From: a virus | DNA length: 64,000 nucleotides | Reading direction: 5' to 3' (one strand) | IMG/VR virus record: IMGVR_UViG_3300025872_000036 | Location: 124,001-188,000 of that record | In this document: piece after piece, positions 1 to 64,000 of the stretch | How positions within the stretch are numbered: position 1 is the stretch's first letter | Layout of the letters: every line of letters begins with the position of its first letter | Notes under the pieces: generated by a model | Seen by the model: the letters and a program-made list of their open reading frames with translations, nothing else | What the model was told of the DNA's origin: nothing | Database searches by the model: none | Made by a program: the position numbers and the translations under genes

Positions 1-543
1 ACACCTTCCGGAACAATTGATAGGATCTATATTACCAGCTTTGGTTCAGGATATACAGAAACACCAACAATCACAATAGAAAATGCATTTGCAACAAGAA
101 ATGCATCTGCCATCATCTTGGGTGAGACCAGAAGTTCTGGTGGTAATTATCTTGCTCGCTATATTAGCCGTCGTGTTACCTTAAATGACGGTTTTGAATC
201 AAGTGATCTTCGAGTATTCTTGACTGCATACAAGCCTCCAGCTACAGGTATTGAGGTATATTACAAGATACTAAATGCCGATGATTCGGATGATTTTGAT
301 ACGAAACCATATACAAGAATGTTACAATACACACCATCTGGAGTAACATCCACAAACTACAATGATTATATTGAATATGAATATCGTCCATCGTTGAACA
401 CGGATTCAATTCTTTATACAAGTGGAACTACAACGTATGATACCTTCAAATATTTTGCGATAAAAATCGTGCTAAGTAGTTCGGATACAACACTTGTGCC
501 TAAAGTTCGTGACATGAGAGCAATTGCTCTACCAGCAGGATGA
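1..543 (+). CDS. C-terminal part of a virion structural (baseplate-type) protein
   Basis: The frame is open from base 1, so the 5' end lies outside the window; 180 residues are visible. The visible part holds a beta-rich stretch (TPTITIENAF), then YISRRVTLNDGFESSDLRVF and LTAYKPPATGIEVYYKI. This LTAYKP...EVYYK pattern is familiar from large structural proteins next to the fibre genes of cyanophage-like T4 relatives; I assign it by recollection, not by search. It ends two bases before the next start, so it is translationally coupled with the small gene downstream. Exact identity (baseplate wedge or fibre-attachment protein) is not determined. Confidence 0.6.
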   Translation, partial: TPSGTIDRIYITSFGSGYTETPTITIENAFATRNASAIILGETRSSGGNYLARYISRRVTLNDGFESSDLRVFLTAYKPPATGIEVYYKILNADDSDDFDTKPYTRMLQYTPSGVTSTNYNDYIEYEYRPSLNTDSILYTSGTTTYDTFKYFAIKIVLSSSDTTLVPKVRDMRAIALPAG

Positions 544-544
544 T

Positions 545-754
545 ATGACAAAAGTCAAAATTACAGATACTCAATATGTCCGCGATATTCATTCAAAAGC
601 CATTTTGAATACAAATAAGGCGCAACTTGATGAATACAAGGTAAAGAAGAACATGATGGCCAAAGTCAATGAAATAAATACATTAAAGCAAGAAGTTTCT
701 GAAATCAAGGATACCATGAACAAGATACTAGCATTGTTGTCGGAGAACAAATAA
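545..754 (+). CDS. small coiled-coil protein of the fibre region
   Basis: A 69-residue protein beginning MTKVKITDTQ at the ATG just after the preceding stop; an upstream in-frame ATG at 524 lies inside the previous gene and is less likely. The C-terminal half (KVNEINTLKQEVSEIKDTMNKILALL) has hydrophobic residues at heptad spacing and is probably a coiled coil. Its stop shares a base with the ATG of the fibre gene at 754. No family is recognised. Its position suggests a minor structural or assembly role; this is inference only. Confidence 0.6.
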   Translation: MTKVKITDTQYVRDIHSKAILNTNKAQLDEYKVKKNMMAKVNEINTLKQEVSEIKDTMNKILALLSENK

Positions 755-1641
755 TGGCAGTCAGTAATGTTGCATTGACAAATACTTTTGATCAATGGAG
801 ATTGGTTACCAATCAACTTGCTGTCATTGCAAATGACATCCTCGATGATGGTCGTCAAACATATCGCAACTTGATTGCAAATGTTGCAACGTCAAATACC
901 GTTGTTTCAAACGTCGTTACAATTTCGGCGATGAATGTTGAACCAACAATTATCGCAGCCTTTGCAAAGGCTAATGCCGCAAACGTTGCATTTGATGTTG
1001 CTAATGCTGGATTTAACAAAGCAAATACTGCTGCATCAATAGGTTCTGCGGCTTTTGACAAGGCAAACACTGCTAATGTTGTTGGATCTGGTGCATTTGA
1101 CAAGGCAAATAGTGCGAATGTTGTAGCAGTCTCCGCGTTCAATGCAGCAAATACAGGTACACCTGCGGGCGTCATAATGCCTTATGCGGGATCATCTGAA
1201 CCATCTGGTTGGTTGTTCTGTTCCGGTAATGCTGTTTCCAGAACAACATATTCTGGACTATTTTCTGCAATTGGAACAACATATGGTCCAGGAGATAATT
1301 CAACGACATTCAATCTACCCGATCTTCGTGGTCGTGTAATTGCTGGTCGAGACGACATGGGCGGCACTGCAGCATTGCGTGTTACTGATTCTGGCTCAAA
1401 TGCAAATAGTGGCATTGCTGGAACTACGCTTGGTGCAAATGGCGGTACACAGACACACATACTAACAACAGCTCAGCTGCCTACGTTTAACATGAGAAGC
1501 ACTACAGCCACAAGTTCTCCTGCACATGGTGATTTTGCACCATTCCCTGTTGCTGATGATGTAAATGTCACAGTCGGTGAAAATTATCCACACTTGAATA
1601 TGCAGCCAACAATAATTCTCAATTACATAATTAAAACATAA
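754..1641 (+). CDS. tail fibre protein with phage tail-collar domain
   Basis: A 295-residue protein in three parts. Residues 1-60 (MAVSNVALTNTFDQWRLVTN) form an N-terminal module shared with the gene at 2075. Residues about 70-135 hold four copies of a 14-residue repeat (AFDKANTANVVGSG type). From about residue 139 it has a tail-collar domain: GVIMPYAGSSEPSGWLFCSG, then FNLPDLRGRVIAGRDDMGG, ending with the typical NMQPTIILNYIIK. Collar domains occur in short fibres and receptor-binding fibres (T4 gp12 type). It is followed by a DUF4376-like gene, as is common for a fibre and its assembly helper. Confidence 0.85.
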   Translation: MAVSNVALTNTFDQWRLVTNQLAVIANDILDDGRQTYRNLIANVATSNTVVSNVVTISAMNVEPTIIAAFAKANAANVAFDVANAGFNKANTAASIGSAAFDKANTANVVGSGAFDKANSANVVAVSAFNAANTGTPAGVIMPYAGSSEPSGWLFCSGNAVSRTTYSGLFSAIGTTYGPGDNSTTFNLPDLRGRVIAGRDDMGGTAALRVTDSGSNANSGIAGTTLGANGGTQTHILTTAQLPTFNMRSTTATSSPAHGDFAPFPVADDVNVTVGENYPHLNMQPTIILNYIIKT

Positions 1642-1652
1642 CGGAAATTTAA

Positions 1653-2060
1653 ATGTCAAATAGCACTCAATTTGAAGCCGAAAAACACAAAAAATTTGCT
1701 CTTTTAGTTAGTGAATTTACTTTTGGGTTTTCACACAAAGATTTTTTGTGTGATGGTGTAACATATTGTTTTAGTCTACACGAATTTGCACATCTACTTA
1801 TAGGCTATATCGGTGGTGTTCAAACATTTCCTGTTAGAACACATGACGGAACATTGCTGACATTAAATAGACAGCAGCTTGAAAAACTATTTGGTGCAGC
1901 ATACATGAACGTACTAAAGCAGAGAGATATTGAATTTGCAGCAAATTATAAAAAATGGATTGATTGCGAGACAATTGAAGATCTGAATAATTTGAATCCA
2001 AAAGAAGGATGGAGTTATAGATCAGTCGCACTTGAAGCCTATGAGAATGCTAAAAAATAA
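1653..2060 (+). CDS. DUF4376-like fibre-associated protein
   Basis: A 135-residue protein with an ACGGAAA ribosome-binding stretch before its ATG. The segment FPVRTHDGTLLTLNRQQLEK followed by a helical region and ETIEDLNNLNP resembles the DUF4376 family, small proteins encoded beside phage tail-fibre genes; members usually carry a W/VRT.DG..v.Ld..qL pattern. Function is not established; a chaperone or fibre-tip role is often suggested. It sits between two fibre genes that share an N-terminal module, which fits an accessory role in fibre assembly. Assignment is from pattern recognition only. Confidence 0.5.
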   Translation: MSNSTQFEAEKHKKFALLVSEFTFGFSHKDFLCDGVTYCFSLHEFAHLLIGYIGGVQTFPVRTHDGTLLTLNRQQLEKLFGAAYMNVLKQRDIEFAANYKKWIDCETIEDLNNLNPKEGWSYRSVALEAYENAKK

Positions 2061-2074
2061 CGGAGTCGATTTAG

Positions 2075-2785
2075 ATGGCCATCAGTAATGTATCACTAAC
2101 GAATACGTTTGACGAATGGAGAGTGACTACAAATCAGCTTATCGTTGTAACTAACGATTTGCTTGGTGATGGCTTAACAACATATCGTAGTGTTACTGCA
2201 AATGTCGTTACTGCAAATACATTATTTTTTGGTTCATTGAATGTAGTTACACTTTTAGCATCAACATTTGATCGTGCAAATGCAGCTAATCTTGTGGCAA
2301 ATGTTGCATTTGATACAGCAAATGCAGCTTTTGCAAAAGCAAACATAGCAAATAACAATGCTAGCAATACGGTCTTAAAAACTGGCGACACGATGACAGG
2401 AACACTCGTTGTTCCTACAATAAATGTTAGTCAAAATTTAAGAGTTACTGGCGGAACAGTAGATATAACAGCTGCAAATATTCTATCACAAACGCTGACT
2501 GACGCAAACACAATTTCTTGGGACGCTTCTCTCGGTCAGATTGCTACAGTAACACTTGGTGGCAATAGAACTCTTGCAAATGCAACTAATCTGAGAGTTG
2601 GTACATATGTTCTGCACGTTATTCAAGATGGAACTGGTGGTAGAACATTGACATTCTCAAATCAATATAGATTTACAGGAAACGTTTCTCCACCATTAAC
2701 AGCGAATGCAAATTCGAGAGATATGTTTTCATTTGTATCCGATGGCACTAGATTATATGGCGCTCTAATACCTGATGTCGGATAA
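2075..2785 (+). CDS. tail fibre protein, repeat type
   Basis: A 236-residue protein starting MAISNVSLTNTFDEWRVTTN, clearly paralogous at the N terminus to the gene at 754. The middle has 14-residue AFDKAN-type repeats (residues about 65-100), then the linker KTGDTMTGTLVV, and a C-terminal domain from about residue 125 (ISWDASLGQIATVTLGGNRT ... FSFVSDGTRLYGALIPDVG). The same C-terminal domain recurs in the genes at 14052 and 19561 and, diverged, at 15287. CGGAG precedes the ATG by about ten bases. It lies directly before a glycine-rich gene, the same arrangement as 19561/20441. Confidence 0.8.
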   Translation: MAISNVSLTNTFDEWRVTTNQLIVVTNDLLGDGLTTYRSVTANVVTANTLFFGSLNVVTLLASTFDRANAANLVANVAFDTANAAFAKANIANNNASNTVLKTGDTMTGTLVVPTINVSQNLRVTGGTVDITAANILSQTLTDANTISWDASLGQIATVTLGGNRTLANATNLRVGTYVLHVIQDGTGGRTLTFSNQYRFTGNVSPPLTANANSRDMFSFVSDGTRLYGALIPDVG

Positions 2786-2793
2786 TTTCTAGC

Positions 2794-3699
2794 ATGTTTA
2801 CAACAATAGTCACACGACCAAATCAAGTAATAAGAATTTCAAGCATTGCAAATAATGTGAATTTGCGTGCAAGTGCAAACACACCAACATATCCTGTAAA
2901 TCTATTTTGTTTTGTTGATGCAAATGTATCAAGTAATGTTTTTAATGGTCCTGCGCTAAGACTTGGAACAGGATGGGCCAACTCGACATATTTCTTCATA
3001 AGAAATACCGCAAACATTGTTGGTAATGTAGGCAACACGGGAGTTAGTGGGACAGGTGGTGCTGGTGGAAGAGGTTCCGGTTATAATGGTTCTCCTGTTG
3101 ATGGACAATCGGGTTCAGCTGGAGGAACAGGATTGGCTGGTGCAAATGGTTCTCCGGGATTTCAAGCAGAAACAGGCAATCAAGTTCTAAAAATATATTT
3201 TAATAATTTAGGAATAGTTAGAGGCGGCACTGGTGGTCCAGGTGGTTTTGGCGGTGGCGGCGGTGGCGGCGGTGGATCAACTGGTTATCTATTGGTTCCT
3301 AGCAAGGGCGTCCCGTACTATAATTATTATGGTGGTGGTGGCGGTGGCGGCGGTGCAGGTGTTTCTGGAGGAACTGGTGGTGCTGGTGGCGTATCATTGT
3401 ACGTTCCTTCAGGCTCCGCGGGATCAAACGGAACGGCATCACTAGGTGGAGCTGGTGGTGCAGCATCACCTGGCGGCAGTCCGCCCGGCGGCGCTGGGGG
3501 TCCTGGCGGAAACACGGCACAAGCAGGATTTGGTGGCGCAAATGGAGGCGGTTATGCATTCAATGCAACTCTTGGAGCAAAACCGGGAGGCACTGCTGGT
3601 GCTACAGGAAATATAGGAAACACAGGCTTTGCTATTGCAGGAAATAATTTAATTACGTTTATTGCTATTGGAACTCTAAGCGGCAACACAAGCAATTAA
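2794..3699 (+). CDS. glycine-rich putative fibre-tip adhesin
   Basis: A 301-residue protein. Residues 1-75 are a non-repetitive beta-type N-terminal part (MFTTIVTRPNQVIRISSIAN). The rest is dominated by glycine runs (GGGGGGGGGS, YYGGGGGGGGAG) separated by conserved linkers such as GYLLVPSKGVPYYNYYGG. Glycine-rich segments of this kind form polyglycine bundles in gp38-type adhesins at the fibre tip of T-even relatives; that role here is inference. The gene at 20441 is a paralogue, and both follow a fibre gene with the same C-terminal domain. Low-complexity GC-rich DNA contrasts with its neighbours. Confidence 0.7.
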   Translation: MFTTIVTRPNQVIRISSIANNVNLRASANTPTYPVNLFCFVDANVSSNVFNGPALRLGTGWANSTYFFIRNTANIVGNVGNTGVSGTGGAGGRGSGYNGSPVDGQSGSAGGTGLAGANGSPGFQAETGNQVLKIYFNNLGIVRGGTGGPGGFGGGGGGGGGSTGYLLVPSKGVPYYNYYGGGGGGGGAGVSGGTGGAGGVSLYVPSGSAGSNGTASLGGAGGAASPGGSPPGGAGGPGGNTAQAGFGGANGGGYAFNATLGAKPGGTAGATGNIGNTGFAIAGNNLITFIAIGTLSGNTSN

Positions 3700-4317
3700 T
3701 TATATAAACTTTGGTCCAACGACCCATATGACAATTGATTTTCTAATTCCTCGTGTCACGGGATTTACTCTATGAATGAGATATGAGGGGAAAAATATGA
3801 TTCTCCCTCTTTTCATGATTACTTTTTCTGGTTCATTTTGATTTCCAACATTTATTTCAAATTCACCACCCTCAAAGTCTTTTTCTGGATCTGATAGACA
3901 CATAACAACTGATAGTTTTCTCGTCGTATTTGGAGTGCTTTGACCATGCAATATGTCCATATGCCAGTCATATTTTCCATCCTCGGAAGCGTGATATTCG
4001 GTATATTGAATATCACGATATCCGTTTAAATTATAGTTATAGTAGTTTTCATTTATCGTTGTTATGATTGAATTGAATTTATCAAATATCCAACTTGTGT
4101 TTTCATCTTTTGTATAAAAGTGAACTTTTGATTTTCTTATTTTTTCAAGTTCTTGCTCATCTTGGGTTCCAACAACTGTCGCTTTTTGCAATTCGTTCGA
4201 AGAACATATTTCTTCGATTTTTTTTAGTTCATCATCATTAAATCCATTATCCCAATAAGCCCATGAATATGTTACATTTGATCTTTCTTCAGGATTGTTG
4301 GATAATACTTTGTACAT
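3700..4317 (-). CDS. 2-oxoglutarate/Fe(II)-dependent oxygenase (prolyl 4-hydroxylase-like)
   Basis: The only gene on the - strand. A 205-residue protein; I chose the ATG at 4317 because GGAG lies six bases before it, while the longer reading starts at a GTG. The double-stranded beta-helix signature is complete: His119-x-Asp121 (YDWHMDI) and His182 (LIHRV) to bind iron, and Arg192 (IRKS) for 2-oxoglutarate, with FEGGEFEI between. Such enzymes hydroxylate proteins, sugars or bases; in aquatic T4-like phages they are common beside fibre genes, with unknown targets. It converges tail-to-tail with the glycine-rich gene, whose stop abuts its own, and diverges from the gene at 4385. Confidence 0.88.
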   Translation of the reverse strand: MYKVLSNNPEERSNVTYSWAYWDNGFNDDELKKIEEICSSNELQKATVVGTQDEQELEKIRKSKVHFYTKDENTSWIFDKFNSIITTINENYYNYNLNGYRDIQYTEYHASEDGKYDWHMDILHGQSTPNTTRKLSVVMCLSDPEKDFEGGEFEINVGNQNEPEKVIMKRGRIIFFPSYLIHRVNPVTRGIRKSIVIWVVGPKFI

Positions 4318-4344
4318 GAAGTTCTCCACATGACAATTTTTTCA

Positions 4345-4352
4345 TATAAATA
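4345..4352 (+). promoter_or_regulatory. T4-type late promoter TATAAATA
   Basis: Exact TATAAATA octamer, the T4 late promoter -10 element recognised by RNA polymerase carrying gp55. It lies 32 bases before the ATG at 4385, in the divergent gap between the oxygenase and that gene. Confidence 0.7.
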
Positions 4353-4384
4353 TATAGTATATGTACTAGAACACGAGGAAAAAG

Positions 4385-4831
4385 ATGGAAGTCAAGTATC
4401 GAATAATTGATGTTGATCCCAATCAGCACTCTATCATCGTTAGATATTATACAAATGTATTGACAGAAGATAGTTTGGCCATTTCGTTCAATACCGACGG
4501 ATCAATTGCAAGAAGAGCAGATGGCTCTCCGCAAAGATGTCAAACAGACTATCACATCAATATATGGAAAACAGAAACACCGCCAACGGAAGAAGAAATA
4601 CAAAAGATTGCGAATGATTCCGCTCCATATGACTGGTTCAAGTTGAAACACGACATTTTGGATCCAAACATAGATACATCTCTATCAAATGTTTCGTCTC
4701 TTGTTGGTAAAGAATTTGCAGCAATAAAACCTGTTATTGCTATCGTTGAAGAAAAAACAACAGAAGAAAACATTGAAAACGAGATTCAAAAAATAATCGA
4801 TTCACTAACAGCAAATACATCAAATACCTAA
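4385..4831 (+). CDS. conserved phage protein of fibre region, unknown function
   Basis: A 148-residue protein with AGGAAAAAG before the ATG. It begins MEVKYRIIDVDPNQHSIIVR and continues with a beta-rich stretch (YYTNVLTEDSLAISFNTDG), then a helical acidic C-terminal half (VEEKTTEENIENEIQKIIDS). Openings of the type YkI..VD...HSIvVRyyTd are seen in small phage proteins encoded near fibre genes, but I cannot name a domain. It has its own late promoter and precedes the PP-loop gene. A role in fibre assembly is possible from position only. Confidence 0.55.
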   Translation: MEVKYRIIDVDPNQHSIIVRYYTNVLTEDSLAISFNTDGSIARRADGSPQRCQTDYHINIWKTETPPTEEEIQKIANDSAPYDWFKLKHDILDPNIDTSLSNVSSLVGKEFAAIKPVIAIVEEKTTEENIENEIQKIIDSLTANTSNT

Positions 4832-4846
4832 TTAGTTTTTTTCGTC

Positions 4847-6022
4847 ATGAACAAGAAGTTGGGCTTTTATACTATAGGCACAAGTGTGTTTGAATCCAAG
4901 ATACAAGCATGTGTTTTGGCAAATAAAGTCTTGAAAGAAATGAATCAAAGTATTCATCCTTTGAGATTGCTACAGTGGAATTTCAATGATGAAGTATTTG
5001 AAGCATATGACTGGACAAAAGAGCCAGAAAAAACTCTTGACGAATTATACAATGCAAGGGCGCGAGACATTCGTGAAAAATATGATCATGTGATTGTTAG
5101 TTATAGTGGAGGTGCTGATAGTCATAACATGCTTATGGCTTTTCTAAGACAAGATCTATTTGTCGATGAAATCATAGTCACGCACATGAATAAGGCCATG
5201 AATGATTATGCTATAATTGATCCATCCGAAAAATCAGCAAGGTATGCATATTCATCTGAATATGCTCTTCAAACGATTCCAAGATTAAAAGAAATATCAA
5301 ATCTTTCTCCACAAACAAAGATAAGAATATTTGATGTAAGCGATTCTGTGTTCAACGCATTTGCAAGACATAATGATGAAAGTTGGATCTTTCAAGTCAG
5401 GGAAGAATTGAATCCTATAGATGCATCGCGATACAATTATCTTCAATTTCCAGAATTCAAGAAGCAGCTTGATCACGACAAGAAAACAGCAATAATTCTT
5501 GGTGTTGATAAACCAAAGATTCGCATATTTGAAGACACAAAAAAAGTTTGTATGTATTTTAGCGATAGAATGGCAAACATAACACCAATAGGTGAATATG
5601 CTAAAGATTATACAAACACGACAATTGAATATTTTTATTGGTCACCTGATGCATGTGACATGATATGCAAACAAGCACATGTCATCATGAATTGGTTGAG
5701 AATAAACACGAAGTTTCAACCTTTTTTTTACAAGATGCCAAAGCCCCTTGAAATGGGAAGAATACCTTCCGAGAGAATCATAAGACCCTTGTTATACACA
5801 ACGTGGAATGGTTCATGGTTTCAAGCCAATAAGGCAATGTTTGATTGGTATTCTGAGTTTGATTACTGGTTCATAGAAAATCATAGAAACACCATTGAAT
5901 ATTCTTTATGGAAAAAAGGTCTTGCTCATGTCATAAAAAATTGCGACTTGTACATACAAAATAGACATAGACCCGATGCTTTAATGACTATTGAAAAGCA
6001 ATATTTTGTTGGTTTGATGTAA
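4847..6022 (+). CDS. PP-loop ATP pyrophosphatase, unknown substrate
   Basis: A 391-residue protein with a PP-loop nucleotide-binding signature YSGGADSHNML near residues 83-93 (SGGxDS type), typical of enzymes that adenylate a carboxyl, carbonyl or sulfate group: tRNA thiolases, Asn/argininosuccinate synthetases, PAPS reductases and QueC. The rest (for example FYWSPDACDMICKQAHVIMNW) does not place it in one subfamily; it lacks the SGxxADE motif seen in the other PP-loop protein at 44733. Phages of this group carry such genes near fibre genes. No obvious ribosome site precedes the ATG. Substrate and function are unknown. Confidence 0.7.
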   Translation: MNKKLGFYTIGTSVFESKIQACVLANKVLKEMNQSIHPLRLLQWNFNDEVFEAYDWTKEPEKTLDELYNARARDIREKYDHVIVSYSGGADSHNMLMAFLRQDLFVDEIIVTHMNKAMNDYAIIDPSEKSARYAYSSEYALQTIPRLKEISNLSPQTKIRIFDVSDSVFNAFARHNDESWIFQVREELNPIDASRYNYLQFPEFKKQLDHDKKTAIILGVDKPKIRIFEDTKKVCMYFSDRMANITPIGEYAKDYTNTTIEYFYWSPDACDMICKQAHVIMNWLRINTKFQPFFYKMPKPLEMGRIPSERIIRPLLYTTWNGSWFQANKAMFDWYSEFDYWFIENHRNTIEYSLWKKGLAHVIKNCDLYIQNRHRPDALMTIEKQYFVGLM

Positions 6023-6052
6023 AATAGCATTTGTCTTGTTTTTCTTGATATA

Positions 6053-6059
6053 CTAAATA
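6053..6059 (+). promoter_or_regulatory. putative late promoter CTAAATA
   Basis: TACTAAATAG lies 17 bases before the ATG at 6077. It differs from TATAAATA by the first part of the octamer; the same CTAAATA variant precedes the tail tube gene (28322) and the gene at 50327, which supports it as a local variant of the late element. Confidence 0.5.
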
Positions 6060-6076
6060 GTCAAAAAGGCACGAAG

Positions 6077-6412
6077 ATGGCATCTTACGCGGAACTAATA
6101 GTCGATCAGGGCTCTACTTTTAGCACGATTTTGACGCTAACTGACGATACAACCAATTTACCGATTAATGTTTCGGGTTATTCAATCAATGCAAATATCA
6201 AGAAATCATATTATTCTGCAAACAATACTGCAGTTTTCACTTCTGTAATAAATGATGCTGCAAATGGAAATGTAAGTATTTCACTTTCGGCAGACACTTC
6301 CTTAAATATAAAGGCAGGTAGATATGTTTATGATGTAAAAACAACAAGCACGGGAAATGTTGTTACTAGAATTATTGAGGGTATTCTAACGGTAACACCA
6401 AGAGTATCATGA
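6077..6412 (+). CDS. small beta-rich virion structural protein
   Basis: A 111-residue protein, MASYAELIVDQGSTFSTILT, followed by alternating strands and a conserved-looking end AGRYVYDVKTTSTGNVVTRI and EGILTVTP. This pattern (DQG.TF....l.......v.ltG.......r.......GrYvYDv......v.Ri.eG...vtP) is familiar from small structural proteins of T4-like marine phages encoded just before fibre genes. A homologue may act as a fibre or baseplate connector, but the function is not known. It is two bases upstream of the next small structural gene and starts a transcription unit behind a putative late promoter. Confidence 0.6.
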   Translation: MASYAELIVDQGSTFSTILTLTDDTTNLPINVSGYSINANIKKSYYSANNTAVFTSVINDAANGNVSISLSADTSLNIKAGRYVYDVKTTSTGNVVTRIIEGILTVTPRVS

Positions 6413-6413
6413 T

Positions 6414-6611
6414 ATGGCAATATCCGTAAAAATAAATTCGCAGAATCAACAAAAAGTGAGAACTATCGCACCTGTTGCAGCGGCTACTTTAGTAGGGCTT
6501 ACCGATATTTCAATTGTAGATTCCGTAAATAATGCCACAGTTGTATACAATACAAATACATCAAAATATGAAATAAAAGCACTTCCTGTAATATTTGGCG
6601 GTACGTTCTAA
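6414..6611 (+). CDS. small virion structural protein
   Basis: A 65-residue protein, MAISVKINSQNQQKVRTIAP, with the centre LVGLTDISIVDSVNNATVVY and the end FGGTF. The pattern L.dv(d)...vnn.tlvYn..t.kYe.k.lP...GGTF is recognisable from short proteins that accompany fibre genes in T4-like marine phages. The stop shares its last base with the ATG of the fibre gene at 6611, indicating coupled translation. The function is not known; it may be a peptide-sized virion component or be joined to fibre assembly. Confidence 0.6.
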   Translation: MAISVKINSQNQQKVRTIAPVAAATLVGLTDISIVDSVNNATVVYNTNTSKYEIKALPVIFGGTF

Positions 6612-7633
6612 TGGCAAATACCACCACTATAATTTTAAAGAATTCAGGAACTATAGGCAATACACCAACTGCAGCTAATTTACAGTTTGGAGAACTTGCG
6701 CTAAACTATGCTGATGGTTTGTTATTTTATAAATCAGCAAATGGAACAGTTCTTAGCATAAGTGGAAGTGGGGGTGGTGGCGGTACAGGTAATGGTCAGG
6801 CTGCATTTGATCAGGCCAACTTAGCATATAATCAAGCAAATACATCCGCGTTAGTAGCAAACTTAGCATTCGACAAAGCAAATACGGCTAACGTTATTGC
6901 TTCTGCAGCATTTGATGCTGCCAATGCTGCTGGTTCGTCTGCTACAGTTACTGCAGCATTTAACAAAGCAAATAGCGCAAACATAATTGCAGATGCTTCT
7001 TTTGCTCGCGCTAACGCAGCTAACTTGATTGCCAATCTTGCATTCGACAAAGCAAATACGGCTAACGTTATTGCTTCTGCAGCATTTGATGCAGCCAATG
7101 CTGCTGGTTCACCTGCTGTAGTTGCTGCAGCATTTGATAAAGCAAATACAGCAAACATAATTGCAGATGCTTCTTTTGCAAAAGCAAATGCAGTAAACTT
7201 GATTGCTAATCTAGCATTTGACAAAGCAAACACAGCCAACATAATTGCAAATGCTTCCTTTGCTCGCGCTAACGCAGCTAACTTGATCGCAAATCTTGCA
7301 TTTGACAAAGCAAATACAGCTAACGTATTTGCAGTTTCGGCATTTGCGGCACAAAACGTCACATCTGGTGTAGCAAATGCAGCATTCAATGCAGCAAACA
7401 CTATGGTGATGAAGACTGGTAACACCATGACTGGACAACTGGTCATGGCTGTTGGAGTACCTTCAACATCACAAAATACAGGTTCAATAATTATAAATGG
7501 TGGACTTGGTTTATCTGGAAATGTCTATGTAAGTAATTCATCATACTATGGATTTGCAAACACATCAAACGTTTCTGTTGCAAAAATTCAATACAATGCT
7601 GCTTGTAATTCTATTGACTTTGTGTTTGGCTAA
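6611..7633 (+). CDS. tail fibre protein with 14-residue repeat array
   Basis: A 340-residue protein. Residues 1-55 (NTPTAANLQFGELALNYADG) form an N-terminal head resembling the ELA(L/I)NyaDGkLfyK module found at the start of many phage fibres. After a glycine spacer, residues about 65-255 hold roughly a dozen copies of a 14-residue repeat of the type AFDKANTANVIASA. The C-terminal part starts with MKTGNTMTGQLVM and carries NTGSIIINGGLGLSGNVYVS, a beta-strand pattern seen in fibre shafts. The repeat probably forms a regular shaft. The stop overlaps the next ATG by one base. Confidence 0.8.
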   Translation: MANTTTIILKNSGTIGNTPTAANLQFGELALNYADGLLFYKSANGTVLSISGSGGGGGTGNGQAAFDQANLAYNQANTSALVANLAFDKANTANVIASAAFDAANAAGSSATVTAAFNKANSANIIADASFARANAANLIANLAFDKANTANVIASAAFDAANAAGSPAVVAAAFDKANTANIIADASFAKANAVNLIANLAFDKANTANIIANASFARANAANLIANLAFDKANTANVFAVSAFAAQNVTSGVANAAFNAANTMVMKTGNTMTGQLVMAVGVPSTSQNTGSIIINGGLGLSGNVYVSNSSYYGFANTSNVSVAKIQYNAACNSIDFVFG

Positions 7634-8634
7634 TGTCAGTAAATGCAAGATTATTCAACACGGGTGTTTTTAATTCAAACACATACTTTGATGAGATAAC
7701 ATCTACAGGTAAGTTTCAAGTTACTACAGCTGCATCTCTCGCGTCTACATTTGATGAAATCTCTTCTATAGATGTTCCACTAAGAGTTTTGGGGGATGGT
7801 ATATTGACATCAAATAATTATTTTGATGAGATAAATGTCATTACTAACCCTGTTCCTATAGCAATTACTGATTCTCCATATTTGGTTCTTGAAACTGTAG
7901 CAACTTATCTTAGAGACTACTTAAGCACAAGTTTAAGAACTCCAAACTTCAATGCATATAGTCTTGATGGACCATCATCGTTTACAACATATGAAATTAG
8001 TCCATATTTTATTCTTGATGGTGGTGGTGACATGTTTGATAGTGGAAATTATACTGCACCATGGCTATATTCAAACACAAATTATACCTCAAGTTCAGCA
8101 ATTCCTACCAATTTGTGTATAAACTACGGTAATACAAAATCAAACATTACTGATACTAATTTTTACTACACAAGTTTGGGATATTCGAATACCGCCAGAC
8201 CTCTGACAGTTATTGGTGCTAGAAGCAACACCGGTTCTCCTGTGGGATTTCAAAAAGCAGGAAATAGTGGTGCGGATGGTGCCGGCCTAAGAGCAAACGG
8301 TGAAATTTATGCGGGCAATACAGTAAACGGATTTACTGTATATGCAACATATACACAGAGTTATAATACAACTGATCCTATCGTTTGTGATGTTTTTATT
8401 CTTTTAGGTCATTCATATTGGAACTCTACATTTGATAAAATTAGAAGAATTGAAGTTTCGGGTACTGGTGCTCAAAGTGGAGCACTTGTTGCTTTTGGAG
8501 CAAACACAGCAAACGTTATGGCTATCACGACATTGATTTCAAAGCCGGCAACTACACAAATACCAGTTGGCGACATACAAAATCTAGTAAATACTTACAC
8601 TACTCTTGTTGGACAATCGCTAAACTTTTTCTAA
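7633..8634 (+). CDS. fibre-region structural protein, unknown
   Basis: A 333-residue protein beginning MSVNARLFNTGVFNSNTYFD. Residues 10-75 contain three copies of a strand-turn element ending in (N/S)T.FDEI (NTYFDEI, ASTFDEI, NNYFDEI). The remainder is aromatic- and Asn/Thr-rich (EISPYFILDGGGDMFDSGNY), suggesting a beta-rich virion protein with a possible carbohydrate-binding part. No known domain is recognised. It is coupled to the fibre gene upstream by a one-base overlap and is followed by a putative late promoter before the long fibre gene, so it probably ends this transcription unit. Confidence 0.55.
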   Translation: MSVNARLFNTGVFNSNTYFDEITSTGKFQVTTAASLASTFDEISSIDVPLRVLGDGILTSNNYFDEINVITNPVPIAITDSPYLVLETVATYLRDYLSTSLRTPNFNAYSLDGPSSFTTYEISPYFILDGGGDMFDSGNYTAPWLYSNTNYTSSSAIPTNLCINYGNTKSNITDTNFYYTSLGYSNTARPLTVIGARSNTGSPVGFQKAGNSGADGAGLRANGEIYAGNTVNGFTVYATYTQSYNTTDPIVCDVFILLGHSYWNSTFDKIRRIEVSGTGAQSGALVAFGANTANVMAITTLISKPATTQIPVGDIQNLVNTYTTLVGQSLNFF

Positions 8635-8640
8635 TAAATA
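8633..8640 (+). promoter_or_regulatory. putative late promoter AATAAATA
   Basis: AATAAATA differs at one base from TATAAATA and lies 25 bases before the ATG of the 1266-residue fibre gene, a spacing like that of the exact sites at 19057 and 33223. It overlaps the stop of the preceding gene. Confidence 0.45.
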
Positions 8641-8665
8641 GTAAAAATATTTTTTGGGCAAATAA

Positions 8666-11600
8666 ATGGCATTACTTAAAGACGGCACGCGAATATTTGG
8701 TACGTTGAATGTAAACACCGAAATTGTGGTAAGCAATACATCTATTCTTGCTACAGTAAATAGTGTTTTTATTCTTGCGAATAATACAAATACAATCACA
8801 ATTTCTTCATTTTCAAAAGCAAACTCCGCCTTTGATATTGGCAATGCTGCGTTTAATCAAGCAAACACATCTTATAATGTTTCAAATTCAGCTTTTGACA
8901 AGGCAAATGTATCGACCAGCATTGCAAGCGCAGCTTTTAACGCTGCCAATTCGGCATCCGGCGGTAGCATAACTGATGCATATGATCAAGCAAATACGGC
9001 AAGAAATCAAGCCAACGCGGCATATGATGCCGCAAATAATTTTAGCGCAATAACATCATCATCTTTCGACAAGGCAAATAGCGCAATCACAGTTGCAATA
9101 TCATCATATGATTATGCAAATACCAGATTATCAGCCAATGGTGGTACAATATTTGGTAGTTTGATTGTTTCTGGTAATCTTACTATTTCTGGAAATACAG
9201 TATTCAATAATGTTCAATCATATAGAATTGATGACCCATTAATTTATCTTGCAGCGAACAACTATACAGCAGATCTAGTAGATATAGGATTTATTGCAAA
9301 TTATGTAAATACGACAGGATCTAATGTTCATACTGGTTTGATGCGTGATGCCGGATCTAAAGAATACTATCTATTTCAGGGATACGATCAAGAACCCCAA
9401 AATAATCATATAGATCCTTCAGGTAATAATTTTACGATTGCATTCCTAAATGCAAATGTTCGTTCAACTAATATTATATTAAATGGAATAAATGTTTCTA
9501 GTATATTGATATCTTCATATGATCAAGCAAACATAGCAAGATCACATGCAAATGCTGCTTTTGTAAATTCAAACTCTTCTGGTATAATTGCTTCAGCATC
9601 ATTTGATCAGGCTAATGTATCAAGAACACACGCCAATGGTGCATTTGGTCAAGCCAACGTAACTGCTGCCATAGCAAACGCGGCATTTGATAAGGCCAAT
9701 TTAGCGTCAACAATTGCATCCGCATCATATGATCAAGCAAATACAGCTTCGTTAGCATTTAATAAAGCAAATGATTCATCTTTAATTTCTTCTTCCGCAT
9801 TTAATCAAGCCAATACCGCAAGAGATCAATCAAACACTTTTTCAATTGTTGCTCAAGCAGCATTTAATCAAGCAAATACTGATCTTTTAATTGCTAATCT
9901 TGCGTTCGATAAAGCAAATAGTGCAAGTGTTATAAGTAGTGCTGCATTTGGTCAAGCCAATACGGCAACAGATAACGCCGCAGGTTCATTAATTGTTGCC
10001 ATAGCTGCTTTTGACAAAGCAAATCTGGCTTCGGCTAATGCGGGTACCGAATTAGCAACTGCAGCGTACAATCAAGCCAATACTGCAAGATTACACGCCA
10101 ATGGTGCATTTGCAAATGCAAATAGTGCTGGAATTATTGCGTCGGCAGCTTTTGATGCTGCTAATGCTGCTGGTTCATCTGCTACAGTTGCTGCAGCATT
10201 TGATAAAGCAAATAGTGCAAATATTATTGCGTCGGCAGCTTTTGATGCTGCTAATGCTGCTGGTTCATCTGCTACAGTTGCTGCAGCATTTGATAAAGCA
10301 AATAGTGCAAATATTATTGCGTCTAATGCATATGATAAAGCAAATACGGTCAATACAACTGCAGATTCGGCTTATGCACAATCAAATACTGCAAGATCAC
10401 ACGCCAATGGTGCATTTGCAAATGCAAATAGTGCTGGAATTATTGCGTCGGCAGCTTTTGATGCAGCCAATACTTCATCAACAATTGCATATGCATCATT
10501 TGATCAGGCTAATGTATCAAGATCACACGCGAATGGTGCATTTGGTCAAGCCAATGTAACTGCTGCCATAGCAAACGCGGCATTTGATAAATCTAACGCA
10601 GCATCCACGATAGGATCAGCCGCATTTGATCAAGCAAATACAGCCAGAAATTTAGCAAATACGTCTACTGTTAATGGCGGTGCGTCATTTGATCAAGCAA
10701 ATACGGCAAGAGATCAAGCAAATGCTGCATCCACGATAGGATCAGCCGCATTTGATCAAGCAAATACAGCAAGAACACACGCCAATGGTGCATTTGGTCA
10801 AGCCAACGTAACTGCTGCCATAGCAAATGCTGCATTTGACAAGGCTAATTCTGGATCAACAATTGCATCTGCATCATTCGATCAAGCAAATACAGCAAGA
10901 GATTTGGCAAATACATCGACAGTAAATGGTGGTGCATCATATGATCAGGCTAATACAGCCAGAGATCAAGCCAATACAGCAAGAACACATGCAAACTCAG
11001 CATTTGACAAGGCTAATTCTGGGTCAACAATTTCATCTGCATCATATGATCAAGCAAATACAGCAAGAACACATGCTAATGGTGCATTTGGTCAAGCCAA
11101 TGTAACTGCTGCCATAGCAAATGCAGCATTTGATCAAGCCAACACAGCTAGAACACAAGCCAACACAGCTAGAACACATGCCAATGGTGCATTTGGTCAA
11201 GCCAATGTAACTGCTGCTATAGCAAACGCGGCATTTAACAAAGCCAATACTGCAAATACAATTGCTGTCTTGGCATATGATCATGCTAATATAAAATTAA
11301 ATATTAGCGGTGGCATAATTACTGGCGATTTAACTGTTTCTGGTAATCTTACTATTTCTGGAAATACAGTATTCAACAACGTTACGACGTATCGCATTGA
11401 TGATCCATTAATTTATCTTGCGGCAAACAACTATACAGCAGATCTAGTAGATATAGGATTTATTGCAAATTATGTAAATACGACAGGATCTAATGTTCAT
11501 ACTGGTTTGATGCGTGATGCTGGATCCAAGGAATATTATCTATTTTTTGGATATGATAAAGAACCAGAAAACAATCATATAGATCCTAATGCAAACAATT

Positions 11601-12466
11601 TTACCATTGCATTCCTAAATGCAAATGTTCGTTCAACTAATATCATACTTAATAATACACCAGTATCAAGTTGGATAAAATCATCATATGATCAAGCAAA
11701 TACGGCAAGAGATTTAGGAAATACATCTACTATAAACGGTGGTGCATCATACGATCAAGCAAATACAGCAAGAACACACGCCAATGGTGCATTTGGTCAA
11801 GCCAATGTAACTGCTGCTATAGCAAATGCAGCATTTGATAAGGCCAATTTAGCGTCAACAATTGCATCTGCATCATTTGATCAAGCAAATACAGCAAGAA
11901 CACATGCTAATGGTGCATTTGGTCAAGCCAATGTAACTGCTGCTATAGCAAACGCGGCATTTGATAAGGCTAATTCTGGATCAACAATTGCATCTGCATC
12001 ATACGATCAAGCAAATACAGCAAGAACACACGCCAATGGTGCATTTGGTCAAGCCAATCTAGCATTTGATCGTGCAAATACGGCTAATCTACTTCCAGTT
12101 CAGAAGTCGGGTACTATAATTGGAACTAGAAATGCCCTAAACTTTATTGAAGGCGGAAATGTAACGTTAACGATTACTGATGATAGTATCGGCAATAGGA
12201 TCAATGTTACAGTAGCAGCTGCCGGTGGTGGCGGAACTTCTACAAATTCTGTCGTGTTTATTTCGGATACGGCACCAAGTGATGTTGCAAACGGAACACT
12301 ATGGTGGAATTCAGATGATGGCTCACTATATATTAAATATCCAGATAGTAATAGCACTCAATGGGTTGTTACGTCTTCTGGTGGTGATGGTGGTGGCGGT
12401 AGCAGTGGTGGCGGTGGAGTCACTACAGGTAAAGCAATAGCAATGGCAATAGTTTTCGGAGGATAA
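8666..12466 (+). CDS. long tail fibre protein with extended repeat shaft
   Basis: A 1266-residue protein, the largest in the window. It is mostly a long array of 14-residue repeats (AFDQANTARTHANG, AFGQANVTAAIANA, AFDKANSGSTIASA), dozens of copies. Two copies of a folded domain interrupt the array, each starting LTISGNTVFNN and including RIDDPLIYLAANNYTADLVD and GLMRDAGSKEYYLF. Near the C terminus lies the module SDTAPSDVANGTLWWNSDDG, shared with 14052 and 19561, and a glycine-rich end. The architecture fits a long fibre shaft with two beta-domains. The DNA repeats are nearly identical in places, so length variation between strains is likely. Confidence 0.85.
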   Translation: MALLKDGTRIFGTLNVNTEIVVSNTSILATVNSVFILANNTNTITISSFSKANSAFDIGNAAFNQANTSYNVSNSAFDKANVSTSIASAAFNAANSASGGSITDAYDQANTARNQANAAYDAANNFSAITSSSFDKANSAITVAISSYDYANTRLSANGGTIFGSLIVSGNLTISGNTVFNNVQSYRIDDPLIYLAANNYTADLVDIGFIANYVNTTGSNVHTGLMRDAGSKEYYLFQGYDQEPQNNHIDPSGNNFTIAFLNANVRSTNIILNGINVSSILISSYDQANIARSHANAAFVNSNSSGIIASASFDQANVSRTHANGAFGQANVTAAIANAAFDKANLASTIASASYDQANTASLAFNKANDSSLISSSAFNQANTARDQSNTFSIVAQAAFNQANTDLLIANLAFDKANSASVISSAAFGQANTATDNAAGSLIVAIAAFDKANLASANAGTELATAAYNQANTARLHANGAFANANSAGIIASAAFDAANAAGSSATVAAAFDKANSANIIASAAFDAANAAGSSATVAAAFDKANSANIIASNAYDKANTVNTTADSAYAQSNTARSHANGAFANANSAGIIASAAFDAANTSSTIAYASFDQANVSRSHANGAFGQANVTAAIANAAFDKSNAASTIGSAAFDQANTARNLANTSTVNGGASFDQANTARDQANAASTIGSAAFDQANTARTHANGAFGQANVTAAIANAAFDKANSGSTIASASFDQANTARDLANTSTVNGGASYDQANTARDQANTARTHANSAFDKANSGSTISSASYDQANTARTHANGAFGQANVTAAIANAAFDQANTARTQANTARTHANGAFGQANVTAAIANAAFNKANTANTIAVLAYDHANIKLNISGGIITGDLTVSGNLTISGNTVFNNVTTYRIDDPLIYLAANNYTADLVDIGFIANYVNTTGSNVHTGLMRDAGSKEYYLFFGYDKEPENNHIDPNANNFTIAFLNANVRSTNIILNNTPVSSWIKSSYDQANTARDLGNTSTINGGASYDQANTARTHANGAFGQANVTAAIANAAFDKANLASTIASASFDQANTARTHANGAFGQANVTAAIANAAFDKANSGSTIASASYDQANTARTHANGAFGQANLAFDRANTANLLPVQKSGTIIGTRNALNFIEGGNVTLTITDDSIGNRINVTVAAAGGGGTSTNSVVFISDTAPSDVANGTLWWNSDDGSLYIKYPDSNSTQWVVTSSGGDGGGGSSGGGGVTTGKAIAMAIVFGG
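9166..9475 (+). repeat. first copy of 310-bp duplicated fibre domain
   Basis: This stretch aligns without gaps to 11335-11644 at a constant offset of 2169 bases, with only scattered substitutions; the central part (around RIDDPLIY to RDAGSKEYY) is nearly identical. It encodes the folded domain that interrupts the repeat shaft. Confidence 0.85.
10141..10320 (+). repeat. perfect 90-bp tandem duplication
   Basis: Bases 10141-10230 and 10231-10320 are identical 90-mers starting gtcggcagcttttgatgctg. Each encodes 30 residues (about two 14-residue repeats plus two), so the duplication keeps frame. Perfect identity including silent positions indicates a very recent event. Confidence 0.95.
11335..11644 (+). 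repeat. second copy of 310-bp duplicated fibre domain
   Basis: Collinear with 9166-9475. Small differences such as FQGYDQEPQN versus FFGYDKEPEN show some divergence after duplication or gene conversion. Confidence 0.85.
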
Positions 12467-12469
12467 TAT

Positions 12470-12829
12470 ATGGCGGCGCCAAATATAGTAAATGTAGCAA
12501 CAATAAATGGTAAAACTGCGGTGGCTAATGTGTCTACTATTGCAGCCGATATTGTAACCAATTCTGCTGCCAGTGGTAAAGTTTTCAAGATAAATTCATT
12601 GGTTGTTTCAAACATTGATGGTTCAGCAGCTGCGGATATAACTGCAAGTGTATACAGATCTACTGTAGAATATAAACTTGCACACACAATTGCAGTACCA
12701 GCTGATGCTGCATTGGTTGTAATATCTAAAGACACATCAATTTATTTGGAAGAAGGTGATTCAATTAGATTAACTGCTAGTGCAAATGGTGATTTGCAAG
12801 CTGTATGTTCTTATGAGGAAATTAGCTGA
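12470..12829 (+). CDS. conserved small virion structural protein
   Basis: A 119-residue protein, MAAPNIVNVATINGKTAVAN, with KVFKINSLVVSNIDGSAAAD and the end LEEGDSIRLTASANGDLQAV. I recognise this strongly conserved pattern (KvfKIN.l.vsNiDG..aadi...........A..i.vPada.LvviskD..iyLeEgDsl.l.as..g.l....SYEei) from structural proteins of cyanophage- and pelagiphage-like myoviruses, where it is found in virions but has no defined function. It lies between the long fibre and a LamG-like protein, and its stop overlaps the next ATG. Confidence 0.7.
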   Translation: MAAPNIVNVATINGKTAVANVSTIAADIVTNSAASGKVFKINSLVVSNIDGSAAADITASVYRSTVEYKLAHTIAVPADAALVVISKDTSIYLEEGDSIRLTASANGDLQAVCSYEEIS

Positions 12830-13617
12830 TGCGTAATAACTCAGGAATTATTGGTTCAAGACAAACTCCTTCTACATCTGCTGCTTCTGGTTTTTTTTCT
12901 TTAATTGATCAACAGGTAATTCGTGGCGCAGGGCTTTGGCCGTCAGCGCCGTCACAAGATCCTGCATACAGCATTTTTTTTGATGGTACTGCCGATTGGA
13001 TAGAATTTCCGGCATCAGGTGATTTTGCTAAAGATACTTTTTTTGGTTCGGGAAAAACATTTACTATTGAAACCTGGATCTACCCTACGTCTTTGGTTAC
13101 TGCAACAAATTATGCTAGCATAGTACTTGGAGATGGAGCCCCTACCAGTTTTCAAATGTGTTGGAGTGTAGGCATGAGTGATGCCAGAAAACCACATTTT
13201 TTCTGGTATGATGGTAGTTCTAGATCTGCATCTGTTAGCACAGCACTTACTTTAAACACCTGGACACATTTGGCTTGGGTGGCATCGGCGGGTTCGGTAT
13301 CTATCTACGTCAATGGAGTTAGCCAGGCTCTTACGGGAACTACATCATTAACCAATGCCAGTGAAACTATAAAAATGGAGATTGGTGTAGATCGTAGCCA
13401 AACTTGGGCCGGGTATCTATCCAATCTGCGAGCTGTCAGAGGAACTGCAATATATACCAGTAATTTTACACCACCAACTACAACTCTTCAAGCAGTAACA
13501 GGTACTTCATTACTATTAGGAACAACTAATTCGTTAACTGACGCAAGTTCACCACCAAAAACGCTTACGATTCAGGGTCAGGTTGCCATTTCAGCAAATG
13601 TTGTTCCATGGGTTTAG
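12829..13617 (+). CDS. LamG/concanavalin-like lectin-domain virion protein
   Basis: A 262-residue protein. After a 45-residue lead it has a LamG-type jelly roll: YSIFFDGTADWIEFPASGDF, then FTIETWIYPTS, HLAWVASAGSVSIYVNGVSQ and GYLSNLRAVRGTAIYTSNFT. That order (F.G..d.v......f....FTiE.Wiyp....w.H.A......i.vyVNG......G.i.nlR...G.aiYt.nFtpP) is typical of phage LamG_3 proteins thought to bind surface glycans. It begins at the ATGA-type overlap with the preceding structural gene and is followed by a tail-chaperone-like gene, an arrangement usual for receptor-binding proteins. Confidence 0.75.
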   Translation: MRNNSGIIGSRQTPSTSAASGFFSLIDQQVIRGAGLWPSAPSQDPAYSIFFDGTADWIEFPASGDFAKDTFFGSGKTFTIETWIYPTSLVTATNYASIVLGDGAPTSFQMCWSVGMSDARKPHFFWYDGSSRSASVSTALTLNTWTHLAWVASAGSVSIYVNGVSQALTGTTSLTNASETIKMEIGVDRSQTWAGYLSNLRAVRGTAIYTSNFTPPTTTLQAVTGTSLLLGTTNSLTDASSPPKTLTIQGQVAISANVVPWV

Positions 13618-13626
13618 GAGTAAAAA

Positions 13627-14046
13627 ATGTATTACACAAAAAATGGCGAATATCCAAAACTACTACCAAATAGAATAAGATTGTTAAACGGTCAAACTAG
13701 AACTTTGCCTTTTACCGAAGAAGACATTAGTTTTGCTGGTTATAGATTAGTAGATCCACCGCCAAACGTAGATATTTCACAAAAACTAGAATGGACAGGT
13801 GTCAATTGGTTAGTATCAAACAAGTCACAGCAAGAAATTGACTCTCATTGGAATGAAGTAAGAAGACAACGTGATGAAAAAATCAAAGAAGTTGAATGGC
13901 GTTACAATAGATTTTATAGACATGAAAGATTAGGTCTTGCTCAAGTTGATTCTATACAAAATCTAGATGCATATGTACAGGCTTTGGCAGATATTACGAA
14001 ACAAGAAAATCCTTTTAGCATAGTTTGGCCGAGTTTACAGGATTGA
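13627..14046 (+). CDS. tail fibre assembly chaperone-like protein
   Basis: A 139-residue protein with TAGGAGTAAAAAATG at its start. The C-terminal half has the pattern of the phage tail assembly chaperone family (Phage_tail_APC): EVRRQRDEKIKEVEWRYNRF followed by LDAYVQALADITKQENPFSI and VWPSL, where family members read R...L...DW...........r....YRqaLRdip......f..iWP. It directly follows the LamG protein and precedes another fibre gene, so it may help fold one of them. Assignment is by pattern only. Confidence 0.6.
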   Translation: MYYTKNGEYPKLLPNRIRLLNGQTRTLPFTEEDISFAGYRLVDPPPNVDISQKLEWTGVNWLVSNKSQQEIDSHWNEVRRQRDEKIKEVEWRYNRFYRHERLGLAQVDSIQNLDAYVQALADITKQENPFSIVWPSLQD

Positions 14047-14051
14047 CATAG

Positions 14052-15275
14052 ATGGCAATTAATTTTCCTAATTCACCAATAGCAGGAGAGTATTTTGTAA
14101 CTGGTAATTTGACATACCAGTATACAGGAACAGTTTGGGTATCAGTAAATACAAAGACAAACAATGCTTTCAATCAAGCAAATACTGCATTTGATAAAGC
14201 AAATACTGCAAATGTAATTGCGTCGGCTGCTTTTAATAAAGCGAATGGTGCTGCTCAACTATCATTTACTACTATAGTTGCAAATGGCACATCACTTGTA
14301 GCTGATTCTAACGCAGACACATTGACAATTAGAACGACAGGAAACGTTGCCATAACTGCCGACGCATCTGGTGACAATCTAACATTTGATTTGACAACTA
14401 CTGGTGTTACTGCTACCACATATGGTAATGCAACAATAATACCTGTTATTACAGTTGATTCACGCGGTCGTTTAACTTCTGTAAGCAATGTTACAGTTGT
14501 TAGTTCTACACCAACAAATTCAATAGTATACGTTTCTGATACAGCACCAAGTGGTGTTTCAAATGGTACTCTGTGGTGGAATTCAAATAGTGCTACCCTA
14601 TACATAAACTATGGAGATGGAGATACAACGCAATGGATCTCAACATCTGAAGGTGCTTTTGGTACTATAACAATTAGTTCAAATGCAATTGCTGTTGCCG
14701 CATTTGATAAAGCAAATGCCGCGGTATTGAAAACAGGAAATACCATGACAGGAAATCTTGTCATGTCGAGTGCAAACATTGCTTTTGCTACGTCAGTCAA
14801 TAATGGTATATACTGGAATGGCACTTCGTTTATTCATTCACCAGAGGCAAATGTATTAATATTTGGAACTTCTGCAGTTGAAGATTTTCGTATTGATTCT
14901 AACGGAAATTTAAATGTTGCAGTTGGTTTGTATGTTACAGGTACAGTTAGTGATTCAAAAGCAAATGTTTTATCACAAACATTGTCTGATAGCGCATCAA
15001 TTTCATGGGATGCATCTTTAGGTAGAATAGCAATAGTAACATTGGGTGGCGCAAGAACGCTTGCAAACGCAACCAATATTCGTGTGGGCACATACGTTCT
15101 TAAAGTACAACAAAATACTACTGGTAATAGCACTTTGACTTTTGGAACACAATATAAGTTTACTGCAAACGTAACACCAACTTTGACATCGGCTGCAAAT
15201 AGTGTAGATATATTTTCGTTTGTTTGTGATGGAACAAATATGTATGGCGCAATGATACCAGATGTTAGATCATAA
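14052..15275 (+). CDS. tail fibre protein, mosaic module type
   Basis: A 407-residue protein built from modules shared with others here. The N terminus MAINFPNSPIAGEYFVTGNL recurs at 15287 and 19561. Two or three 14-residue repeats follow (AFDKANTANVIASA). A beta-domain contains VITVDSRGRLTSVSN. The module VSDTAPSGVSNGTLWWNSNS also occurs at 8666 and 19561, KTGNTMTGNLVMSSANIAF at 15287 and 19561, and the C-terminal domain ISWDASLGRIAIVTLGGART ... YGAMIPDVRS at 2075 and 19561. This reads as a receptor-binding fibre assembled by recombination of modules. Confidence 0.8.
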   Translation: MAINFPNSPIAGEYFVTGNLTYQYTGTVWVSVNTKTNNAFNQANTAFDKANTANVIASAAFNKANGAAQLSFTTIVANGTSLVADSNADTLTIRTTGNVAITADASGDNLTFDLTTTGVTATTYGNATIIPVITVDSRGRLTSVSNVTVVSSTPTNSIVYVSDTAPSGVSNGTLWWNSNSATLYINYGDGDTTQWISTSEGAFGTITISSNAIAVAAFDKANAAVLKTGNTMTGNLVMSSANIAFATSVNNGIYWNGTSFIHSPEANVLIFGTSAVEDFRIDSNGNLNVAVGLYVTGTVSDSKANVLSQTLSDSASISWDASLGRIAIVTLGGARTLANATNIRVGTYVLKVQQNTTGNSTLTFGTQYKFTANVTPTLTSAANSVDIFSFVCDGTNMYGAMIPDVRS

Positions 15276-15286
15276 TAGGTAAAAAA

Positions 15287-16021
15287 ATGGCAATCAATTT
15301 TCCCAATTCACCAAACGTCGGAGATGTTTTTACAGTCAATGATTTGCAATATGAGTGGAATGGATCCGCATGGATTTCAATCAATTTAGTTCTACAATCC
15401 TCATTTGATAAAGCAAACTCAGCTAATATTTCTGCTGATGCTGCTGTAAAAAAAGTTGGCAATACCATGACAGGAAATCTTGTCATGTCAGGTGCCAATA
15501 TTGCATTTGTTGATGCAACTAATTCTGGAATATATTGGAGTGGAACTGGTTCTTCTTTTATACATTCACCATTAGCAAATACGTTAGTATTTGGTACAGC
15601 ATTTGCTGAAGATATGAGATTAGATTCTAGTGGTAGACTTGGTATTGGAGTATCTTCTCCTCGCTCAAAATTTGACATCATAGGCGCTGCTGCTGGCGGC
15701 GTAACTACATTGACTGATGGCGCAACGATTACACCAGACTTTGCATCAAATAACAGCTTTACAGTAACATTGGGCGGTAATAGAACATTGGCAAATGCAA
15801 CAAATACGACTATAGGTCAATCTGGTGTGATATATGTTGCACAAGATGGCACTGGTAGTAGAACATTATCGTTTGGGCTAGCATACAAGTTTGTGGATAA
15901 TTCAGCACCAACATTGACAACGACTGCAAATGCTGTTGATGCGATCATATATTCTGTGCGTACAACGAATTCATATGTATGTCAAGTTCTATTGAATGTT
16001 GGTAATATAAATGATACTTGA
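15287..16021 (+). CDS. tail fibre protein, mosaic module type
   Basis: A 244-residue protein. It starts MAINFPNSPNVGDVFTVNDL, like 14052, with one short AFDKAN-type element (SSFDKANSANISADA), then KKVGNTMTGNLVMSGANIAF and IYWSGTGSSFIHSPLANTLV, shared with 14052 and 19561. The C-terminal half is a diverged version of the common terminal domain (NNSFTVTLGGNRTLANATNT ... GTGSRTLSFGLAYKFVDNSA), but ends VCQVLLNVGNINDT rather than MIPDVRS. The repeat shaft is essentially absent, so this is a short fibre or a tip subunit. Confidence 0.75.
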   Translation: MAINFPNSPNVGDVFTVNDLQYEWNGSAWISINLVLQSSFDKANSANISADAAVKKVGNTMTGNLVMSGANIAFVDATNSGIYWSGTGSSFIHSPLANTLVFGTAFAEDMRLDSSGRLGIGVSSPRSKFDIIGAAAGGVTTLTDGATITPDFASNNSFTVTLGGNRTLANATNTTIGQSGVIYVAQDGTGSRTLSFGLAYKFVDNSAPTLTTTANAVDAIIYSVRTTNSYVCQVLLNVGNINDT

Positions 16022-16030
16022 GGTTATGAA

Positions 16031-19000
16031 ATGATTCCGGGCAGTGTTCATCCTCTTCTTGCAGGTGGAACGAGTTATTCTATAGCATATTCAATGCGTT
16101 TTAGACCAGGCAGTAGTGTTTTGTCTAGAAGTTTGGCTGCAAGTGGAAATCTTGATAAATGGACATGGAGTTGTTGGATCAAGCGAGGTGGTCCTTTTGC
16201 AACTTTTTATCCTTTATTAGCTGGAACAATAGGTGGAAGCACATATTATCAATCTGTTTTTGGTATAAATTCATCAGATCAACTTTGGTATTATCAATTT
16301 ACAAATGCTGTTGGTTACTATGTAAACGTAACAAGCACTGGAGTTTTACGGGATCCATCAGCTTGGTATCATATCGTTTTGAAGTATGATCGTCTTGGAT
16401 CAAATATGGTGGCTTGGGTAAACAATCAAGAATATATAAACACATCTTCATATACCACAACAGTTCAGTATATAAATTCTTCTTCAGCCACTCAATATTA
16501 TGGTAACTACACATATCAGAGTAATCCTGGCGGTGTTTATGATGGCTATATGTCTGATTTACATTTCATTGATAATCAAGCATTGACGCCGTCTTCTTTT
16601 GCTGAAACAGATCCCGTAACTGGTGTTTGGAGACCAAAAAAATATCTTGGAACTTATACAGGAACAAGTCATAGACTAGAGTTTGCAAATAGTTCAAACT
16701 TTGGCGTAGACACCAGCGGAAATGCAAACAATTGGACTCAAAGTGCTGGTGTTGCATCAACTGATCAAATGACTGATACACCCACATTGAATTATGCTAT
16801 TTTAAACGTTGTAGATAAAGGTACTAGCATAACAACAGCGAATGGTAATTTACAAGTAAAAAATTCTAGTGGTGGTTCCTTTGAAAGAATAAGATCGTCT
16901 ATTGGTATGACCACAGGAAAATGGTATGCTGAGTTTGTAATTAATTCAGAAGGTAATCCGAGTAGAATTCAGTCAGGTTTAATGTCGGGTTCGGCCAGTA
17001 TTACTATAAGTTATCTTGGCAACGGCGATGCTCTATCCTGGTCAATATTGGAAAGCGTCGGAAGTCTTTATAAAATAACTAATAGTACTACAACATTGTA
17101 TGTTTCTGGAGGAACTTTAGATCCTGGAGATATACACATGTTAGCCTATGACGCGGATGCTGGAAAATTTTGGTACGGAAAAAATGGCTCTTGGTTTGCT
17201 AGTGGAAATCCCGCCGCAGGAACTAATGAAATGTTTTCTGGTGTTTCTGTTTCAGGTCAAGCCATATTTTTTGCATCAAGTGCTTATAATACATCGGACT
17301 CTGGTACTTGGAATTTTGGTCAAAGACCCTTCGTTTATACCCCACCAACAGGATTTGTGGCACTAAATTCAAATAATCTTTTAGCACCAACAATCAAAAA
17401 AGGCAATACATATTTTGATGTAATCACATATACAGGTAATGGATCAACATCAAATGTTAGTATTACAGGTACAGCTTTTACACCAGATTTTATTTGGTTC
17501 AAGAGAAGAAATTCAACAACGAATGGTGATCATGTAATAATAGACAGTTCACGTTTTAGTGGATTGACTGCAGCAAATACATTTATTTCTAATACAGGAT
17601 TGAATTGGGCTGGTGATACTGCAAATTGGCAATGGGGTATTGACACAGCAAATTCTGGTGTGAGAGGTGGCGGATCTCTTGGAACAAATGTAAGAACTGG
17701 CATATATTATGATGTTGATATTGATGCAAATACTCCATTTGAAGTTGAATATCAATTAAGAGGTATTGACGCAGCAAATTCTGCGGGTATAGTTGCAATT
17801 TATAGAAAAGAAGATCAGGGAAATATAGGAACTACCGGTAATCGCTTTGCATTAGGCATGTTTTCTCAAACATCTACTCATTGGGTCGGTGGTGTAGATC
17901 CTGCGCCAACTATTGGACTTTCATTTCAGCATTCAAGTACACCAGCGGCTGAAGCAGCTGAAGAAAAGTACGCAAATGTTGTCTCGTTGACATCAAATGT
18001 CGCAACGACTAACGTGTTTGTACTTACTCGCGAAGCCGATGGTAACTTGAGAGCGTATAGAACAAACTCATCCGGAAATCGTATTTTGGTCAAGACACAT
18101 TATGAAAAAACAAATTCAGCAATGAGGGTTGCCATAGGATCTGGTTCAGAAGGTAATTTCTTAGGTCTTCAATATCTAAAAATAAATCTAGTTGGTGCAA
18201 GTTCTACGGCCACAAGATATTCTTCTCAATACACAAATCTTACTACATTTGACAAGATTGAAGAAGAGTTTGTTTCATTTAACTCAAATGGATTTACAAT
18301 TAAAAATAATGGAATTAATGCTGCAGCTGATGGTGCTAGAATAACTTCACGATTAAATATAAACACAGCAACTATGGTGTCGTGGGCATGGAAAAAAAGT
18401 CCTACATCAGGATTTGACATTGTCACATATACGGGAACTGGGGCAAACACAAATGTAAGTCATTCTCTTGGTGTTGCACCATCAATGATAATTGTCAAAC
18501 AACGCGCATCAAATACAACAACTAATTGGGCTGTTTGGCACACCAGCATTGCAAACACAAATTATCTTTTGTTGAATGGCACTGCTGCAGCAGCCGCGGG
18601 AGCGACATATTGGAATAATATAACTGCAAATTCTACAACGTTTAGTCTAGGTACTCATCTTGATGTAAATTTCAATAATGCCAGATATGTTGCTTATCTT
18701 TGGTCTGAGGTTGCAGGATTTAGTAGATTTGGATCATATGTTGGAAATAATAGTACAGATGGTCCGTTTGTTTGGTGTGGATTTAGACCAAGATTTTTAC
18801 TTCTTCGCACAAACGCATTGGCAAATTGGGTTTTAGTTGATGCTGTAAGAAGTACAACAAATCCTATATCATTGTCTCTACAAGCCGATAACACTACTGT
18901 AGAGACAAGTTTCGCATATTTAGATATTTTATCTAATGGATTTAAAATTAAAAGTACATCTGGTGGCGGAATAAATTCAGCATCAACAACAACATTTTTT

Positions 19001-19045
19001 GCAGCATTTGCTGAGACACCATTCAAATATGCAAGAGCAAGATAA
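16031..19045 (+). CDS. large LamG/SPRY-like multidomain receptor-binding protein
   Basis: A 1004-residue protein. Residues about 15-215 form a LamG-like jelly roll (KWTWSCWIKRGG, WYHIVLKYDRLGSNMVAWVN, GYMSDLHFIDNQALTPSSFA). Residues about 250-440 look SPRY-like (GKWYAEFVIN, YDADAGKFWYGKNGSWF). From 450 on there is a repeated element of the DUF7483 type: FDVITYTGNGSTSNVSITGT ... FTPDFIWFKRRN and later FDIVTYTGTGANTNVSHSLG ... APSMIIVKQRAS. A stretch of roughly 210 residues (about 508-728) interrupts the first of these. Proteins like this occur at fibre tips of marine phages and probably bind host surface glycans. Confidence 0.75.
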   Translation: MIPGSVHPLLAGGTSYSIAYSMRFRPGSSVLSRSLAASGNLDKWTWSCWIKRGGPFATFYPLLAGTIGGSTYYQSVFGINSSDQLWYYQFTNAVGYYVNVTSTGVLRDPSAWYHIVLKYDRLGSNMVAWVNNQEYINTSSYTTTVQYINSSSATQYYGNYTYQSNPGGVYDGYMSDLHFIDNQALTPSSFAETDPVTGVWRPKKYLGTYTGTSHRLEFANSSNFGVDTSGNANNWTQSAGVASTDQMTDTPTLNYAILNVVDKGTSITTANGNLQVKNSSGGSFERIRSSIGMTTGKWYAEFVINSEGNPSRIQSGLMSGSASITISYLGNGDALSWSILESVGSLYKITNSTTTLYVSGGTLDPGDIHMLAYDADAGKFWYGKNGSWFASGNPAAGTNEMFSGVSVSGQAIFFASSAYNTSDSGTWNFGQRPFVYTPPTGFVALNSNNLLAPTIKKGNTYFDVITYTGNGSTSNVSITGTAFTPDFIWFKRRNSTTNGDHVIIDSSRFSGLTAANTFISNTGLNWAGDTANWQWGIDTANSGVRGGGSLGTNVRTGIYYDVDIDANTPFEVEYQLRGIDAANSAGIVAIYRKEDQGNIGTTGNRFALGMFSQTSTHWVGGVDPAPTIGLSFQHSSTPAAEAAEEKYANVVSLTSNVATTNVFVLTREADGNLRAYRTNSSGNRILVKTHYEKTNSAMRVAIGSGSEGNFLGLQYLKINLVGASSTATRYSSQYTNLTTFDKIEEEFVSFNSNGFTIKNNGINAAADGARITSRLNINTATMVSWAWKKSPTSGFDIVTYTGTGANTNVSHSLGVAPSMIIVKQRASNTTTNWAVWHTSIANTNYLLLNGTAAAAAGATYWNNITANSTTFSLGTHLDVNFNNARYVAYLWSEVAGFSRFGSYVGNNSTDGPFVWCGFRPRFLLLRTNALANWVLVDAVRSTTNPISLSLQADNTTVETSFAYLDILSNGFKIKSTSGGGINSASTTTFFAAFAETPFKYARAR

Positions 19046-19056
19046 AAACAATTCAT

Positions 19057-19064
19057 TATAAATA
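19057..19064 (+). promoter_or_regulatory. T4-type late promoter TATAAATA
   Basis: Exact TATAAATA octamer 24 bases before the ATG at 19089, in a 43-base gap between two structural genes. Confidence 0.75.
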
Positions 19065-19088
19065 TAAAAAGAAATAAAAAGGTAAAAT

Positions 19089-19544
19089 ATGTTTGTATTA
19101 GATGGAAAACCGCTACAAGTTGATGTTCCTTTCATACACAATGGTATTCAATATCCAGCAAATTGGCTAAGACTTACCACATGGGAAGAAAAATCAGCAA
19201 TTGGTATTACTGAAGTTTCAGATCCTGTAAGACCCGATGATCGCTTTTATTATGTTAGTATGCAAGGTGATCCTGTACCAAAAGACCTAGATTCATTGAA
19301 AGAAACTTTTAAAAACCAAGTAAATACTACTACATACGCAATATTACAAACAACTGATTGGTATGTAATTAGAAAGCAAGAAACAGGAGTTGAAATACCA
19401 GAAAAGATTGCAACTCATAGAAGTGCTGTTAGAGCTGCTTCAGAAGCAAACAAAACTGCGCTAAACGCAGCAACGAATCTAGAAGAGTTTATTGCTGCCG
19501 TTGAACAGATATATTCATCTTGGCCTGTTTTAGAACCAAAGTAA
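19089..19544 (+). CDS. fibre assembly chaperone-like protein
   Basis: A 151-residue protein with AAAAGGTAAAAT before the ATG. The N-terminal part (MFVLDGKPLQVDVPFIHNGI) resembles the opening of DUF4376-like phage proteins. The C-terminal half, TTDWYVIRKQETGVEIPEKI then RSAVRAASEANKTALNAATN and EQIYSSWP, has the tDWyviR...........v...R.a.R.a pattern of tail assembly chaperone-like proteins. It is the first gene behind an exact late promoter and precedes a fibre gene and a glycine-rich adhesin, so it may serve either. Function inferred from pattern and position. Confidence 0.55.
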   Translation: MFVLDGKPLQVDVPFIHNGIQYPANWLRLTTWEEKSAIGITEVSDPVRPDDRFYYVSMQGDPVPKDLDSLKETFKNQVNTTTYAILQTTDWYVIRKQETGVEIPEKIATHRSAVRAASEANKTALNAATNLEEFIAAVEQIYSSWPVLEPK

Positions 19545-19560
19545 AAAAGAAAAATGACAC

Positions 19561-20427
19561 ATGGCAATTAATTTCCCTATTAATCCTGTAGACGGTGATA
19601 GATTTACTCAGAGCGGTTTATCTTTCACATATAGTGCTACAATCGGAGCATGGGAAAAAACCCCTAAGATTTTGATATCCGACGAAGCACCTGCCAATAC
19701 ATCAAACGGCACATTATGGTGGAATTCAAATGATGGTGCATTATATATTAATTATAACGATAGCAATAGTTCACAATGGGTTGTGACATTTCCGCGAGGT
19801 AGCGGATCAACATCAAATAGTCCTAATTCAAATGGAGTCTATTTGACTGTTTCTAGTGCGGTATTAAAGACAGGCAACACCATGACAGGTGATCTTGTCA
19901 TGTCTTCTGCAAACATCACATTTTTAACAACATCAAATAGCGGTGTATACTGGAATAATACTTCATTTATTCATTCACCTTCGGCAAATGTAGTAGTTTT
20001 AGGAACATCTTCTACCGAAGACATTAGAATAGATTCAACAGGTAATGTTGGCATAAAAACATCATCACCTGCCGCAAGTCTTGATGTAGTTGGATCAATA
20101 TCTGATGCGAAAGCCAATAACATATCTCAAACCTTGACGGATGGTGTGTCAATAACATGGGATGGTTCCCTAGGCAGAATAGCGACTGTAACATTAGGCG
20201 GAAATAGAACACTTGCAAATGCAACAAACCTGAGAGTTGGTACATACATTCTTCATGTTATACAAGATTCAGTTGGTAGTCGAACATTAACATTTTCAAA
20301 TCAATACAAGTTTACTGCAAATGTTCAACCAACTTTGACAACTGCAGCAAATAGTAGAGATCTTTTCTCGTTTGTTTCAGACGGAACAAACATGTATGGC
20401 GCAATGATACCAGACGTTAGATCTTGA
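19561..20427 (+). CDS. tail fibre protein, mosaic module type
   Basis: A 288-residue protein: N-terminal MAINFPINPVDGDRFTQSGL (as 14052 and 15287), the module ISDEAPANTSNGTLWWNSND, KTGNTMTGDLVMSSANITF with YWNNTSFIHSPSANVVVLGT, and the C-terminal domain ITWDGSLGRIATVTLGGNRT ... FSFVSDGTNMYGAMIPDVRS. There is no 14-residue repeat shaft. Its C-terminal domain is very close to that of 2075 and 14052. The glycine-rich gene 14 bases downstream mirrors the 2075/2794 pair, so this is probably the fibre part of a second fibre-adhesin cassette. Confidence 0.8.
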   Translation: MAINFPINPVDGDRFTQSGLSFTYSATIGAWEKTPKILISDEAPANTSNGTLWWNSNDGALYINYNDSNSSQWVVTFPRGSGSTSNSPNSNGVYLTVSSAVLKTGNTMTGDLVMSSANITFLTTSNSGVYWNNTSFIHSPSANVVVLGTSSTEDIRIDSTGNVGIKTSSPAASLDVVGSISDAKANNISQTLTDGVSITWDGSLGRIATVTLGGNRTLANATNLRVGTYILHVIQDSVGSRTLTFSNQYKFTANVQPTLTTAANSRDLFSFVSDGTNMYGAMIPDVRS

Positions 20428-20440
20428 GGTTAAACCCACA

Positions 20441-21355
20441 ATGTTTGTAACGATAATATCAAGACCTTATGCACTACTGAATATAACATCAACTTCAAAT
20501 AATTATAATCTTAGGTCGGCAACAGGAACTGCGATAGGAGTACCTCATCCTAATTTTCCAATAAATGTAATTTCATTTATTACTGCAAATGTTTCGGGAA
20601 ATTCAAATACAGTTCCCGCATATAGAACGGCAAATGGTTGGCATGGCGGAACTTCAATATTTGTTAGAAATAGAGCAACAATAACTGGAGCAACGGGACC
20701 AACTGGAGTTGCTGGCACAGGCGGTGCCGGAGGCGGTGGATCTGGTTATCCTACTAATCCAGGTTCAGCAGGTTCATCTGGTGGTACTGGTGGAATTGGA
20801 AATTTAGGCGGATCTGCTTTTACTGCTGATGCTGCAAATAATGTTAAAATTATAGTTGATAATTTGGGAACAATTACAGGAGGTGCCGGTGGTCCAGGCG
20901 GTCCTGGTGGTGGCGGTGGCGGTGGCGGCGGTGTTTTGGGATATCTATTGGTTCCTAGTAAAGGCGTGCCATATTATAACTATTATGGCGGTGGCGGTGG
21001 TGGTGGCGGTGCTGGTATTCCTGGTGGAACTGGTGGCGTTGGCGGAGGTTCTTTATTTGTACCAAATGGATCGACAGGATCAAACGGAACGGCATCACTA
21101 GGTGGTGCAGGTGGTGCAGCGTCTCCAGGCGGAAGTCCTGCTGCTGGTGCTGGCGGCCCTGGTGGTAATACAGCACAAGCAGGATTTGGTGGTGCAAATG
21201 GCGGTGGTGGTTACGCATTCAATACAACATACGGTGCAAAACCTGGAGGTGCCGCAGGAGCAACTGGTAACATAGGCGATACAGGATTTGCTGTTACAGG
21301 TAACACAAATATCATTTACATTACTTTAGGAACAAGAAACGGACCAGTTTCTTAA
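20441..21355 (+). CDS. glycine-rich putative fibre-tip adhesin, second copy
   Basis: A 304-residue paralogue of the protein at 2794. N-terminal part: MFVTIISRPYALLNITSTSN, matching MFTTIVTRPNQVIRISSIAN. Glycine-rich segments follow (GGGGGGGGGVLGYLLVPSKG then VPYYNYYGGGGGGGG), and the C-terminal stretches SLGGAGGAASPGGSPAAGAG and NTAQAGFGGANGGGGYAFNT are almost the same as in the first copy. The linkers are conserved while several glycine loops differ, as expected if loops set receptor specificity. The gp38-like adhesin role is inference. It ends ten bases before a small ORF that precedes the neck genes. Confidence 0.7.
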   Translation: MFVTIISRPYALLNITSTSNNYNLRSATGTAIGVPHPNFPINVISFITANVSGNSNTVPAYRTANGWHGGTSIFVRNRATITGATGPTGVAGTGGAGGGGSGYPTNPGSAGSSGGTGGIGNLGGSAFTADAANNVKIIVDNLGTITGGAGGPGGPGGGGGGGGGVLGYLLVPSKGVPYYNYYGGGGGGGGAGIPGGTGGVGGGSLFVPNGSTGSNGTASLGGAGGAASPGGSPAAGAGGPGGNTAQAGFGGANGGGGYAFNTTYGAKPGGAAGATGNIGDTGFAVTGNTNIIYITLGTRNGPVS

Positions 21356-21363
21356 AATAAATA
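21356..21363 (+). promoter_or_regulatory. possible late promoter AATAAATA
   Basis: AATAAATA, one base from the late consensus. Transcription would begin about ten bases downstream, inside the 48-residue ORF at 21366, so it would serve gp13 at 21521 rather than that ORF. Confidence 0.3.
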
Positions 21364-21365
21364 TA

Positions 21366-21512
21366 ATGAAAAATAAAATTGTAATTGAACTTTCGATAGA
21401 AGAACTAAACCAGATATTGGGTGCTTTGGCTAAATTACCATATGAAGTATCCGTAAGTATTATAAACAAATTAGTAAAAATAGCACAAGAGCAACTAAAA
21501 AACAATGAATAG
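21366..21512 (+). CDS. small conserved-type protein before the neck genes
   Basis: A 48-residue protein, MKNKIVIELSIEELNQILGA then LAKLPYEVSVSIINKLVKIA. The pattern of one strand followed by two amphipathic helices (l..eeLn.il.aLa..Py..v..li.Ki..qa) matches small proteins common in marine myoviruses, recalled without a search. It has no strong ribosome site, but fills the only gap between the adhesin and gp13, and its codon use resembles its neighbours. The function is unknown. Confidence 0.55.
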   Translation: MKNKIVIELSIEELNQILGALAKLPYEVSVSIINKLVKIAQEQLKNNE

Positions 21513-21520
21513 GTAATAAA

Positions 21521-22480
21521 ATGGCAACACCAAGTTCTCGTACCGCACTCATAGATTATTGCAAGCGTCGTCTTGGATTTCCCGTCATTGAAATCAATGT
21601 TGATGACGATCAAGTTGAAGATCGTATTGATGATGCACTACAATACTTTCAAGATTATCACTACGATGCAATTCAAAAAGTCTATCTAAAGCATCTTGTA
21701 ACTCAAACGGATGTTGATCGTCAATATATTGACATGACTCAAGCATCTGGTGCTGCTACAGTTGTTTCTGGAAATGCAACAGTTACTGGTTCGGGTACAA
21801 ATTTTGCCGCAGAATTTACCGCAGGTGTAACACAGCTTACGATCAACGGTGAAACAAAAACCGTGTCTACAATAAATGACAAGGGTTCAATGGTGATGAA
21901 CTCCGTGTTCTCATCAAGTGCAAATTCAGTTCCTATTACAATTTATGGCGCGTCTGATCTAATTACAGGTGTAACAAGAATATTTCCGTTGTCATCAACA
22001 AATGCAACTGTCAATATGTTTGATCTTCGTTATCAGCTTCGCCTACACGAACTATATGACTTCACATCAACATCATATGTCAATTATGTATTGACGCAGC
22101 AACATCTTCGCACGTTGGATATGCTATTTTCTGGCGAGCAACCAATTCGCTTCAATCGTCATCAGAATAGATTGTATATCGATCTTCAATGGGGAACGGA
22201 TATACAGACAAATGAATACTTGATCATAGAAGCATATAGAATTGTTGATCCGGATTCATATAATGATGTATATAATGATCGTTGGTTGAAGAGATACTCA
22301 ACCGCATTGATCAAGCGTCAATGGGGATTGAACTTGAAGAAGTTTGGTGGTATTCAATTACCCGGTGGTGTTCAGTTGAATGGTCAGCAAATATATGACG
22401 AAGCTGAATCTGAAATTGCTACACTAGAACAAGAGATGCAAGACAAGTACGAAGTTCCACCAGAGTTTATACTGGGCTAA
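21521..22480 (+). CDS. gp13: neck protein gp13
   Basis: A 319-residue protein, close to T4 gp13 (about 309). The C-terminal part NDRWLKRYSTALIKRQWGLN, LKKFGGIQLPGGVQLNGQQI and YDEAESEI is the family's most conserved segment. The N terminus YCKRRLGFPVIEINVDDDQV also fits. Between about residues 75 and 145 there is a beta-type segment (ATVVSGNATVTGSGTNFAAE) that looks like an inserted phage beta-domain. gp13 joins the head-tail connector with gp14 and gp15 when DNA-filled heads are completed. It is the first gene of the 13-14-15-16-17 run. Confidence 0.9.
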   Translation: MATPSSRTALIDYCKRRLGFPVIEINVDDDQVEDRIDDALQYFQDYHYDAIQKVYLKHLVTQTDVDRQYIDMTQASGAATVVSGNATVTGSGTNFAAEFTAGVTQLTINGETKTVSTINDKGSMVMNSVFSSSANSVPITIYGASDLITGVTRIFPLSSTNATVNMFDLRYQLRLHELYDFTSTSYVNYVLTQQHLRTLDMLFSGEQPIRFNRHQNRLYIDLQWGTDIQTNEYLIIEAYRIVDPDSYNDVYNDRWLKRYSTALIKRQWGLNLKKFGGIQLPGGVQLNGQQIYDEAESEIATLEQEMQDKYEVPPEFILG

Positions 22481-22488
22481 GGCACTCG

Positions 22489-23373
22489 ATGGCAACCAAT
22501 CATTATTTTCATAACTATCCTGGTGTTGTTACACCCGAACAGCTTCTTGTAGAAGATTTGATAATAGAATCAATCAAGCAGTATGGTTCTGACGTTTATT
22601 ACATTCCAAGAAAATCTTTAAGTGATGAAGATGGAATATACGGTGAAGATCCTGTAAAATTATATGATGCTGCATATCCTATGGAAATGTATTTGCAGTC
22701 AGTTGCTGGATTTGAAGGACCTGGTGAATTCTTTAGTAAGTTTGGTCTTGAAATTCGTGACTCCATGCGTGTTGTTGTTGCAAGACGAGTATATGAAAAG
22801 TATGCACCAACTTCTGTTTATCCAAGACCACGTGAAGGAGATCTTGTTTATATTCCGGCTCTTTCAAACATGTTTGAAATAAAATATGTGGAAGAAGAAA
22901 GAAATTTCTACACATTAGGTCGTCGTCCACCTTTATTCTATTATTATGAACTATCTCTTGAACTATATAAATTTTCTAATGAAAGATTTAATACTGGTGT
23001 GAATGAGATTGATGAAATTGCTCGTAAATATTCTTATACACAAAATATGGCAATGACTGCTGGTGGAACAGGTGCATTTACACAAGGTGAAACGGTATAT
23101 CAAGGTGCAAATCTTTCTTCGTCTTCTGTTACTGCAATTGTCAAAAATTGGTTTCCTGCCAATAATACACTACAACTAATAAACATGAAAGGCATCTTCT
23201 CTACAGCAACAGCTATTCGTGGCGCAACATCAAATGCAAACTTTACATTGTCATCGTTTGATAGACAGAACTTTGATGGCATATCTGATGAATTGACAAA
23301 CAATCTTGAAATACAAACAGATGCAAATGGCATCATTGACTTTACGGAAACCAATCCGTTCGGAGAACCTTGA
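22489..23373 (+). CDS. gp14: neck protein gp14
   Basis: A 294-residue protein (T4 gp14 is about 256). The order YFHNYPGVVTPEQLLVEDLI, DVYYIPRKSLSDEDGIYGED, FLSKFG-type FFSKFGLEIRDSMRVVVARR and PREGDLVYIPALSNMFEIKY is diagnostic for gp14. Near the C terminus, FTQGETVYQGANLSSSSVTA then WFPANNTLQLINMKGIFSTA forms a small beta-domain also seen in gp15 downstream. gp14 forms the neck with gp13. The stop TGA overlaps the gp15 ATG (TGATG), so the two are coupled. Confidence 0.9.
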   Translation: MATNHYFHNYPGVVTPEQLLVEDLIIESIKQYGSDVYYIPRKSLSDEDGIYGEDPVKLYDAAYPMEMYLQSVAGFEGPGEFFSKFGLEIRDSMRVVVARRVYEKYAPTSVYPRPREGDLVYIPALSNMFEIKYVEEERNFYTLGRRPPLFYYYELSLELYKFSNERFNTGVNEIDEIARKYSYTQNMAMTAGGTGAFTQGETVYQGANLSSSSVTAIVKNWFPANNTLQLINMKGIFSTATAIRGATSNANFTLSSFDRQNFDGISDELTNNLEIQTDANGIIDFTETNPFGEP

Positions 23374-24431
23374 TGTCAGGTGTATTCGGTAATCATTTCT
23401 ATCATCGCATAACACGCAAGATTGTTGTTGCATTTGGTTCACTATTCAATGACATTCAGTTGATAAGATATAACAAAGCAGGAACAACTGAACTTGAACG
23501 TATGCTTGTTCCAATCGTTTATGCACAAAAGGAAAAATTTTATAATCGTATCAAAGGTGATCCAAATTTGACTAAGGATATTCAGGTTACTTTACCTAGA
23601 ATTTCTTTTGAAATCATTGGCGTTGAATATGATCCGACAAGAAAACAAAATAGTTTGATACGCAATACAAACATAGCCACTGCTACAAGTACAACGCAAA
23701 AAACTCAATATATGGGTGTTCCATACAACTATGAGTTTAGTTTGTCAATTTATGTTAGAAACATTGAAGACGGATGGCAAATAGTTGAACAAATACTTCC
23801 TATTTTCAATCCTGATTATACATTGACTTTGGATCTTGTGAGCACAATGGGAATCAAAAAAGATGTCCCAATCATGTTGAATTCGGTCGCATATACTGTT
23901 GATTATGAAAGTTCACACGACGAAGATACTACAAGAATGGTAATATTTGATCTTACGTTTACTGTAAGAGCAATGCTATTTGGACCAATTTCAGATTCAA
24001 AGATCATCACAAAAGCAAATACAAATATCTATGGATCATTCAATTCAGGTACTTCTGGTGGACTACCAATATACGTTCTTGATCTTCAATCTGGTGGATT
24101 TAGTGTGTTTAAGGAAGGAGAGTTGATATGGCAAGGTGGCACATATCAGTTTCCTGATGCAAAAGCTGAGGTCATTGAACACGATACGTCAAATAGAAAA
24201 CTCTATATAAAAGATGTTTATGGTTCAAAAAATGGTCTTGGTGCATTTAGGTCAAACGTAGAAATAACTGGAGCATCTTCTGGTGCATCATGGAATGTTG
24301 CAAGTTCATATGTTTCAAATATCAAACTTGTTATTGGATCAGTTACACCAGATCCATTGACTGCAAATGTAAATAGTGACTTCGGCTTTACCGAAACAAT
24401 TATAGAATTTCCAAATACGTTAGGTCAGTAA
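23373..24431 (+). CDS. gp15: tail terminator / sheath-stabiliser gp15
   Basis: A 352-residue protein; I start it at the ATG overlapping the gp14 stop rather than the TTG three bases upstream. The core, MSGVFGNHFYHRITRKIVVA, FGSLFNDIQLIRYN, VTLPRISFEIIGVEYDPTRK and GVPYNYEFSLSIYVRNIEDG, WQIVEQILPIFNPDYTLTLD, is typical of gp15, which caps the tail and connects it to the head. T4 gp15 is about 272 residues; the extra C-terminal 90 include GGFSVFKEGELIWQGG, the small beta-domain also seen in gp14. The stop overlaps the gp16 start. Confidence 0.9.
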   Translation: MSGVFGNHFYHRITRKIVVAFGSLFNDIQLIRYNKAGTTELERMLVPIVYAQKEKFYNRIKGDPNLTKDIQVTLPRISFEIIGVEYDPTRKQNSLIRNTNIATATSTTQKTQYMGVPYNYEFSLSIYVRNIEDGWQIVEQILPIFNPDYTLTLDLVSTMGIKKDVPIMLNSVAYTVDYESSHDEDTTRMVIFDLTFTVRAMLFGPISDSKIITKANTNIYGSFNSGTSGGLPIYVLDLQSGGFSVFKEGELIWQGGTYQFPDAKAEVIEHDTSNRKLYIKDVYGSKNGLGAFRSNVEITGASSGASWNVASSYVSNIKLVIGSVTPDPLTANVNSDFGFTETIIEFPNTLGQ

Positions 24432-24841
24432 TGAGCAAAATTGATGATAATCTAAGTGAAATATTGAATATAGAACCAATAACAAAAACAAGTCAAGAAG
24501 TTGTTCCAGTTATTGAGCCAACTAACGACGCACAAACCGATTATGATTTGACACGACAAACCATTCGTAGTCTTATGCGTAAAGGTGAAGAAGCACTTGA
24601 TGAATTACTCTTTGTAGCAAAACAAAGCGAATCACCTAGAGCATACGAAGTCGTTGCTGGTATGATCAAGAACATTTCAGAAGTGACAAAAGAACTTATA
24701 GATCTACAAAAGAAAATGAAAGATCTAAACGAAGAAACTTCAAAGTCTTCTTCTGGTGTAAATGTACAAAATGCAGTATTTGTTGGATCAACTGCAGAAT
24801 TGCAAAAGCTGCTAAGACAAAGCAAAGAACAAGATGGCTGA
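24431..24841 (+). CDS. gp16: small terminase subunit gp16
   Basis: A 136-residue protein (T4 gp16 is 164). The central YDLTRQTIRSLMRKGEEALD, ELLFVAKQSESPRAYEVVAG and MIKNISEVTKELIDLQKKMK is a helical region typical of gp16 oligomerisation cores. The C terminus (NVQNAVFVGSTAELQKLLRQ) also matches. The small terminase forms a ring and regulates the packaging motor. It overlaps the large terminase gene by eight bases. Confidence 0.88.
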   Translation: MSKIDDNLSEILNIEPITKTSQEVVPVIEPTNDAQTDYDLTRQTIRSLMRKGEEALDELLFVAKQSESPRAYEVVAGMIKNISEVTKELIDLQKKMKDLNEETSKSSSGVNVQNAVFVGSTAELQKLLRQSKEQDG

Positions 24842-26501
24842 AATTACCTCATACATGTCTAATCCCAATCTAAAACGCGCAGGCGTAAAGATTGAGTGGA
24901 CACAAGATCAAATCAAGGAATATGTAAAGTGTTCGGAAGATCCCGTATACTTTGCATTGAACTACATGCGTATCGTCAATGTAGATACTGGTCTTGTTCC
25001 ATTTAGAATGTGGGACTTTCAAAAACACATGTTGGAAACATTTCACAAGAATCGTTTCGTCGTGTGTAAGATGCCTCGTCAGGTTGGTAAGTCAACGACA
25101 ATCATTGCATATCTCCTACATCAAATTCTATTTCGCGATAATACAAGCGTTGCGATGCTTGCAAACAAAGGATCAACTGCAAGAGAATTATTGAGTCGCC
25201 TACAGCTCGCATATGAAAATCTACCTATTTGGTTGCAACAAGGTATCGTGACTTGGAACAAGGGTAACATTGAACTAGAGAACGGGTCCAAGGTTCTTGC
25301 AGCTGCAACATCATCAAGTGCAGTTCGTGGTGGTTCATATAATATCCTGTTCCTTGACGAATATGCATTCGTGCCAAACAATCAGGCAGACCAGTTCTTC
25401 AATTCGGTTTATCCTACAATTTCTTCTGGTAAGACATCACAGGTTCTTGTCGTTTCTACACCAAACGGTTTGAATCATTTCTATCGCATGTGGTCTGATG
25501 CAACGAATAAGAGAAGCAATTATGTGCCTATTGAAGTTCATTGGTCACAAGTTCCCGGTCGTGACGAGAGATGGAAAGAAGAAACGATACGCAATACGTC
25601 GCTTGATCAATTCCGAGTTGAGTTTGAAACAGAATTTGTTGGTTCGTCTCACACATTGATCTCTGGTGCTAAACTCAAAACACTTGTATTCAATAACCCA
25701 ATTCGTCAAGACAATAAACTTGACATTCTTGAAGAGCCACAAAAAGACCACACATATGTCGTGACTGTTGACGTTTCTCGTGGACAGGGTCTTGATTATT
25801 CGGCATTTTCAATTATGGATGTGACAAGCATACCCTATAAACAAGTTGCAAAGTATCGCGATAAAGATATATCACCTCTTCTTTATCCTACACTAATATT
25901 CAATGCAGCTACGGCTTATAACAATGCTTACATTTTGGTTGAAATCAATGACATTGGTCAACAGATAGCTGACATTCTACATCATGAACTTGAATACGAA
26001 AATCTAGTCAAGATACAGATAAAACCGCGCCAGGGTCAGCAGATGTCTTACGGACACACAAAAAAGATTCAGTTTGGTGTCAAGACATCTGTGGCTACAA
26101 AACGAATTGGGTGTTCAAACTTGAAAACTCTTGTCGAGAGCGATAAGTTACTAATAAATGACGCTGATACGATCATGGAATTGATGACTTTTGTTGCTTC
26201 CCGTGAATCGTTTGCTGCCGAAGAGGGTAGTCATGATGATCTAGCCATGACACTTGTTCTATTTGCATGGTTCATTGCACAGAGAAACTTTAGGGAATCA
26301 TTGAATGGGGATATACGATCTGTGCTACAAAGAGAGCAATTGAACATTGCTCAAGAAGATTTGGTGCCCTTTGGGGTCATTGATGATGGTATAAATGATA
26401 GAGATATGGAAGTGGTCGATATAGAAAGACAGTGGCTTGAGGAAAGAAAATTGAAAGCGCCATTGGATAGTTATGATTATGACTGGAGAAGTCGTTTTTG
26501 A
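24834..26501 (+). CDS. gp17: large terminase subunit gp17
   Basis: A 555-residue packaging motor (T4 gp17 is 610). The N-terminal ATPase has Walker A RQVGKST at residues 82-88, Walker B ILFLDEYAF from residue 171 with Asp175-Glu176, and the coupling region SGKTSQVLVVSTPNG. The C-terminal RNase-H-like nuclease has its first acidic residue in TVDVSRG (Asp313) and a late GSHDDLAMTLVLFAWF. It translocates DNA into proheads and cuts concatemers. It is the last gene of its unit and is followed by a strong late promoter. Confidence 0.96.
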   Translation: MAEITSYMSNPNLKRAGVKIEWTQDQIKEYVKCSEDPVYFALNYMRIVNVDTGLVPFRMWDFQKHMLETFHKNRFVVCKMPRQVGKSTTIIAYLLHQILFRDNTSVAMLANKGSTARELLSRLQLAYENLPIWLQQGIVTWNKGNIELENGSKVLAAATSSSAVRGGSYNILFLDEYAFVPNNQADQFFNSVYPTISSGKTSQVLVVSTPNGLNHFYRMWSDATNKRSNYVPIEVHWSQVPGRDERWKEETIRNTSLDQFRVEFETEFVGSSHTLISGAKLKTLVFNNPIRQDNKLDILEEPQKDHTYVVTVDVSRGQGLDYSAFSIMDVTSIPYKQVAKYRDKDISPLLYPTLIFNAATAYNNAYILVEINDIGQQIADILHHELEYENLVKIQIKPRQGQQMSYGHTKKIQFGVKTSVATKRIGCSNLKTLVESDKLLINDADTIMELMTFVASRESFAAEEGSHDDLAMTLVLFAWFIAQRNFRESLNGDIRSVLQREQLNIAQEDLVPFGVIDDGINDRDMEVVDIERQWLEERKLKAPLDSYDYDWRSRF

Positions 26502-26514
26502 AAAACTGCTTTTC

Positions 26515-26522
26515 TATAAATA
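26515..26522 (+). promoter_or_regulatory. T4-type late promoter TATAAATA
   Basis: Exact TATAAATA octamer 46 bases before the tail sheath ATG, which has a near-perfect ribosome site (AAAGGAG). It opens the sheath-tube unit. Confidence 0.8.
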
Positions 26523-26568
26523 TTATCATATAAGTATCAAAATTCTCTACTTCTGAAAGGAGTAAACA

Positions 26569-28320
26569 ATGCCATTTCAATTGAGTCCGGGCGTAGTTAC
26601 TACTGAAATTGATCTAACAACCGTCATTCCTGCCGTTTCTACTACAAACGGTGGCTTCGTAGGCGATTTTCCTTGGGGTCCAGCAAATACGGTAGTTACT
26701 GTAGATAGCGAAAACACTCTTGCTGCTATTTTTGGCAAGCCAGACAATACGACATTTATTCCATTCATGACTGCAGCAAGTTTCTTGGCTTACGGAAACA
26801 ATTTGAAACTTGTTCGTGCAATCAATACAAGTTCTAAGAATGCAACTGCAAATGGAACTGGACTATTGATCGAAAATAACGATTCTTGGTTCAACAATTA
26901 TAGAACTTCCGTAACTGCAAATAGTGGTTGGGCAAGCACTAATTTCTTGGGTGTTGCAGCTAAACATCCTGGTACGCTAGGAAACTCAATTAAAGTTGCA
27001 TATGTTTCAGCAGGAAACGCTGCTGTGTTCTCCTCATGGGCTTACGCATCATTCTTTGATGATGCTCCAGGAACATCTCTATATGCAAGTTCTCGTGGTG
27101 CATCAAATGACGAAATTCATATTGCGGTGATTGATGCTACAGGAACGATTGCCCAAGGTGGTACACCAGCGGGAACAAATGCTGCCGGAGCAGTTCTAGA
27201 AACATTTCCAAATCTATCAGTAGCATCTGATGCAAAGAATTCTGATGGTTCACCAAACTTCTACGTTGATGTTCTTGCCACACGTTCAAATTGGATTCGT
27301 TGGCTTGCACATCCAGCTAACACATCAAACTGGGGTGTTGCTACAGCGAACGGTGTAACGTATGTTGGTGTTGGTGGAATGAGTCCAGCTGTTGCAAACG
27401 GAACAACGCTTTCTGGCGGTGCATATACAGCAGCGACTGATGCAGACAAGCAAACTGCTTGGGGTAAACTAAGAAATGCTGATGAAGTTGATGTTTCCTT
27501 ACTTGTTACCGGAGATGCAAGCGGAACTCTAGCACAATACATTATCGATAATGTTGCTGAATATAGAAAAGATTGCGTTGCTTTCATTTCTCCAGCCTCA
27601 GCAAACGTTGTTAATAATCCAGGTAACGAAGTAACAGCGATAACAACGCAAAAGAATACAAACATTAATCGCTCAAGTTCTTATGCAGTATTTGATTCTG
27701 CATGGAAATATATGTTTGACAAGTATAATAACACGTATCGTTATGTTCCTCTAAATGGAGATATTGCAGGTCTATGTGTTCGCACAGACAATACAAATGA
27801 TCCATGGTTCTCTCCTGCAGGATTGAATAGAGGACAAATTAAAAATGTTGTCAAGTTGTCTTGGAATCCAAATAAGACAAATAGAGATGATCTCTACAAG
27901 GTTGGAGTAAATCCTGTTGTGTCCTTCCCTGGTGAAGGTACTGTATTGTTTGGCGATAAAACAATGTTGACAAAACCTAGCGCGTTTGACCGCATCAATG
28001 TTCGTCGTCTATTCATTGTACTTGAAAAGGCAATTGCAACTGCAGCAAAGTATTCACTGTTTGAGTTCAATGACGAATTTACACGTTCACAGTTTGTATC
28101 TCTAGTAGATCCATATCTTCGTGACGTTCAAGGTCGTCGCGGAATCTTTGACTATAGAGTTGTCTGTGACGAAACAAACAATACTCCAGAAATAATTGAT
28201 CGCAACGAGTTTGTAGGTGACATCTATATTAAACCAGCACGTTCAATCAACTTTATTCAGTTGAACTTTGTTGCTGTAAGAACTGGTGTTTCATTTGACG
28301 AAATTGTTGGAAGATTCTAA
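26569..28320 (+). CDS. gp18: tail sheath protein gp18
   Basis: A 583-residue protein (T4 gp18 is 659). The start MPFQLSPGVVTTEIDLTTVI and NGGFVGDFPWGPANTVVTVD are the typical gp18 N terminus (sPGV...EiDlt.vip.....G..G.F.WGP). The conserved C-terminal part WNPNKTNRDDLYKVGVNPVV, GDKTMLTKPSAFDRINVRRL and RRGIFDYRVVCDETNNTPEI forms the contractile lattice. The middle, variable protrusion is shorter than in T4. It is driven by an exact late promoter with a strong ribosome site, as expected for an abundant virion protein. Confidence 0.96.
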   Translation: MPFQLSPGVVTTEIDLTTVIPAVSTTNGGFVGDFPWGPANTVVTVDSENTLAAIFGKPDNTTFIPFMTAASFLAYGNNLKLVRAINTSSKNATANGTGLLIENNDSWFNNYRTSVTANSGWASTNFLGVAAKHPGTLGNSIKVAYVSAGNAAVFSSWAYASFFDDAPGTSLYASSRGASNDEIHIAVIDATGTIAQGGTPAGTNAAGAVLETFPNLSVASDAKNSDGSPNFYVDVLATRSNWIRWLAHPANTSNWGVATANGVTYVGVGGMSPAVANGTTLSGGAYTAATDADKQTAWGKLRNADEVDVSLLVTGDASGTLAQYIIDNVAEYRKDCVAFISPASANVVNNPGNEVTAITTQKNTNINRSSSYAVFDSAWKYMFDKYNNTYRYVPLNGDIAGLCVRTDNTNDPWFSPAGLNRGQIKNVVKLSWNPNKTNRDDLYKVGVNPVVSFPGEGTVLFGDKTMLTKPSAFDRINVRRLFIVLEKAIATAAKYSLFEFNDEFTRSQFVSLVDPYLRDVQGRRGIFDYRVVCDETNNTPEIIDRNEFVGDIYIKPARSINFIQLNFVAVRTGVSFDEIVGRF

Positions 28321-28321
28321 T

Positions 28322-28328
28322 CTAAATA
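28322..28328 (+). promoter_or_regulatory. putative late promoter CTAAATA
   Basis: CTAAATAG 23 bases before the tail tube ATG, with GGAG between them. Same variant as at 6053 and 50279. Confidence 0.5.
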
Positions 28329-28351
28329 GATAAAAGATAGGAGTATCTTAG

Positions 28352-28918
28352 ATGGCTTTTAATATCACGGATTTTCGTTCAACGCTAACTAGAGATGGTG
28401 CTAGACCAAATCTATTTGAAGTTACGATGAATTTTCCTACTAATGTCGTTACAAATGGCGCGATTGCATCAAGAAAATTTACTTTCATGTGTAGATCTGC
28501 ACAACTACCAGGATCAAGTATTGGATCTGTAGTAGTTCCATACTTCGGAAGAGAAGTAAAACTTGCAGGTAATCGCGTATTTGCTGACTGGACCGTAACA
28601 ATCATAAATGATGAAGATTTTGCTATCAAAAATGCATTTGAATTGTGGATGAATGGAATCAATAGTCATTTTGGAAATAGAAGAAATGGTTCTTTTGCAT
28701 CGGCAACTTCTTACACCAGTGATGCTACTGTCAAACAGTATGGAAAAACTGGAAGTAGAATAAAAGATTATCAGTTTGTTGGTATGTTTCCGATTGATCT
28801 TGCTCCAATTGATCTTGATTGGGGTGCAAATGATGCGATTGAAGAATACGCAGTAACATTCCAATATCAGTATTGGTTGTCAAATACTACAGATAGAAGA
28901 TCTTCGGTTTTTGGCTAA
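28352..28918 (+). CDS. gp19: tail tube protein gp19
   Basis: A 188-residue protein (T4 gp19 is 163). ITDFRSTLTRDGARPNLFEV at the N terminus, FMCRSAQLPGSSIGSVVVPY, FGREVKLAGNRVFADWTVTI, NDEDFAIKNAFELWMNGINS and a C-terminal IEEYAVTFQYQYW follow the gp19 pattern (R.NlF.v.....) closely. It polymerises as hexamers into the inner tube inside the sheath. It lies between sheath and portal as in T4. A ribosome site (ATAGGAG) precedes the ATG. Confidence 0.94.
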   Translation: MAFNITDFRSTLTRDGARPNLFEVTMNFPTNVVTNGAIASRKFTFMCRSAQLPGSSIGSVVVPYFGREVKLAGNRVFADWTVTIINDEDFAIKNAFELWMNGINSHFGNRRNGSFASATSYTSDATVKQYGKTGSRIKDYQFVGMFPIDLAPIDLDWGANDAIEEYAVTFQYQYWLSNTTDRRSSVFG

Positions 28919-28966
28919 GATATAATAAAAAGTTTTATATCATGATATTTTTGAAGGGAAAAGTAA

Positions 28967-30736
28967 ATGGCTAATTGGAAGTTATTTGGATTCCAGATAA
29001 CGAACGAAAAAACCAAGAAGCAGGAAGGGCAACAGGACGCCAAGAATATAACAGAAAAGTCCTTTGCCCTTCCTCAAAACGACGATGGTGCCGTTACGCT
29101 TCAGACCGGAGCGTATTTTGGCACCTACGTTGATTTGGAAGGTGTTGTTCGTAACGAAATAGAACTCATTACACGTTATCGTGAAATGGCAATGCAGCCT
29201 GAACTGGAGACTGCAATTGACGATATTGTCAATGAAGCCATTGTCATGCAAGGACACACTCAACCACTAACAATCAATCTTGATGATCTCAAGCAACCAG
29301 ATTCAATCAAGAAAAAGATTCGCGAAGAATTTTCAAACGTTCTCAAGATGTTGAACTTTGGTAACATGGGTTCAGAACTATTTCGTCGTTGGTACATTGA
29401 CGGAAGAATGTTCTATCATGTGATCATTGATGAATCTAGACCAAGAGATGGTATCAAGGAACTCCGTTATATTGATCCAAGACGCATTCGTAAAGTGCGT
29501 GAAATTCAAAAGACAAAAGATGCAGCAACTGCTGCAGATATTATCAAGACAGTAAGAGAGTATTATCTCTACAATGAACGCGGTATCATTGGCGCACACT
29601 CAAACTTGGGCATGAGAATTGCTCCAGACTCTGTCATCAATGTGAATTCTGGATTGATGGATTCTCGTCGTGCAATGGTTCTATCATACTTACACAAGGC
29701 AATCAAGCCATTGAATCAGCTTCGTATGGTTGAAGATGCTACAGTCATCTATCGTCTATCAAGAGCACCAGAACGTCGTGTATTCTACATCGACGTTGGT
29801 AATCTACCAAAGGTCAAGGCTGAGCAATATCTTCGTGACTTGATGGTCAAGTATCGTAACAAACTTGTGTATGATTCAAGCACAGGTGAAATCAGAGATG
29901 ATCGCAAGCATCTATCAATGCTTGAAGACTTTTGGCTACCCCGCCGTGAGGGTGGCAAAGGTACCGAGATCCAAACTCTTCCAGGCGGACAGAATCTTGG
30001 TGAAATGGAAGATGTCAAGTACTTTGAACGCAAACTATACAAGTCATTAAGCATTCCTATTTCTCGTCTTGAGATGCAACAGGGCTTCTCAATTGGCCGC
30101 ACATCGGAAATTACTAGAGATGAATTGAAATTCTCAAAGTTTGTGTTTAGGCTTCGTAACAAGTTTTCCACACTATTTGACGAAGCACTCCGTGTTCAAT
30201 TGTCACTAAAAGGTATTTGCACAGTTGAGGAGTGGGAAGACTTTAAAGAAAACATCTATTATGATTTCATTACGGATAACAACTTCGATGAGTTGAAGAA
30301 GGCAGAACTTATCCAGAATCGTATCACGGTTCTACAATTGGCAGATCCATACATTGGCAAATACTTCTCGATTGAATGGGCTCGCAAGAACATTCTCAAT
30401 CAAACAGATGATGAAATTGCTGAAATCAAGAAGCAAATTGAAGAAGAACAAGAAGAAATGATGGTAATGGCGCAGAAACAAGCCGAATTAGCACAAGCAG
30501 CTACGCCACAAGATCCTCAAGCACAACAGCAACAACAAGCTGATCCAAACAATCCTATTGCACCACAACAAGATGGTCAACAACAGCAGCTTGATGTAGA
30601 CACAGCATTTCAAAACACGACATCTCCAGGAGTCTCTCCATTGGATGATGCGGCATCTCAGCAATTGAAAGTTGAGAATAAAACCAATCTAAATAATATA
30701 CTAAGAATAATCAAAGATCGGAGAAATGTTCTATGA
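28967..30736 (+). CDS. gp20: portal protein gp20
   Basis: A 589-residue protein (T4 gp20 is 524). The conserved core includes YVDLEGVVRNEIELITRYRE, PELETAIDDIVNEAIV, DGRMFYHVIIDESRPRDGIK, ELRYIDPRRIRKVRE and RAPERRVFYIDVGNLPKVKA, EQYLRDLM. It also has FSIGRTSEITRDELKFSKFV. The C-terminal 90 residues are Gln/Pro-rich (PQDPQAQQQQQADPNNPIAP) and longer than in T4. The portal is the dodecameric vertex on which the prohead starts and through which DNA is packaged. It overlaps the next gene by four bases. Confidence 0.96.
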   Translation: MANWKLFGFQITNEKTKKQEGQQDAKNITEKSFALPQNDDGAVTLQTGAYFGTYVDLEGVVRNEIELITRYREMAMQPELETAIDDIVNEAIVMQGHTQPLTINLDDLKQPDSIKKKIREEFSNVLKMLNFGNMGSELFRRWYIDGRMFYHVIIDESRPRDGIKELRYIDPRRIRKVREIQKTKDAATAADIIKTVREYYLYNERGIIGAHSNLGMRIAPDSVINVNSGLMDSRRAMVLSYLHKAIKPLNQLRMVEDATVIYRLSRAPERRVFYIDVGNLPKVKAEQYLRDLMVKYRNKLVYDSSTGEIRDDRKHLSMLEDFWLPRREGGKGTEIQTLPGGQNLGEMEDVKYFERKLYKSLSIPISRLEMQQGFSIGRTSEITRDELKFSKFVFRLRNKFSTLFDEALRVQLSLKGICTVEEWEDFKENIYYDFITDNNFDELKKAELIQNRITVLQLADPYIGKYFSIEWARKNILNQTDDEIAEIKKQIEEEQEEMMVMAQKQAELAQAATPQDPQAQQQQQADPNNPIAPQQDGQQQQLDVDTAFQNTTSPGVSPLDDAASQQLKVENKTNLNNILRIIKDRRNVL

Positions 30737-31116
30737 GCAATGCAGTTGTAAGAACAATCGTAGAAAATATTGTCAATGACAAGTTTGAAAGTCTAAAAGA
30801 AGATCTTTCCAAAGCAGTTTCTGCCAAAGCAGTAAATGTTCTTGAAAGCAAGAAAGCAATGATTGGTAAAACATTCTTTGAAGAAAAAAAAAAGATAAAT
30901 GAAGGCTTTAAGATAGGTGACAATGTAAAAATTCATCAAGATTTGAACGACACTGGTAAAATTGTAGGATCTGATGATCACAATTATCATGTTGATGTTG
31001 GTTCAAAATTGAGAAGACATTTTGTTGGAGATCCGCGTAGCAACGTTATACACATGCCAAAAAATAATATTCATCAATTAAATAAATATCGCGCAGGAAT
31101 TCCGCATAATAATTAA
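30733..31116 (+). CDS. prohead-region protein (position of gp67), unknown
   Basis: A 127-residue protein starting in the ATGA overlap with the portal gene. The N-terminal half is helical and charged (AVVRTIVENIVNDKFESLKE, DLSKAVSAKAVNVLESKKAM); the C-terminal half is more beta-like (GDNVKIHQDLNDTGKIVG). T4 has the prohead core genes 67 and 68 between 20 and 21. Similar openings (i...ve.iv.dn..d.k..v...i..ka...le..K...g..yF) occur at this place in marine T4-like phages. I infer a prohead core or assembly role but cannot confirm homology to gp67. Confidence 0.55.
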   Translation: MSNAVVRTIVENIVNDKFESLKEDLSKAVSAKAVNVLESKKAMIGKTFFEEKKKINEGFKIGDNVKIHQDLNDTGKIVGSDDHNYHVDVGSKLRRHFVGDPRSNVIHMPKNNIHQLNKYRAGIPHNN

Positions 31117-31134
31117 GATAGAAGACTATAAGAA

Positions 31135-31632
31135 ATGAAGACACTAAGCAAATTTTTTTCTGAAACCGAGCAATCAAATATTGATGATTCTATAGTCATG
31201 GAAGATCTTTCTTTCAAGTCAGATCCCCCAAACATCATTATGTTGAAACGCAAGGCTATTCGCGTTTTTCCGGACGGAAGAAAAGTTGCTTTATATTATG
31301 CAGATAAGATTCATCAGTATGTAACAATACCTTATTCTGACATGATGCACGGAAATAAAGGCATTGTTCAAGTGCATGAAGCAAAACAAGATCGTAGAGG
31401 CAACATGCCTGCTCTTCAAGATATAGTTCAAAAAGGTAATCCTGGAATGTTGACATTTGATAACGGCGGTCAACAAAAAGTTGATGTCATGACTGCACAA
31501 GCAATCATCAATGTTTACAACAAAGTAAATTTGACCAATCGCTACAAGATTGAAAGAATGATTAATAAAGATCAAAATAACTTTGCCAAAGTTGCAGCAT
31601 TTGCACATGGCGCACATACGGATGGAATGTAA
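31135..31632 (+). CDS. capsid-region protein, unknown function
   Basis: A 165-residue protein, MKTLSKFFSETEQSNIDDSI. The centre has KRKAIRVFPDGRKVALYYAD then KIHQYVTIPYSDM, a probable beta sheet, and the C-terminal part is helical (VMTAQAIINVYNKVNLTNRY). No family is recognised; a counterpart occurs between portal and protease in other non-enteric T4-like phages, by my recollection. It lies 18 bases after the preceding gene and three bases before the next, within the prohead operon, so a capsid role is likely. Confidence 0.5.
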   Translation: MKTLSKFFSETEQSNIDDSIVMEDLSFKSDPPNIIMLKRKAIRVFPDGRKVALYYADKIHQYVTIPYSDMMHGNKGIVQVHEAKQDRRGNMPALQDIVQKGNPGMLTFDNGGQQKVDVMTAQAIINVYNKVNLTNRYKIERMINKDQNNFAKVAAFAHGAHTDGM

Positions 31633-31634
31633 AG

Positions 31635-32105
31635 ATGGCAAATACATCACAGAAACTTGTGGATTCTGAAAGAAGAGTTGTATACAAGTGGACAGGTAAT
31701 ACTGCTGAATCTGCTGTATTAAAAATTGATGCGGGTGCGTTGAATTTTTCATTGAATGCAAACAATCAACTTCTTGGCAGTGGCACGGATCGTAAAACAG
31801 CATATAGATTATCATTGAAAAAAGTTATCTATGATGTTGTAGCAGGTCAAGCAGGAAATGGTTACGTTGAACTTTATTGGACCGGTACACCAAATCAAAC
31901 TTTGGTAACTTTGTCTGGTCAAGGTCAAATGGATTTTGCTGAAGGTGGTGATGGCATCATAATATTGAACAACGCATCTGGTGCTGGTTCAAATGGAAAT
32001 GTAGGATTGCAAACTGTAAATTTTGCTGCTACAGGTTGCTCTTATACAATTGTTGCTGATTTTAGAAAACATTCTGAAGACTATTCAACCTTTGATAGGG
32101 ACTAA
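31635..32105 (+). CDS. beta-rich capsid-region structural protein
   Basis: A 156-residue protein: MANTSQKLVDSERRVVYKWT, then GYVELYWTGTPNQTLVTLSG, QGQMDFAEGGDGIIILNNA and SYTIVADFRKHSEDYST. The alternating strands and the late SYTiv.dfrK...dY pattern fit a conserved virion protein seen between portal and protease genes in marine T4-like phages, recalled without search. It may be a head decoration or vertex protein; that is inference. Spacing to neighbouring genes is only a few bases on each side. Confidence 0.55.
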   Translation: MANTSQKLVDSERRVVYKWTGNTAESAVLKIDAGALNFSLNANNQLLGSGTDRKTAYRLSLKKVIYDVVAGQAGNGYVELYWTGTPNQTLVTLSGQGQMDFAEGGDGIIILNNASGAGSNGNVGLQTVNFAATGCSYTIVADFRKHSEDYSTFDRD

Positions 32106-32109
32106 ATAA

Positions 32110-32574
32110 ATGTCATCAACTAAAAAAATAATAGAATCTATCATACTAGATGACTTTAATAGCGCAAATGAAAGTCTTTCAGAATCATTTGTTGAAATTT
32201 TGAAAGACAAACTTTCAGAGGCAAAGAAGATTGTTGCTGCAAAGTATGGTGTAGCTGAACTTGCTGAAGCACTAGAATCAATTGATGAAGAAAATCTTGA
32301 TGAAGGAACAAGAATTAGAATTGTAAAAGCGCGTTTGCGTAGAAAAAATGGAAAAATTGTTGTACAACGTCGCAAAAAAGTTCTTGGTTCTGGTTTGAAA
32401 GGCAAAGGCTACAAGATGGGGCCAGATGGTAGACCAGTTCGCATGTCTGCCGGCGAAAGACTTCGTCGTCGTCGCGCAAGACTAAAGGCCGAAAGAAAAA
32501 GAAAAAGTATTCTTGCCAGAATACGAAGAAATAGAAAAATGACTATGAGAAAAAGAACAGGTATGGGACTATGA
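32110..32574 (+). CDS. gp68: prohead core protein, gp68-like
   Basis: A 154-residue protein. The N-terminal two-thirds are mixed and partly acidic (SLSESFVEILKDKLSEAKKI, LESIDEENLDEG), and the C-terminal third is extremely basic (RRRRARLKAERKRKSILARI). The centre RIRIVKARLRRKNGKIVVQR and the basic tail resemble T4 gp68 (141 residues), a minor prohead core protein encoded just before gene 21, the same position as here. It probably binds the acidic scaffold or is packed into the core and cut by gp21. It overlaps gp21 by four bases. Confidence 0.75.
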   Translation: MSSTKKIIESIILDDFNSANESLSESFVEILKDKLSEAKKIVAAKYGVAELAEALESIDEENLDEGTRIRIVKARLRRKNGKIVVQRRKKVLGSGLKGKGYKMGPDGRPVRMSAGERLRRRRARLKAERKRKSILARIRRNRKMTMRKRTGMGL

Positions 32575-33218
32575 AACTCATAAAAGAAGTCGTAGAAGAA
32601 GTTCGTTATTTGACTGAAGAAGGTCCTGCAGGAAATAAAGAACACTTCATTGAAGGTGTTTTCTTGCAAGCCGAGCGTCAAAATCGTAATGGTAGAGTAT
32701 ATCCAATGGATATCCTACAAAGAGAAGTATCTCGTTATACTACAAACTATATCATGCAAAATCGTGCATTTGGTGAACTGGGTCATCCAGATACACCAAC
32801 AATCAATCTTGATCGTGTATCACACATGATCAAGGATTTGAAACAAGAAGGCACAAATTATGTGGGTAAAGCCAAGATTTTGGATACTCCTTATGGAAAG
32901 ATTGTGAAGAATCTAATTGATGAGGGCGCCAGATTGGGCGTATCTTCTAGAGGACTGGGATCGCTAAAGCCTAAGAATGGTGTAAATCTCGTACAGGATG
33001 ATTTTTATTTGGCTACAGCGGCAGACATAGTTGCAGATCCTTCTGCACCTGATGCTTTTGTTAGAGGTATCATGGAAGGCAAAGAATGGATTATTGAAAA
33101 TGGTCAATGGAAAGAAGTTGACTACGATCATGCAAAAAAGGCTTTGAATGAGGCTAATAGAAGAGACATGGAAGATGTCAAACTTCGCCTATTCAAAAAT
33201 TTTCTCTCAAAACTCTAA
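32571..33218 (+). CDS. gp21: prohead protease gp21
   Basis: A 215-residue serine protease (T4 gp21 is 212), herpes-assemblin-like peptidase family. Catalytic residues visible: His72 in FGELGHPDTP and a Ser in GVSSRGLGSL (residues 125-126). The start YFLTEEGPAGNKEH-like LTEEGPAGNKEHFIEGVFLQ and ERQNRNGRVYPMDILQREVS are conserved. It processes scaffold, core and capsid proteins during head maturation. It follows the gp68-like gene with a four-base overlap and precedes gp22 with its own late promoter. Confidence 0.95.
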   Translation: MKLIKEVVEEVRYLTEEGPAGNKEHFIEGVFLQAERQNRNGRVYPMDILQREVSRYTTNYIMQNRAFGELGHPDTPTINLDRVSHMIKDLKQEGTNYVGKAKILDTPYGKIVKNLIDEGARLGVSSRGLGSLKPKNGVNLVQDDFYLATAADIVADPSAPDAFVRGIMEGKEWIIENGQWKEVDYDHAKKALNEANRRDMEDVKLRLFKNFLSKL

Positions 33219-33222
33219 AATA

Positions 33223-33230
33223 TATAAATA
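33223..33230 (+). promoter_or_regulatory. T4-type late promoter TATAAATA
   Basis: Exact TATAAATA 26 bases before the scaffold ATG; AAAGGAG ribosome site follows. It drives the scaffold and major capsid genes. Confidence 0.8.
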
Positions 33231-33256
33231 GTCTAATATAAAGGAGCAAAAACAAA

Positions 33257-34462
33257 ATGGCAAAGAAAAATCTAGCAGAAGCAGCTGCCGCAATTCTTTC
33301 AGGCAACATGGCTTCTCTAAAACCAATGTCAAAGGGTGGCGAGGCTTTCGGTCAAGCCGGTGCTACACCAGCTGTAGCCACACCTGGTCAAGAAGGTTCA
33401 CCACAAACAATTCAGCCTGCTATTGCATCAGCTGACGAAGCCGGCGTATCAAAGGCTACCGCTGCTGCTCCAACAGCAACTCCTCCAGGAGCAAAGCCAG
33501 CTCCAGCTGAGCCAATGCAGAAGGCTCCACCTCAAGTCAATGAAGAAGACGATGAGGAAGAAAAGAAAATGCATAATGAAGAATCTGATGATATGAAAAA
33601 AGAAACATATCACATGAAAAATGAAGAGAAAGACGAAGACGAGGAAGAAGAGAAGTCTGAAAAAGACGAAGACGAGAAAGAAGACGATGAAGACGACAAG
33701 AAGGCCATGAAAGAAGATCTTGACGCTCTTTTCCACGGCGAAAATCTTTCCGAAGATTTCATGAACAAGGCTGCAACCATTTTTGAAGCTGCTGTAACTG
33801 CAAGAGTCAATTCTCTTGAAGAGAAGATCCAGGAACAGTATGCTGAAATCCTTGAGCAAGTAACAGAAGAACTCAAGGAAGAACTAACAACAAAGGTTGA
33901 CGACTATCTAAATTATGTCGTTGAAGAATGGGTTAAGGAAAACGAATTGGCAGTAGAGTCTGGTCTACGTTCAGAGTTGACCGAAGACTTCATTGCTGGT
34001 CTCCGCAACCTATTCGTTGAACACTACATTGACATTCCAGAAGAGAAAGTTGATGTAGTTGAGGAAATGACCTCAAAGGTCGTTGAACTTGAAAGCAAAT
34101 TGAATGAACAGATCTCTTCTGCAGTTGAGATGAGAAAACTAATCATCGAATACGCAAAGAGAGAAGCATTCCATGATATTTGTGAAGGACTAACATCAAC
34201 TCAAGTTGAGAAGATGAAGTCATTGTCTGAAGGTGTTGAATTCTCAACAGTTGAAGACTACACACAAAGTCTCTTGACTCTTCGCGAAAATTATTTCCCA
34301 ACAAAGTCTCCAGCAAAGTCAAACAACGAAAGACTTGATGAAGAAACTGATGTTGTGGAAGAGACACAGAGAACGAGTCTTGAAGAAGCAAAGGCTAACA
34401 AGATTGCTGACCCAGTAATGGAAGCATATGTTAAGTCAATCAGTCGCACAATAGTAAAATAA
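33257..34462 (+). CDS. gp22: prohead scaffold core protein gp22
   Basis: A 401-residue protein, longer than T4 gp22 (269). The N-terminal 90 residues are Ala/Pro-rich; residues about 95-155 are extremely acidic (EDDEEEKKMHNEESDDMKKE, EEEEKSEKDEDEKEDDEDDK). The C-terminal part is a long coiled-coil-prone region (AVTARVNSLEEKIQEQYAEI, LRNLFVEHYIDIPEEKVDVV) that matches gp22. It forms the internal scaffold on which gp23 assembles and is then degraded by gp21. The acidic linker is the expansion relative to T4. Confidence 0.9.
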   Translation: MAKKNLAEAAAAILSGNMASLKPMSKGGEAFGQAGATPAVATPGQEGSPQTIQPAIASADEAGVSKATAAAPTATPPGAKPAPAEPMQKAPPQVNEEDDEEEKKMHNEESDDMKKETYHMKNEEKDEDEEEEKSEKDEDEKEDDEDDKKAMKEDLDALFHGENLSEDFMNKAATIFEAAVTARVNSLEEKIQEQYAEILEQVTEELKEELTTKVDDYLNYVVEEWVKENELAVESGLRSELTEDFIAGLRNLFVEHYIDIPEEKVDVVEEMTSKVVELESKLNEQISSAVEMRKLIIEYAKREAFHDICEGLTSTQVEKMKSLSEGVEFSTVEDYTQSLLTLRENYFPTKSPAKSNNERLDEETDVVEETQRTSLEEAKANKIADPVMEAYVKSISRTIVK

Positions 34463-34485
34463 ATTTTTTAAAGGAGTTAACTTAA

Positions 34486-35823
34486 ATGCAACTTACTGAA
34501 CAATTAGTACAAAAGTGGGGTCCAGTTCTGGAACATCCAGATCTCCCAAAGATTGCCGATCCGTATAAGAGAGCTGTTACGGCTATGGTACTTGAGAACC
34601 AACAGATTGCTTCTGCTCAGCAGGCAGCATTCATGGGTGGTGATCGTAGTTTCCTAGCAGAATCAGCACCAACAAACGCAACCGGCGCATCAATCAGCAA
34701 CTACGATCCAATCCTAATCTCATTGGTTCGTCGTGCGCTTCCAAACTTGATCGCATACGATATCTGCGGCGTTCAGCCAATGACAGGCCCAACAGGCTTG
34801 ATTTTCGCAATGCGCGCAAAGTACGATTCACAGACTGGTACAGAAGCCCTGTTCACAGAAGCAAATACCAAGTTCTCTGCTGCTAACAAACTTGGTGCAA
34901 ATGGTGCATCTCAGAATCATCAGTCTTCTGGTGGCGAAGGTTATGTTGACTATACTCTTGCCAACACAGGTAACGGTATGACAACAGCCCAGGGTGAAGC
35001 ACTAGGTGACTCTGGTACAAATCTATTTGCTGAAATGGCATTCTCAATCGAGAAAGTTACAGTAACTGCTCGTGAGCGTGCATTGAAGGCAGAATACACT
35101 CTAGAACTTGCACAAGACTTGAAGGCAATTCATGGTCTTGATGCTGAGACAGAACTTGCAAACATTCTGTCAACAGAAATTCTAGCAGAAATCAACCGTG
35201 AAGTTATCCGCACAATCTATGCAACAGCAAAGTTGGGCTGCTCTTCAGGTACAACAACTGCCGGTACATTTGACTTGGATACCGACTCAAATGGTCGTTG
35301 GTCAGTTGAAAAGTTCAAGGGTCTTATCTTCCAGATCGAACGCGAAGCAAACGTAATTGCTCGTGCAACTCGTCGTGGCAAGGGTAACATCGTAGTATGC
35401 TCATCTGACGTTGCTTCTGCAATGGCAATGGCTGGCGTTCTACAGTACACCCCAGCACTTCAGGCCGATCTACAGGTAGACGACACAGGTAACACATTTG
35501 CTGGTCTTCTACACAACCGTATCAAGGTCTACATTGATCCTTACTACGGTCAGACATCTGGTGCAACAAATGCAGCAGAACTTGTAACAGTTGGTTATAA
35601 GGGAACATCACCTTATGACGCTGGCTTGTTCTACTGCCCATACGTTCCACTACAGATGGTTCGTGCAATCGGACAAGACACATTCCAGCCACGTATCGGA
35701 TTCAAGACACGTTACGGAATGGTAGCAAATCCGTTCGCAGAAGGTGCAACAGCAGGTTTGGGCGTGCTTTCAAATCGCTCAAACAACTACTATCGTATCT
35801 TCAGAGTTACAAACTTGATGTAA
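34486..35823 (+). CDS. gp23: major capsid protein gp23
   Basis: A 445-residue protein (T4 gp23 is 521). Diagnostic parts: PILISLVRRALPNLIAYDIC, GVQPMTGPTGLIFAMRAKY, FSIEKVTVTARERALKAEYT and LELAQDLKAIHGLDAETELA, LLHNRIKVYIDPYY, FQPRIGFKTRYGMVANPFAE. The order and the HK97-like fold region are as in other gp23 proteins; the T4 insertion domain is absent or reduced. Codon use is the most biased of the late genes, as expected for the most abundant protein. A strong hairpin terminator follows directly. Confidence 0.97.
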   Translation: MQLTEQLVQKWGPVLEHPDLPKIADPYKRAVTAMVLENQQIASAQQAAFMGGDRSFLAESAPTNATGASISNYDPILISLVRRALPNLIAYDICGVQPMTGPTGLIFAMRAKYDSQTGTEALFTEANTKFSAANKLGANGASQNHQSSGGEGYVDYTLANTGNGMTTAQGEALGDSGTNLFAEMAFSIEKVTVTARERALKAEYTLELAQDLKAIHGLDAETELANILSTEILAEINREVIRTIYATAKLGCSSGTTTAGTFDLDTDSNGRWSVEKFKGLIFQIEREANVIARATRRGKGNIVVCSSDVASAMAMAGVLQYTPALQADLQVDDTGNTFAGLLHNRIKVYIDPYYGQTSGATNAAELVTVGYKGTSPYDAGLFYCPYVPLQMVRAIGQDTFQPRIGFKTRYGMVANPFAEGATAGLGVLSNRSNNYYRIFRVTNLM

Positions 35824-35857
35824 TTCTAAGAACAAAAAGAAAGCAAGACTACAACTT

Positions 35858-35887
35858 GAGGGGGAACTTCGGTTCCCCCTCTTTTTG
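35858..35887 (+). terminator. rho-independent terminator after major capsid gene
   Basis: A 10-bp perfect stem (GAGGGGGAAC / GTTCCCCCTC) closed by the very stable TTCG tetraloop and followed by CTTTTTG-like T-rich sequence. It lies 35 bases after the gp23 stop and just before a late promoter. Confidence 0.95.
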
Positions 35888-35889
35888 TT

Positions 35890-35897
35890 TATAAATA
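35890..35897 (+). promoter_or_regulatory. T4-type late promoter TATAAATA
   Basis: Exact TATAAATA, 15 bases before the ATG at 35913, starting three bases after the T-tract of the gp23 terminator. It restarts late transcription after termination. Confidence 0.75.
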
Positions 35898-35912
35898 TCG
35901 TAGAGGTAAAAC

Positions 35913-36431
35913 ATGGCAAAACTAAACAAGCAACCAGAAAATACAAGTTTTCTACAACCAACAAAATTTCAGTTGACATTCACAAGAATGCCACACTTGA
36001 CTTATTTTTGCCAAACGTTCAATCTACCTGGTTTGTCAATGTCAGAAATTGTGCAAAACACTCCATTTGTAGATCTATATGTACATGGTGACAAAGTTCA
36101 ATATGAACCATTGGATTTGACTTTCATGGTAGATGAAGATCTTCGTTCGTGGTTGGAGATGCACAACTGGATAACTGGACTTACATTTCCTAAAAACTTT
36201 GAACAGTATCGTCGTCTATTGAAAGACAATCAAGACTATGGTGGCACTGTATCAGATGCAATCATGACGATAATGTCAAATAAGAATACACCGAATATTC
36301 GTATAACATTTAGAGACTGTTTTCCTACCATGGTATCTTCAGTCTCATTTGATTACACGATGGATGCAAGCATGACACTAACAGCTTCTGCAACATTCCG
36401 ATATAACTATTTTGATGTTGACATTCTTTGA
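35913..36431 (+). CDS. tail-tube-fold protein (tail completion or tube initiator)
   Basis: A 172-residue protein: MAKLNKQPENTSFLQPTKFQ, LTFTRMPHLTYFCQTFNLPG, VHGDKVQYEPLDLTFMVDED and LRSWLEMHNWITGLTFPKNF. This F......P....f.......PG........P......gDk..y..l.l.f.vDE....w.e.hnWi.gl.fP pattern is that of the tail-tube fold superfamily (gp19, gp54, gp3). In non-enteric T4-like phages a gene of this type sits right after gp23. Whether it is gp3 (tail completion) or gp54-like (tube initiator) cannot be settled by eye. An early promoter for uvsY overlaps its last codons. Confidence 0.7.
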   Translation: MAKLNKQPENTSFLQPTKFQLTFTRMPHLTYFCQTFNLPGLSMSEIVQNTPFVDLYVHGDKVQYEPLDLTFMVDEDLRSWLEMHNWITGLTFPKNFEQYRRLLKDNQDYGGTVSDAIMTIMSNKNTPNIRITFRDCFPTMVSSVSFDYTMDASMTLTASATFRYNYFDVDIL

Positions 36432-36446
36432 TTTATAGTGTATAGT
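36418..36446 (+). promoter_or_regulatory. sigma70-type early/middle promoter for uvsY-uvsW
   Basis: TTGACA (36418-36423), 17-base spacer, TATAGT (36441-36446): -35 perfect and -10 one mismatch. It sits at the change from virion to recombination genes. An inverted repeat (36434-36453, TATAGTG-N6-CACTATA) covers the -10 and the probable start site and may be an operator. Confidence 0.8.
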
Positions 36447-36472
36447 CACTATATTTCCAAGAATGGTGGATT

Positions 36473-36916
36473 ATGATCAGAAACATTGATGACTTGATGG
36501 AAGCATGGAAGAAAGATTCACAGATTGATAGCACCGAGTTGGGCACAGAGTCCATTCGTCTATCGTCTCTACATGCCAAATACATAGAAGTATATAAGCA
36601 TCAGAAGATGCGCGAACAGAAACTTCAGTTTGATCTCAACAAATTGACCAAGTTGAAATGGAGATATTATGATGGCAAACTCAATGGCACAGAAGAACTT
36701 GAGCAACTTGGTTGGGAACCCATGCGTGAAAAGTATCTTCGCGCCGACATTGGCACCATGATTGATGGTGACGATGACGTTCTTGAGATCAAGAACAAGT
36801 TATCATATACGGAACTTTTCGTTGACTGTTGCGAAAAGATCATCAAGGAAATCCACCAGCGTTCATTCAATTTGAAGAATGCTATAGAATGGCAGAAGTT
36901 TACGCAAGGTGTCTGA
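36473..36916 (+). CDS. uvsY: recombination mediator UvsY
   Basis: A 147-residue protein (T4 UvsY is 137). The pattern W.KDs.IDSTeLG.Es......h.KY...y...k......l...l..l...r..YY.Gk is seen in AWKKDSQIDSTELGTESIRL and LKWRYYDGKLNGTEELEQLG, followed by KNKLSYTELFVDCCEKIIKE and RSFNLKNAIEWQKF. UvsY loads the UvsX recombinase on single-stranded DNA. It is the first gene after a consensus-like promoter and overlaps uvsW by eight bases. Confidence 0.9.
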   Translation: MIRNIDDLMEAWKKDSQIDSTELGTESIRLSSLHAKYIEVYKHQKMREQKLQFDLNKLTKLKWRYYDGKLNGTEELEQLGWEPMREKYLRADIGTMIDGDDDVLEIKNKLSYTELFVDCCEKIIKEIHQRSFNLKNAIEWQKFTQGV

Positions 36917-38396
36917 GAAAATAATCGTTGCAAAAAAGAATGAAGCATACATAATGATCTCTTGCGAGCGTAGTGTCGCACGGGAAATTTCTGACTACTT
37001 CACATTCTATGTTCCAGGATATCAATTTACTCCAGCGTTTCGCAATCGTCTCTGGGACGGCAAGATACGCATGTATGACACTAGAGATTCTACTCTCTAT
37101 TATGGTCTAATACCGCATCTACAATCTTTTGCCGAAGAACGCAACTACAAGATTATCTTTGATGACAAGGTTCTTCAAACAACTTCTTTCTCTTTGCATG
37201 AAGCAAAAGAATATGCTGAGTCTTTGCAAATACAAAGCCGCAACAAGGATATTGAGGCTAGAGATTATCAAATAGAAGCATTTGCACATTGTATTCGTAA
37301 TCGTAGACAAATGTTGATATCTCCAACAGCATCAGGTAAATCACTTATTGCATATCTTATCACGCGACATATGACAGATCAAGATAAAAAAGGATTGATC
37401 ATTGTTCCTACGACATCTCTAGTTGAGCAGTTATATACAGATTTCCAAGATTACTCAACGAAAAATGGTTGGAGTGTTGAAGATAATATTCATAGAATCT
37501 ATTCTGGTCGTGAAAAGTCTTCCGATAAACTTGTGACAATATCTACTTGGCAATCTCTATATACTTTGCCAAAAAACTATTTCAATTATGAATGGGTTAT
37601 CGGAGACGAAGCACATAACTTCAAGGCCAAGTCGCTCACAACGATCATGACCAATCTAGACAATGCTTCTCTACGCATTGGCATGACTGGAACACTTGAT
37701 GGAACAAAGACGCACAAACTTGTTCTTGAAGGTCTGTTTGGTCCTGTACGCAAGACAGTAACCACAAAAGAACTTATTGACAAGAAACAACTGTCCGACT
37801 TTGAGATCAAGTGTCTCGTCCTAAAATATCCAGAAGAGATCTCTCGTCTTCTCAAGGATGCAAAATATATTGACGAGATGAAATATATCGTGACGAGCGA
37901 TGCACGAAACAAGTTCATTCGGAATCTTGTTCTATCGCTTGAGGGCAATACTCTCATTCTTTTCCAATATGTTGACAATCATGGAAAAGGATTGCATAAA
38001 TTGATTGAAGAAAAAGCTGAAGGTAGAAAAGTCTTTTTTGTCCATGGTGGAACAGAAACGGAAACCAGAGAAGAGATTCGTGCAATCGTTGAAAAGGAAA
38101 ACAATGCAATCATAGTTGCATCATATGGCACATTCTCCACTGGTATCAATGTTCGCAATCTTCACAACATCATCTTTGCCTCACCATCCAAGAGTCGCAT
38201 TCGCAATCTGCAGTCCATTGGTCGTGGATTGAGACTTGGTGACAACAAGAAAAAGGCTGTACTTTTTGATATAGCTGATGATCTACGATACAAGAAACAT
38301 GAGAACTTTACCTTGAAACATTTCCGGGATCGTGTTAGAATATACAATGAAGAGCGTTTTGAATACAAACTATATAACATAGAACTCAAGGTATAA
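36909..38396 (+). CDS. uvsW: recombination DNA/RNA helicase UvsW
   Basis: A 495-residue superfamily 2 helicase (T4 UvsW is 503), start codon GTG overlapping the uvsY stop. The N-terminal domain (MISCERSVAREISDYFTFYV, FRNRLWDGKIRMYD) is the typical UvsW double-stranded DNA-binding part. Motif I SPTASGKS is at 138-145, motif II GDEAHNF with Asp233-His236, SLRIGMTGTLDG is motif III, and LQSIGRGLRLG is motif VI. It unwinds R-loops and branched DNA and helps switch origin-dependent to recombination-dependent replication. Confidence 0.95.
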   Translation: MSEKIIVAKKNEAYIMISCERSVAREISDYFTFYVPGYQFTPAFRNRLWDGKIRMYDTRDSTLYYGLIPHLQSFAEERNYKIIFDDKVLQTTSFSLHEAKEYAESLQIQSRNKDIEARDYQIEAFAHCIRNRRQMLISPTASGKSLIAYLITRHMTDQDKKGLIIVPTTSLVEQLYTDFQDYSTKNGWSVEDNIHRIYSGREKSSDKLVTISTWQSLYTLPKNYFNYEWVIGDEAHNFKAKSLTTIMTNLDNASLRIGMTGTLDGTKTHKLVLEGLFGPVRKTVTTKELIDKKQLSDFEIKCLVLKYPEEISRLLKDAKYIDEMKYIVTSDARNKFIRNLVLSLEGNTLILFQYVDNHGKGLHKLIEEKAEGRKVFFVHGGTETETREEIRAIVEKENNAIIVASYGTFSTGINVRNLHNIIFASPSKSRIRNLQSIGRGLRLGDNKKKAVLFDIADDLRYKKHENFTLKHFRDRVRIYNEERFEYKLYNIELKV

Positions 38397-38398
38397 CC

Positions 38399-38758
38399 AT
38401 GGAAATACTTTATATAAAACTAAAGAATGGTACGGATCTCATCTCCAATACCTCAATAAAGGGAAAGAATGTTACCCTTGAGAATCCTATGGCTGTGCGT
38501 CAATATGCAGATCAGACTGGACGTATTTCTCTTTCATTTCATGAATGGGTACCATCTGATTTCGTGGATGTATCTTCCTTTGTTATTGATAAGGAAGAAA
38601 CGCTCATCATCTGCAGCACCTCTGTTAGAATAAAGGAATTCTACAAGGAGTGTATCAAGCCAGCAGATACAACAGATGAAGACGGTGAAGAAGCATCAAC
38701 CGATGCATATTCAAGTCTCATGAAGTTACTGAGTAGTAATAGAAAACTATTGCATTGA
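38399..38758 (+). CDS. conserved phage protein, possibly Sm-like fold
   Basis: A 119-residue protein three bases after uvsW. MEILYIKLKNGTDLISNTSI and KGKNVTLENPMAVRQYADQT then ISLSFHEWVPSDFVDVSSFV suggest a small barrel of the Sm/LSM kind (l..G.d.i........v.l.nP..v............l..w.P....), with an acidic helical C terminus (DEDGEEASTDAYSSLMKLL). Proteins of this pattern occur between uvsW and gp55 in non-enteric T4-like phages, by recollection. Function unknown; RNA binding would be a guess. Confidence 0.5.
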   Translation: MEILYIKLKNGTDLISNTSIKGKNVTLENPMAVRQYADQTGRISLSFHEWVPSDFVDVSSFVIDKEETLIICSTSVRIKEFYKECIKPADTTDEDGEEASTDAYSSLMKLLSSNRKLLH

Positions 38759-38811
38759 GCTGAACATTACAAATGTACCGCTTTGTCAAGTGAAAGTCAA
38801 GAGAAATCGTC

Positions 38812-39387
38812 ATGAAAAAAACCCCATCCAATCACTACATAGATAACAATGAGTTCCTAGCAGTTCTGGTCAAGTACCAGAAAGATGTGCGAAGAGCAAA
38901 ACGCAATAAGGAAAACAAACCGCCCATACCAAACTACATAGGCGAATGTTTCATGAAGATTGCGGAACATCTATCGTATCGTCCCAACTTTGCGAACTAT
39001 TCGTATCGTGATGAGATGATAGCCGATGCGATTGAAAATTGTCTCATGTATTTCGAGAACTTTGATCCAAAGAAATCAAAGAATCCTTTTGCATACTTCA
39101 CGCAAATAGTGTATTATGCATTCATTCGTAGAATATCTAAAGAGAAGAAACAACAGTATGTGAAATACAAGTCTTTGGAGAACTCAAGAATATTTGATGA
39201 AATTACTGGTGAGGATCTTGAATTATTGGGATCTGAACTCAAATCTAATATCGTCAAAGGTCAAGAGATCTACGACAACATGGCAGAGTTCATAGAGAAC
39301 TTTGAACAGACACGCAAGGTAAAGAAAGAAAAGTCGTCCAAGAAAGTAGGAATAGAAAAGTTTTACGAAGGAGATACCAATGGCTGA
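38812..39387 (+). CDS. gp55: late-transcription sigma factor gp55
   Basis: A 191-residue protein (T4 gp55 is 185). The conserved core IGECFMKIAEHLSYRPNFAN, YSYRDEMIADAIENCLMYFE, NFDPKKSKNPFAYFTQIVYY and AFIRRISKEKKQQY is the sigma region 2-like part of gp55. It directs host RNA polymerase to TATAAATA promoters, several of which are in this window, with the sliding clamp (gp45, at 51787) as activator. A 53-base leader without an obvious promoter precedes it. It overlaps the next small gene by eight bases. Confidence 0.93.
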   Translation: MKKTPSNHYIDNNEFLAVLVKYQKDVRRAKRNKENKPPIPNYIGECFMKIAEHLSYRPNFANYSYRDEMIADAIENCLMYFENFDPKKSKNPFAYFTQIVYYAFIRRISKEKKQQYVKYKSLENSRIFDEITGEDLELLGSELKSNIVKGQEIYDNMAEFIENFEQTRKVKKEKSSKKVGIEKFYEGDTNG

Positions 39388-39586
39388 ACAGGAGCCACTA
39401 CCAGCATCAATAGAATACTTGATCAAGAACATGTTGGATTCAAACCAAGATGTGTGGCGTCGTCAACCGTTTCGTCAACGTCTTGCCAGAATGCGCGATT
39501 TGATTGATGAAAAGATCGTCAAGTATGATGCTGAATATACAAAAGCAAATAAAAATGTGACTCCGTTCAAGAGAGTATCTAAGTGA
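39380..39586 (+). CDS. small protein between gp55 and gp47, unknown
   Basis: A 68-residue protein with a strong ribosome site (GAAGGAG) seven bases before ATG. It is highly charged and helical: SIEYLIKNMLDSNQDVWRRQ then PFRQRLARMRDLIDEKIVKY. It overlaps gp55 by eight bases and gp47 by four, so it is translated within this operon. No family is recognised. Its tight coupling to the late sigma gene makes a transcription role possible, but the sequence alone does not show one. Confidence 0.6.
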   Translation: MAEQEPLPASIEYLIKNMLDSNQDVWRRQPFRQRLARMRDLIDEKIVKYDAEYTKANKNVTPFKRVSK

Positions 39587-40650
39587 AGATTGCCATCATC
39601 AACGATACTCATGCAGGCGCAAGAAATGACTCTCTTGCGTTTGATGATTATTTTTTTCGTTTTTGGGATAATGTTTTCTTTCCATACTTGAAAGAGAATA
39701 ATATCACCACTGTGTTTCATCTTGGCGATATCGTTGATCGGCGCAAGTTCATCAATTATGTGATTCTCAATCGCTGGAGAAACAAGTTCTTTGGTCGCAT
39801 GAAAGACATGGATCTCAAGCTGCATGTCTTGGTGGGAAATCACGATGTGCCATACAAGAACACGAACGACATCAATGCGATTGAAGAATTGTTTGAACAG
39901 AATGAATACATTCAAGTTTATAAAGAACCGCGCGACATAGTTGTCGATGGTGTTGAGATTTGTTTATTGCCATGGATCAATGTCGAGAATCATCAGAGAA
40001 CAGTTGAGCATATCAAGTCCAGTAGAGCACAGATAGCATTTGGGCATCTGGAGATTGCTGGATTTGAAATGGATCGTGGTAATATTTGCCATGATGGCAT
40101 GAGTCGTTCCGTGTTCGACAAGTTTGAAACTGTATTGTCTGGTCATTTTCATCACAAGTCATCAGATGGTCATATCACATATCTCGGAAATCAATATCAA
40201 ATGACATGGGCAGACTATGGTGACAAGCGTGGCTTTCATGTGTTTGATACAAACACCAGAGAGTTGTCATTTGTAGAAAATCCATATCAGATGTTCTACA
40301 AGATATCATATGACGACAAGAGTGATTTGGACTTTGATAAGTTGAAGACGATTGATTTTTCACAATATTCTGGAACATATGTGAAAGTATTGGTGCTAAA
40401 CAAGACCAATCCATTTCTATTTGAGAGATTCATGCAGAAGTTGACTGATGCTGCACCATTGGACATAAGCATCGTGGAAGACTTTTCCGAATTGACAAAT
40501 GGTGCTGATGACGATATAATAAATGAAGGTGAAGATACGATGACCATACTAGACAAGTATGTAGACGGTCTTCAAATGGAATCATCGGACAAACTCAAGT
40601 CTATTCTTAGAGAGTTGTATCTTGAAGCGGTAAATTTGGAAAAAGTATGA
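39583..40650 (+). CDS. gp47: recombination nuclease subunit gp47 (Mre11/SbcD-like)
   Basis: A 355-residue protein (T4 gp47 is 339), GTG start overlapping the preceding stop. Metallophosphoesterase motifs: I, INDTHAGAR (Asp8, His10); II, FHLGDIVDRR; III, VLVGNHDVPY; and IAFGHLEIAG, VLSGHFHHKS. With gp46 it forms the Mre11-Rad50-type complex that resects DNA ends for recombination-dependent replication and host DNA degradation. It overlaps gp46 by four bases. Confidence 0.95.
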   Translation: MKIAIINDTHAGARNDSLAFDDYFFRFWDNVFFPYLKENNITTVFHLGDIVDRRKFINYVILNRWRNKFFGRMKDMDLKLHVLVGNHDVPYKNTNDINAIEELFEQNEYIQVYKEPRDIVVDGVEICLLPWINVENHQRTVEHIKSSRAQIAFGHLEIAGFEMDRGNICHDGMSRSVFDKFETVLSGHFHHKSSDGHITYLGNQYQMTWADYGDKRGFHVFDTNTRELSFVENPYQMFYKISYDDKSDLDFDKLKTIDFSQYSGTYVKVLVLNKTNPFLFERFMQKLTDAAPLDISIVEDFSELTNGADDDIINEGEDTMTILDKYVDGLQMESSDKLKSILRELYLEAVNLEKV

Positions 40651-42362
40651 TCTTCTTTGAAACCATCCGTTGGAAGAACTTTCTCAGTACGGGAAACGAC
40701 TTCACGGAGATAAAACTCAACAAGTCATCCACGACATTGATCGTGGGTAACAACGGTAGCGGAAAGTCAACACTCTTGGATGCGTTGACTTTCGCGCTAT
40801 TTGGTAAGCCATTTCGTGGCATCAACAAACCAGGGCTATTGAATAGCGTCAATGAAAAAGACTGTGTTGTAGAGATTGAGTTCAAGATCGGAAAAAAGTC
40901 ATACAAGATTGTTCGTGGCATAAAGCCGGGGAAATTTGAAATCTATTGCGACGATCAACTTGTCAATCAGGATGCTTCATCCAGAGACTACCAAGAACAC
41001 CTGGAGAAGTTCATTCTCAAGATGAATTTCAAATCGTTCACGCAGATCGTTGTTCTTGGCTCATCTACATTCGTGCCATTCATGCAGTTGTCTGCATCTG
41101 ATCGTCGTGCAATCATTGAAGATCTTTTGGATATTCAAATCTTTTCGTCCATGAATGCTGTGCTCAAGCAGAAACTTGTTGCACTCAAGGACATGATGAA
41201 TGATGTCTCACATCGTCGTGAATTGACTAAGGTGAAGATTGAATCGACCAAGAAGTTGATTGAAGAATTGGACAATACAAATGTTATTCAGATTGAAAAG
41301 ATCAATCGTGATATTGCAAATAGCAATGTTCAAATAACAACATTGACAACTGAATACAATGATCTTCAGGCTGAGATTGAAGAATTGAGCAAGTCAATCT
41401 CTGACGAGAGAAAGACAAACAACAAGTTGTCCAAACTAAATGATCTATCGGTCAAGATCAACTACAATATCTCAAAGACTCAAACCGATATTGATTTCTA
41501 TCATGAAAATGATAATTGTCCAACATGTCGTCAATCAATTGAAGAAGACTTCAAGGCCGAACAAATCAAGTCGTATGACGAGAAGATTCTGGAGTACAAA
41601 AGAGGTCTCGGCGATATTGACAAGGAAATGAAGAAGGTCAATGATAGGATTGACGAGATAAAGAAGATTGCAAAGAAGATAGTTGACAAGTCGTCGGAAA
41701 TGCACAAGAAAACTGCAACCATAACTGCTGTTCGTGGTTATATTGATCGTCTTGTCAAGGACAAGGAAAACATTGAAACCAATAGAACGATTGATACTAC
41801 GCACACGGATGACTTGAAGAACTTGGAAAACAAGTTGTTGGAACTTGATGAAGAAGAAAAGAAGATCGTGAATGACAAGCATCATCACGAACAAGTTGCC
41901 ATTCTTCTAAAAGATAGTGGCATCAAGACAAAGATCATCAAGCAATATTTGCCAATCATGAACAAGCTGATCAACAAGTATTTGGCTTCGATGGAATTCT
42001 TTGTCAACTTCAACATCAATGAGAACTTTGAGGAAGTCATCAAGAGTCGTCATCGTGACGAATTCTCCTATGAGAATTTTTCTGAAGGCGAGAAGCAGAA
42101 GATTGATTTGTCGCTATTGTTCACTTGGCGCGCGATAGCAAAGATGAAGAATAGTGTTAGCACCAATCTTCTTGTGTTGGACGAGATCTTTGATAGTTCT
42201 CTGGATTCAAATGGTACGGAAGAACTTCTAAAGATCTTGAATTCCATAAGCACGGATACGAATGTATTTGTGATCTCACACAAGGGTGATATTCTTTTTG
42301 ACAAGTTTAGATCAGTTGTTAGATTTGAAAAGGTAAATAACTTCTCAAGGATAATGAAATGA
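40647..42362 (+). CDS. gp46: recombination nuclease ATPase gp46 (Rad50/SbcC-like)
   Basis: A 571-residue SMC-like ATPase (T4 gp46 is 560). Walker A GNNGSGKS is at residues 34-41, the zinc hook CPTC at 291-294 lies in the middle of two coiled-coil arms, the ABC signature is NFSEGEKQKIDLSLLF and Walker B is LLVLDEIFDSSLD. Partner of gp47. The stop overlaps the next ATG by four bases. Confidence 0.96.
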   Translation: MIFFETIRWKNFLSTGNDFTEIKLNKSSTTLIVGNNGSGKSTLLDALTFALFGKPFRGINKPGLLNSVNEKDCVVEIEFKIGKKSYKIVRGIKPGKFEIYCDDQLVNQDASSRDYQEHLEKFILKMNFKSFTQIVVLGSSTFVPFMQLSASDRRAIIEDLLDIQIFSSMNAVLKQKLVALKDMMNDVSHRRELTKVKIESTKKLIEELDNTNVIQIEKINRDIANSNVQITTLTTEYNDLQAEIEELSKSISDERKTNNKLSKLNDLSVKINYNISKTQTDIDFYHENDNCPTCRQSIEEDFKAEQIKSYDEKILEYKRGLGDIDKEMKKVNDRIDEIKKIAKKIVDKSSEMHKKTATITAVRGYIDRLVKDKENIETNRTIDTTHTDDLKNLENKLLELDEEEKKIVNDKHHHEQVAILLKDSGIKTKIIKQYLPIMNKLINKYLASMEFFVNFNINENFEEVIKSRHRDEFSYENFSEGEKQKIDLSLLFTWRAIAKMKNSVSTNLLVLDEIFDSSLDSNGTEELLKILNSISTDTNVFVISHKGDILFDKFRSVVRFEKVNNFSRIMK

Positions 42363-42703
42363 CATCAAATATTGATTGGACTTCGCCCCGGGCGACACTT
42401 CAAACTTATCAAGACTTTGCTAAAGGCAATGATCGGTTTGAGTCTTTGACTGTCGACACAAAGATGATTACTGTTACGCACAAGGTTACTGAATTTGAAG
42501 ATATAACAAAAGATGAAAAGCGTTATGAACAATACATCAAGGAAAAAATGGCACTTGAGATTGCCAATTTGATCTTGAAAGACGATCTTGTTTTGTTTAC
42601 GAAACAAAACGATGTTGCAACATACACAAAAACATATCGTGCGCGAGCATTCTTGGCAAACAAAGATATTGTATCTATTCTCGTAAAGTCCGATATAAAA
42701 TAA
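42359..42703 (+). CDS. conserved-type phage protein, unknown function
   Basis: A 114-residue protein that starts in a four-base overlap with gp46. MTSNIDWTSPRATLQTYQDF, then LTVDTKMITVTHKVTEFEDI and KMALEIANLILKDDLVLFTK, then VATYTKTYRARAFLANK. It is an alpha/beta protein with no recognisable domain. Its place between gp46 and the deformylase suggests a small replication-time function, but nothing in the sequence states which. Confidence 0.55.
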   Translation: MTSNIDWTSPRATLQTYQDFAKGNDRFESLTVDTKMITVTHKVTEFEDITKDEKRYEQYIKEKMALEIANLILKDDLVLFTKQNDVATYTKTYRARAFLANKDIVSILVKSDIK

Positions 42704-42716
42704 AGGAAAGTAAAAA

Positions 42717-43292
42717 ATGATAGAAGGTGGTATGCTAAAAATCAATACGGCGGCGCAAACGATTCGTCCGTATGAAATCTATGATCTTGTGAAATCAACT
42801 GATCCAGTTCTCAAGCAAATCTGCAAGCCATTTGATTTTGCAAATCCCCCTATTGATCCAATTCATCTCTCATCGTCTTTGTTTGAGACGATGTTCAAGC
42901 ATAGTGGTCTTGGATTGTCTGCGCCACAAGTTGGAATACCATATCGTGTATTTGTCATTGGATATGATAACACGAACAAGCAAGTGTTTTTCAATCCAGA
43001 GATCATTGAGAAATCAGAGCGTGAAGACGATCATCTTGAAGGATGCTTATCATTCAAAAGATTGTTTTTCAAGATTTCTCGTCCGCAAGAAATCAAGATC
43101 AAGTATCAGCATGTTAGCGGCAAATGGGATGAAACTAAGTTCGTAGGCTTGACCGCTAGATGTATTCAGCATGAGATGGATCATCTTGATGGCATTTGTT
43201 TTACGGATAGAGTTGGTAAGACAACTCTTATGATGGCAAGAGAAAAAGAACGCAAATTGAGAATAAAGATGACCAGAGATGCTAGAAAGTGA
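42717..43292 (+). CDS. def: peptide deformylase
   Basis: A 191-residue enzyme that removes the N-formyl group from new proteins. All three motifs are present: GLGLSAPQVG, EGCLSF (metal Cys) and QHEMDHLDG (HExxH-like, two metal His and catalytic Glu). AAAGGAAAG lies eight bases before this ATG; a second ATG 15 bases inside (MLKINTAA) is possible. Phage deformylases are common in aquatic myoviruses and are thought to support rapid synthesis of host or phage proteins. Confidence 0.95.
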   Translation: MIEGGMLKINTAAQTIRPYEIYDLVKSTDPVLKQICKPFDFANPPIDPIHLSSSLFETMFKHSGLGLSAPQVGIPYRVFVIGYDNTNKQVFFNPEIIEKSEREDDHLEGCLSFKRLFFKISRPQEIKIKYQHVSGKWDETKFVGLTARCIQHEMDHLDGICFTDRVGKTTLMMAREKERKLRIKMTRDARK

Positions 43293-43317
43293 TTGGAGAT
43301 ACTGGGAGAAGCATGAC

Positions 43318-43485
43318 ATGAAAGATAGTGAGTTTCTTTTTTGGTTGAGAGATAGACTCATCAATGTCTACGGTGAAGATCCACATATCGACTATGTTCA
43401 AAAACTATATTCCATAGCCAGAAAAGTGGAAGATGATGAGAACTATTGGAATAGAGTAATAGATAGTTCTAGACAAACAGACTAA
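43318..43485 (+). CDS. small acidic protein, unknown
   Basis: A 55-residue protein, MKDSEFLFWLRDRLINVYGE then DPHIDYVQKLYSIARKVEDD. I chose this ATG because GGGAGAAG lies before it; the longer reading from 43279 has no ribosome site and overlaps the deformylase gene. Short proteins of the type ...F.yWL.g.... are frequent in T4-like marine phages without known function. The promoter of the modification cassette overlaps its 3' end. Confidence 0.55.
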   Translation: MKDSEFLFWLRDRLINVYGEDPHIDYVQKLYSIARKVEDDENYWNRVIDSSRQTD

Positions 43486-43498
43486 ATCATGTTATGAT
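43470..43498 (+). promoter_or_regulatory. sigma70-type promoter of the DNA-modification cassette
   Basis: TAGACA (43470-43475), 17-base spacer, TATGAT (43493-43498). Around the -10 lies ATCAT-GTT-ATGAT (43486-43498), with another ATCATA at 43507-43512 in the probable early transcribed region, so an operator is possible. The ATG follows 25 bases after the -10. Confidence 0.65.
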
Positions 43499-43522
43499 TG
43501 TTTTTTATCATAGGATATCGTG

Positions 43523-44755
43523 ATGTACCAAAAATATACCGTTGATGATGTAAAGAAGTCTTCCGCTCGTAAATTGTTCAATGTGATTTCCACGTTTGCT
43601 GGCGGCGGTGGCTCTTCTACTGGATATCGTCTTGCTGGTGGTAATATCATCGCAATCAATGAATTCGTTGAAGAAGCAATCAAGACATACTCAACGAACT
43701 TTCCTGACACCAAGATCATACCCGGCGACATCAAGAAATTGACTGCAAAAGACTTTCTTGATACAGCTGGACTCAAGCCTGGCGAACTTGATATTCTTGA
43801 TGGATCTCCACCGTGTTCAGCATTCTCTGTTGCAGGTAAGCGCGAGAAGGGTTGGGCTGGACATGTCACAGATACACGCAAGTCATACTTTGACGATGAT
43901 GGTAATATCATTGAAGAAGGCGAACTTCTTGTTCAAGAAGGTATCAAGAAGTACTCTGATGGCAAGACCGTAGAAGCCATTGAAGATCTATTTTTGGAAT
44001 TCATTCGTATCGCAAAAGAGATCAAGCCAAAGGTAATCGTTGCCGAGAACGTCAAAGGCATCACGTTTGGTGAAGCCAAAAGCAAACTATATGAGTTTGT
44101 CAATTCGTTTGAAAAGATTGGATATCAAGTTACATATCAGGTATTGAATGCAGCAGATTTTGGTGTGCCACAAGCAAGAGAGCGTACTCTATTTGTCTGC
44201 ATACGCGAAGATGTATGTGATGCAATTGGCTTGAACTTCCTCAATATTCACTCTACTGTTTTTCCTAATGCAACATATGCAAAGCACATATCTTTGCGCG
44301 AGGCAATTGAAGACATAGAGAATGATCCGAACGAATTGCAGGAACTCTATGACTATGTGCAAAATGGCTTTCAAAAAGATTGGATCACGAAACTACCTTT
44401 CAATCCAACAAGACATACAAAGCCATCGGACAAGGAATTTCGCGATTGGAATCCCAAGGCATCATGCTTCAACATGATTCGCCCATGTCCAGATCTTCCG
44501 TCTCCAACTTTGACTCAGCGCGGACAACAGAAGTCCGTATCTGGCGTGTTTCACTATGCCGAGAATAGAAAGTTCACGATCAAGGAATTGAAGCGTATCA
44601 TGAGTCTACCCGAAGACTTTGTTCTTACAGGCACGTTTGATCAACAGGCTGAGAGAATTGGACGCATGGTTGCACCAAAGATGATGGCTGCTCTTGCAGG
44701 TAGCATCTATGAAAATGTTTTGAAGCCATATAATGATAGCCAAGTTACTAAGTGA
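43523..44755 (+). CDS. cytosine-C5 DNA methyltransferase family, probable carboxymethyltransferase
   Basis: A 410-residue protein with an AGGA ribosome site seven bases before this ATG (a GTG lies three bases upstream). Motif I FAGGGGSSTGYRLAGG, motif IV GSPPCSAFS with catalytic Cys98, motif VI AENVKG with Glu175, and motif VIII QARER from residue 217 are complete, so cytosine C5 chemistry is expected. Motif X is unusual: ERIGRMVAP, with Arg381 where the family has the Asn of IGN(S/A)V. The equivalent Asn in M.MpeI is the residue whose change to Lys was reported to allow carboxy-SAM as donor. With a CmoA-like gene in the same operon, a carboxymethylcytosine product is my inference; plain methylation is the alternative. 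Confidence 0.85.
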   Translation: MYQKYTVDDVKKSSARKLFNVISTFAGGGGSSTGYRLAGGNIIAINEFVEEAIKTYSTNFPDTKIIPGDIKKLTAKDFLDTAGLKPGELDILDGSPPCSAFSVAGKREKGWAGHVTDTRKSYFDDDGNIIEEGELLVQEGIKKYSDGKTVEAIEDLFLEFIRIAKEIKPKVIVAENVKGITFGEAKSKLYEFVNSFEKIGYQVTYQVLNAADFGVPQARERTLFVCIREDVCDAIGLNFLNIHSTVFPNATYAKHISLREAIEDIENDPNELQELYDYVQNGFQKDWITKLPFNPTRHTKPSDKEFRDWNPKASCFNMIRPCPDLPSPTLTQRGQQKSVSGVFHYAENRKFTIKELKRIMSLPEDFVLTGTFDQQAERIGRMVAPKMMAALAGSIYENVLKPYNDSQVTK

Positions 44756-45524
44756 AGAAATAGAAAAAGCATCAAACGATATCAACGTCGCTGTACTTTT
44801 GTCTGGCGGCGTTGATAGCATTTCTGTGGCATTAGCAGCACATCGTGTTGGTAAGAAGATTACTGCATACACGTTTCATCTAAAAGACCAGCCGACATAT
44901 GATGCAAGTAAAGCACAAGAAATAAGTAAGATCATGGGTTGGTCGTGCAAGACGATTGAAATTCCTGTTGACAATGTTATACGGGATTTCATTCGCCTTC
45001 GTCGTGAAGTAGATTGTCAGAAGAAGACACACTATGAATGCTGCTTTCCTTTTCTATATGTCTATCCGCAAATAGAAGAGAAAGAAGTGCTTAGTGGATG
45101 GGCTGCCGATGGTTACTATGGCGTATCCAAGAAAGCCAATCTACACTACAAGCATACGATGGAAAAGTTCAACGAATTTCGTGAAGATTATTTTCTGCTT
45201 GATCACTGTGCTGGCTATCTTTGGCACAAGAGGATTGCTGATATGCACAACAAGATCTTTATCACACCATATCTAACCGAGCCAGTAAAACAGTTTTTTT
45301 GGACCAAAGACTGGTATGAATTGAATCAGCCATTTCAGAAACACCATGTAGTAGAAGCATTTGATGAATTTTCTAGATTTGGTGCCGTAAAGAAACACAT
45401 CAATCTGCAATTGGGCTCAGGTGTTGACAAACTGTTTGAATCTGTTATAATACCTGACAAGACGATCAACTATCGTAATAGAAAACGCATCATGGATATT
45501 TGCAAGGATTGGAGAAATAGATGA
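44733..45524 (+). CDS. asparagine-synthetase-like (AsnB C-terminal domain) amidating enzyme
   Basis: A 263-residue protein overlapping the methyltransferase gene by 23 bases. It has only the synthetase half of AsnB: PP-loop SGGVDS at residues 24-29 and SGWAADGYYG at 121-130, corresponding to the SGxGADExFGGY motif, plus a C-terminal FITPYLTEPVKQFFWTKD region like the R.PFLD...v of AsnB. The N-terminal glutaminase is absent, so ammonia or another amine must be supplied. These enzymes adenylate a carboxylate and form an amide. In this operon the natural candidate is the carboxyl group of carboxymethylcytosine or of carboxy-SAM; that is inference. Confidence 0.8.
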   Translation: MIAKLLSEEIEKASNDINVAVLLSGGVDSISVALAAHRVGKKITAYTFHLKDQPTYDASKAQEISKIMGWSCKTIEIPVDNVIRDFIRLRREVDCQKKTHYECCFPFLYVYPQIEEKEVLSGWAADGYYGVSKKANLHYKHTMEKFNEFREDYFLLDHCAGYLWHKRIADMHNKIFITPYLTEPVKQFFWTKDWYELNQPFQKHHVVEAFDEFSRFGAVKKHINLQLGSGVDKLFESVIIPDKTINYRNRKRIMDICKDWRNR

Positions 45525-46207
45525 CACAAAAATTTACATTTGCCCAGCGCGAAGAGGGTTTTGACAATCACATTAGCCAGTCCATTCGCGGATACAACGA
45601 CTTGATTGGTGATGTCATCAATCTCTCGCAGTATTTTGTAGAGAACGATACTGTCGTCTATGATATCGGCTGTTCAACTGGCAAGATGCTTCGTGCAATG
45701 ATTGGTCAGAACGAGAAAATTGCACCTCGTGCCAATTATGTAGGAATTGAGATTGAAGAAGATTTCTTCAAGTTCTTTGATGAGAATGTTCAGAGTAATT
45801 TGGAGTTCATTCGGAATGATGTGCGTGATGTAAGTTTTGCTGTCAATACATCTTTGATCACTTCTATTTTCACTCTTCAGTTCATGCCCAGACAAGATCG
45901 TCAGGATGTCATCAATCAAATCTATAACTGTTTGATTCCCGGTGGGGCGTTCATCTTTGCCGAGAAGACGATTGGCAACAATCCGATGATTCATGAGATG
46001 CGTACATTCACCTACTATGATTTCAAGAAACTCAGTTTCACCTATGACGATATCATGACGAAGGAAAAGAAACTGCGTTCCATGTTGAAGTCCAATAGTC
46101 GTCAGGAATTGATTGAAATGTGTGAGATTGCTGGATTCAATCCCAATTCAATTGATTCGTTCTGGCAAAACTTTGCGTTTACTGGATTCATTGCAATCAA
46201 GAACTGA
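45521..46207 (+). CDS. cmoA: CmoA-like carboxy-S-adenosylmethionine synthase
   Basis: A 228-residue Rossmann methyltransferase-fold protein overlapping the previous gene by four bases. It follows bacterial CmoA along its length: FDNHISQSIRGYNDLI (CmoA FD...I..S(V/I).GY..I), VVYDIGCSTG at 46-54, FTLQFMP at 117-123, CLIPGGAFIFAEK and DFKK...RSML with Arg186, ending FWQNFAFTGFIAIKN (CmoA W(F)Q.FNF.s.vAlK). CmoA converts SAM and prephenate to carboxy-SAM, normally for tRNA cmo5U34 with CmoB. No CmoB is in the window; the donor is more likely used by the methyltransferase upstream. It is about 20 residues shorter than the E. coli protein. Confidence 0.85.
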   Translation: MTQKFTFAQREEGFDNHISQSIRGYNDLIGDVINLSQYFVENDTVVYDIGCSTGKMLRAMIGQNEKIAPRANYVGIEIEEDFFKFFDENVQSNLEFIRNDVRDVSFAVNTSLITSIFTLQFMPRQDRQDVINQIYNCLIPGGAFIFAEKTIGNNPMIHEMRTFTYYDFKKLSFTYDDIMTKEKKLRSMLKSNSRQELIEMCEIAGFNPNSIDSFWQNFAFTGFIAIKN

Positions 46208-46236
46208 TTGGGAATTCCAATATACATATGTGGTAG

Positions 46237-46255
46237 ATGCATAGCTGCTATGCAT
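46237..46255 (+). other. perfect hairpin in the gap before the CobT-like gene
   Basis: ATGCATAG-CTG-CTATGCAT, an 8-bp perfect stem with a 3-base loop. No T-tract follows, so it is not a standard terminator; it may mark the end of the modification operon, protect its 3' end, or be an operator for the promoter downstream. Confidence 0.55.
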
Positions 46256-46275
46256 TGGGAAAACAAAGATTGTCC

Positions 46276-46304
46276 TTGTTTCCAAGAAACGATCAGAGTA
46301 TACT
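46276..46304 (+). promoter_or_regulatory. sigma70-type promoter before the CobT-like gene
   Basis: TTGTTT (46276-46281), 17-base spacer, TATACT (46299-46304). The expected start point falls at or next to the ATG at 46311, and no ribosome site precedes that ATG, so the message may be leaderless. Confidence 0.5.
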
Positions 46305-46310
46305 GACCAC

Positions 46311-48569
46311 ATGATCGAGAAAAAGACACCCACCATTCACCGGGAAGCCAAGTCACAGCTTGCGCGTCTCATGGCCAACGAGAACCTCACGGTCGAGCAT
46401 CGTGCAGTTCGTACAGCGTCCTTCGACACGAATAATCGTGTTCTGACGCTTCCAATCTGGACTGACATGACTGGCGATATCTATGATACGCTGGTTGGTC
46501 ACGAGGTTGGACATGCGCTGGATACTCCAGCGGGTGTCGATGCCATTCTTTCCGCAATCAAGGCGATTGACGCCAACAACATGCATGGCGCCAAGATGTT
46601 CCTCAATGTGGTTGAGGATGCTCGCATTGAAAAGATGGTGCGTCGTCGTTATCCTGGTATGCGTCGTTCCTTCTCTCTCGGCTACAAGCAGCTGTTGGAT
46701 CGGAACTTCTTTGGCACGATTGGTCGTGACCTGAAGACGTACAAGCTGATTGACCGCGTCAATCTGTACTTCAAGCTGGGTTCGGCTGCGATCATTGACT
46801 TCTCTCCCAAGGAGATGGAGTTGGTTCGCATGGTTGACAACAGCGAATCCTTTGAGGACGTTGTCGCCGCAGCCAAGGCGCTCTATCAATATGCCAAGGA
46901 TCATAAGGAAGACCAGCCTGATCAGGACGGCGATCAGGACGAAGACTATGACATGTATCCGGATGACGACGGAAACTATTACATGGAGAGCGAGTCTTCT
47001 GACGAAAATGACGAGGAGGATGAGTCTGACGACGAGACTGGTTCTCCTTCCGATCGGGACGATGAGGACGACGAGTCCATGTCCAAGTCCGAGGCTGAAG
47101 ATGGTGAGGATGGGTCCGATGATGAGGACTCAGATTCTGAGGATGCCTCTGACTCTGAGGATGAGCCGATTGATGATGTAGGCACTTCGGAAAACAATCC
47201 GACTTCCGAGACTCAGGAGTCTTGGGAAAACCAGAAGGACAAGCTGCTCTCTGGTGCGGTTCGCGGTTACCTTTACTGCAACATTCCCGAGATTGATGGT
47301 CATAATTGGATTGTGCCTTACAAGCAGATCCATTATGGAAATGGTAAGACTGGCGAGGGGCGCATCGACGGCCTGTCTACGGTTGTTCAAGCGGAAGGCT
47401 GGAATGGTCTTCGTGGTCCGAACGAGGCCGAGCGTTTTGCCATGCTCAACAAGTTCAAGAGCGAAAATGCACCCATCATTTCCTTCATGGTGAAGGAGTT
47501 TGAAATGCGTAAGGCTGCTGAGCAGTATGCTCGTCAGTCTATCGCCAAGACTGGCGTGATCAACACCAACAAACTCCATACCTACAAGTACAATGACGAT
47601 ATCTTCCGTCGCATCACCAATGTGCCGACTGGCAAGAATCATGGTCTTGTTCTTATTCTGGATTGGTCTGGTTCCATGGGTCAGCAGATTACGGGCACCA
47701 TTGAGCAGCTTCTGAACATGGCACTCTTCTGCCGTCGTGTCCAGATTCCGTTTGAGGTGTTTGCATTCAGCGATGGTTATCACCCGCATCCTGAAGGGGC
47801 AAGTAATTTCAAGTATGATAATGGCGATATGATGATCACCTATGGACTCTCGCTTCTTCAGCTTCTGTCCTCTACCATGAAGCCGAAGGAACTCAATGAT
47901 GCCATGGGCAATCTTCTCGCTCTTGGAGAAAACTTCAGGCCGGGTAATCGCAATACTCGTCCCATGGGGTACTTCCATCTCAATGGAACTCCGCTTGATG
48001 GTGCGTTGCTTTGCCTTCCGAGCATCGTGAATGCTTTCCGCAAGCGTAACAAGCTGCAGATCGTCAATACGATCATCCTTACCGATGGTGAGAATTCCTA
48101 TAGTCCCGAGATCAATGACAAGGAATATGCCCGTTGGGGTAATAAGGTTCTTGTGGTTCGCGACAAGGTGACCAAGGCTGAGTATACCTGTTCTATGCAT
48201 GGTGGTGAAGAACTTACCAAGATTCTCCTCAAGAACCTTGAGGATCGTACCAATGCAAACGTCATTGGTTACTATCTGGTCAGTGGATCTTCTCGTACCC
48301 TGAGGCAGGCTATTAGTCCGTATTTTCCTGACGATATTGAGAATGCGTTCAATAAGTTCAATGAAAAGAGGTACGTGGAGATCACCAGTAGGGGTTACAC
48401 CTACTACTATGTGATCAAGGGTAACAATCTTCAGATTGAAACTGAGGAGCTGGATATCGGTCGTGCAACTTCTGCCAAGGCTATTGCCAAGGCATTTGGA
48501 AAGTACTCCAAGAACAAGTTGGACAATCGTGTCATGCTTTCCAGGTTCATTGAAAAGATTTCGGCTTGA
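46311..48569 (+). CDS. CobT-like protein: HExxH metallopeptidase motif plus VWA domain
   Basis: A 752-residue protein. Residues 64-68 are HEVGH, a zincin HExxH signature, followed by FLNVVEDARIEKMVRRRYPG, typical of the phage CobT-like family. Residues about 195-300 are very acidic (ESESSDENDEEDESDDETGS). A von Willebrand A domain follows with the metal-ion site DWSGS at 451-455 (DxSxS) and IILTDGENS later. Such proteins are paired with MoxR/CobS AAA+ ATPases, as here; despite the name there is no cobalamin pathway in the window. The pair probably forms a chaperone or chelatase/protease machine of unknown target. G+C is higher than in flanking genes. Confidence 0.85.
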   Translation: MIEKKTPTIHREAKSQLARLMANENLTVEHRAVRTASFDTNNRVLTLPIWTDMTGDIYDTLVGHEVGHALDTPAGVDAILSAIKAIDANNMHGAKMFLNVVEDARIEKMVRRRYPGMRRSFSLGYKQLLDRNFFGTIGRDLKTYKLIDRVNLYFKLGSAAIIDFSPKEMELVRMVDNSESFEDVVAAAKALYQYAKDHKEDQPDQDGDQDEDYDMYPDDDGNYYMESESSDENDEEDESDDETGSPSDRDDEDDESMSKSEAEDGEDGSDDEDSDSEDASDSEDEPIDDVGTSENNPTSETQESWENQKDKLLSGAVRGYLYCNIPEIDGHNWIVPYKQIHYGNGKTGEGRIDGLSTVVQAEGWNGLRGPNEAERFAMLNKFKSENAPIISFMVKEFEMRKAAEQYARQSIAKTGVINTNKLHTYKYNDDIFRRITNVPTGKNHGLVLILDWSGSMGQQITGTIEQLLNMALFCRRVQIPFEVFAFSDGYHPHPEGASNFKYDNGDMMITYGLSLLQLLSSTMKPKELNDAMGNLLALGENFRPGNRNTRPMGYFHLNGTPLDGALLCLPSIVNAFRKRNKLQIVNTIILTDGENSYSPEINDKEYARWGNKVLVVRDKVTKAEYTCSMHGGEELTKILLKNLEDRTNANVIGYYLVSGSSRTLRQAISPYFPDDIENAFNKFNEKRYVEITSRGYTYYYVIKGNNLQIETEELDIGRATSAKAIAKAFGKYSKNKLDNRVMLSRFIEKISA

Positions 48570-48594
48570 CATTCCCAATCTTGTATTGTATTCT
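48566..48594 (+). promoter_or_regulatory. sigma70-type promoter before the CobS-like gene
   Basis: TTGACA (48566-48571), 17-base spacer, TATTCT (48589-48594). The -35 overlaps the stop codon of the CobT-like gene. GAGAGGAAATAA precedes the next ATG. Confidence 0.75.
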
Positions 48595-48619
48595 TAGATC
48601 ATAACCTGAGAGGAAATAA

Positions 48620-49831
48620 ATGTCTCTGACCAACAAGCAGATTGCCTTCATCAAGCTGGCAAACGCAAACGGTTTTACCAGCACGATTTCCCGCAAGGAC
48701 GCAAAGGCGCTTTGCAAGGCTAATGACTTCAAGTGGCCGCGATGGATTGCGATTGACGACCAGTATCGTCACGCTCGCGGCGTCTATAGGCTTCCCAAGA
48801 TTGATAGTGAGGTAAGTGTGCCTAAGGTTTCTCGGATTGATACGCCCGTGCAGCAGGCTCCTGCACCGACCATGAATCTTCAGGTTCTTGGTACGAATGT
48901 GGCGGAATCGCTCATTCCAATGCCCAATCGCAAGTATGTGCCATTTGGCAACTTTGCCGATGTTGAGGCTATCATTTCTTCCACTCTATTCTATCCGATC
49001 TATGTCACGGGTCTGTCTGGCAACGGCAAGACCATGATGATTGAGCAGGTCTGTGCCAAGGCTCGGCGCGAGATGGTTCGCGTCAATATCACGGCCGAGA
49101 CTGACGAAGACGATCTTATCGGCGGCTTCCGTCTGATTGATGGTCAGACCGTGTGGCATAATGGTCCTGTGGTCATGGCCATGGAGCGTGGTGCTGTACT
49201 GCTCCTGGACGAGGTTGACCTTGGTTCAATTAAGCTGATGTGCCTTCAGCCCGTGCTTGAGGGTAAGCCGATCTTCATCAAAAAGATCAACAAGCTGGTT
49301 CAGCCTGCCAAGGGCTTCACGGTTGTTGCTACTGCAAACACCAAGGGTAAGGGTTCAGACGATGGTCGCTTCATTGGCACCAACGTGATGAACGAGGCTT
49401 TCCTTGAGCGTTTTTCCATCACCCTTGAGCAGGAGTATCCGCCTGCTGTAACCGAGAAGAAGATCCTTCTCAACATCCTGGATCGCTCTGCGGACAATGA
49501 CAAGGAGTTTGCCGAGCTGCTTATCAAGTGGGCAGAGGCAATTCGCCGCACCTATTATGATGGTGGTGTGACCGAGATCATTTCCACTCGTCGTTTGGTG
49601 CATATCTGCGAGGCGTATAACATCTTCTCCAAGGATCGCAAGAAGGCGATTCAGCTCTGTCTCAATCGGTTTGATGCGGACACCAAGAATTCGTTCATGG
49701 ATCTGTATACCAAGATTGATGCTGAGGTCAATCCTCCTGTGGTTGCTGCGCCTGGCACCGACAGCCCGACTGTTCAGGCTGAGATGTCGCTTGAGGACAA
49801 GATCAAGGCGGCTGACGAAATTCCCTTCTGA
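48620..49831 (+). CDS. cobS: CobS/MoxR-like AAA+ ATPase
   Basis: A 403-residue protein. The N-terminal 60 residues (NKQIAFIKLANANGFTSTIS, RKDAKALCKANDFKWPRWIA) form a small helical domain. The AAA+ core has Walker A GLSGNGKT at 131-138, DEDDLIGGFRLIDGQTVWHN, Walker B VLLLDEVD at 193-200, sensor 1 VVATANTKGKGSDDGRF and the arginine-finger-like NEAFLERFSI. MoxR and CobS ATPases work with VWA proteins, matching the upstream gene. The name cobS is used in cyanophage annotation, but a role in vitamin B12 synthesis is unproven. Confidence 0.9.
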   Translation: MSLTNKQIAFIKLANANGFTSTISRKDAKALCKANDFKWPRWIAIDDQYRHARGVYRLPKIDSEVSVPKVSRIDTPVQQAPAPTMNLQVLGTNVAESLIPMPNRKYVPFGNFADVEAIISSTLFYPIYVTGLSGNGKTMMIEQVCAKARREMVRVNITAETDEDDLIGGFRLIDGQTVWHNGPVVMAMERGAVLLLDEVDLGSIKLMCLQPVLEGKPIFIKKINKLVQPAKGFTVVATANTKGKGSDDGRFIGTNVMNEAFLERFSITLEQEYPPAVTEKKILLNILDRSADNDKEFAELLIKWAEAIRRTYYDGGVTEIISTRRLVHICEAYNIFSKDRKKAIQLCLNRFDADTKNSFMDLYTKIDAEVNPPVVAAPGTDSPTVQAEMSLEDKIKAADEIPF

Positions 49832-49837
49832 AAATAC

Positions 49838-49866
49838 TTGACATTCCATTTCAACATTGATATAAT
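49838..49866 (+). promoter_or_regulatory. perfect-consensus sigma70 promoter
   Basis: TTGACA (49838-49843), exactly 17 bases, TATAAT (49861-49866): full consensus, the strongest host-type promoter visible in the window. It drives the small basic winged-helix gene through a leader of about 75 bases. Confidence 0.9.
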
Positions 49867-49876
49867 GTTGAATAAT

Positions 49877-49906
49877 GGAGCGACGTTCTTGGTTGCTCGT
49901 CACTCC
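49877..49906 (+). other. leader hairpin upstream of winged-helix gene
   Basis: GGAGCGACG pairs with CGTCACTCC (one C-A mismatch) around a 12-base loop, close to the expected transcript start. It may stabilise the message; there is no sign of a known riboswitch. Confidence 0.45.
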
Positions 49907-49946
49907 GTTTCTCTCTAGTGCAACCTTTTGTTATGGAGTAAAATAT

Positions 49947-50216
49947 ATGGCTAAGATCTCTGCTAAGACTCGTATGCTTCAGGCTCTCAAGGGCAATGGC
50001 GCATACAACACCTTCTCGGTTGCTCAGGGTCGCAATCGTTTCGGTGTGACGAATGTTTCAGCTCGTATCGCTGAGCTGCGTCAGGATGGTCATTCCATCT
50101 ATACGAACGTTCGTCGTCGTGGCGATGGCAGCAAGGTCCGCGTCTATCGTCTTGGCACTCCGACCAAGGCCATGAAGGCTGCGGCTCGCAAGACGAAGAC
50201 TCGTCGTTCTGCCTGA
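49947..50216 (+). CDS. small basic winged-helix (HTH_39-like) DNA-binding protein
   Basis: An 89-residue protein beginning MAKISAKTRMLQALKG; a GGAG ribosome site lies nine bases before this ATG, while the longer reading from 49875 crosses the leader hairpin and is unlikely. Residues about 5-70 (YNTFSVAQGRNRFGVTNVSA, RIAELRQDGHSIYTNVRRRG) form a winged helix of the type in which ...r.g..nvsaRi.eLr..G..I appears. The tail (KAMKAAARKTKTRRSA) is Lys/Arg/Ala-rich and histone-H1-like. A perfect promoter and favourable codons suggest high expression. It may coat or bend DNA or act as a regulator; target unknown. Confidence 0.8.
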   Translation: MAKISAKTRMLQALKGNGAYNTFSVAQGRNRFGVTNVSARIAELRQDGHSIYTNVRRRGDGSKVRVYRLGTPTKAMKAAARKTKTRRSA

Positions 50217-50240
50217 TTCAATAGTTCATATTGAGTCCAT

Positions 50241-50266
50241 GAAGGGGAAGAGAAATCTTCCCCTTC
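50241..50266 (+). terminator. rho-independent-like terminator
   Basis: GAAGGGGAAG / CTTCCCCTTC, a perfect 10-bp stem with a 6-base loop, followed by TTCATTTG, a poor T-tract. It ends the winged-helix transcript 25 bases after the stop. Confidence 0.8.
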
Positions 50267-50278
50267 TTCATTTGCTAA

Positions 50279-50285
50279 CTAAATA
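50279..50285 (+). promoter_or_regulatory. putative late promoter CTAAATA
   Basis: CTAAATAGG between the terminator at 50241 and the glycosyltransferase ATG at 50327; same variant as at 6053 and 28322. Confidence 0.4.
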
Positions 50286-50326
50286 GGAGTATGGTTTAGT
50301 AATTACTTTTTTGATTGGAGTACACT

Positions 50327-51142
50327 ATGGAAATTTCTATCTCTGTTGACGAACTACGCAAAAGAAAGTTGTTTATCGCCACACCAATGTATGGTGGTAT
50401 GGCAAATGGACTTTACATGAAGTCCTGTCTAGATCTACAGTCTATACTAAATCAATATGGCGTTGAAGCCAAGTTTTCATTTCTATTCAACGAATCCCTC
50501 ATCACTCGCGCAAGAAATTATTTGACTGATGAGTTTTTGAGAAATGAACAGTTTACTCATCTTCTATTTTTGGATTCGGATATTCACTTTAATCCACAAG
50601 ATGTTGTCACGATGCTTGCACTTGACAAGGACATCATTGGTGGACCATATCCCAAGAAGTCAATCAATTGGGGTAATGTTGCAAACGCCGTAAGAAGCAA
50701 GCCTGATATTGAGGCTGGAGAACTTGAAGGATTGGTTGGCGAATTTGTATTCAATCCTGTTGCTGGAACAAAGCAGTTCTCTATTACTGAACCACTTGAA
50801 GTCATGGAAATCGGAACAGGTTTCATGATGATCAAGCGAGAGGTCTTCAAGAAGTTTGAAGACGCATATCCAGAGTATCGTTACAAGCCAGATCATGTTG
50901 GTCAAAAGCATTTTGACGGCTCGCGATACATTCATGCATATTTTGATACGATCATTGATCGTGGACCAAATGCTCCTGGCTCATCCGAGAGATACCTTTC
51001 AGAAGATTATTTCTTCTGTCAGATGAGCCGTAAAATCGGCATCAAGATTTGGTTGTGCCCGTGGATGAAGACGCAACACGTTGGCACATATGCGTTTACT
51101 GGTGATCTTCCAAGAATTGCACAGTATACGGGACGTATATGA
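50327..51142 (+). CDS. glycosyltransferase-like protein (GT-A type)
   Basis: A 271-residue protein; GGAG lies six bases before this ATG, and the longer TTG reading is unlikely. The N-terminal KLFIATPMYGGMANGLYMKS, then ESLITRARNYLTDEFL, FTHLLFLDSDIHFNPQDVVT (DxD-like metal site) and DIIGGPYPKKSINWGN form a GT-A Rossmann core common in T4-like phages. Near the end SEDYFFCQMSRKIGIKIWLC is typical of the acceptor-binding part. Acceptor unknown: DNA base, virion protein or host glycan. It overlaps the kinase gene by four bases and stands apart from the glycan cluster at 57.7 kb. Confidence 0.75.
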   Translation: MEISISVDELRKRKLFIATPMYGGMANGLYMKSCLDLQSILNQYGVEAKFSFLFNESLITRARNYLTDEFLRNEQFTHLLFLDSDIHFNPQDVVTMLALDKDIIGGPYPKKSINWGNVANAVRSKPDIEAGELEGLVGEFVFNPVAGTKQFSITEPLEVMEIGTGFMMIKREVFKKFEDAYPEYRYKPDHVGQKHFDGSRYIHAYFDTIIDRGPNAPGSSERYLSEDYFFCQMSRKIGIKIWLCPWMKTQHVGTYAFTGDLPRIAQYTGRI

Positions 51143-51747
51143 TTATTGGATTTGTTGGTACTATCGGTAGCGGTAAAGGAACTGCTGGCGATATATTGGC
51201 GCAGCGGGGCTTCTTTACTGAAAGTTTCGCTGCGCCTCTAAAGGATATAACTGCAAGTCTTTTCGGTTGGCCAAGACATCTTGTCGAAGGTGATACAACT
51301 GAGTCTCGCGAATTTCGTGAAACAAGAGACGAGTGGTGGTCCAATAGATTCGGCAAAGATATCACTCCGCGTTTGATATTGCAGCTCATTGGTACTGAGT
51401 GTATGCGCGAGTGTATACACTCAGACTTCTGGGTTGCGTGTCTCGAAAGACGAATAAAGCAGAATCACGATTATGTGATTACAGATGTTCGTTTTCCTAA
51501 CGAGATTGATTCCATTCACAAGATGGGTGGAAAGATTGTAGAGATTCAACGCGGAAAACCTGCGGATTGGTATGTACATGCTTGCATGTATAACAATGGC
51601 GATTCTGGTGTAAAGCCTAGTGCTCATTATTCGGAGTGGGCATGGATGGGATACAAGACTGACTACACATTGAACAATGATGGGTCTTTGGAAGACCTTG
51701 AAAATGACATTGAATTGATGCTTGAGTGCTTGACACCACCAAGGTAA
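51139..51747 (+). CDS. gp1: deoxynucleoside monophosphate kinase gp1
   Basis: A 202-residue kinase (T4 gp1 is 241). P-loop GTIGSGKGT near residues 7-15, then SFAAPLKDITASLFGWPRHL, TPRLILQLIGTECMRECIHS, DFWVACLERRIK and VITDVRFPNEIDSIHKMGGK, all as in phage dNMP kinases. It converts dNMPs, including those from degraded host DNA, to dNDPs. Its 3' end contains the -35 of the sliding clamp promoter. Confidence 0.9.
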   Translation: MIIGFVGTIGSGKGTAGDILAQRGFFTESFAAPLKDITASLFGWPRHLVEGDTTESREFRETRDEWWSNRFGKDITPRLILQLIGTECMRECIHSDFWVACLERRIKQNHDYVITDVRFPNEIDSIHKMGGKIVEIQRGKPADWYVHACMYNNGDSGVKPSAHYSEWAWMGYKTDYTLNNDGSLEDLENDIELMLECLTPPR

Positions 51748-51758
51748 AGTGATACTAT
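51730..51758 (+). promoter_or_regulatory. sigma70-type promoter for the sliding clamp
   Basis: TTGACA (51730-51735), 17-base spacer, TACTAT (51753-51758). Leader of about 22 bases with TATGGAG before the ATG. Confidence 0.7.
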
Positions 51759-51786
51759 TATCTTCATACAACTATGGAGTTTTGTT

Positions 51787-52452
51787 ATGAAATTCTCACA
51801 AGAGACGATGAATGTCTTGAAGAACTTCTCCCAAATCAATCAGGGAATCTTCTTCAAGAAGGGTGATGTAGTTTCAACTATCTCACCTCAGAAAAACATT
51901 TTGGCCGAGGCTACAATCAAGGAAAGTTTTCCAAGAGACTTCGGCATCTATGATCTTCCAAACTTTCTGAGTGTGCTTTCTCTTAGCAAGGAAGATCCAG
52001 AAGTTGCTTTTGAAGACAAGCAGCTTACCCTCATTGGCAACAATGGTCGTGCGACGATCACCTATCGTTATACTGATGCATCTATGATTGTTTGTCCGCC
52101 AGACAAGAAGCTGACTGTACCATCTGCAACGGTATCGTTTGATCTTACTGAAGTTGATCTTGCTTGGGTATCTCGTTGTGCTGCAGTACTTCAGCAGCCA
52201 AACGTATCCATCGAGAGTGATGGTGAAAAGGTGTATGTGTCTACATTCGATTCAACAAATGATTCCACACATACACAGAAACTCACGATTGCTGATGGCA
52301 ATGGTGAGACATACAAGTTTGTTCTTCGCACCGAAAACCTGAAGCTGCTGCCAGCAGATTACAAGGTTGAGGCTACCAAGGGAATTATCACATTCTCCGC
52401 GAAGAACTCGGCAATCAAGTATTGGATTGCAACTGAAAAGACAAAGGAGTGA
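51787..52452 (+). CDS. gp45: sliding clamp gp45
   Basis: A 221-residue protein (T4 gp45 is 228). MKFSQETMNVLKNFSQINQG, IFFKKGDVVSTISPQKNILA and the end SAIKYWIATEK match gp45, as does the two-domain length. The trimeric clamp holds the polymerase on DNA and activates late transcription with gp55. It heads the gp45-gp44-gp62-regA run behind its own promoter. Confidence 0.93.
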   Translation: MKFSQETMNVLKNFSQINQGIFFKKGDVVSTISPQKNILAEATIKESFPRDFGIYDLPNFLSVLSLSKEDPEVAFEDKQLTLIGNNGRATITYRYTDASMIVCPPDKKLTVPSATVSFDLTEVDLAWVSRCAAVLQQPNVSIESDGEKVYVSTFDSTNDSTHTQKLTIADGNGETYKFVLRTENLKLLPADYKVEATKGIITFSAKNSAIKYWIATEKTKE

Positions 52453-52455
52453 TCA

Positions 52456-52737
52456 ATGTCTACAATTGGAAACAATAGTGGTGTTCCTTCTCTGGATCCA
52501 GAGGAGATCAAGAAGATTGTTGATGCCGTCAATGTCATCAATGATAGCATGACGCGAGTTGCTGCCGAGCGTGATCTTGTAAAAGAGACAGTCAATAGGA
52601 TTCATGAGGAAACAGGTTTTCCTAAGAAGCTGTTGCGTCGTATTGCAAAGACACATTATCAGAGATCCTTTGAAATGGATCTACAAGAAAATCGTGACTT
52701 TGAAAGCACATACGAGACGATCACCAACAAGAAGTAA
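52456..52737 (+). CDS. small helical protein, possibly DsbA-like DNA-binding
   Basis: A 93-residue protein three bases after gp45. LDPEEIKKIVDAVNVINDSM, TRVAAERDLVKETVNRIHEE and TGFPKKLLRRIAKTHYQRSF form a helical coiled-coil followed by a helix-turn-helix-like turn (fpkkLLrriAk). Similar proteins in T4-like phages are annotated as DsbA, a double-stranded DNA-binding protein near late promoters, but I cannot verify that here. Coupling to the clamp gene is at least consistent with a transcription or replication accessory. Confidence 0.5.
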   Translation: MSTIGNNSGVPSLDPEEIKKIVDAVNVINDSMTRVAAERDLVKETVNRIHEETGFPKKLLRRIAKTHYQRSFEMDLQENRDFESTYETITNKK

Positions 52738-52742
52738 GTTCT

Positions 52743-53162
52743 ATGGCTAAACAGAGATACGCCACATGCACTTGTGAAGGTTGTTACGTCAGATTGCCAA
52801 AAAATGAGGCATATTATGATGATGTAACAGTTGAAATAGGTGGATGGGAAGGATCTTCTGAAGGCTCTTACTCTGGAAGTGGGCGTAGATCATCCAAAAA
52901 TAATTATGGTTGGTCTAGTTATGGGTCTACTCGTAGTTCCAGTTCCAGTAGAACACATTATCGGCATCGTAGATTGTGGTACTGTTTTGACTGCTACAAT
53001 AATCTGCTAGAAGCAAGAGTAAAGGCCGAAGAGGAAAGAGAAGAGCGAGAAAGACGAGAAGCTGAAAGAAGAAGACTTGAAAAAGAGCAGAGAAGACCCT
53101 TTGTTATCTTCATTTGGTTCTGTATAATAACCCTCATCATCATGTTGTTCGCAAAGCCGTAG
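52743..53162 (+). CDS. membrane-anchored zinc-finger-like protein, unknown
   Basis: A 139-residue protein. Cys9, Cys11 and Cys14 near the N terminus and Cys81/Cys84 (YCFDCY) could form a zinc site of the CxxC...CxxC kind. Between them is a low-complexity Ser/Gly/Tyr/Arg stretch (SSEGSYSGSGRRSSKNNYGW). Residues 90-118 are a charged helix (AEEEREERERREAERRRLEK), followed by one membrane segment (PFVIFIWFCIITLIIMLFA). No homologue is recognised. It lies between gp45 and gp44 in the replisome operon, so it could tie replication to the membrane; that is a guess. Confidence 0.6.
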   Translation: MAKQRYATCTCEGCYVRLPKNEAYYDDVTVEIGGWEGSSEGSYSGSGRRSSKNNYGWSSYGSTRSSSSSRTHYRHRRLWYCFDCYNNLLEARVKAEEEREERERREAERRRLEKEQRRPFVIFIWFCIITLIIMLFAKP

Positions 53163-53172
53163 GAGATTTGGA

Positions 53173-54114
53173 ATGTCTAATAATGATCAATTCTTGTGGA
53201 CCGAGAAGTATCGCCCACAGAAAGTTGCAGATTGCATTCTACCAGAAAGCATCAAGAGTGCATTTCAGGAATATGTAAATCAAAAAAACATTCCAAATCT
53301 TCTTTTGACAGGTGGTCCTGGCGTTGGTAAGACGACTATCGCCAAGGCCATGTGCAATGAAGTTGGTTGTGACTTCATGGTCATCAATGGTTCGGATGAA
53401 CGAGGCATTGATGTTCTTCGTACCAAGATCAAGACGTATGCATCTTCCATGAGTTTTTCTGGCGGCAGAAAAGTCGTCATCATTGATGAAGCGGACTATC
53501 TAACGCCAGAAGCACAAGCAGCCATGCGAGCTGCTATTGAAGAGTTTGCATCCAATTGTTCTTTCATCTTTACCTGCAATTACAAGGCTCGCTTGATTGA
53601 AGCCATTCATTCACGTTGTTCCGTGATTGAGTTCAAGATCAAGAATGGCAACAAGGTGAAGATGGCGGCTGGCTTTCTAAAAAGAATTCAGAGTATTCTT
53701 GATCAGGAAAAGATCAAGTATGACAATGGTGCTCTTGTTCAGATCATTCAAAAGCACTTTCCAGACTATCGTCGCGTATTGAATGAGTTGCAGAGATATG
53801 CCGTTCGTGGCGAGATTGACTCTGGCGTACTTGCACAAGTTGGTGATGTCAACCTCAAGGAACTTGTTGGTTTCTTGAAGGAGAAAGACTTCACGGCTAT
53901 GCGTAAGTGGGTTGCGACAAACTCTGATGCTGATCAAAACAAGATCTTCCGTCAGATCTATGATGCGATGTATGATACCATGCAGCCACAGTCTATTCCA
54001 CAGGCTGTGATCGTGTTGGCTGATTATCAATACAAGTCGGCGTTTGTTGCTGATCAAGAAATCAACATGGTTGCATGTTTGACAACCATCATGATGGAGT
54101 GTTCGTTTAAATAA
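53173..54114 (+). CDS. gp44: clamp loader large subunit gp44
   Basis: A 313-residue AAA+ ATPase (T4 gp44 is 319). LWTEKYRPQKVADCILPE, Walker A TGGPGVGKTTIAK, Walker B VVIIDEADYL, sensor 1 FIFTCNYKARLIEAI and the SRC motif (HSRCSVIEF) are all present. Four gp44 and one gp62 load gp45 on DNA. Its stop shares a base with the next ATG, which belongs to an unrelated inserted gene rather than gp62. Confidence 0.96.
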   Translation: MSNNDQFLWTEKYRPQKVADCILPESIKSAFQEYVNQKNIPNLLLTGGPGVGKTTIAKAMCNEVGCDFMVINGSDERGIDVLRTKIKTYASSMSFSGGRKVVIIDEADYLTPEAQAAMRAAIEEFASNCSFIFTCNYKARLIEAIHSRCSVIEFKIKNGNKVKMAAGFLKRIQSILDQEKIKYDNGALVQIIQKHFPDYRRVLNELQRYAVRGEIDSGVLAQVGDVNLKELVGFLKEKDFTAMRKWVATNSDADQNKIFRQIYDAMYDTMQPQSIPQAVIVLADYQYKSAFVADQEINMVACLTTIMMECSFK

Positions 54115-54689
54115 TGCTAAATCCTAGACAGCTTAAAGTATTAAAGTCGTTTAATTGGAATAATATATTTTCCGATGCTCTTGCATGTGATGCCTTAAAC
54201 GAGGCTCAAAATAGATTTTTGAAAGGTAGAATCATAGAGAAATCGATTGAATGGAATAGTAATGGTCATTTGACATACATTGGTGATAAGCATAAGGATT
54301 TTGATTGGGTCGAAGAGAAATTTGAAGTTGAAATGAAAAGTGTAACATCTTATAGGATTTATGGTAAAAAAGGTCAGATAAAAGGAAAATTTGAAATACT
54401 ACTTAGCAGTGTGATGGGCAATAAGAAACAGACACCTATTGAATCCGAAATATGCGATCTTATATTGATACTTTATCGTGATGGTGCATTTGTTCTTGAG
54501 AAAGAAAATGTACTTAAAAACATACAATCTTATGAGGATGGATTACGAGTTAGAGGACATACGTCATGCTTGATTCCATTGACTGGATTAATTCAAGAGA
54601 AAAATATTGTAAAGAATCCAAAGTTTTTGAATTTTCCTATTCACTTGAATAAATTGATAGAGAGTGCTATAAAAGATTCATATGCTTGA
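54114..54689 (+). CDS. candidate PD-(D/E)xK nuclease inserted between gp44 and gp62
   Basis: A 191-residue protein. Residues 56-76 read IGDKHKDFDWVEEKFEVEMK plus S, giving a PD-(D/E)xK-like set Asp64 ... Glu73-x-Lys75 on predicted neighbouring strands, preceded by a helix (NEAQNRFLKGRIIEKSIEWN) of the kind seen in restriction enzymes. Later CDLILILYRDGAFVLEKENV may be the third strand. The gene is strikingly A+T-rich (18 G+C of 60 at 54481-54540 versus 27 of 60 at 53821-53880 in gp44). In T4, gp62 follows gp44 directly, so this looks like an insertion. Restriction enzyme or homing-type endonuclease are both possible; neither is proven. Confidence 0.55.
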   Translation: MLNPRQLKVLKSFNWNNIFSDALACDALNEAQNRFLKGRIIEKSIEWNSNGHLTYIGDKHKDFDWVEEKFEVEMKSVTSYRIYGKKGQIKGKFEILLSSVMGNKKQTPIESEICDLILILYRDGAFVLEKENVLKNIQSYEDGLRVRGHTSCLIPLTGLIQEKNIVKNPKFLNFPIHLNKLIESAIKDSYA

Positions 54690-54700
54690 GGTTTATGATA

Positions 54701-55129
54701 ATGGACTTGTTTAAAGATATTTTACCATCAATTCAAAAGACAAAGAAGGATTTGTCAGATGAGCCAGACTTTAAAAAGTCGTATAATGCATTTGTGGTCA
54801 ATCGTGCGCTATCATATCATGTGGATTCTATACTCCACGCCAATGAAATGAATAGTAGGCATGGATTGGACGAAAATCTACAATATCATTTTTATCTAAA
54901 TAGTATACGATCTATGAAACGCAAGTTTCAGCCGTGGGTCAAAAAAGAGAAGAATGATATTCTGGAGGCCGTAAAAGAGTACTACCAGTTTTCCAGCGCA
55001 AAGGCATTAGAGGCGATGCGTCTTCTCTCCACTGATCAGGTTGATCATATAATAAGTATAACAAAAAAAGGTGGAGTGGGTAATGTGGAGCGTAGAAGAC
55101 ATGGTGGAGGTGACGCTAAAAGAGCGTGA
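54701..55129 (+). CDS. gp62: clamp loader small subunit gp62
   Basis: A 142-residue protein (T4 gp62 is 187; marine relatives are shorter). I use the ATG nine bases after GAGG; another ATG lies six bases upstream. Conserved parts: MDLFKDILPSIQKTKKDL, FVVNRALSYHVDSILHANEM, NLQYHFYLNSIRSMKRKF and QPWVKKEKNDILEAVKEYYQ (the W.kke..d....vkeYy..s..ka motif). It is the fifth subunit of the clamp loader. Its 3' end overlaps the proposed regA start by 47 bases. Confidence 0.88.
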   Translation: MDLFKDILPSIQKTKKDLSDEPDFKKSYNAFVVNRALSYHVDSILHANEMNSRHGLDENLQYHFYLNSIRSMKRKFQPWVKKEKNDILEAVKEYYQFSSAKALEAMRLLSTDQVDHIISITKKGGVGNVERRRHGGGDAKRA

Positions 55130-55490
55130 TGACTTCCTAAAGGTCAAGGAAACATTGACCAGAATTGGCGTAGCCTCAAAGAAGGATCAGACACTCTATC
55201 AATCTTGTCATATTCTTCACAAGCAGGGTAAGTACTATATCGCACATTTCAAGGAGTTATTTGCACTTGATGGCAAGCCAACAAATTTCTCCGAAGGCGA
55301 TATTGCAAGAAGAAACTCAATTGCAAATCTATTGGCTGAATGGGGTCTTGTTGGGCTAGTAAAGCCAGAGAGAACAGCAGATCCAGTATCGCCACTAAAT
55401 CAAATCAAGATACTGGCCTTCAAAGACAAAAATGATTGGCAACTTGTAGCAAAATATAATATTGGTAAGAAAAAGATTGAAACTGAATAA
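55083..55490 (+). CDS. regA: translational repressor RegA
   Basis: A 135-residue protein from this ATG, chosen because GGTGGAG lies six bases upstream; the shorter start MVEVTLKERDDFLKVKETLT at 55101 has the typical RegA N terminus and is equally plausible. YQSCHILHKQGKYYIAHFKE, LFALDGKPTNFSEGDIARRN and SIANLLAEWGLVGLV are strongly RegA-like (T4 RegA is 122). RegA binds near start codons of early phage messages and represses their translation. As in T4, it follows gp62. Confidence 0.93.
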   Translation: MWSVEDMVEVTLKERDDFLKVKETLTRIGVASKKDQTLYQSCHILHKQGKYYIAHFKELFALDGKPTNFSEGDIARRNSIANLLAEWGLVGLVKPERTADPVSPLNQIKILAFKDKNDWQLVAKYNIGKKKIETE

Positions 55491-55507
55491 TTGAAGGAGT
55501 TTATATC

Positions 55508-56053
55508 ATGGCAACAAAATTGAAGTACTACAAGATACATCCGCAAGTACAAGCACCAGTCTATTCAACGACTGATGCTGCTTGTTTTGATATCTTTCTA
55601 TGTACATTTGGTGTAATGTCGTTTGAAGGATATGATGATACGGGAAAGAAGTTTAGTCGGCTATTAACAAGCGATGGTGGTGTAACGATATGTCCAAGAG
55701 ATCGTGTGCTTGCACCCACTGGATTGATCTTTGATATTCCAAAAGAATACTCAGTACGCATTCATCCTCGCTCGGGTCTTTCCTTGAAAGAGGGTCTAAC
55801 GCTTGCAAATGCTGAAGGTGTAATTGATTCTGATTATATGGAAGAAACTTTCGTCATGTTGACAAACATTACAACTAGAAACATAGTTGTACCCAATCTA
55901 TCTAGAATTTGTCAAGGTGAACTTGTACGCAATAATAGAGCAGCATTTGAAGAAGTAAAGGCAAGACCAACACGCGATAACACAAATCGTAAGGGCGGAT
56001 TTGGTTCTACAGGCACAAAGGTACTTGACAATCCTACTGCGAATACTATATAA
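55508..56053 (+). CDS. dut: dUTPase (trimeric type)
   Basis: A 181-residue enzyme with AAGGAG before its ATG. The five motifs are in order: DAACFDI (I), PRSGLSLKEG (II), GVIDSDYMEE (III), RICQGELV (IV) and RKGGFGSTG (V). It hydrolyses dUTP to dUMP, limiting uracil in DNA. An insertion near residues 30-50 (CTFGVMSFEGYDDTGKKFSR) and a short tail after motif V make it a little longer than the usual 150. A promoter for the next unit overlaps its last codons. Confidence 0.92.
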   Translation: MATKLKYYKIHPQVQAPVYSTTDAACFDIFLCTFGVMSFEGYDDTGKKFSRLLTSDGGVTICPRDRVLAPTGLIFDIPKEYSVRIHPRSGLSLKEGLTLANAEGVIDSDYMEETFVMLTNITTRNIVVPNLSRICQGELVRNNRAAFEEVKARPTRDNTNRKGGFGSTGTKVLDNPTANTI

Positions 56054-56054
56054 T
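56025..56054 (+). promoter_or_regulatory. near-consensus sigma70 promoter for hsp20
   Basis: TTGACA (56025-56030), 18-base spacer, TATAAT (56049-56054). Both hexamers are perfect. It overlaps the stop of dut; the transcript would start close to the hairpin at 56060. Confidence 0.8.
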
Positions 56055-56059
56055 ATACA

Positions 56060-56082
56060 GACTAGCGCCAAATGGGCTAGTC
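56060..56082 (+). other. 5'-leader hairpin of the hsp20 transcript
   Basis: GACTAGC / GCTAGTC, a perfect 7-bp stem with a 9-base loop, then CGTTTTC. It lies where transcription from the 56025 promoter should begin, so it would form the very 5' end of the message; alternatively a weak terminator for dut. Confidence 0.5.
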
Positions 56083-56110
56083 GTTTTCAACTTGCTTAAA
56101 AGGAGTTAAC

Positions 56111-56563
56111 ATGACATTCGCATACGGTCGTAATCTGCTTCCTTCAACTGTTGGTTTTGATAGACTTCTATCTACTCTAGATGAAGCACTAAATATTCCC
56201 GAGAAGGTACTTACCTCTTATCCTCCATACAACATCGCTAAAGTTAGCGAAGACAAGTATGTAATTGAATTGGCAGTTGCCGGATTCAAGAGAGAAGAGA
56301 TTGATATCACTCTTGAGGATAGCAAACTAACAATTCAGGGAAACGCAAAGAAAGATGAGGACGGAAGTAAAACTTATTACCATCGTGGCATTGCTCTTCG
56401 TAATTTTACCCGTGTATTTACTCTCGCTGATACGGTAGTAGTAAATAGTGCTGATCTTGTTGATGGAATGCTTGTAGTTGAACTACAGAATATCATTCCA
56501 GAAAGCAAGAAGCCAAGAAAGATTTCCTTGGGCGGCACACAAAAAGTTCTCGCTTCAGAATAA
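56111..56563 (+). CDS. hsp20: small heat-shock protein Hsp20
   Basis: A 150-residue alpha-crystallin-family chaperone with AAAAGGAG before its ATG. It opens with FDRLLSTLDEALNIPEK, and the crystallin domain runs from about residue 35: PPYNIAKVSEDKYVIELAVA, GFKREEIDITLEDSKLTIQG, YYHRGIALRNFTRVFTLADT and VVNSADLVDGMLVVELQNII, followed by a C-terminal IPESKKPRKI. Hsp20 genes are a signature of T4-like aquatic phages and probably protect virion proteins during assembly. Confidence 0.93.
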   Translation: MTFAYGRNLLPSTVGFDRLLSTLDEALNIPEKVLTSYPPYNIAKVSEDKYVIELAVAGFKREEIDITLEDSKLTIQGNAKKDEDGSKTYYHRGIALRNFTRVFTLADTVVVNSADLVDGMLVVELQNIIPESKKPRKISLGGTQKVLASE

Positions 56564-56570
56564 TTTCTGA

Positions 56571-56577
56571 ATAAATA
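56571..56577 (+). promoter_or_regulatory. possible late promoter (A)ATAAATA
   Basis: ATAAATA preceded by A, one base from TATAAATA, shortly after the hsp20 stop and 80 bases before the SpeD-like ATG. Confidence 0.3.
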
Positions 56578-56602
56578 ATCACACTTATTTCAACAACTAA
56601 CC

Positions 56603-56634
56603 AGTCACCGTGGGCAATATCGTTCACGGTGACT
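56603..56634 (+). other. long perfect hairpin before the SpeD-like gene
   Basis: AGTCACCGTG / CACGGTGACT, a 10-bp perfect stem with a 12-base loop, then TTCTATCTAGAAAGGA leading to the ATG at 56658. Without a strong T-tract it could be a weak terminator of hsp20 or a leader element of the polyamine genes. Confidence 0.65.
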
Positions 56635-56657
56635 TTCTATCTAGAAAGGATACTTTG

Positions 56658-57014
56658 ATGGAACAATACTGGGGTTATCACGCCATGCTTGATTGTCGCG
56701 CCTGCGATATTGAGTCAATCAAGAGTTATGATAATGTCTATAATTTTGCCAAAAGTCTTGTGAATGCCATTGATATGAAAGCCTTTGGAGAACCCCAGAT
56801 TGTTCATTTTGGTGAGGGAAACAAAGCAGGATTTACTCTTGTTCAGCTCATTGAAACAAGCAATATCTGTGCTCATTTCTGCAATGACACGGGCGATGCC
56901 TACATTGATGTATTTTCTTGCAAGCCATATGATCGTGATGTAGTTCGCGACGAGATCATCAAGTTCTTCAAGCCTCGTCAGATTACAGTAAACTATCTTG
57001 AAAGACAGGCATGA
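56658..57014 (+). CDS. diverged SpeD-family (AdoMet decarboxylase-like) protein
   Basis: A 118-residue protein; this ATG follows GAAAGGA by seven bases, whereas the longer GTG reading crosses the hairpin at 56603. It shares the SpeD framework with the next gene: WGYHAMLDCRACDI, GEPQIVHFGEGNKAGFTLVQ and AYIDVFSCKPYD. The self-cleavage site differs: ETSNICAHF with Glu66-Thr67-Ser68 replaces Glu-Ser-His of the active family. It may be an inactive partner, a neofunctionalised decarboxylase, or still cleave at Thr or Ser. It is four bases upstream of the canonical copy. Confidence 0.75.
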   Translation: MEQYWGYHAMLDCRACDIESIKSYDNVYNFAKSLVNAIDMKAFGEPQIVHFGEGNKAGFTLVQLIETSNICAHFCNDTGDAYIDVFSCKPYDRDVVRDEIIKFFKPRQITVNYLERQA

Positions 57015-57017
57015 GAG

Positions 57018-57365
57018 ATGAGCGGTGTATCATATATGGGTCGGCATGTTATTGCTGATCTACATGATGTATCGGCTGAAGTTCTTGGCTCAATTGATTT
57101 TTGGAAAGAAATCCTAATCGATGGAGCCAAGAAATCAGGTGCAACAGTTCTAAGCGATCACTTTCATCATTTTGGTGAGGGTTATGGCATTACTGGTGTA
57201 ATTGTCTTGGCCGAGAGTCATATTTCAATTCATACATGGCCTGAAAAAAACTATGCTGCAATTGATGTGTTTATGTGTGGTACTTGTGATCCTGAAGTTG
57301 CAGTAGATCATATTACGAGCAAGATAAATACTTTTGTCAAGAAAGACTTGATTTATCGTAAGTGA
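57018..57365 (+). CDS. speD: S-adenosylmethionine decarboxylase proenzyme SpeD
   Basis: A 115-residue class 1b proenzyme. The site ESHISIHTWPE contains Glu66-Ser67, where autocleavage creates the pyruvoyl group, and is followed by YAAIDVFMCG. MGRHVIADLHDVSAEVLGSI and DHFHHFGEGYGITGVIVLAE complete the family pattern. It makes decarboxylated AdoMet for spermidine synthesis; phage spermidine helps neutralise packaged DNA. The product pairs with the SpeD-like gene four bases upstream; active SpeD enzymes are dimers, so a heteromer is possible. Confidence 0.93.
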   Translation: MSGVSYMGRHVIADLHDVSAEVLGSIDFWKEILIDGAKKSGATVLSDHFHHFGEGYGITGVIVLAESHISIHTWPEKNYAAIDVFMCGTCDPEVAVDHITSKINTFVKKDLIYRK

Positions 57366-57376
57366 TTTGATATACT
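57348..57376 (+). promoter_or_regulatory. sigma70-type promoter before 57402
   Basis: TTGATT (57348-57353), 17-base spacer, TATACT (57371-57376), overlapping the speD stop. It would drive the unknown gene at 57402 and perhaps the glycan cluster. Confidence 0.6.
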
Positions 57377-57401
57377 GCATTTGAGTTTTGGAGATTTTAT
57401 C

Positions 57402-57725
57402 ATGAGATATATTGGATACTCAGTCTCTCGTTGTATACGCGACATAGTAAAGAAGCGTGTCAATATCTACGCAGTAGAAGTTATCATTGGTCGTACCTCA
57501 ATAGAAAATGAGCAGCATGTAGCAGAAGTTGCTCGCGGATATCACAGTCTACCAAAGGGCGATTATCGTTCTTGGAATGATTTGGATTATGATGCATGTC
57601 ATGGAGTTCTTCTGGAACTGTATCGTGATGGTAAGTTACATCAGCCAAGATTGTTTGGTAAGTATCCAATTCGCATGGACAATCATTGGGGTGTGATTGC
57701 TCCGTTTCCCATGAGCGCATTCTGA
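57402..57725 (+). CDS. unknown small protein at the head of the glycan cluster
   Basis: A 107-residue protein; GGAG lies eight bases before this ATG, and the longer TTG reading is unlikely. MRYIGYSVSRCIRDIVKKRV, then VEVIIGRTSIENEQHVAEVA and HGVLLELYRDGKLHQPRLFG, ending WGVIAPFPMSAF. No family is recognised. The stop overlaps the ATG of the first glycosyltransferase, so it is translated with that cluster, but its basic first half does not reveal a role. Confidence 0.55.
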   Translation: MRYIGYSVSRCIRDIVKKRVNIYAVEVIIGRTSIENEQHVAEVARGYHSLPKGDYRSWNDLDYDACHGVLLELYRDGKLHQPRLFGKYPIRMDNHWGVIAPFPMSAF

Positions 57726-58450
57726 TGAGAGCCGTTGTTATAATTCCAACAACAGGCGACAAAAAAGTCCTAGAAGCAATCAAGAGCGTCGAAAATCAAA
57801 CTTATGCTGATACGAGTTATCTCGTCGTTGTTGATGGTAACAAGTTCAAGCATAAGTTTGATGATCTGTTTGTAAATTCTGATCCATACATGCCACCTAA
57901 AGATGTCGTGTATCTAAAGCACAACACAGGTGCTGATGGATTCTACGGTCATCGCATATATGCAGGATTCTCGCATCTGGTGAATGAAGATATTGTTCTC
58001 TTTCTTGATCAGGACAATTGGTTTGAGCCAGATCATGTTGAAAAACTTATAAGCATAATTCAAACTGAAAATCTTACATGGGCTCATAGCCTTCGCAACA
58101 TCTATGACAAAGACAACAATTTTCTTTGTCGTGATGATTGCGAAAGTTTAGGTAAATGGCCTGTGTGGAATGGTCTAGATAATTTTCATGTAGACACATC
58201 TGCATATGCATTTCGTCGTGAATTCATATCTCAAGTCGCATCGCTTTGGCACTCTGGTTATGCTGGTGATCGTCGCTTTTTCAATATGGTTAGAACAATA
58301 CCAAATGCGCCATATGGCACAAGTGGTGCATACACATTGAATTATAGACTTGATGGTAATCCAAATTCAGCGTCACCCGACTTCTTTCTTCATGGCAATA
58401 GAGTCATGGAGCAAAAATATTATGGAAAATATCCTTGGAGAAAAGCATGA
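57725..58450 (+). CDS. GT2-type glycosyltransferase
   Basis: A 241-residue protein whose ATG overlaps the preceding stop; the longer reading from 57686 is a shadow. MRAVVIIPTTGDKKVLEAIK then VENQTYADTSYLVVVDGNKF is the family 2 opening, and IVLFLDQDNWFEPDHVEKLI contains a DQD metal site. SGYAGDRRFFNMVRTI is the downstream acceptor region. It probably transfers a sugar from a nucleotide donor; the acceptor is unknown. First clear enzyme of the cluster that continues to the end of the window. Confidence 0.85.
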   Translation: MRAVVIIPTTGDKKVLEAIKSVENQTYADTSYLVVVDGNKFKHKFDDLFVNSDPYMPPKDVVYLKHNTGADGFYGHRIYAGFSHLVNEDIVLFLDQDNWFEPDHVEKLISIIQTENLTWAHSLRNIYDKDNNFLCRDDCESLGKWPVWNGLDNFHVDTSAYAFRREFISQVASLWHSGYAGDRRFFNMVRTIPNAPYGTSGAYTLNYRLDGNPNSASPDFFLHGNRVMEQKYYGKYPWRKA

Positions 58451-59025
58451 GTAACATAAAAATTGAATATATGCAACAGTATGGCTCTGGTAAGATATTT
58501 GTAGAGACTGGAACATATCTTGGAGATACCGTTGAACTTGCATTGAATGCAGGATTTGAGTATGTACATACTATTGAAGTGGATCAAGGTATGTATGATA
58601 AGTGTCACGCACGATTCAAGGATAATTCTAAGGTCAAGTTGTGGCTTGGTGATTCGGTAGATATCATTCCACAGATTGTTGATGAATTGATAGAACCAGC
58701 AACATTTTGGCTTGATGCTCATGCAAGTGGTCCACTTCAAGGTGGTCGTTATGCACCATGTCCACTTGTGCTGGAACTTGAAGCAATCTATGGAAAGAAG
58801 AAGTTGCGTTTTACTGAACGTGGCTCTGAAATGTTTCGCGAAAAGTCTTCAATAGATACACACACGATCATGATTGATGATCGGCGTCTATTGGGTTCTG
58901 CTGAATGGGGATATGTGCAAGAGAAGCAGATCATGGATCTTCTATTTGCAATCAATCCAAACTATAAGATTCATTATCTTGATGGTCATCAAGCCAATGA
59001 TATCATTTGTGCTACGGTGAGATAA
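58447..59025 (+). CDS. methyltransferase-fold protein of the glycan cluster
   Basis: A 192-residue protein in an ATGA overlap with the GT2 gene. GSGKIFVETGTYLGDTVELA, FEYVHTIEVDQGMYDKCHAR and VKLWLGDSVDIIPQIV follow the SAM-dependent Rossmann order (motif I E-G.Y.GdT, acidic Glu at the end of strand 2, GDS). FWLDAHASGPLQGGRYAPCP and HTIMIDDRRL are found in phage and bacterial proteins of this kind. The substrate is probably a sugar or glycan; not determined. Confidence 0.7.
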   Translation: MSNIKIEYMQQYGSGKIFVETGTYLGDTVELALNAGFEYVHTIEVDQGMYDKCHARFKDNSKVKLWLGDSVDIIPQIVDELIEPATFWLDAHASGPLQGGRYAPCPLVLELEAIYGKKKLRFTERGSEMFREKSSIDTHTIMIDDRRLLGSAEWGYVQEKQIMDLLFAINPNYKIHYLDGHQANDIICATVR

Positions 59026-59026
59026 C

Positions 59027-59890
59027 ATGAAAGATCTTATTTTAGGATGCATCACAAATTACACTTTTGACAAGATTGCAAACTGGGTCAATTCAATTGA
59101 ACGTTCGGGCTTTACTGGACACAAAGTTGTCATTGCATATAATGTTGGATTTGACATTGTAGATGAACTAACAAAAAGAAACTTTACTGTAGTCACTTTC
59201 AATCGTGATGACGCGAATAGACGATTTACATATCGTGAAAATTTCAATATTGTCGTTGATCGTTTCTATCATTCTTGGAAAGTATTGAGTGATATTGAAA
59301 ACGAGGTGCGATATGTGATAGCCACGGATGTTAGAGATGTTGTTTTTCAAACAAATCCTACAGAATGGTTAGATAGTCTTTTGCCCTCAGAATTTAATAC
59401 GTTAATTGCATCAACCGAAGGGATTAGATATAAGAATGAAGTTTGGGGAAACAACAATATGAAGTTGAGTTTTCCTTTCGTTCATGAATACATGATGAAT
59501 AGGGGCATTTATAATGCGGGTGTCATGGCAGGAAAAGTGTCTGTAATCAAGGATTTGTTCTTGAATATATTCATGATCTGTGCTAATATGCCTCATACTA
59601 TTCCTGGTGGAGGTGGACCAGATCAAGCTGCATATAACGTATTGCTAACAATGAATCAGTATGAAAATATCACACGATTTACTATTGCCAAAGATGCATG
59701 GGCAGCACAACTTGGAACAGTTGCTGATCCAAACAAGATAAATCAGTACAGACCATACTTGACAGACTTTGAGCCAGTCATTCAAAACGGCGAAGTCTTC
59801 AATAACGAAGGTCGTAAGTACTGCATTGTTCATCAATACGATAGAGTGCCGAATCTTCTTCCACTAATTAATTCAAAATATGGAACATGA
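59027..59890 (+). CDS. putative glycosyltransferase
   Basis: A 287-residue protein. The N-terminal ILGCITNYTFDKIANWVNSI and SGFTGHKVVIAYNVGFDIVD, then DIENEVRYVIATDVRDVVFQ with a DVRD metal site, and later GVMAGKVSVIKDLFLNIF and IPGGGGPDQAAYNVLL, which resembles the end of GT-A enzymes that handle nucleotide sugars (..D(Q)a..n.l). This pattern is seen in phage and bacterial glycan clusters. Donor and acceptor are unknown. It follows the methyltransferase by one base. Confidence 0.7.
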   Translation: MKDLILGCITNYTFDKIANWVNSIERSGFTGHKVVIAYNVGFDIVDELTKRNFTVVTFNRDDANRRFTYRENFNIVVDRFYHSWKVLSDIENEVRYVIATDVRDVVFQTNPTEWLDSLLPSEFNTLIASTEGIRYKNEVWGNNNMKLSFPFVHEYMMNRGIYNAGVMAGKVSVIKDLFLNIFMICANMPHTIPGGGGPDQAAYNVLLTMNQYENITRFTIAKDAWAAQLGTVADPNKINQYRPYLTDFEPVIQNGEVFNNEGRKYCIVHQYDRVPNLLPLINSKYGT

Positions 59891-59891
59891 C

Positions 59892-60527
59892 ATGTCAGAT
59901 GTAATTAGAATCAATACTGCAACAAACGCTTTTCAAAAAGTTGAAAGACCATTAACGATTGCCGAATATAAAGAGCAAGGAAAATGGCCATTTGATTTTA
60001 TTTCTGGAAAAGGTCTTGTTAGTGTAATCAACAATCTATCTGTAAGTCTAGATAGAAATGTTGTTGGACTAGAAATTGGTATTTGTAAAGGTGAAAACAT
60101 TGTTCACTTCTTTGAACAGACAAATAGAATCGACAAGATTCATTGTATTGATCCATATCTACCATACATGGATTGGGTTGGACCAGTAACGCAAGAGGAT
60201 ATGGATCTATGGTATGATATCACGATGAAGAATTTTGCTCCGTACATGGACAAGATCGTGATGTACAAGGACACATCAGACAATTGCGTAAGCAAGTTTA
60301 AAGATGGACAATTTGACTACATCTTCATAGATGGCGATCATTCATATGAAGGTGTTATTAAAGACTTATATAATTATTATGACAAGTTAAGAGTTGGTGG
60401 TATTTTTTCTGGTCATGATATTAATCTTCCAGACGTTCAAAGAGCATTGAAAGAGTTTAGATCAATAAAGGGTATTGAAAAAGAAATGAAGTTTACTGAT
60501 GTAAACGTTTGGTACTGGGTAAAGTAA
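59892..60527 (+). CDS. class I SAM methyltransferase of the glycan cluster
   Basis: A 211-residue protein. I use the second ATG, after the preceding stop; an upstream ATG at 59880 adds four residues. NVVGLEIGICKGENIVHFFE (motif I), KIHCIDPYLPY (acidic end of strand 2), DYIFIDGDHSYEGVIKDLYN (the family-24 methyltransferase signature iDgdHsYe.v..Dl) and KLRVGGIFSGHDINLPDVQR match methyltransferase type 24. It probably methylates a sugar or sugar nucleotide. The stop overlaps the next ATG. Confidence 0.8.
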   Translation: MSDVIRINTATNAFQKVERPLTIAEYKEQGKWPFDFISGKGLVSVINNLSVSLDRNVVGLEIGICKGENIVHFFEQTNRIDKIHCIDPYLPYMDWVGPVTQEDMDLWYDITMKNFAPYMDKIVMYKDTSDNCVSKFKDGQFDYIFIDGDHSYEGVIKDLYNYYDKLRVGGIFSGHDINLPDVQRALKEFRSIKGIEKEMKFTDVNVWYWVK

Positions 60528-61396
60528 TGCAAAAGAAACCATTGAAACTTGGATTTGTTGACGTATGCACATCCGAGTTTTATGAGACGATTCTATCTCA
60601 AAGATATGACTTGACGATAGATAATGAAAATCCAGATTTTCTTTTCTTTGGTGATGAAAACTTTGGAACAAAAAATCTCCAATACTCAAAAGATAAGTGC
60701 ATAAAGATTTTTCATACTGGCGAAAATCGTAGACCAGAAAATTATGATTGTCATTATGCCACGACTTTTGATCATAATCCTAATCCATGGCATTATAGAT
60801 TACCTGGTTATGCTTTGGTTCCATTCTTCTATAAGAAATTTGAGTTTACACATATTTTTAATGCACACAACATCAAGCATCTAAAAACAAAGTTTTGTGT
60901 GTTTATACATCGCAATCCAAACAACAATGTGCGAAATGCTGTATTTCATGAACTATGCAAGTATAAGAAAGTTGATAGTGCCGGACCATTATTTAATAAT
61001 ATTGGACATGTAATTAGTCCAGACTATGATGCAAAACTTGATTTTATCAAGAACTACAAGTTTGTTCTTTCATTTGAGAATAGTCCACATCCAGGATATG
61101 TGACTGAAAAGATAATGGATGGATTCTATGTCAATTCGGTTCCAATCTACTGGGGTTCATCTACGATAGATCTAGACTTCAATGAAGCATCTTTCATCAA
61201 TGCGGGAAATTTTGATTCAATGGAATCATTCATCAATTATGTAATCAAGATTGATAACGATGATACACTATACAACAACATGATTTCACAACCAAAACTA
61301 AAGCATGGTCTTCCCCCTTCGTGCATGATTTATGATAATTTCTTGAATTGGTTTGATGCTATTGTATACAATAAATTATATCCGAGAGTGAAATGA
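60527..61396 (+). CDS. GT10 family alpha-fucosyltransferase-like enzyme
   Basis: A 289-residue protein whose ATG overlaps the previous stop. The donor-binding motif of GT10 is clear: YKFVLSFENSPHPGYVTEKI then DGFYVNSVPIYWGSSTI (family: fkF.l.fENs....YvTEKi...l..g.vPvy.G.). IFHTGENRRPENYDCHYATT is the usual acceptor-side start. GT10 enzymes add fucose or a related deoxyhexose alpha-1,3/1,4. In a phage this could decorate an O-antigen-like or virion glycan. Confidence 0.9.
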   Translation: MQKKPLKLGFVDVCTSEFYETILSQRYDLTIDNENPDFLFFGDENFGTKNLQYSKDKCIKIFHTGENRRPENYDCHYATTFDHNPNPWHYRLPGYALVPFFYKKFEFTHIFNAHNIKHLKTKFCVFIHRNPNNNVRNAVFHELCKYKKVDSAGPLFNNIGHVISPDYDAKLDFIKNYKFVLSFENSPHPGYVTEKIMDGFYVNSVPIYWGSSTIDLDFNEASFINAGNFDSMESFINYVIKIDNDDTLYNNMISQPKLKHGLPPSCMIYDNFLNWFDAIVYNKLYPRVK

Positions 61397-62370
61397 AAAA
61401 GCACAAGAAGATCATTGTATGGGGTGCAAAATATGAAACGGGACACACTCATGCATTTACACATGCAGCTTTTGTCAAAGGCGCACAATACCTAAATGAA
61501 GAAGTCTATTGGCTTGACGATACAGACAATGTTGATCCTTCATTCTTTGACGATTCGCTAATCGTATCAGAACATTGGATAGCAACAACACACCCAAGAA
61601 GTCATCGTCTACCACTAAGAAAGTCATCAACATATGTGATGAATTACTTGGGCAACAAGAAAGGCACCGACAATCCGGGCGCTTCATATTATCTTGGTAG
61701 AGTTGGAAGAATCATAGATTTTAGATTTGCAAACAATTGGTCTGACAAATATTGGGAATACAAATACGAACCTGAAAAGTATATCCCAATAAATGATGGT
61801 GTTTCTCATCTAGAAAGAGGATCTGAATACGATAATTTCTATAGCATGTGGGCTACAGATCTCATGCCAAACGAGATCAATTTTGATGATTGCTTGACAC
61901 CATGGAAAGAACCAAAGCACGTTTTCTTTTCTGGTACAATTCGTGAAGACAATCGTGATCAATTTGAGCCATTTATTCGTGCATGTTCAGAAAATAAAAT
62001 GAATTTTTACTTCAATGATGTGTGGCGTCAAGTTCTAACGATTGAATCCGTTAAGAGAGCATCACTTGATGCGTTTCTTGCTCTTGAACTTCGTCCAAAG
62101 TTTCATGTTGATATTGGATACAAGTCATGTCGCGCATTCAAGGTCATTAGTTATGGGCAACTTGGCATGACAAACTCTCGCGCTGTTTATGATTTCTTTG
62201 ATCAGGAAATTGCATTTCATGAAGATCCGTATCAGCTATTCCATGTAGCATCAGAGATGCGAAACAATCCAAAGACAAAAGATCTTGTTCTCAATCAAAT
62301 GAAGAAGGTAAAAGAGAAGCATACATATGCTAGTAGGATGAAGGATATTATTACTGCTTGTGAAATGTGA
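61393..62370 (+). CDS. putative glycosyltransferase of the glycan cluster
   Basis: A 325-residue protein overlapping the fucosyltransferase by four bases. KKIIVWGAKYETGHTHAFTH opens it and a second half with HVFFSGTIREDNRDQFEPFI and YKSCRAFKVISYGQLGMTNS, FDQEIAFHEDPYQLFHVASE looks like a GT-B C-terminal domain (a ..ka..........G.p.......h.dp.el). I place it among GT-B glycosyltransferases from that pattern only. Donor and acceptor unknown. Confidence 0.55.
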   Translation: MKKHKKIIVWGAKYETGHTHAFTHAAFVKGAQYLNEEVYWLDDTDNVDPSFFDDSLIVSEHWIATTHPRSHRLPLRKSSTYVMNYLGNKKGTDNPGASYYLGRVGRIIDFRFANNWSDKYWEYKYEPEKYIPINDGVSHLERGSEYDNFYSMWATDLMPNEINFDDCLTPWKEPKHVFFSGTIREDNRDQFEPFIRACSENKMNFYFNDVWRQVLTIESVKRASLDAFLALELRPKFHVDIGYKSCRAFKVISYGQLGMTNSRAVYDFFDQEIAFHEDPYQLFHVASEMRNNPKTKDLVLNQMKKVKEKHTYASRMKDIITACEM

Positions 62371-62378
62371 GGTTTATT

Positions 62379-63320
62379 ATGGGCACCATTCTGGTTACTG
62401 GCGGCGCTGGTTATATTGGTAGTATTTTCGTAGAACAATTATTGAAAATAGGCGGTCATAGAGTTTGTGTTCTTGACAATCTATATTACAATAATCAATC
62501 ATCTCTAAATCACTTGATGCATGATCCATATTTGGAAGTCAGACGCGGAGATGTTCGCAAGCCAAGTGACATAGATCCACTGCTCAAGAAAGCAGACATT
62601 ATCGTCCCACTTGCCGCTCTCGTTGGCGCACCAATATGCAATAGAGATCCAGTTGCAGCATCTTCCACAAATAAAGACGCAATATTTGAAATGCTGGACA
62701 AGATTAGTCCAGAACAAACTATCATCATGCCTACGACAAATAGTGCATATGGTTCTGGTGACAAGGATAATTTTTGTACGGAAGAGTCGCCTCTGAATCC
62801 AATCTCACTTTATGCCAGAGACAAGGTTGAAGTAGAAAAGAGGTTGATGCAGCATAAGAATGCAATTAGCCTAAGGCTTGCTACCGTGTTTGGCATGTCG
62901 CCTCGTATGCGTCTTGATTTGCTTGTAAATGATTTCACATATCGTGCTGTGCATGATGGATTTGTCGTTCTATTTGAAAGTCACTTCAAGAGAAACTATA
63001 TTCATGTTCGCGATGTATCAAATGCATTTATTCATTGCATGAATAACTTTGAAAAGATGAATGGTCAAATCTACAATGTCGGTCTTTCAAATGCAAATAT
63101 ATCCAAACTTGAATTGTGCAAGATGATCAAGAGTCTTGTTCCAAAGTTTACTTTCATGGAAGCACCATATGGACAAGATCCAGATCAACGCAACTACATA
63201 GTATCAAACGCTAAGATTGAAGCAACTGGATTCAAGCCAGAATACTATCTACAGGATGGTCTTGTTGAATTGATCAAGGGCTATGAACTTATTCGTAATA
63301 CTCGTCATGGAAATGTGTGA
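62379..63320 (+). CDS. NAD-dependent sugar epimerase/dehydratase
   Basis: A 313-residue short-chain enzyme; GAGG lies six bases before this ATG. The NAD-binding start is TILVTGGAGYIGSIFVEQLL (GxxGxxG), the catalytic set is SLYARDKVEVEK (YxxxK) with TTNSAYGSG upstream, and RNYIHVRDVSNAFIHCMNNF is the family's D-V motif. Such enzymes convert nucleotide sugars, for example UDP-glucose or heptose derivatives. The stop overlaps the kinase ATG, so the two probably act in one nucleotide-sugar pathway. Confidence 0.9.
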   Translation: MGTILVTGGAGYIGSIFVEQLLKIGGHRVCVLDNLYYNNQSSLNHLMHDPYLEVRRGDVRKPSDIDPLLKKADIIVPLAALVGAPICNRDPVAASSTNKDAIFEMLDKISPEQTIIMPTTNSAYGSGDKDNFCTEESPLNPISLYARDKVEVEKRLMQHKNAISLRLATVFGMSPRMRLDLLVNDFTYRAVHDGFVVLFESHFKRNYIHVRDVSNAFIHCMNNFEKMNGQIYNVGLSNANISKLELCKMIKSLVPKFTFMEAPYGQDPDQRNYIVSNAKIEATGFKPEYYLQDGLVELIKGYELIRNTRHGNV

Positions 63321-64000
63321 TGATCATAATAAGAACTCCGTATAGAATTTCATTCTTTGGTGGCGGCACGGATTATCCTGCTTGGTATAGGGAGCATGGT
63401 GGCTGTGTCTTGTCCACCTCCATAAACAAGTGCAGTTTTCTTGTTCTTAGAAAGTTGCCGGAAATATTCGACTATAGATACAAGATTCGTTACTTTGCTG
63501 ATGAAACAACAAAGTGCGTGGACGACATCCAGATACCAGTCATTCGCGAGGCAATCAAATACATGAATTTTGAAGACGGATTGGACATCACACATCATGG
63601 TGATCTTCCAAATCGCACAGGCATCGGATCAAGTTCAAGTTTTACTGTATCACTAATTCACGGATTGGCTACTCTCAAGAATGAACAAATTACCAAGAGA
63701 GATCTTGCTCGCAAGTCGATCTATCTGGAGCAAAATGTTCTTCGTGAAGCTGTTGGATCGCAAGATCAAGTTGCCGCTGCATTTGGCGGTTTCAATAGAA
63801 TTGAATTTGGCGGATATACGGATTTTACTTGCTACTCGTTGCATCTCAAGAAGGATATTCTACAGGAACTTGAGTCGTGGGTTCAATTATTCTTTACAGA
63901 GAAACTTCGCAATTCATTTGATATCGCCGAGAAGAAGATAACAAATATTAGTTCAAAAAAAGTTGATCTAAACATCATGAAGGACTTGACACATGAAGCA
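63320..64000 (+). CDS. hddA: GHMP-family sugar kinase (heptose-7-phosphate kinase-like), 3' truncated by window end
   Basis: The frame is open from the ATG overlapping the epimerase stop to the last base, giving 227 residues without a stop. It begins MIIIRTPYRISFFGGGTDYP, and the GHMP phosphate-binding loop is NRTGIGSSSSFTVSLIHGLA. The FFGGGTDYPAWY opening and the later EAVGSQDQVAAAFGGFN are typical of D-glycero-D-manno-heptose 7-phosphate kinase (HddA) and related kinases. It would provide an activated heptose (or similar) for the glycan cluster. The C-terminal third lies beyond the window. Confidence 0.88.
   Translation, partial: MIIIRTPYRISFFGGGTDYPAWYREHGGCVLSTSINKCSFLVLRKLPEIFDYRYKIRYFADETTKCVDDIQIPVIREAIKYMNFEDGLDITHHGDLPNRTGIGSSSSFTVSLIHGLATLKNEQITKRDLARKSIYLEQNVLREAVGSQDQVAAAFGGFNRIEFGGYTDFTCYSLHLKKDILQELESWVQLFFTEKLRNSFDIAEKKITNISSKKVDLNIMKDLTHEA

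Follow-up and report, generated by a model that had tools for sequence, protein, structure and literature searches.

We found three overlapping genes in a T4-like phage that most likely form a CmoX-CmoY-CmoA DNA hypermodification operon, with glycine as the most likely amine. We put the probability of this reading at roughly 0.9. The gene set, its order, the overlaps, the residues of the encoded proteins and the linkage of the genes in other phages all point to this function, and each chemical step is modelled on the enzymes of Synechococcus phage S-B43.

The genes occur in an IMG/VR virus record of 196,948 bases of metagenome DNA, of which we analysed bases 124001-188000 (a stretch of 64,000 nucleotides that we call the window). 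The virus has portal, sheath, capsid, clamp and clamp-loader genes of the T4-like type. The major capsid protein shares ~66% identity with the counterparts in phages DLP_6 (Stenotrophomonas) and Melnitz (Methylophilales), and the nearest relatives of this protein are found in Stenotrophomonas, Methylophilales and Pelagibacter phages. A deoxynucleotide monophosphate kinase gene (window 51139-51747) lies immediately ahead of the T4-like sliding clamp gene, and a gene run at 57686-62370 includes a gene at 60509-61396 that resembles GT10 fucosyltransferases, as well as a weak match to a glycosyltransferase at 61393-62370.

On the + strand, cmoX is followed by cmoY and cmoA, and the reading frames overlap by 23 nt and then by 4 nt (Table 1). 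The protein families that the first-pass annotation had assigned to these genes hold: we obtained matches to PF00145 (C-5 cytosine-specific DNA methylase, E 6e-58), to PF00733 (asparagine synthase domain, E 5e-12) and, as the best NCBIfam match of the third protein, to TIGR00740 (CmoA, E 6e-28). A search elsewhere in the record found no second cytosine methyltransferase or AsnB gene.

Table 1. Features of the candidate hypermodification locus (window coordinates)
Feature	Position	Strand	Details
Candidate sigma-70-like promoter upstream of cmoX	43470..43498	+	TAGACA-17-TATGAT, TG ahead of second hexamer; 10/12 matches
cmoX-like, cytosine-C5 carboxymethyltransferase (predicted)	43523..44755	+	410 aa; alternative GTG start 43520; PF00145; 8YF3 match
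SPPC catalytic motif codons	43805..43816	+	Cys98 = nucleophile; aligned with SpCmoX S95-C98
Arg381 codon	44663..44665	+	Motif X IGRMVAP; aligned with SpCmoX Arg350
cmoY-like, AsnB-type ATP-dependent amide ligase (predicted)	44733..45524	+	263 aa; without glutaminase domain; PF00733; 51% to SpCmoY
LSGGVDSI codons, ATP-binding loop of N-type ATP pyrophosphatase fold	44799..44822	+	S24, G26, D28, S29 invariant in 31 CmoY
Perfect sigma-70 consensus inside cmoY	45424..45451	+	TTGACA-16-TATAAT, ~70 nt before cmoA; 12/12 matches
cmoA-like, carboxy-SAM synthase (predicted)	45521..46207	+	228 aa; TIGR00740; 46% to active SpCmoA

According to the proposed scheme, CmoA would make carboxy-SAM (Cx-SAM) from host SAM and prephenate. 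CmoX would flip a cytosine out of the phage DNA, Cys98 would attack C6, and the carboxymethyl group would be transferred to C5. Arg381 would hold the carboxylate of the donor, such that Cx-SAM is used in place of SAM. CmoY would then activate the new carboxylate with ATP and join an amine to it, most likely glycine, yielding 5-glycylcarboxymethylcytosine. The likely purpose would be to shield the phage DNA from host nucleases. The attached amine and the modified sequence context are the least certain parts of the scheme.

It could be argued that these are decaying or unexpressed genes in a phage with unmodified DNA, given that the phage is known here from metagenome sequence only. However, the three overlapping frames are intact, all catalytic residues are present, and other contigs have the same gene order in several copies that are identical or 82-95% identical. 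We consider decay highly improbable.

The pathway was demonstrated in phage S-B43 in a study published in December 2025 (Nat Commun, PMC12783734). S-B43 CmoA makes Cx-SAM, and SpCmoX makes 5-carboxymethylcytosine (5cxmC) at GC sites. In crystal structure 8YF3, Arg350 of SpCmoX, which corresponds to HhaI Asn304, contacts the carboxylate/carboxymethyl group of Cx-SAM. SpCmoX does not accept SAM, and its R350N variant takes neither SAM nor Cx-SAM. SpCmoY, an AMP-forming AsnB homologue, couples 5cxmC with glycine to give 5gcxmC, which was measured in S-B43 virion DNA (PMC12783734). The study also reported that 5cxmC DNA resists HhaI in vitro; by analogy, protection from restriction is a likely role in the present phage. 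The GC dinucleotide is slightly more frequent in the window than expected (1.18), which is uninformative for or against the scheme.

For all three window proteins, the closest characterised matches are the experimentally studied S-B43 enzymes, with 49% pairwise identity for CmoX, 51% over nearly the full length for CmoY and 46% for CmoA, which supports, by analogy, the carboxymethylcytosine pathway proposed in the first-pass annotation. That proposal is right in substance, yet it was already published. The study drew on IMG/VR, among other sources, for its 5,615 candidate CmoX sequences (PMC12783734), so the window contig or a near relative may already be in that set.

Residues of the methyltransferase and the carboxy-SAM synthase

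The best PDB match of the CmoX-like protein is 8YF3 (E 1e-110). Motif X of 5-methylcytosine methyltransferases of the Dcm/HhaI type has an Asn (IGNxV), and the window protein has Arg381 instead. The placement of this residue at the Asn position was claimed earlier and is correct, as it aligns both with Arg350 of SpCmoX and with Asn in the FGNSV motif of HhaI. The window protein has the same residue at every SpCmoX position named in the published study (F25, E47, F48, D69, S95-C98 and R350; PMC12783734). The two proteins also agree at the Glu of ENV and at each Arg of the QARER motif. A role of Arg381 in the use of carboxy-SAM, which had been suggested previously, gains support from this match to the experimentally studied S-B43 enzyme. 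Relative to SpCmoX, the window protein has ~19 extra residues shortly after the catalytic motif, and these could change the target specificity.

The CmoA-like protein scores 98 bits against its NCBIfam family and so misses the equivalog cut-off of 193 bits. Active SpCmoA, with 116 bits, misses it too. The cut-off therefore does not separate phage CmoA proteins, and we dismissed the low family score as counter-evidence. The position of E. coli CmoA Arg199, presumably a ligand contact, is Glu182 in the window protein and Glu188 in active SpCmoA. Since both phage enzymes depart from the E. coli site alike, Arg199 does not define phage CmoA.

The ligase and its likely product

The first-pass annotation described the ligase as having no glutaminase domain, and its 263 aa indeed comprise the ATP-pyrophosphatase half alone. 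A phmmer search of the ligase against PDB sequences gave no match, but a fold search with its AlphaFold model (mean pLDDT 90) did, the nearest solved folds being beta-lactam synthetase and asparagine synthetase B (AsnB). Our alignment of 31 CmoY members contains 39 invariant residues. SpCmoY, which is outside that alignment, shares 39/39 of them, whereas 10 to 15 of the 39 are lost in the PaBG ligase and in those of a Staphylococcus phage and of Erwinia phages. Among the residues altered in the PaBG and Erwinia SNUABM5 ligases are K97, R250, R252 and D255, which conservation makes candidates for binding the glycine carboxylate.

Based on its overall similarity to SpCmoY, the window ligase most likely joins glycine. 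The earlier proposal was that the carboxymethyl group is converted to an amide. The match to S-B43 CmoY supports an amide-forming third step, but the product is probably not the primary amide: SpCmoY, as the nearest characterised ligase, couples glycine, and we favour the glycine amide because of the level of identity and the invariant residues that the two ligases share. As the main product, a primary amide is unlikely given this match.

A broader alternative keeps the first two steps and assumes free ammonia, or an amine other than glycine, as the substrate of CmoY, which would give 5-carbamoylmethylcytosine or a different amide. The ligase has the fold of AsnB and beta-lactam synthetase, enzymes of varied nucleophiles, and relatives with glutaminase as well as clusters with different active-site residues have been reported (PMC12783734). 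However, the window ligase has no glutaminase domain as a source of ammonia, and it has kept the residues in common with a glycine ligase, several of which are lost in more distant phage ligases. We therefore consider this alternative unlikely, and prefer glycine as the amine.

Linkage to cmoA and the residue at motif X

A survey of the link between motif X Arg and cmoA had been named as a check on the proposed pathway. Our survey started from CmoY, CmoX and CmoA separately, and duplicates were removed. A pattern next to motif X served for the CmoX-side scan, and the CmoA-side scan used CmoA patterns alone, independent of CmoX. A methyltransferase with motif X Arg is present in 101 deduplicated cmoA-bearing loci, 55 of which also have CmoY. 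Motif X Asn was found in none of the deduplicated cmoA-bearing loci.

As controls, we used relatives of the methyltransferases of Melnitz and of phage RB43. The Melnitz-type controls have Leu at motif X in 80/80 cases, and 64 have a TET/JBP-type gene in the flanking stretch. Relatives of the window methyltransferase with motif X Leu (L180:2758-4942, L184-L263) mostly have such a gene nearby and no cmoA. Asn is found in all 37 RB43-type controls that aligned at motif X, and 3 more are unreadable there. No match to cmoA was found in the flanks of these 117 controls, which extend to at most 6 kb and are short on some contigs, such that a distant cmoA is possible. The control counts (80, 37 and 117) include duplicates, especially in the RB43 set with its many copies of one prophage gene, and overstate the number of independent cases. 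The survey thus bears out the proposed link, and it adds a control that is missing from the published study's main text: Arg occurs with cmoA, and non-Arg relatives occur without a nearby cmoA.

These results bear on the possibility that the window encodes an ordinary 5-methylcytosine methyltransferase beside a CmoA-like gene that is there by chance and serves tRNA or small molecules. Each of the two proteins is part of a large SAM-dependent family, and the known cellular role of CmoA is tRNA wobble modification (PMC12783734). However, the change from Asn to Arg lies precisely where SpCmoX binds Cx-SAM, and SpCmoX refuses SAM (PMC12783734). Given this match and the linkage of Arg to cmoA, we rejected the plain methyltransferase as highly improbable, in favour of the carboxymethyltransferase.

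Within one family of SPPC-type cytosine methyltransferases of phages, the residue at motif X might mark the handle that is installed. Arg with CmoA would indicate a carboxymethyl group that is then amidated, and Leu with TET/JBP would indicate a methyl group that is then oxidised; related phages would have switched between these routes. We give this idea even odds. The neighbour of the Melnitz methyltransferase gene encodes a TET/JBP oxygenase according to Pfam (E 4e-11). TET and the Leu class are absent from the main text of PMC12783734.

Some loci deviate from the common arrangement. In two Staphylococcus phages (L100:7461-8465, L102:6675-7670), cmoA adjoins an HhaI-like methyltransferase with GSPC and with Gly at motif X (VGGVINQ). 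These enzymes are outside the definition by SPPC and Arg, and it is possible that they accept Cx-SAM in another way. Eleven loci (L075, L080, L086, L091-L094, L096, L114, L115, L124) have two CmoX-type genes, both with motif X Arg, which perhaps have different target sequences. In Dickeya phage AD1 (L181:2884-5013), an intein-like insert splits the CmoX-type methyltransferase right before the catalytic Cys (SPP / C), motif X Arg is retained, and an AsnB-like ligase is ~15 kb from the methyltransferase. The methyltransferase matches in Erwinia relatives are likewise long and in two pieces.

Of the deduplicated loci, 46 (e.g. L134, L136, L138, L145-L149) have cmoA and cmoX and no recognisable CmoY in the flanking stretch. 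We found no obvious ligase as an alternative partner in these loci; the recurrent genes, such as those for UvsX, a helicase and DNA polymerase, mostly function in replication or recombination. An adenine methyltransferase that is MT-A70-like by sequence reading also recurs. Either the DNA of these phages has bare 5cxmC, or a ligase goes unrecognised.

Promoters and comparison with known systems

The three genes had previously been placed behind one promoter. Upstream of cmoX, we found a candidate site with both hexamers identical in relatives L023 and L025. Sites of the 10/12 type are not enriched in the region (13 vs 11.6 in shuffles), and the site is a plausible, if weak, promoter. The site inside cmoY is a perfect match. 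It is kept in L007, L008, L009, L018 and L025 and lost in L010, although this conservation is weak evidence because the site overlaps coding sequence. Four 12/12 sites occur in the window (40492, 45424, 49838 and 56025). Each lies on the coding strand, and two directly precede predicted genes at 49875 and 56111. Given the perfect match and this pattern, cmoA probably has an additional promoter of its own within cmoY. Thus, a candidate promoter is present where a single one was proposed, but it is probably not the only one.

The locus resembles that of S-B43 in its three enzymes (46-51% identity), the CmoX contact residues, the free-standing ligase without a glutaminase domain and the overlapping genes. 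By contrast, the gene order is X-Y-A in the window and A-Y-X in S-B43, and the window has the extra CmoX residues and the promoter-like site before cmoA inside cmoY. Synechococcus phage S-CRM01 has a similar pair (CmoX ~51-53% and CmoA 50-53% identical, with motif X Arg), but no CmoY was found there within ~5 kb. The carboxymethyltransferase M.MpeI N374K, compared by its description in PMC12783734, likewise has a charged residue where motif X normally has Asn, which enables it to use Cx-SAM, and it prefers CG sites. Unlike the window enzyme with its Arg, it is engineered and has Lys. Melnitz, already similar in its capsid protein, has an SPPC-type methyltransferase that is ~40% identical. However, its motif X residue is Leu, no cmoA was found and a TET/JBP gene is next; its route is presumably to methylate and then oxidise.

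The locus would be a further case of DNA hypermodification based on carboxymethylcytosine, in a T4-like phage, and does not by itself represent a new type of chemistry. An additional observation that may merit follow-up is the split at motif X among Arg, Leu and Asn, which goes with CmoA, TET/JBP or neither of them.

Follow-up and report, generated by a model that had tools for sequence, protein, structure and literature searches.

What would a virus use a homologue of CmoA for, the carboxy-SAM enzyme that acts with CmoB in the tRNA wobble pathway of E. coli? The question arose from a window of 64,000 nucleotides (positions 124,001 to 188,000 of the 196,948-base virus record IMGVR_UViG_3300025872_000036 in IMG/VR), in which the ORF list and family searches placed a CmoA homologue beside a homologue of DNA cytosine C5-methyltransferases (C5-MTases) at 43520-46207. 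A first-pass annotation of the letters had suggested that carboxy-SAM is reused here outside tRNA or, alternatively, that the enzyme boosts host tRNA modification. We examined the proteins of this locus, their active-site residues and their linkage in other phages.

An overlapping three-gene unit

The ORF at 45521-46207 on the + strand (228 aa) is real and, as proposed in the first-pass annotation, encodes a CmoA relative, predicted to be a carboxy-SAM synthase. Its best NCBIfam match was TIGR00740 (E 6.2e-28, 98 bits), which covered all except the initial ~13 model positions, and ordinary methyltransferase families gave much weaker matches in the profile search. The best solved structures found by sequence were those of E. 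coli and Haemophilus CmoA (E ~1e-20; 4gek, E 1.5e-20), and these were also the best solved matches to the predicted fold (4iwn/4gek, TM ~0.8). The CmoA model thus clearly wins over other methyltransferases, even though 98 bits lies under the equivalog cut-off of TIGR00740, which is set at 193 bits. The CmoA proteins of Synechococcus phage S-B43 (115.6 bits) and cyanophage S-CRM01 likewise fall under this value and, because the S-B43 enzyme is active, the cut-off describes the bacterial tRNA-pathway clade.

The first-pass annotation had placed cmoA next to a DNA methyltransferase gene. The two do belong to the same overlapping unit, but the gene of a PP-loop ligase, which had been overlooked, sits between them. 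The unit begins with cmoX (43520-44755, + strand, 411 aa; GTG start codon, alternatively ATG at 43523), predicted to encode a DNA cytosine C5-carboxymethyltransferase. CmoX matched PF00145 with an E value of 5.9e-58, and its best solved structure was 8YF3, the S-B43 protein SpCmoX (E 1.2e-110; next best 9e-26). The 3' end of cmoX overlaps by 23 bases with the 5' end of cmoY (44733-45524, + strand, 263 aa), which encodes a predicted stand-alone amide ligase of the asparagine-synthetase (PP-loop) type matching PF00733 (E 5.3e-12), and the cmoY stop codon in turn overlaps the cmoA start by 4 bases (ATGA). The AlphaFold2 model of CmoY (pLDDT 91.5) comprises the synthetase domain only and most closely resembled beta-lactam synthetase (1mc1, Z 23.4) and asparagine synthetase (9b6c, Z 23.3); structural comparison of this model revealed no glutaminase domain. 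An external amine is thus a more plausible substrate of CmoY than glutamine-derived ammonia.

The CmoA-CmoX-CmoY system of S-B43 was published in December 2025 together with the CmoX crystal structure 8YF3 (Yang et al. 2025, Nat Commun 17:281, PMC12783734). That work demonstrated carboxy-SAM synthesis, formation of 5-carboxymethylcytosine in DNA, its ligation to glycine and the presence of the modified base in virion DNA. The window proteins are 49% (CmoA, compared with the experimentally active SpCmoA), 53% (CmoX) and 51% (CmoY, over its full length) identical to their S-B43 counterparts; in both phages the genes overlap and CmoB is missing, and the two systems share the SPPC motif, an arginine in motif X, a Glu/Arg pair in CmoA and the PP loop. 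They differ in gene order, which is X-Y-A in the window and A-Y-X in S-B43, and in an extra stretch after motif IV of the window CmoX. Moreover, the window phage is only distantly related to S-B43 at the DNA level. The search for DNA-level relatives gave just a short match of 73% to Synechococcus phages, in a region that carries a porphyrin biosynthesis annotation, and psbA/psbD (PF00124), which we sought as a sign of a cyanobacterial host, were not found in the record, which may be incomplete. The same search scope yielded no ParB-domain partner of the kind reported near many CmoX genes (PMC12783734).

Residues predicted to hold the carboxylate

CmoX carries the catalytic features of a C5-MTase, namely SPPC at 96-99 with the nucleophile C99, the ENV glutamate Glu176 and the RxR arginines R220/R222. 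Its motif X reads ERIGRMV, whereas ordinary C5 enzymes have Q-x-GNSV, and in the alignment R382 corresponds to SpCmoX R350 and to M.HhaI N304, so that an arginine replaces the usual asparagine. In the 8YF3 structure, Arg350 at the M.HhaI Asn304 site contacts the carboxymethyl group of carboxy-SAM, whose carboxylate it binds, and wild-type SpCmoX accepted carboxy-SAM only and did not use SAM (PMC12783734). The SpCmoX residues F25, E47, F48, D69, SPPC/C98 and R350 are all conserved in the window protein. A related case, as summarised in PMC12783734, is the engineered carboxymethyltransferase M.MpeI N374K, in which a basic residue in place of the motif X Asn likewise permits use of carboxy-SAM; in that account, M.MpeI N374K is engineered, CG-specific and has no ligase, whereas the window CmoX is natural and encoded with its own cofactor synthase. 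An extra ~20-30 residues follow motif IV in the window CmoX when it is compared with SpCmoX, so that the DNA motif it recognises may not be GC. Counts of four-base palindromes in the window showed no simple pattern revealing a modified motif.

For CmoA, the residues that bind the carboxylate had been named among the points to check, their loss counting against the reading, and the sequence RSML had been taken to match the region of E. coli CmoA Arg199, which forms a salt bridge to the carboxylate of carboxy-SAM (PMC3663124). This argument had to be discarded as a register shift of 4 residues: in the alignment, E. coli R199 corresponds to window E182, and window R186 corresponds to E. coli E203. 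Arg199 is thus replaced by a glutamate, but this does not refute the proposed function, for the active enzyme of S-B43 shows the same Glu/Arg arrangement. E182 and R186, both invariant, lie one turn apart in a single predicted helix (175-188), with modest model confidence around Arg186 (pLDDT ~68). An arginine occupies exactly one of the two positions equivalent to R199 and E203 in 23 of 23 aligned CmoA sequences and in 85 of 85 sequences of a larger set. From these alignments, the carboxylate-holding arginine of phage CmoA has likely been relocated, with Arg186 taking the role of Arg199. Of the other cofactor contacts of the E. coli enzyme, Y39, D62, G64, S66, F137 and E164 have identical counterparts in the window protein (Y25, D48, G50, S52, F121 and E148), and N90 and N132 are conserved neither there nor in S-B43 CmoA.

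S-B43 CmoA is a faster carboxy-SAM synthase than E. coli CmoA, with a kcat of 2.33 versus 0.23 per second; the main text of the paper reporting these values does not mention Arg199 (PMC12783734). A wider proposal, which we put forward tentatively and consider rather improbable as a whole, is that a phage branch of CmoA has moved its carboxylate arginine by one helical turn (R199/E203 to E182/R186), that this charge swap is possibly tied to the turnover of the S-B43 enzyme, and that CmoY may use some amine in place of glycine and so yield an undescribed base. The probable relocation of the arginine is a warning against accepting or rejecting carboxy-SAM synthases by Arg199 alone.

Linkage across phages and the target of carboxy-SAM

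We analysed 80 IMG/VR contigs fetched by CmoX alone and 80 fetched by CmoA. In the CmoX-fetched contigs, CmoA was adjacent in 74 of 80, with the remaining 6 ending within ~1.1 kb of the methyltransferase gene, and CmoY was present in 67 of 80. The motif X arginine was found in all 79 readable CmoX rows of this set, among them the window, and every row has the catalytic Cys, Glu and Arg. The CmoA-fetched contigs contained CmoX (77/80) and CmoY (41/80) within the fetched stretch, the rest including contig ends. Both X-Y-A and Y-X-A orders occur among phages besides the A-Y-X order of S-B43, and since gene order varies in this way, adjacency outlives rearrangement. S-CRM01 (HQ615693) resembles the window in having adjacent CmoA (50% identical) and CmoX (51%) with the motif X arginine, but differs in that no CmoY adjoins the pair and none was found in its record.

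Among 18 C5-MTases compared from annotated phages, all 7 with the motif X arginine came from records with CmoA, in what is a small sample in which some of the 7 records had been chosen for having CmoA; all 9 enzymes from records without CmoA had Asn, Met or Leu at this site (Fisher p 0.002 for the association). We regard this co-occurrence of sequence features as support rather than proof.

Several phages depart from this pattern. In two Staphylococcus phages, vB-SscS-F1 (5461-6468 of its stretch) and an SPbeta-like phage (6675-7673), CmoA lies beside a C5-MTase whose motif X aligned as GGVI, with a glycine at the site in question; if these enzymes use carboxy-SAM, the carboxylate must be held otherwise, and they would escape the published R350 filter. 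Met takes the place of the motif X Asn in the C5-MTases of Cellulophaga phage phi18:3 and Flavobacterium phage Fpv10, whose records have no CmoA. Methylophilales phage Melnitz-3 encodes a CmoX-like C5-MTase (4010-5227 of its stretch; ~41% identical) with Leu in motif X, near a RimK-like ATP-grasp gene and a 2OG-Fe oxygenase, again with no CmoA in the record. Streptomyces phage TurkishDelight (178-1449 and 1452 onwards of its stretch) has, in this order, a ParB-like gene, a CmoX with the motif X arginine, a gene with a glutamine-amidotransferase domain, likely an ammonia-type ligase variant, and CmoA further on. Alcaligenes phage Afa-NA1 (5917-6669 and 9142-10461 of its stretch) has CmoA but no C5-MTase in its record; near CmoA lie genes for a DNA adenine methylase, a NUDIX hydrolase, a dTMP kinase and a thymidylate synthase, and this phage possibly holds a different user of carboxy-SAM. 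The authors of PMC12783734 found no candidates for adenine carboxymethyltransferases.

Two other readings of the window locus deserve consideration. The phage CmoA might raise carboxy-SAM for wobble modification (cmo5U34) of host or phage tRNA and so improve decoding. The first-pass annotation had reported neither CmoB nor tRNA genes in the window, which holds; outside the window, however, the record carries 33 tRNA genes (positions 47902-55875) covering most amino acids, several of them with U34 anticodons (TGC, TAC, TGG, TGT, TGA and TAG), and a tmRNA call of the permuted type (17147-17559 of another stretch of the record; tag ANDNYASEMALAA). Extra carboxy-SAM could also be used by a host CmoB. 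Yet profile searches with NF011650 and PF08003 detected no CmoB in the whole, possibly incomplete, record, so that the absence seen in the window extends to all of it, and CmoA is instead linked to a DNA enzyme: cmoA forms one overlapping series with the ligase and CmoX genes, and almost all relatives repeat its linkage to CmoX. Besides, the motif X arginine would make CmoX a dedicated user of carboxy-SAM. Because of the gene linkage and this residue, DNA is far likelier than tRNA as the target, and we consider modification of tRNA as the main role very unlikely, although in a host with CmoB part of the carboxy-SAM could be diverted to modification of host tRNA.

Less probable still is that both enzymes are ordinary, CmoA being a SAM-dependent methyltransferase of small molecules and CmoX a DNA cytosine methyltransferase making 5-methylcytosine. 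Generic methyltransferase Pfam models do match CmoA, and the residue aligned with E. coli R199 is no arginine, but CmoA-specific models and structures clearly win, the S-B43 orthologue makes carboxy-SAM despite sharing this E/R pattern, and CmoX has Arg in place of Asn, as does SpCmoX, which rejected SAM. Reuse of carboxy-SAM beyond tRNA, the reading preferred in the first-pass annotation, is supported by the Asn-to-Arg exchange at the carboxylate site of CmoX, by the linkage of CmoA and CmoX and by the orthology of CmoA, CmoX and CmoY to the S-B43 set, for which carboxymethylation of DNA was shown by experiment.

A predicted DNA hypermodification pathway

Taken by analogy with S-B43, the three overlapping genes can with high confidence be read as one DNA hypermodification cassette leading from carboxy-SAM via 5-carboxymethylcytosine to an amide, probably of glycine. 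We infer the enzymatic functions of the window proteins from their sequences, and we likewise infer the reactions in the window phage, its DNA motif, the amine and an anti-restriction benefit. CmoA would make carboxy-SAM from SAM and prephenate drawn from the host shikimate pathway. CmoX would then flip the cytosine out, Cys99 would attack C6, and the carboxymethyl group, held in place by Arg382, would pass from carboxy-SAM to C5. Finally, CmoY would activate the carboxylate of the resulting 5-carboxymethylcytosine with ATP and add an amine, giving 5-glycylcarboxymethylcytosine if this is glycine, and the modified phage DNA would resist host restriction nucleases.

The amine is the least certain step of this pathway. 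SpCmoY ligates glycine to 5-carboxymethylcytosine with ATP (PMC12783734), and by analogy the window CmoY most likely adenylates the 5-carboxymethyl group and joins glycine to it. With CmoA and CmoX acting as proposed, CmoY might instead join another alpha-amino acid, ammonia or another small amine to give a different base, as its identity to SpCmoY is just 51%; that identity nonetheless spans the full length of the two proteins and the missing glutaminase domain makes glutamine-derived ammonia unlikely, so we rate a non-glycine product as a minority possibility and favour the glycine amide.

The cassette is very probably a further, well-diverged member of the system already published, to which it adds little that is new: one more arrangement of the genes, the exchanged residues of CmoA, and a question over which amine and DNA motif are used. 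The window shares with the E. coli CmoA/CmoB pathway a CmoA homologue and the carboxy-SAM cofactor, but it has no CmoB, DNA would be the target, and CmoA carries Glu at the Arg199 site with an Arg four residues on. For annotation, this means that a phage 'CmoA/tRNA methyltransferase' beside a C5-MTase with a motif X arginine belongs to DNA rather than tRNA chemistry.
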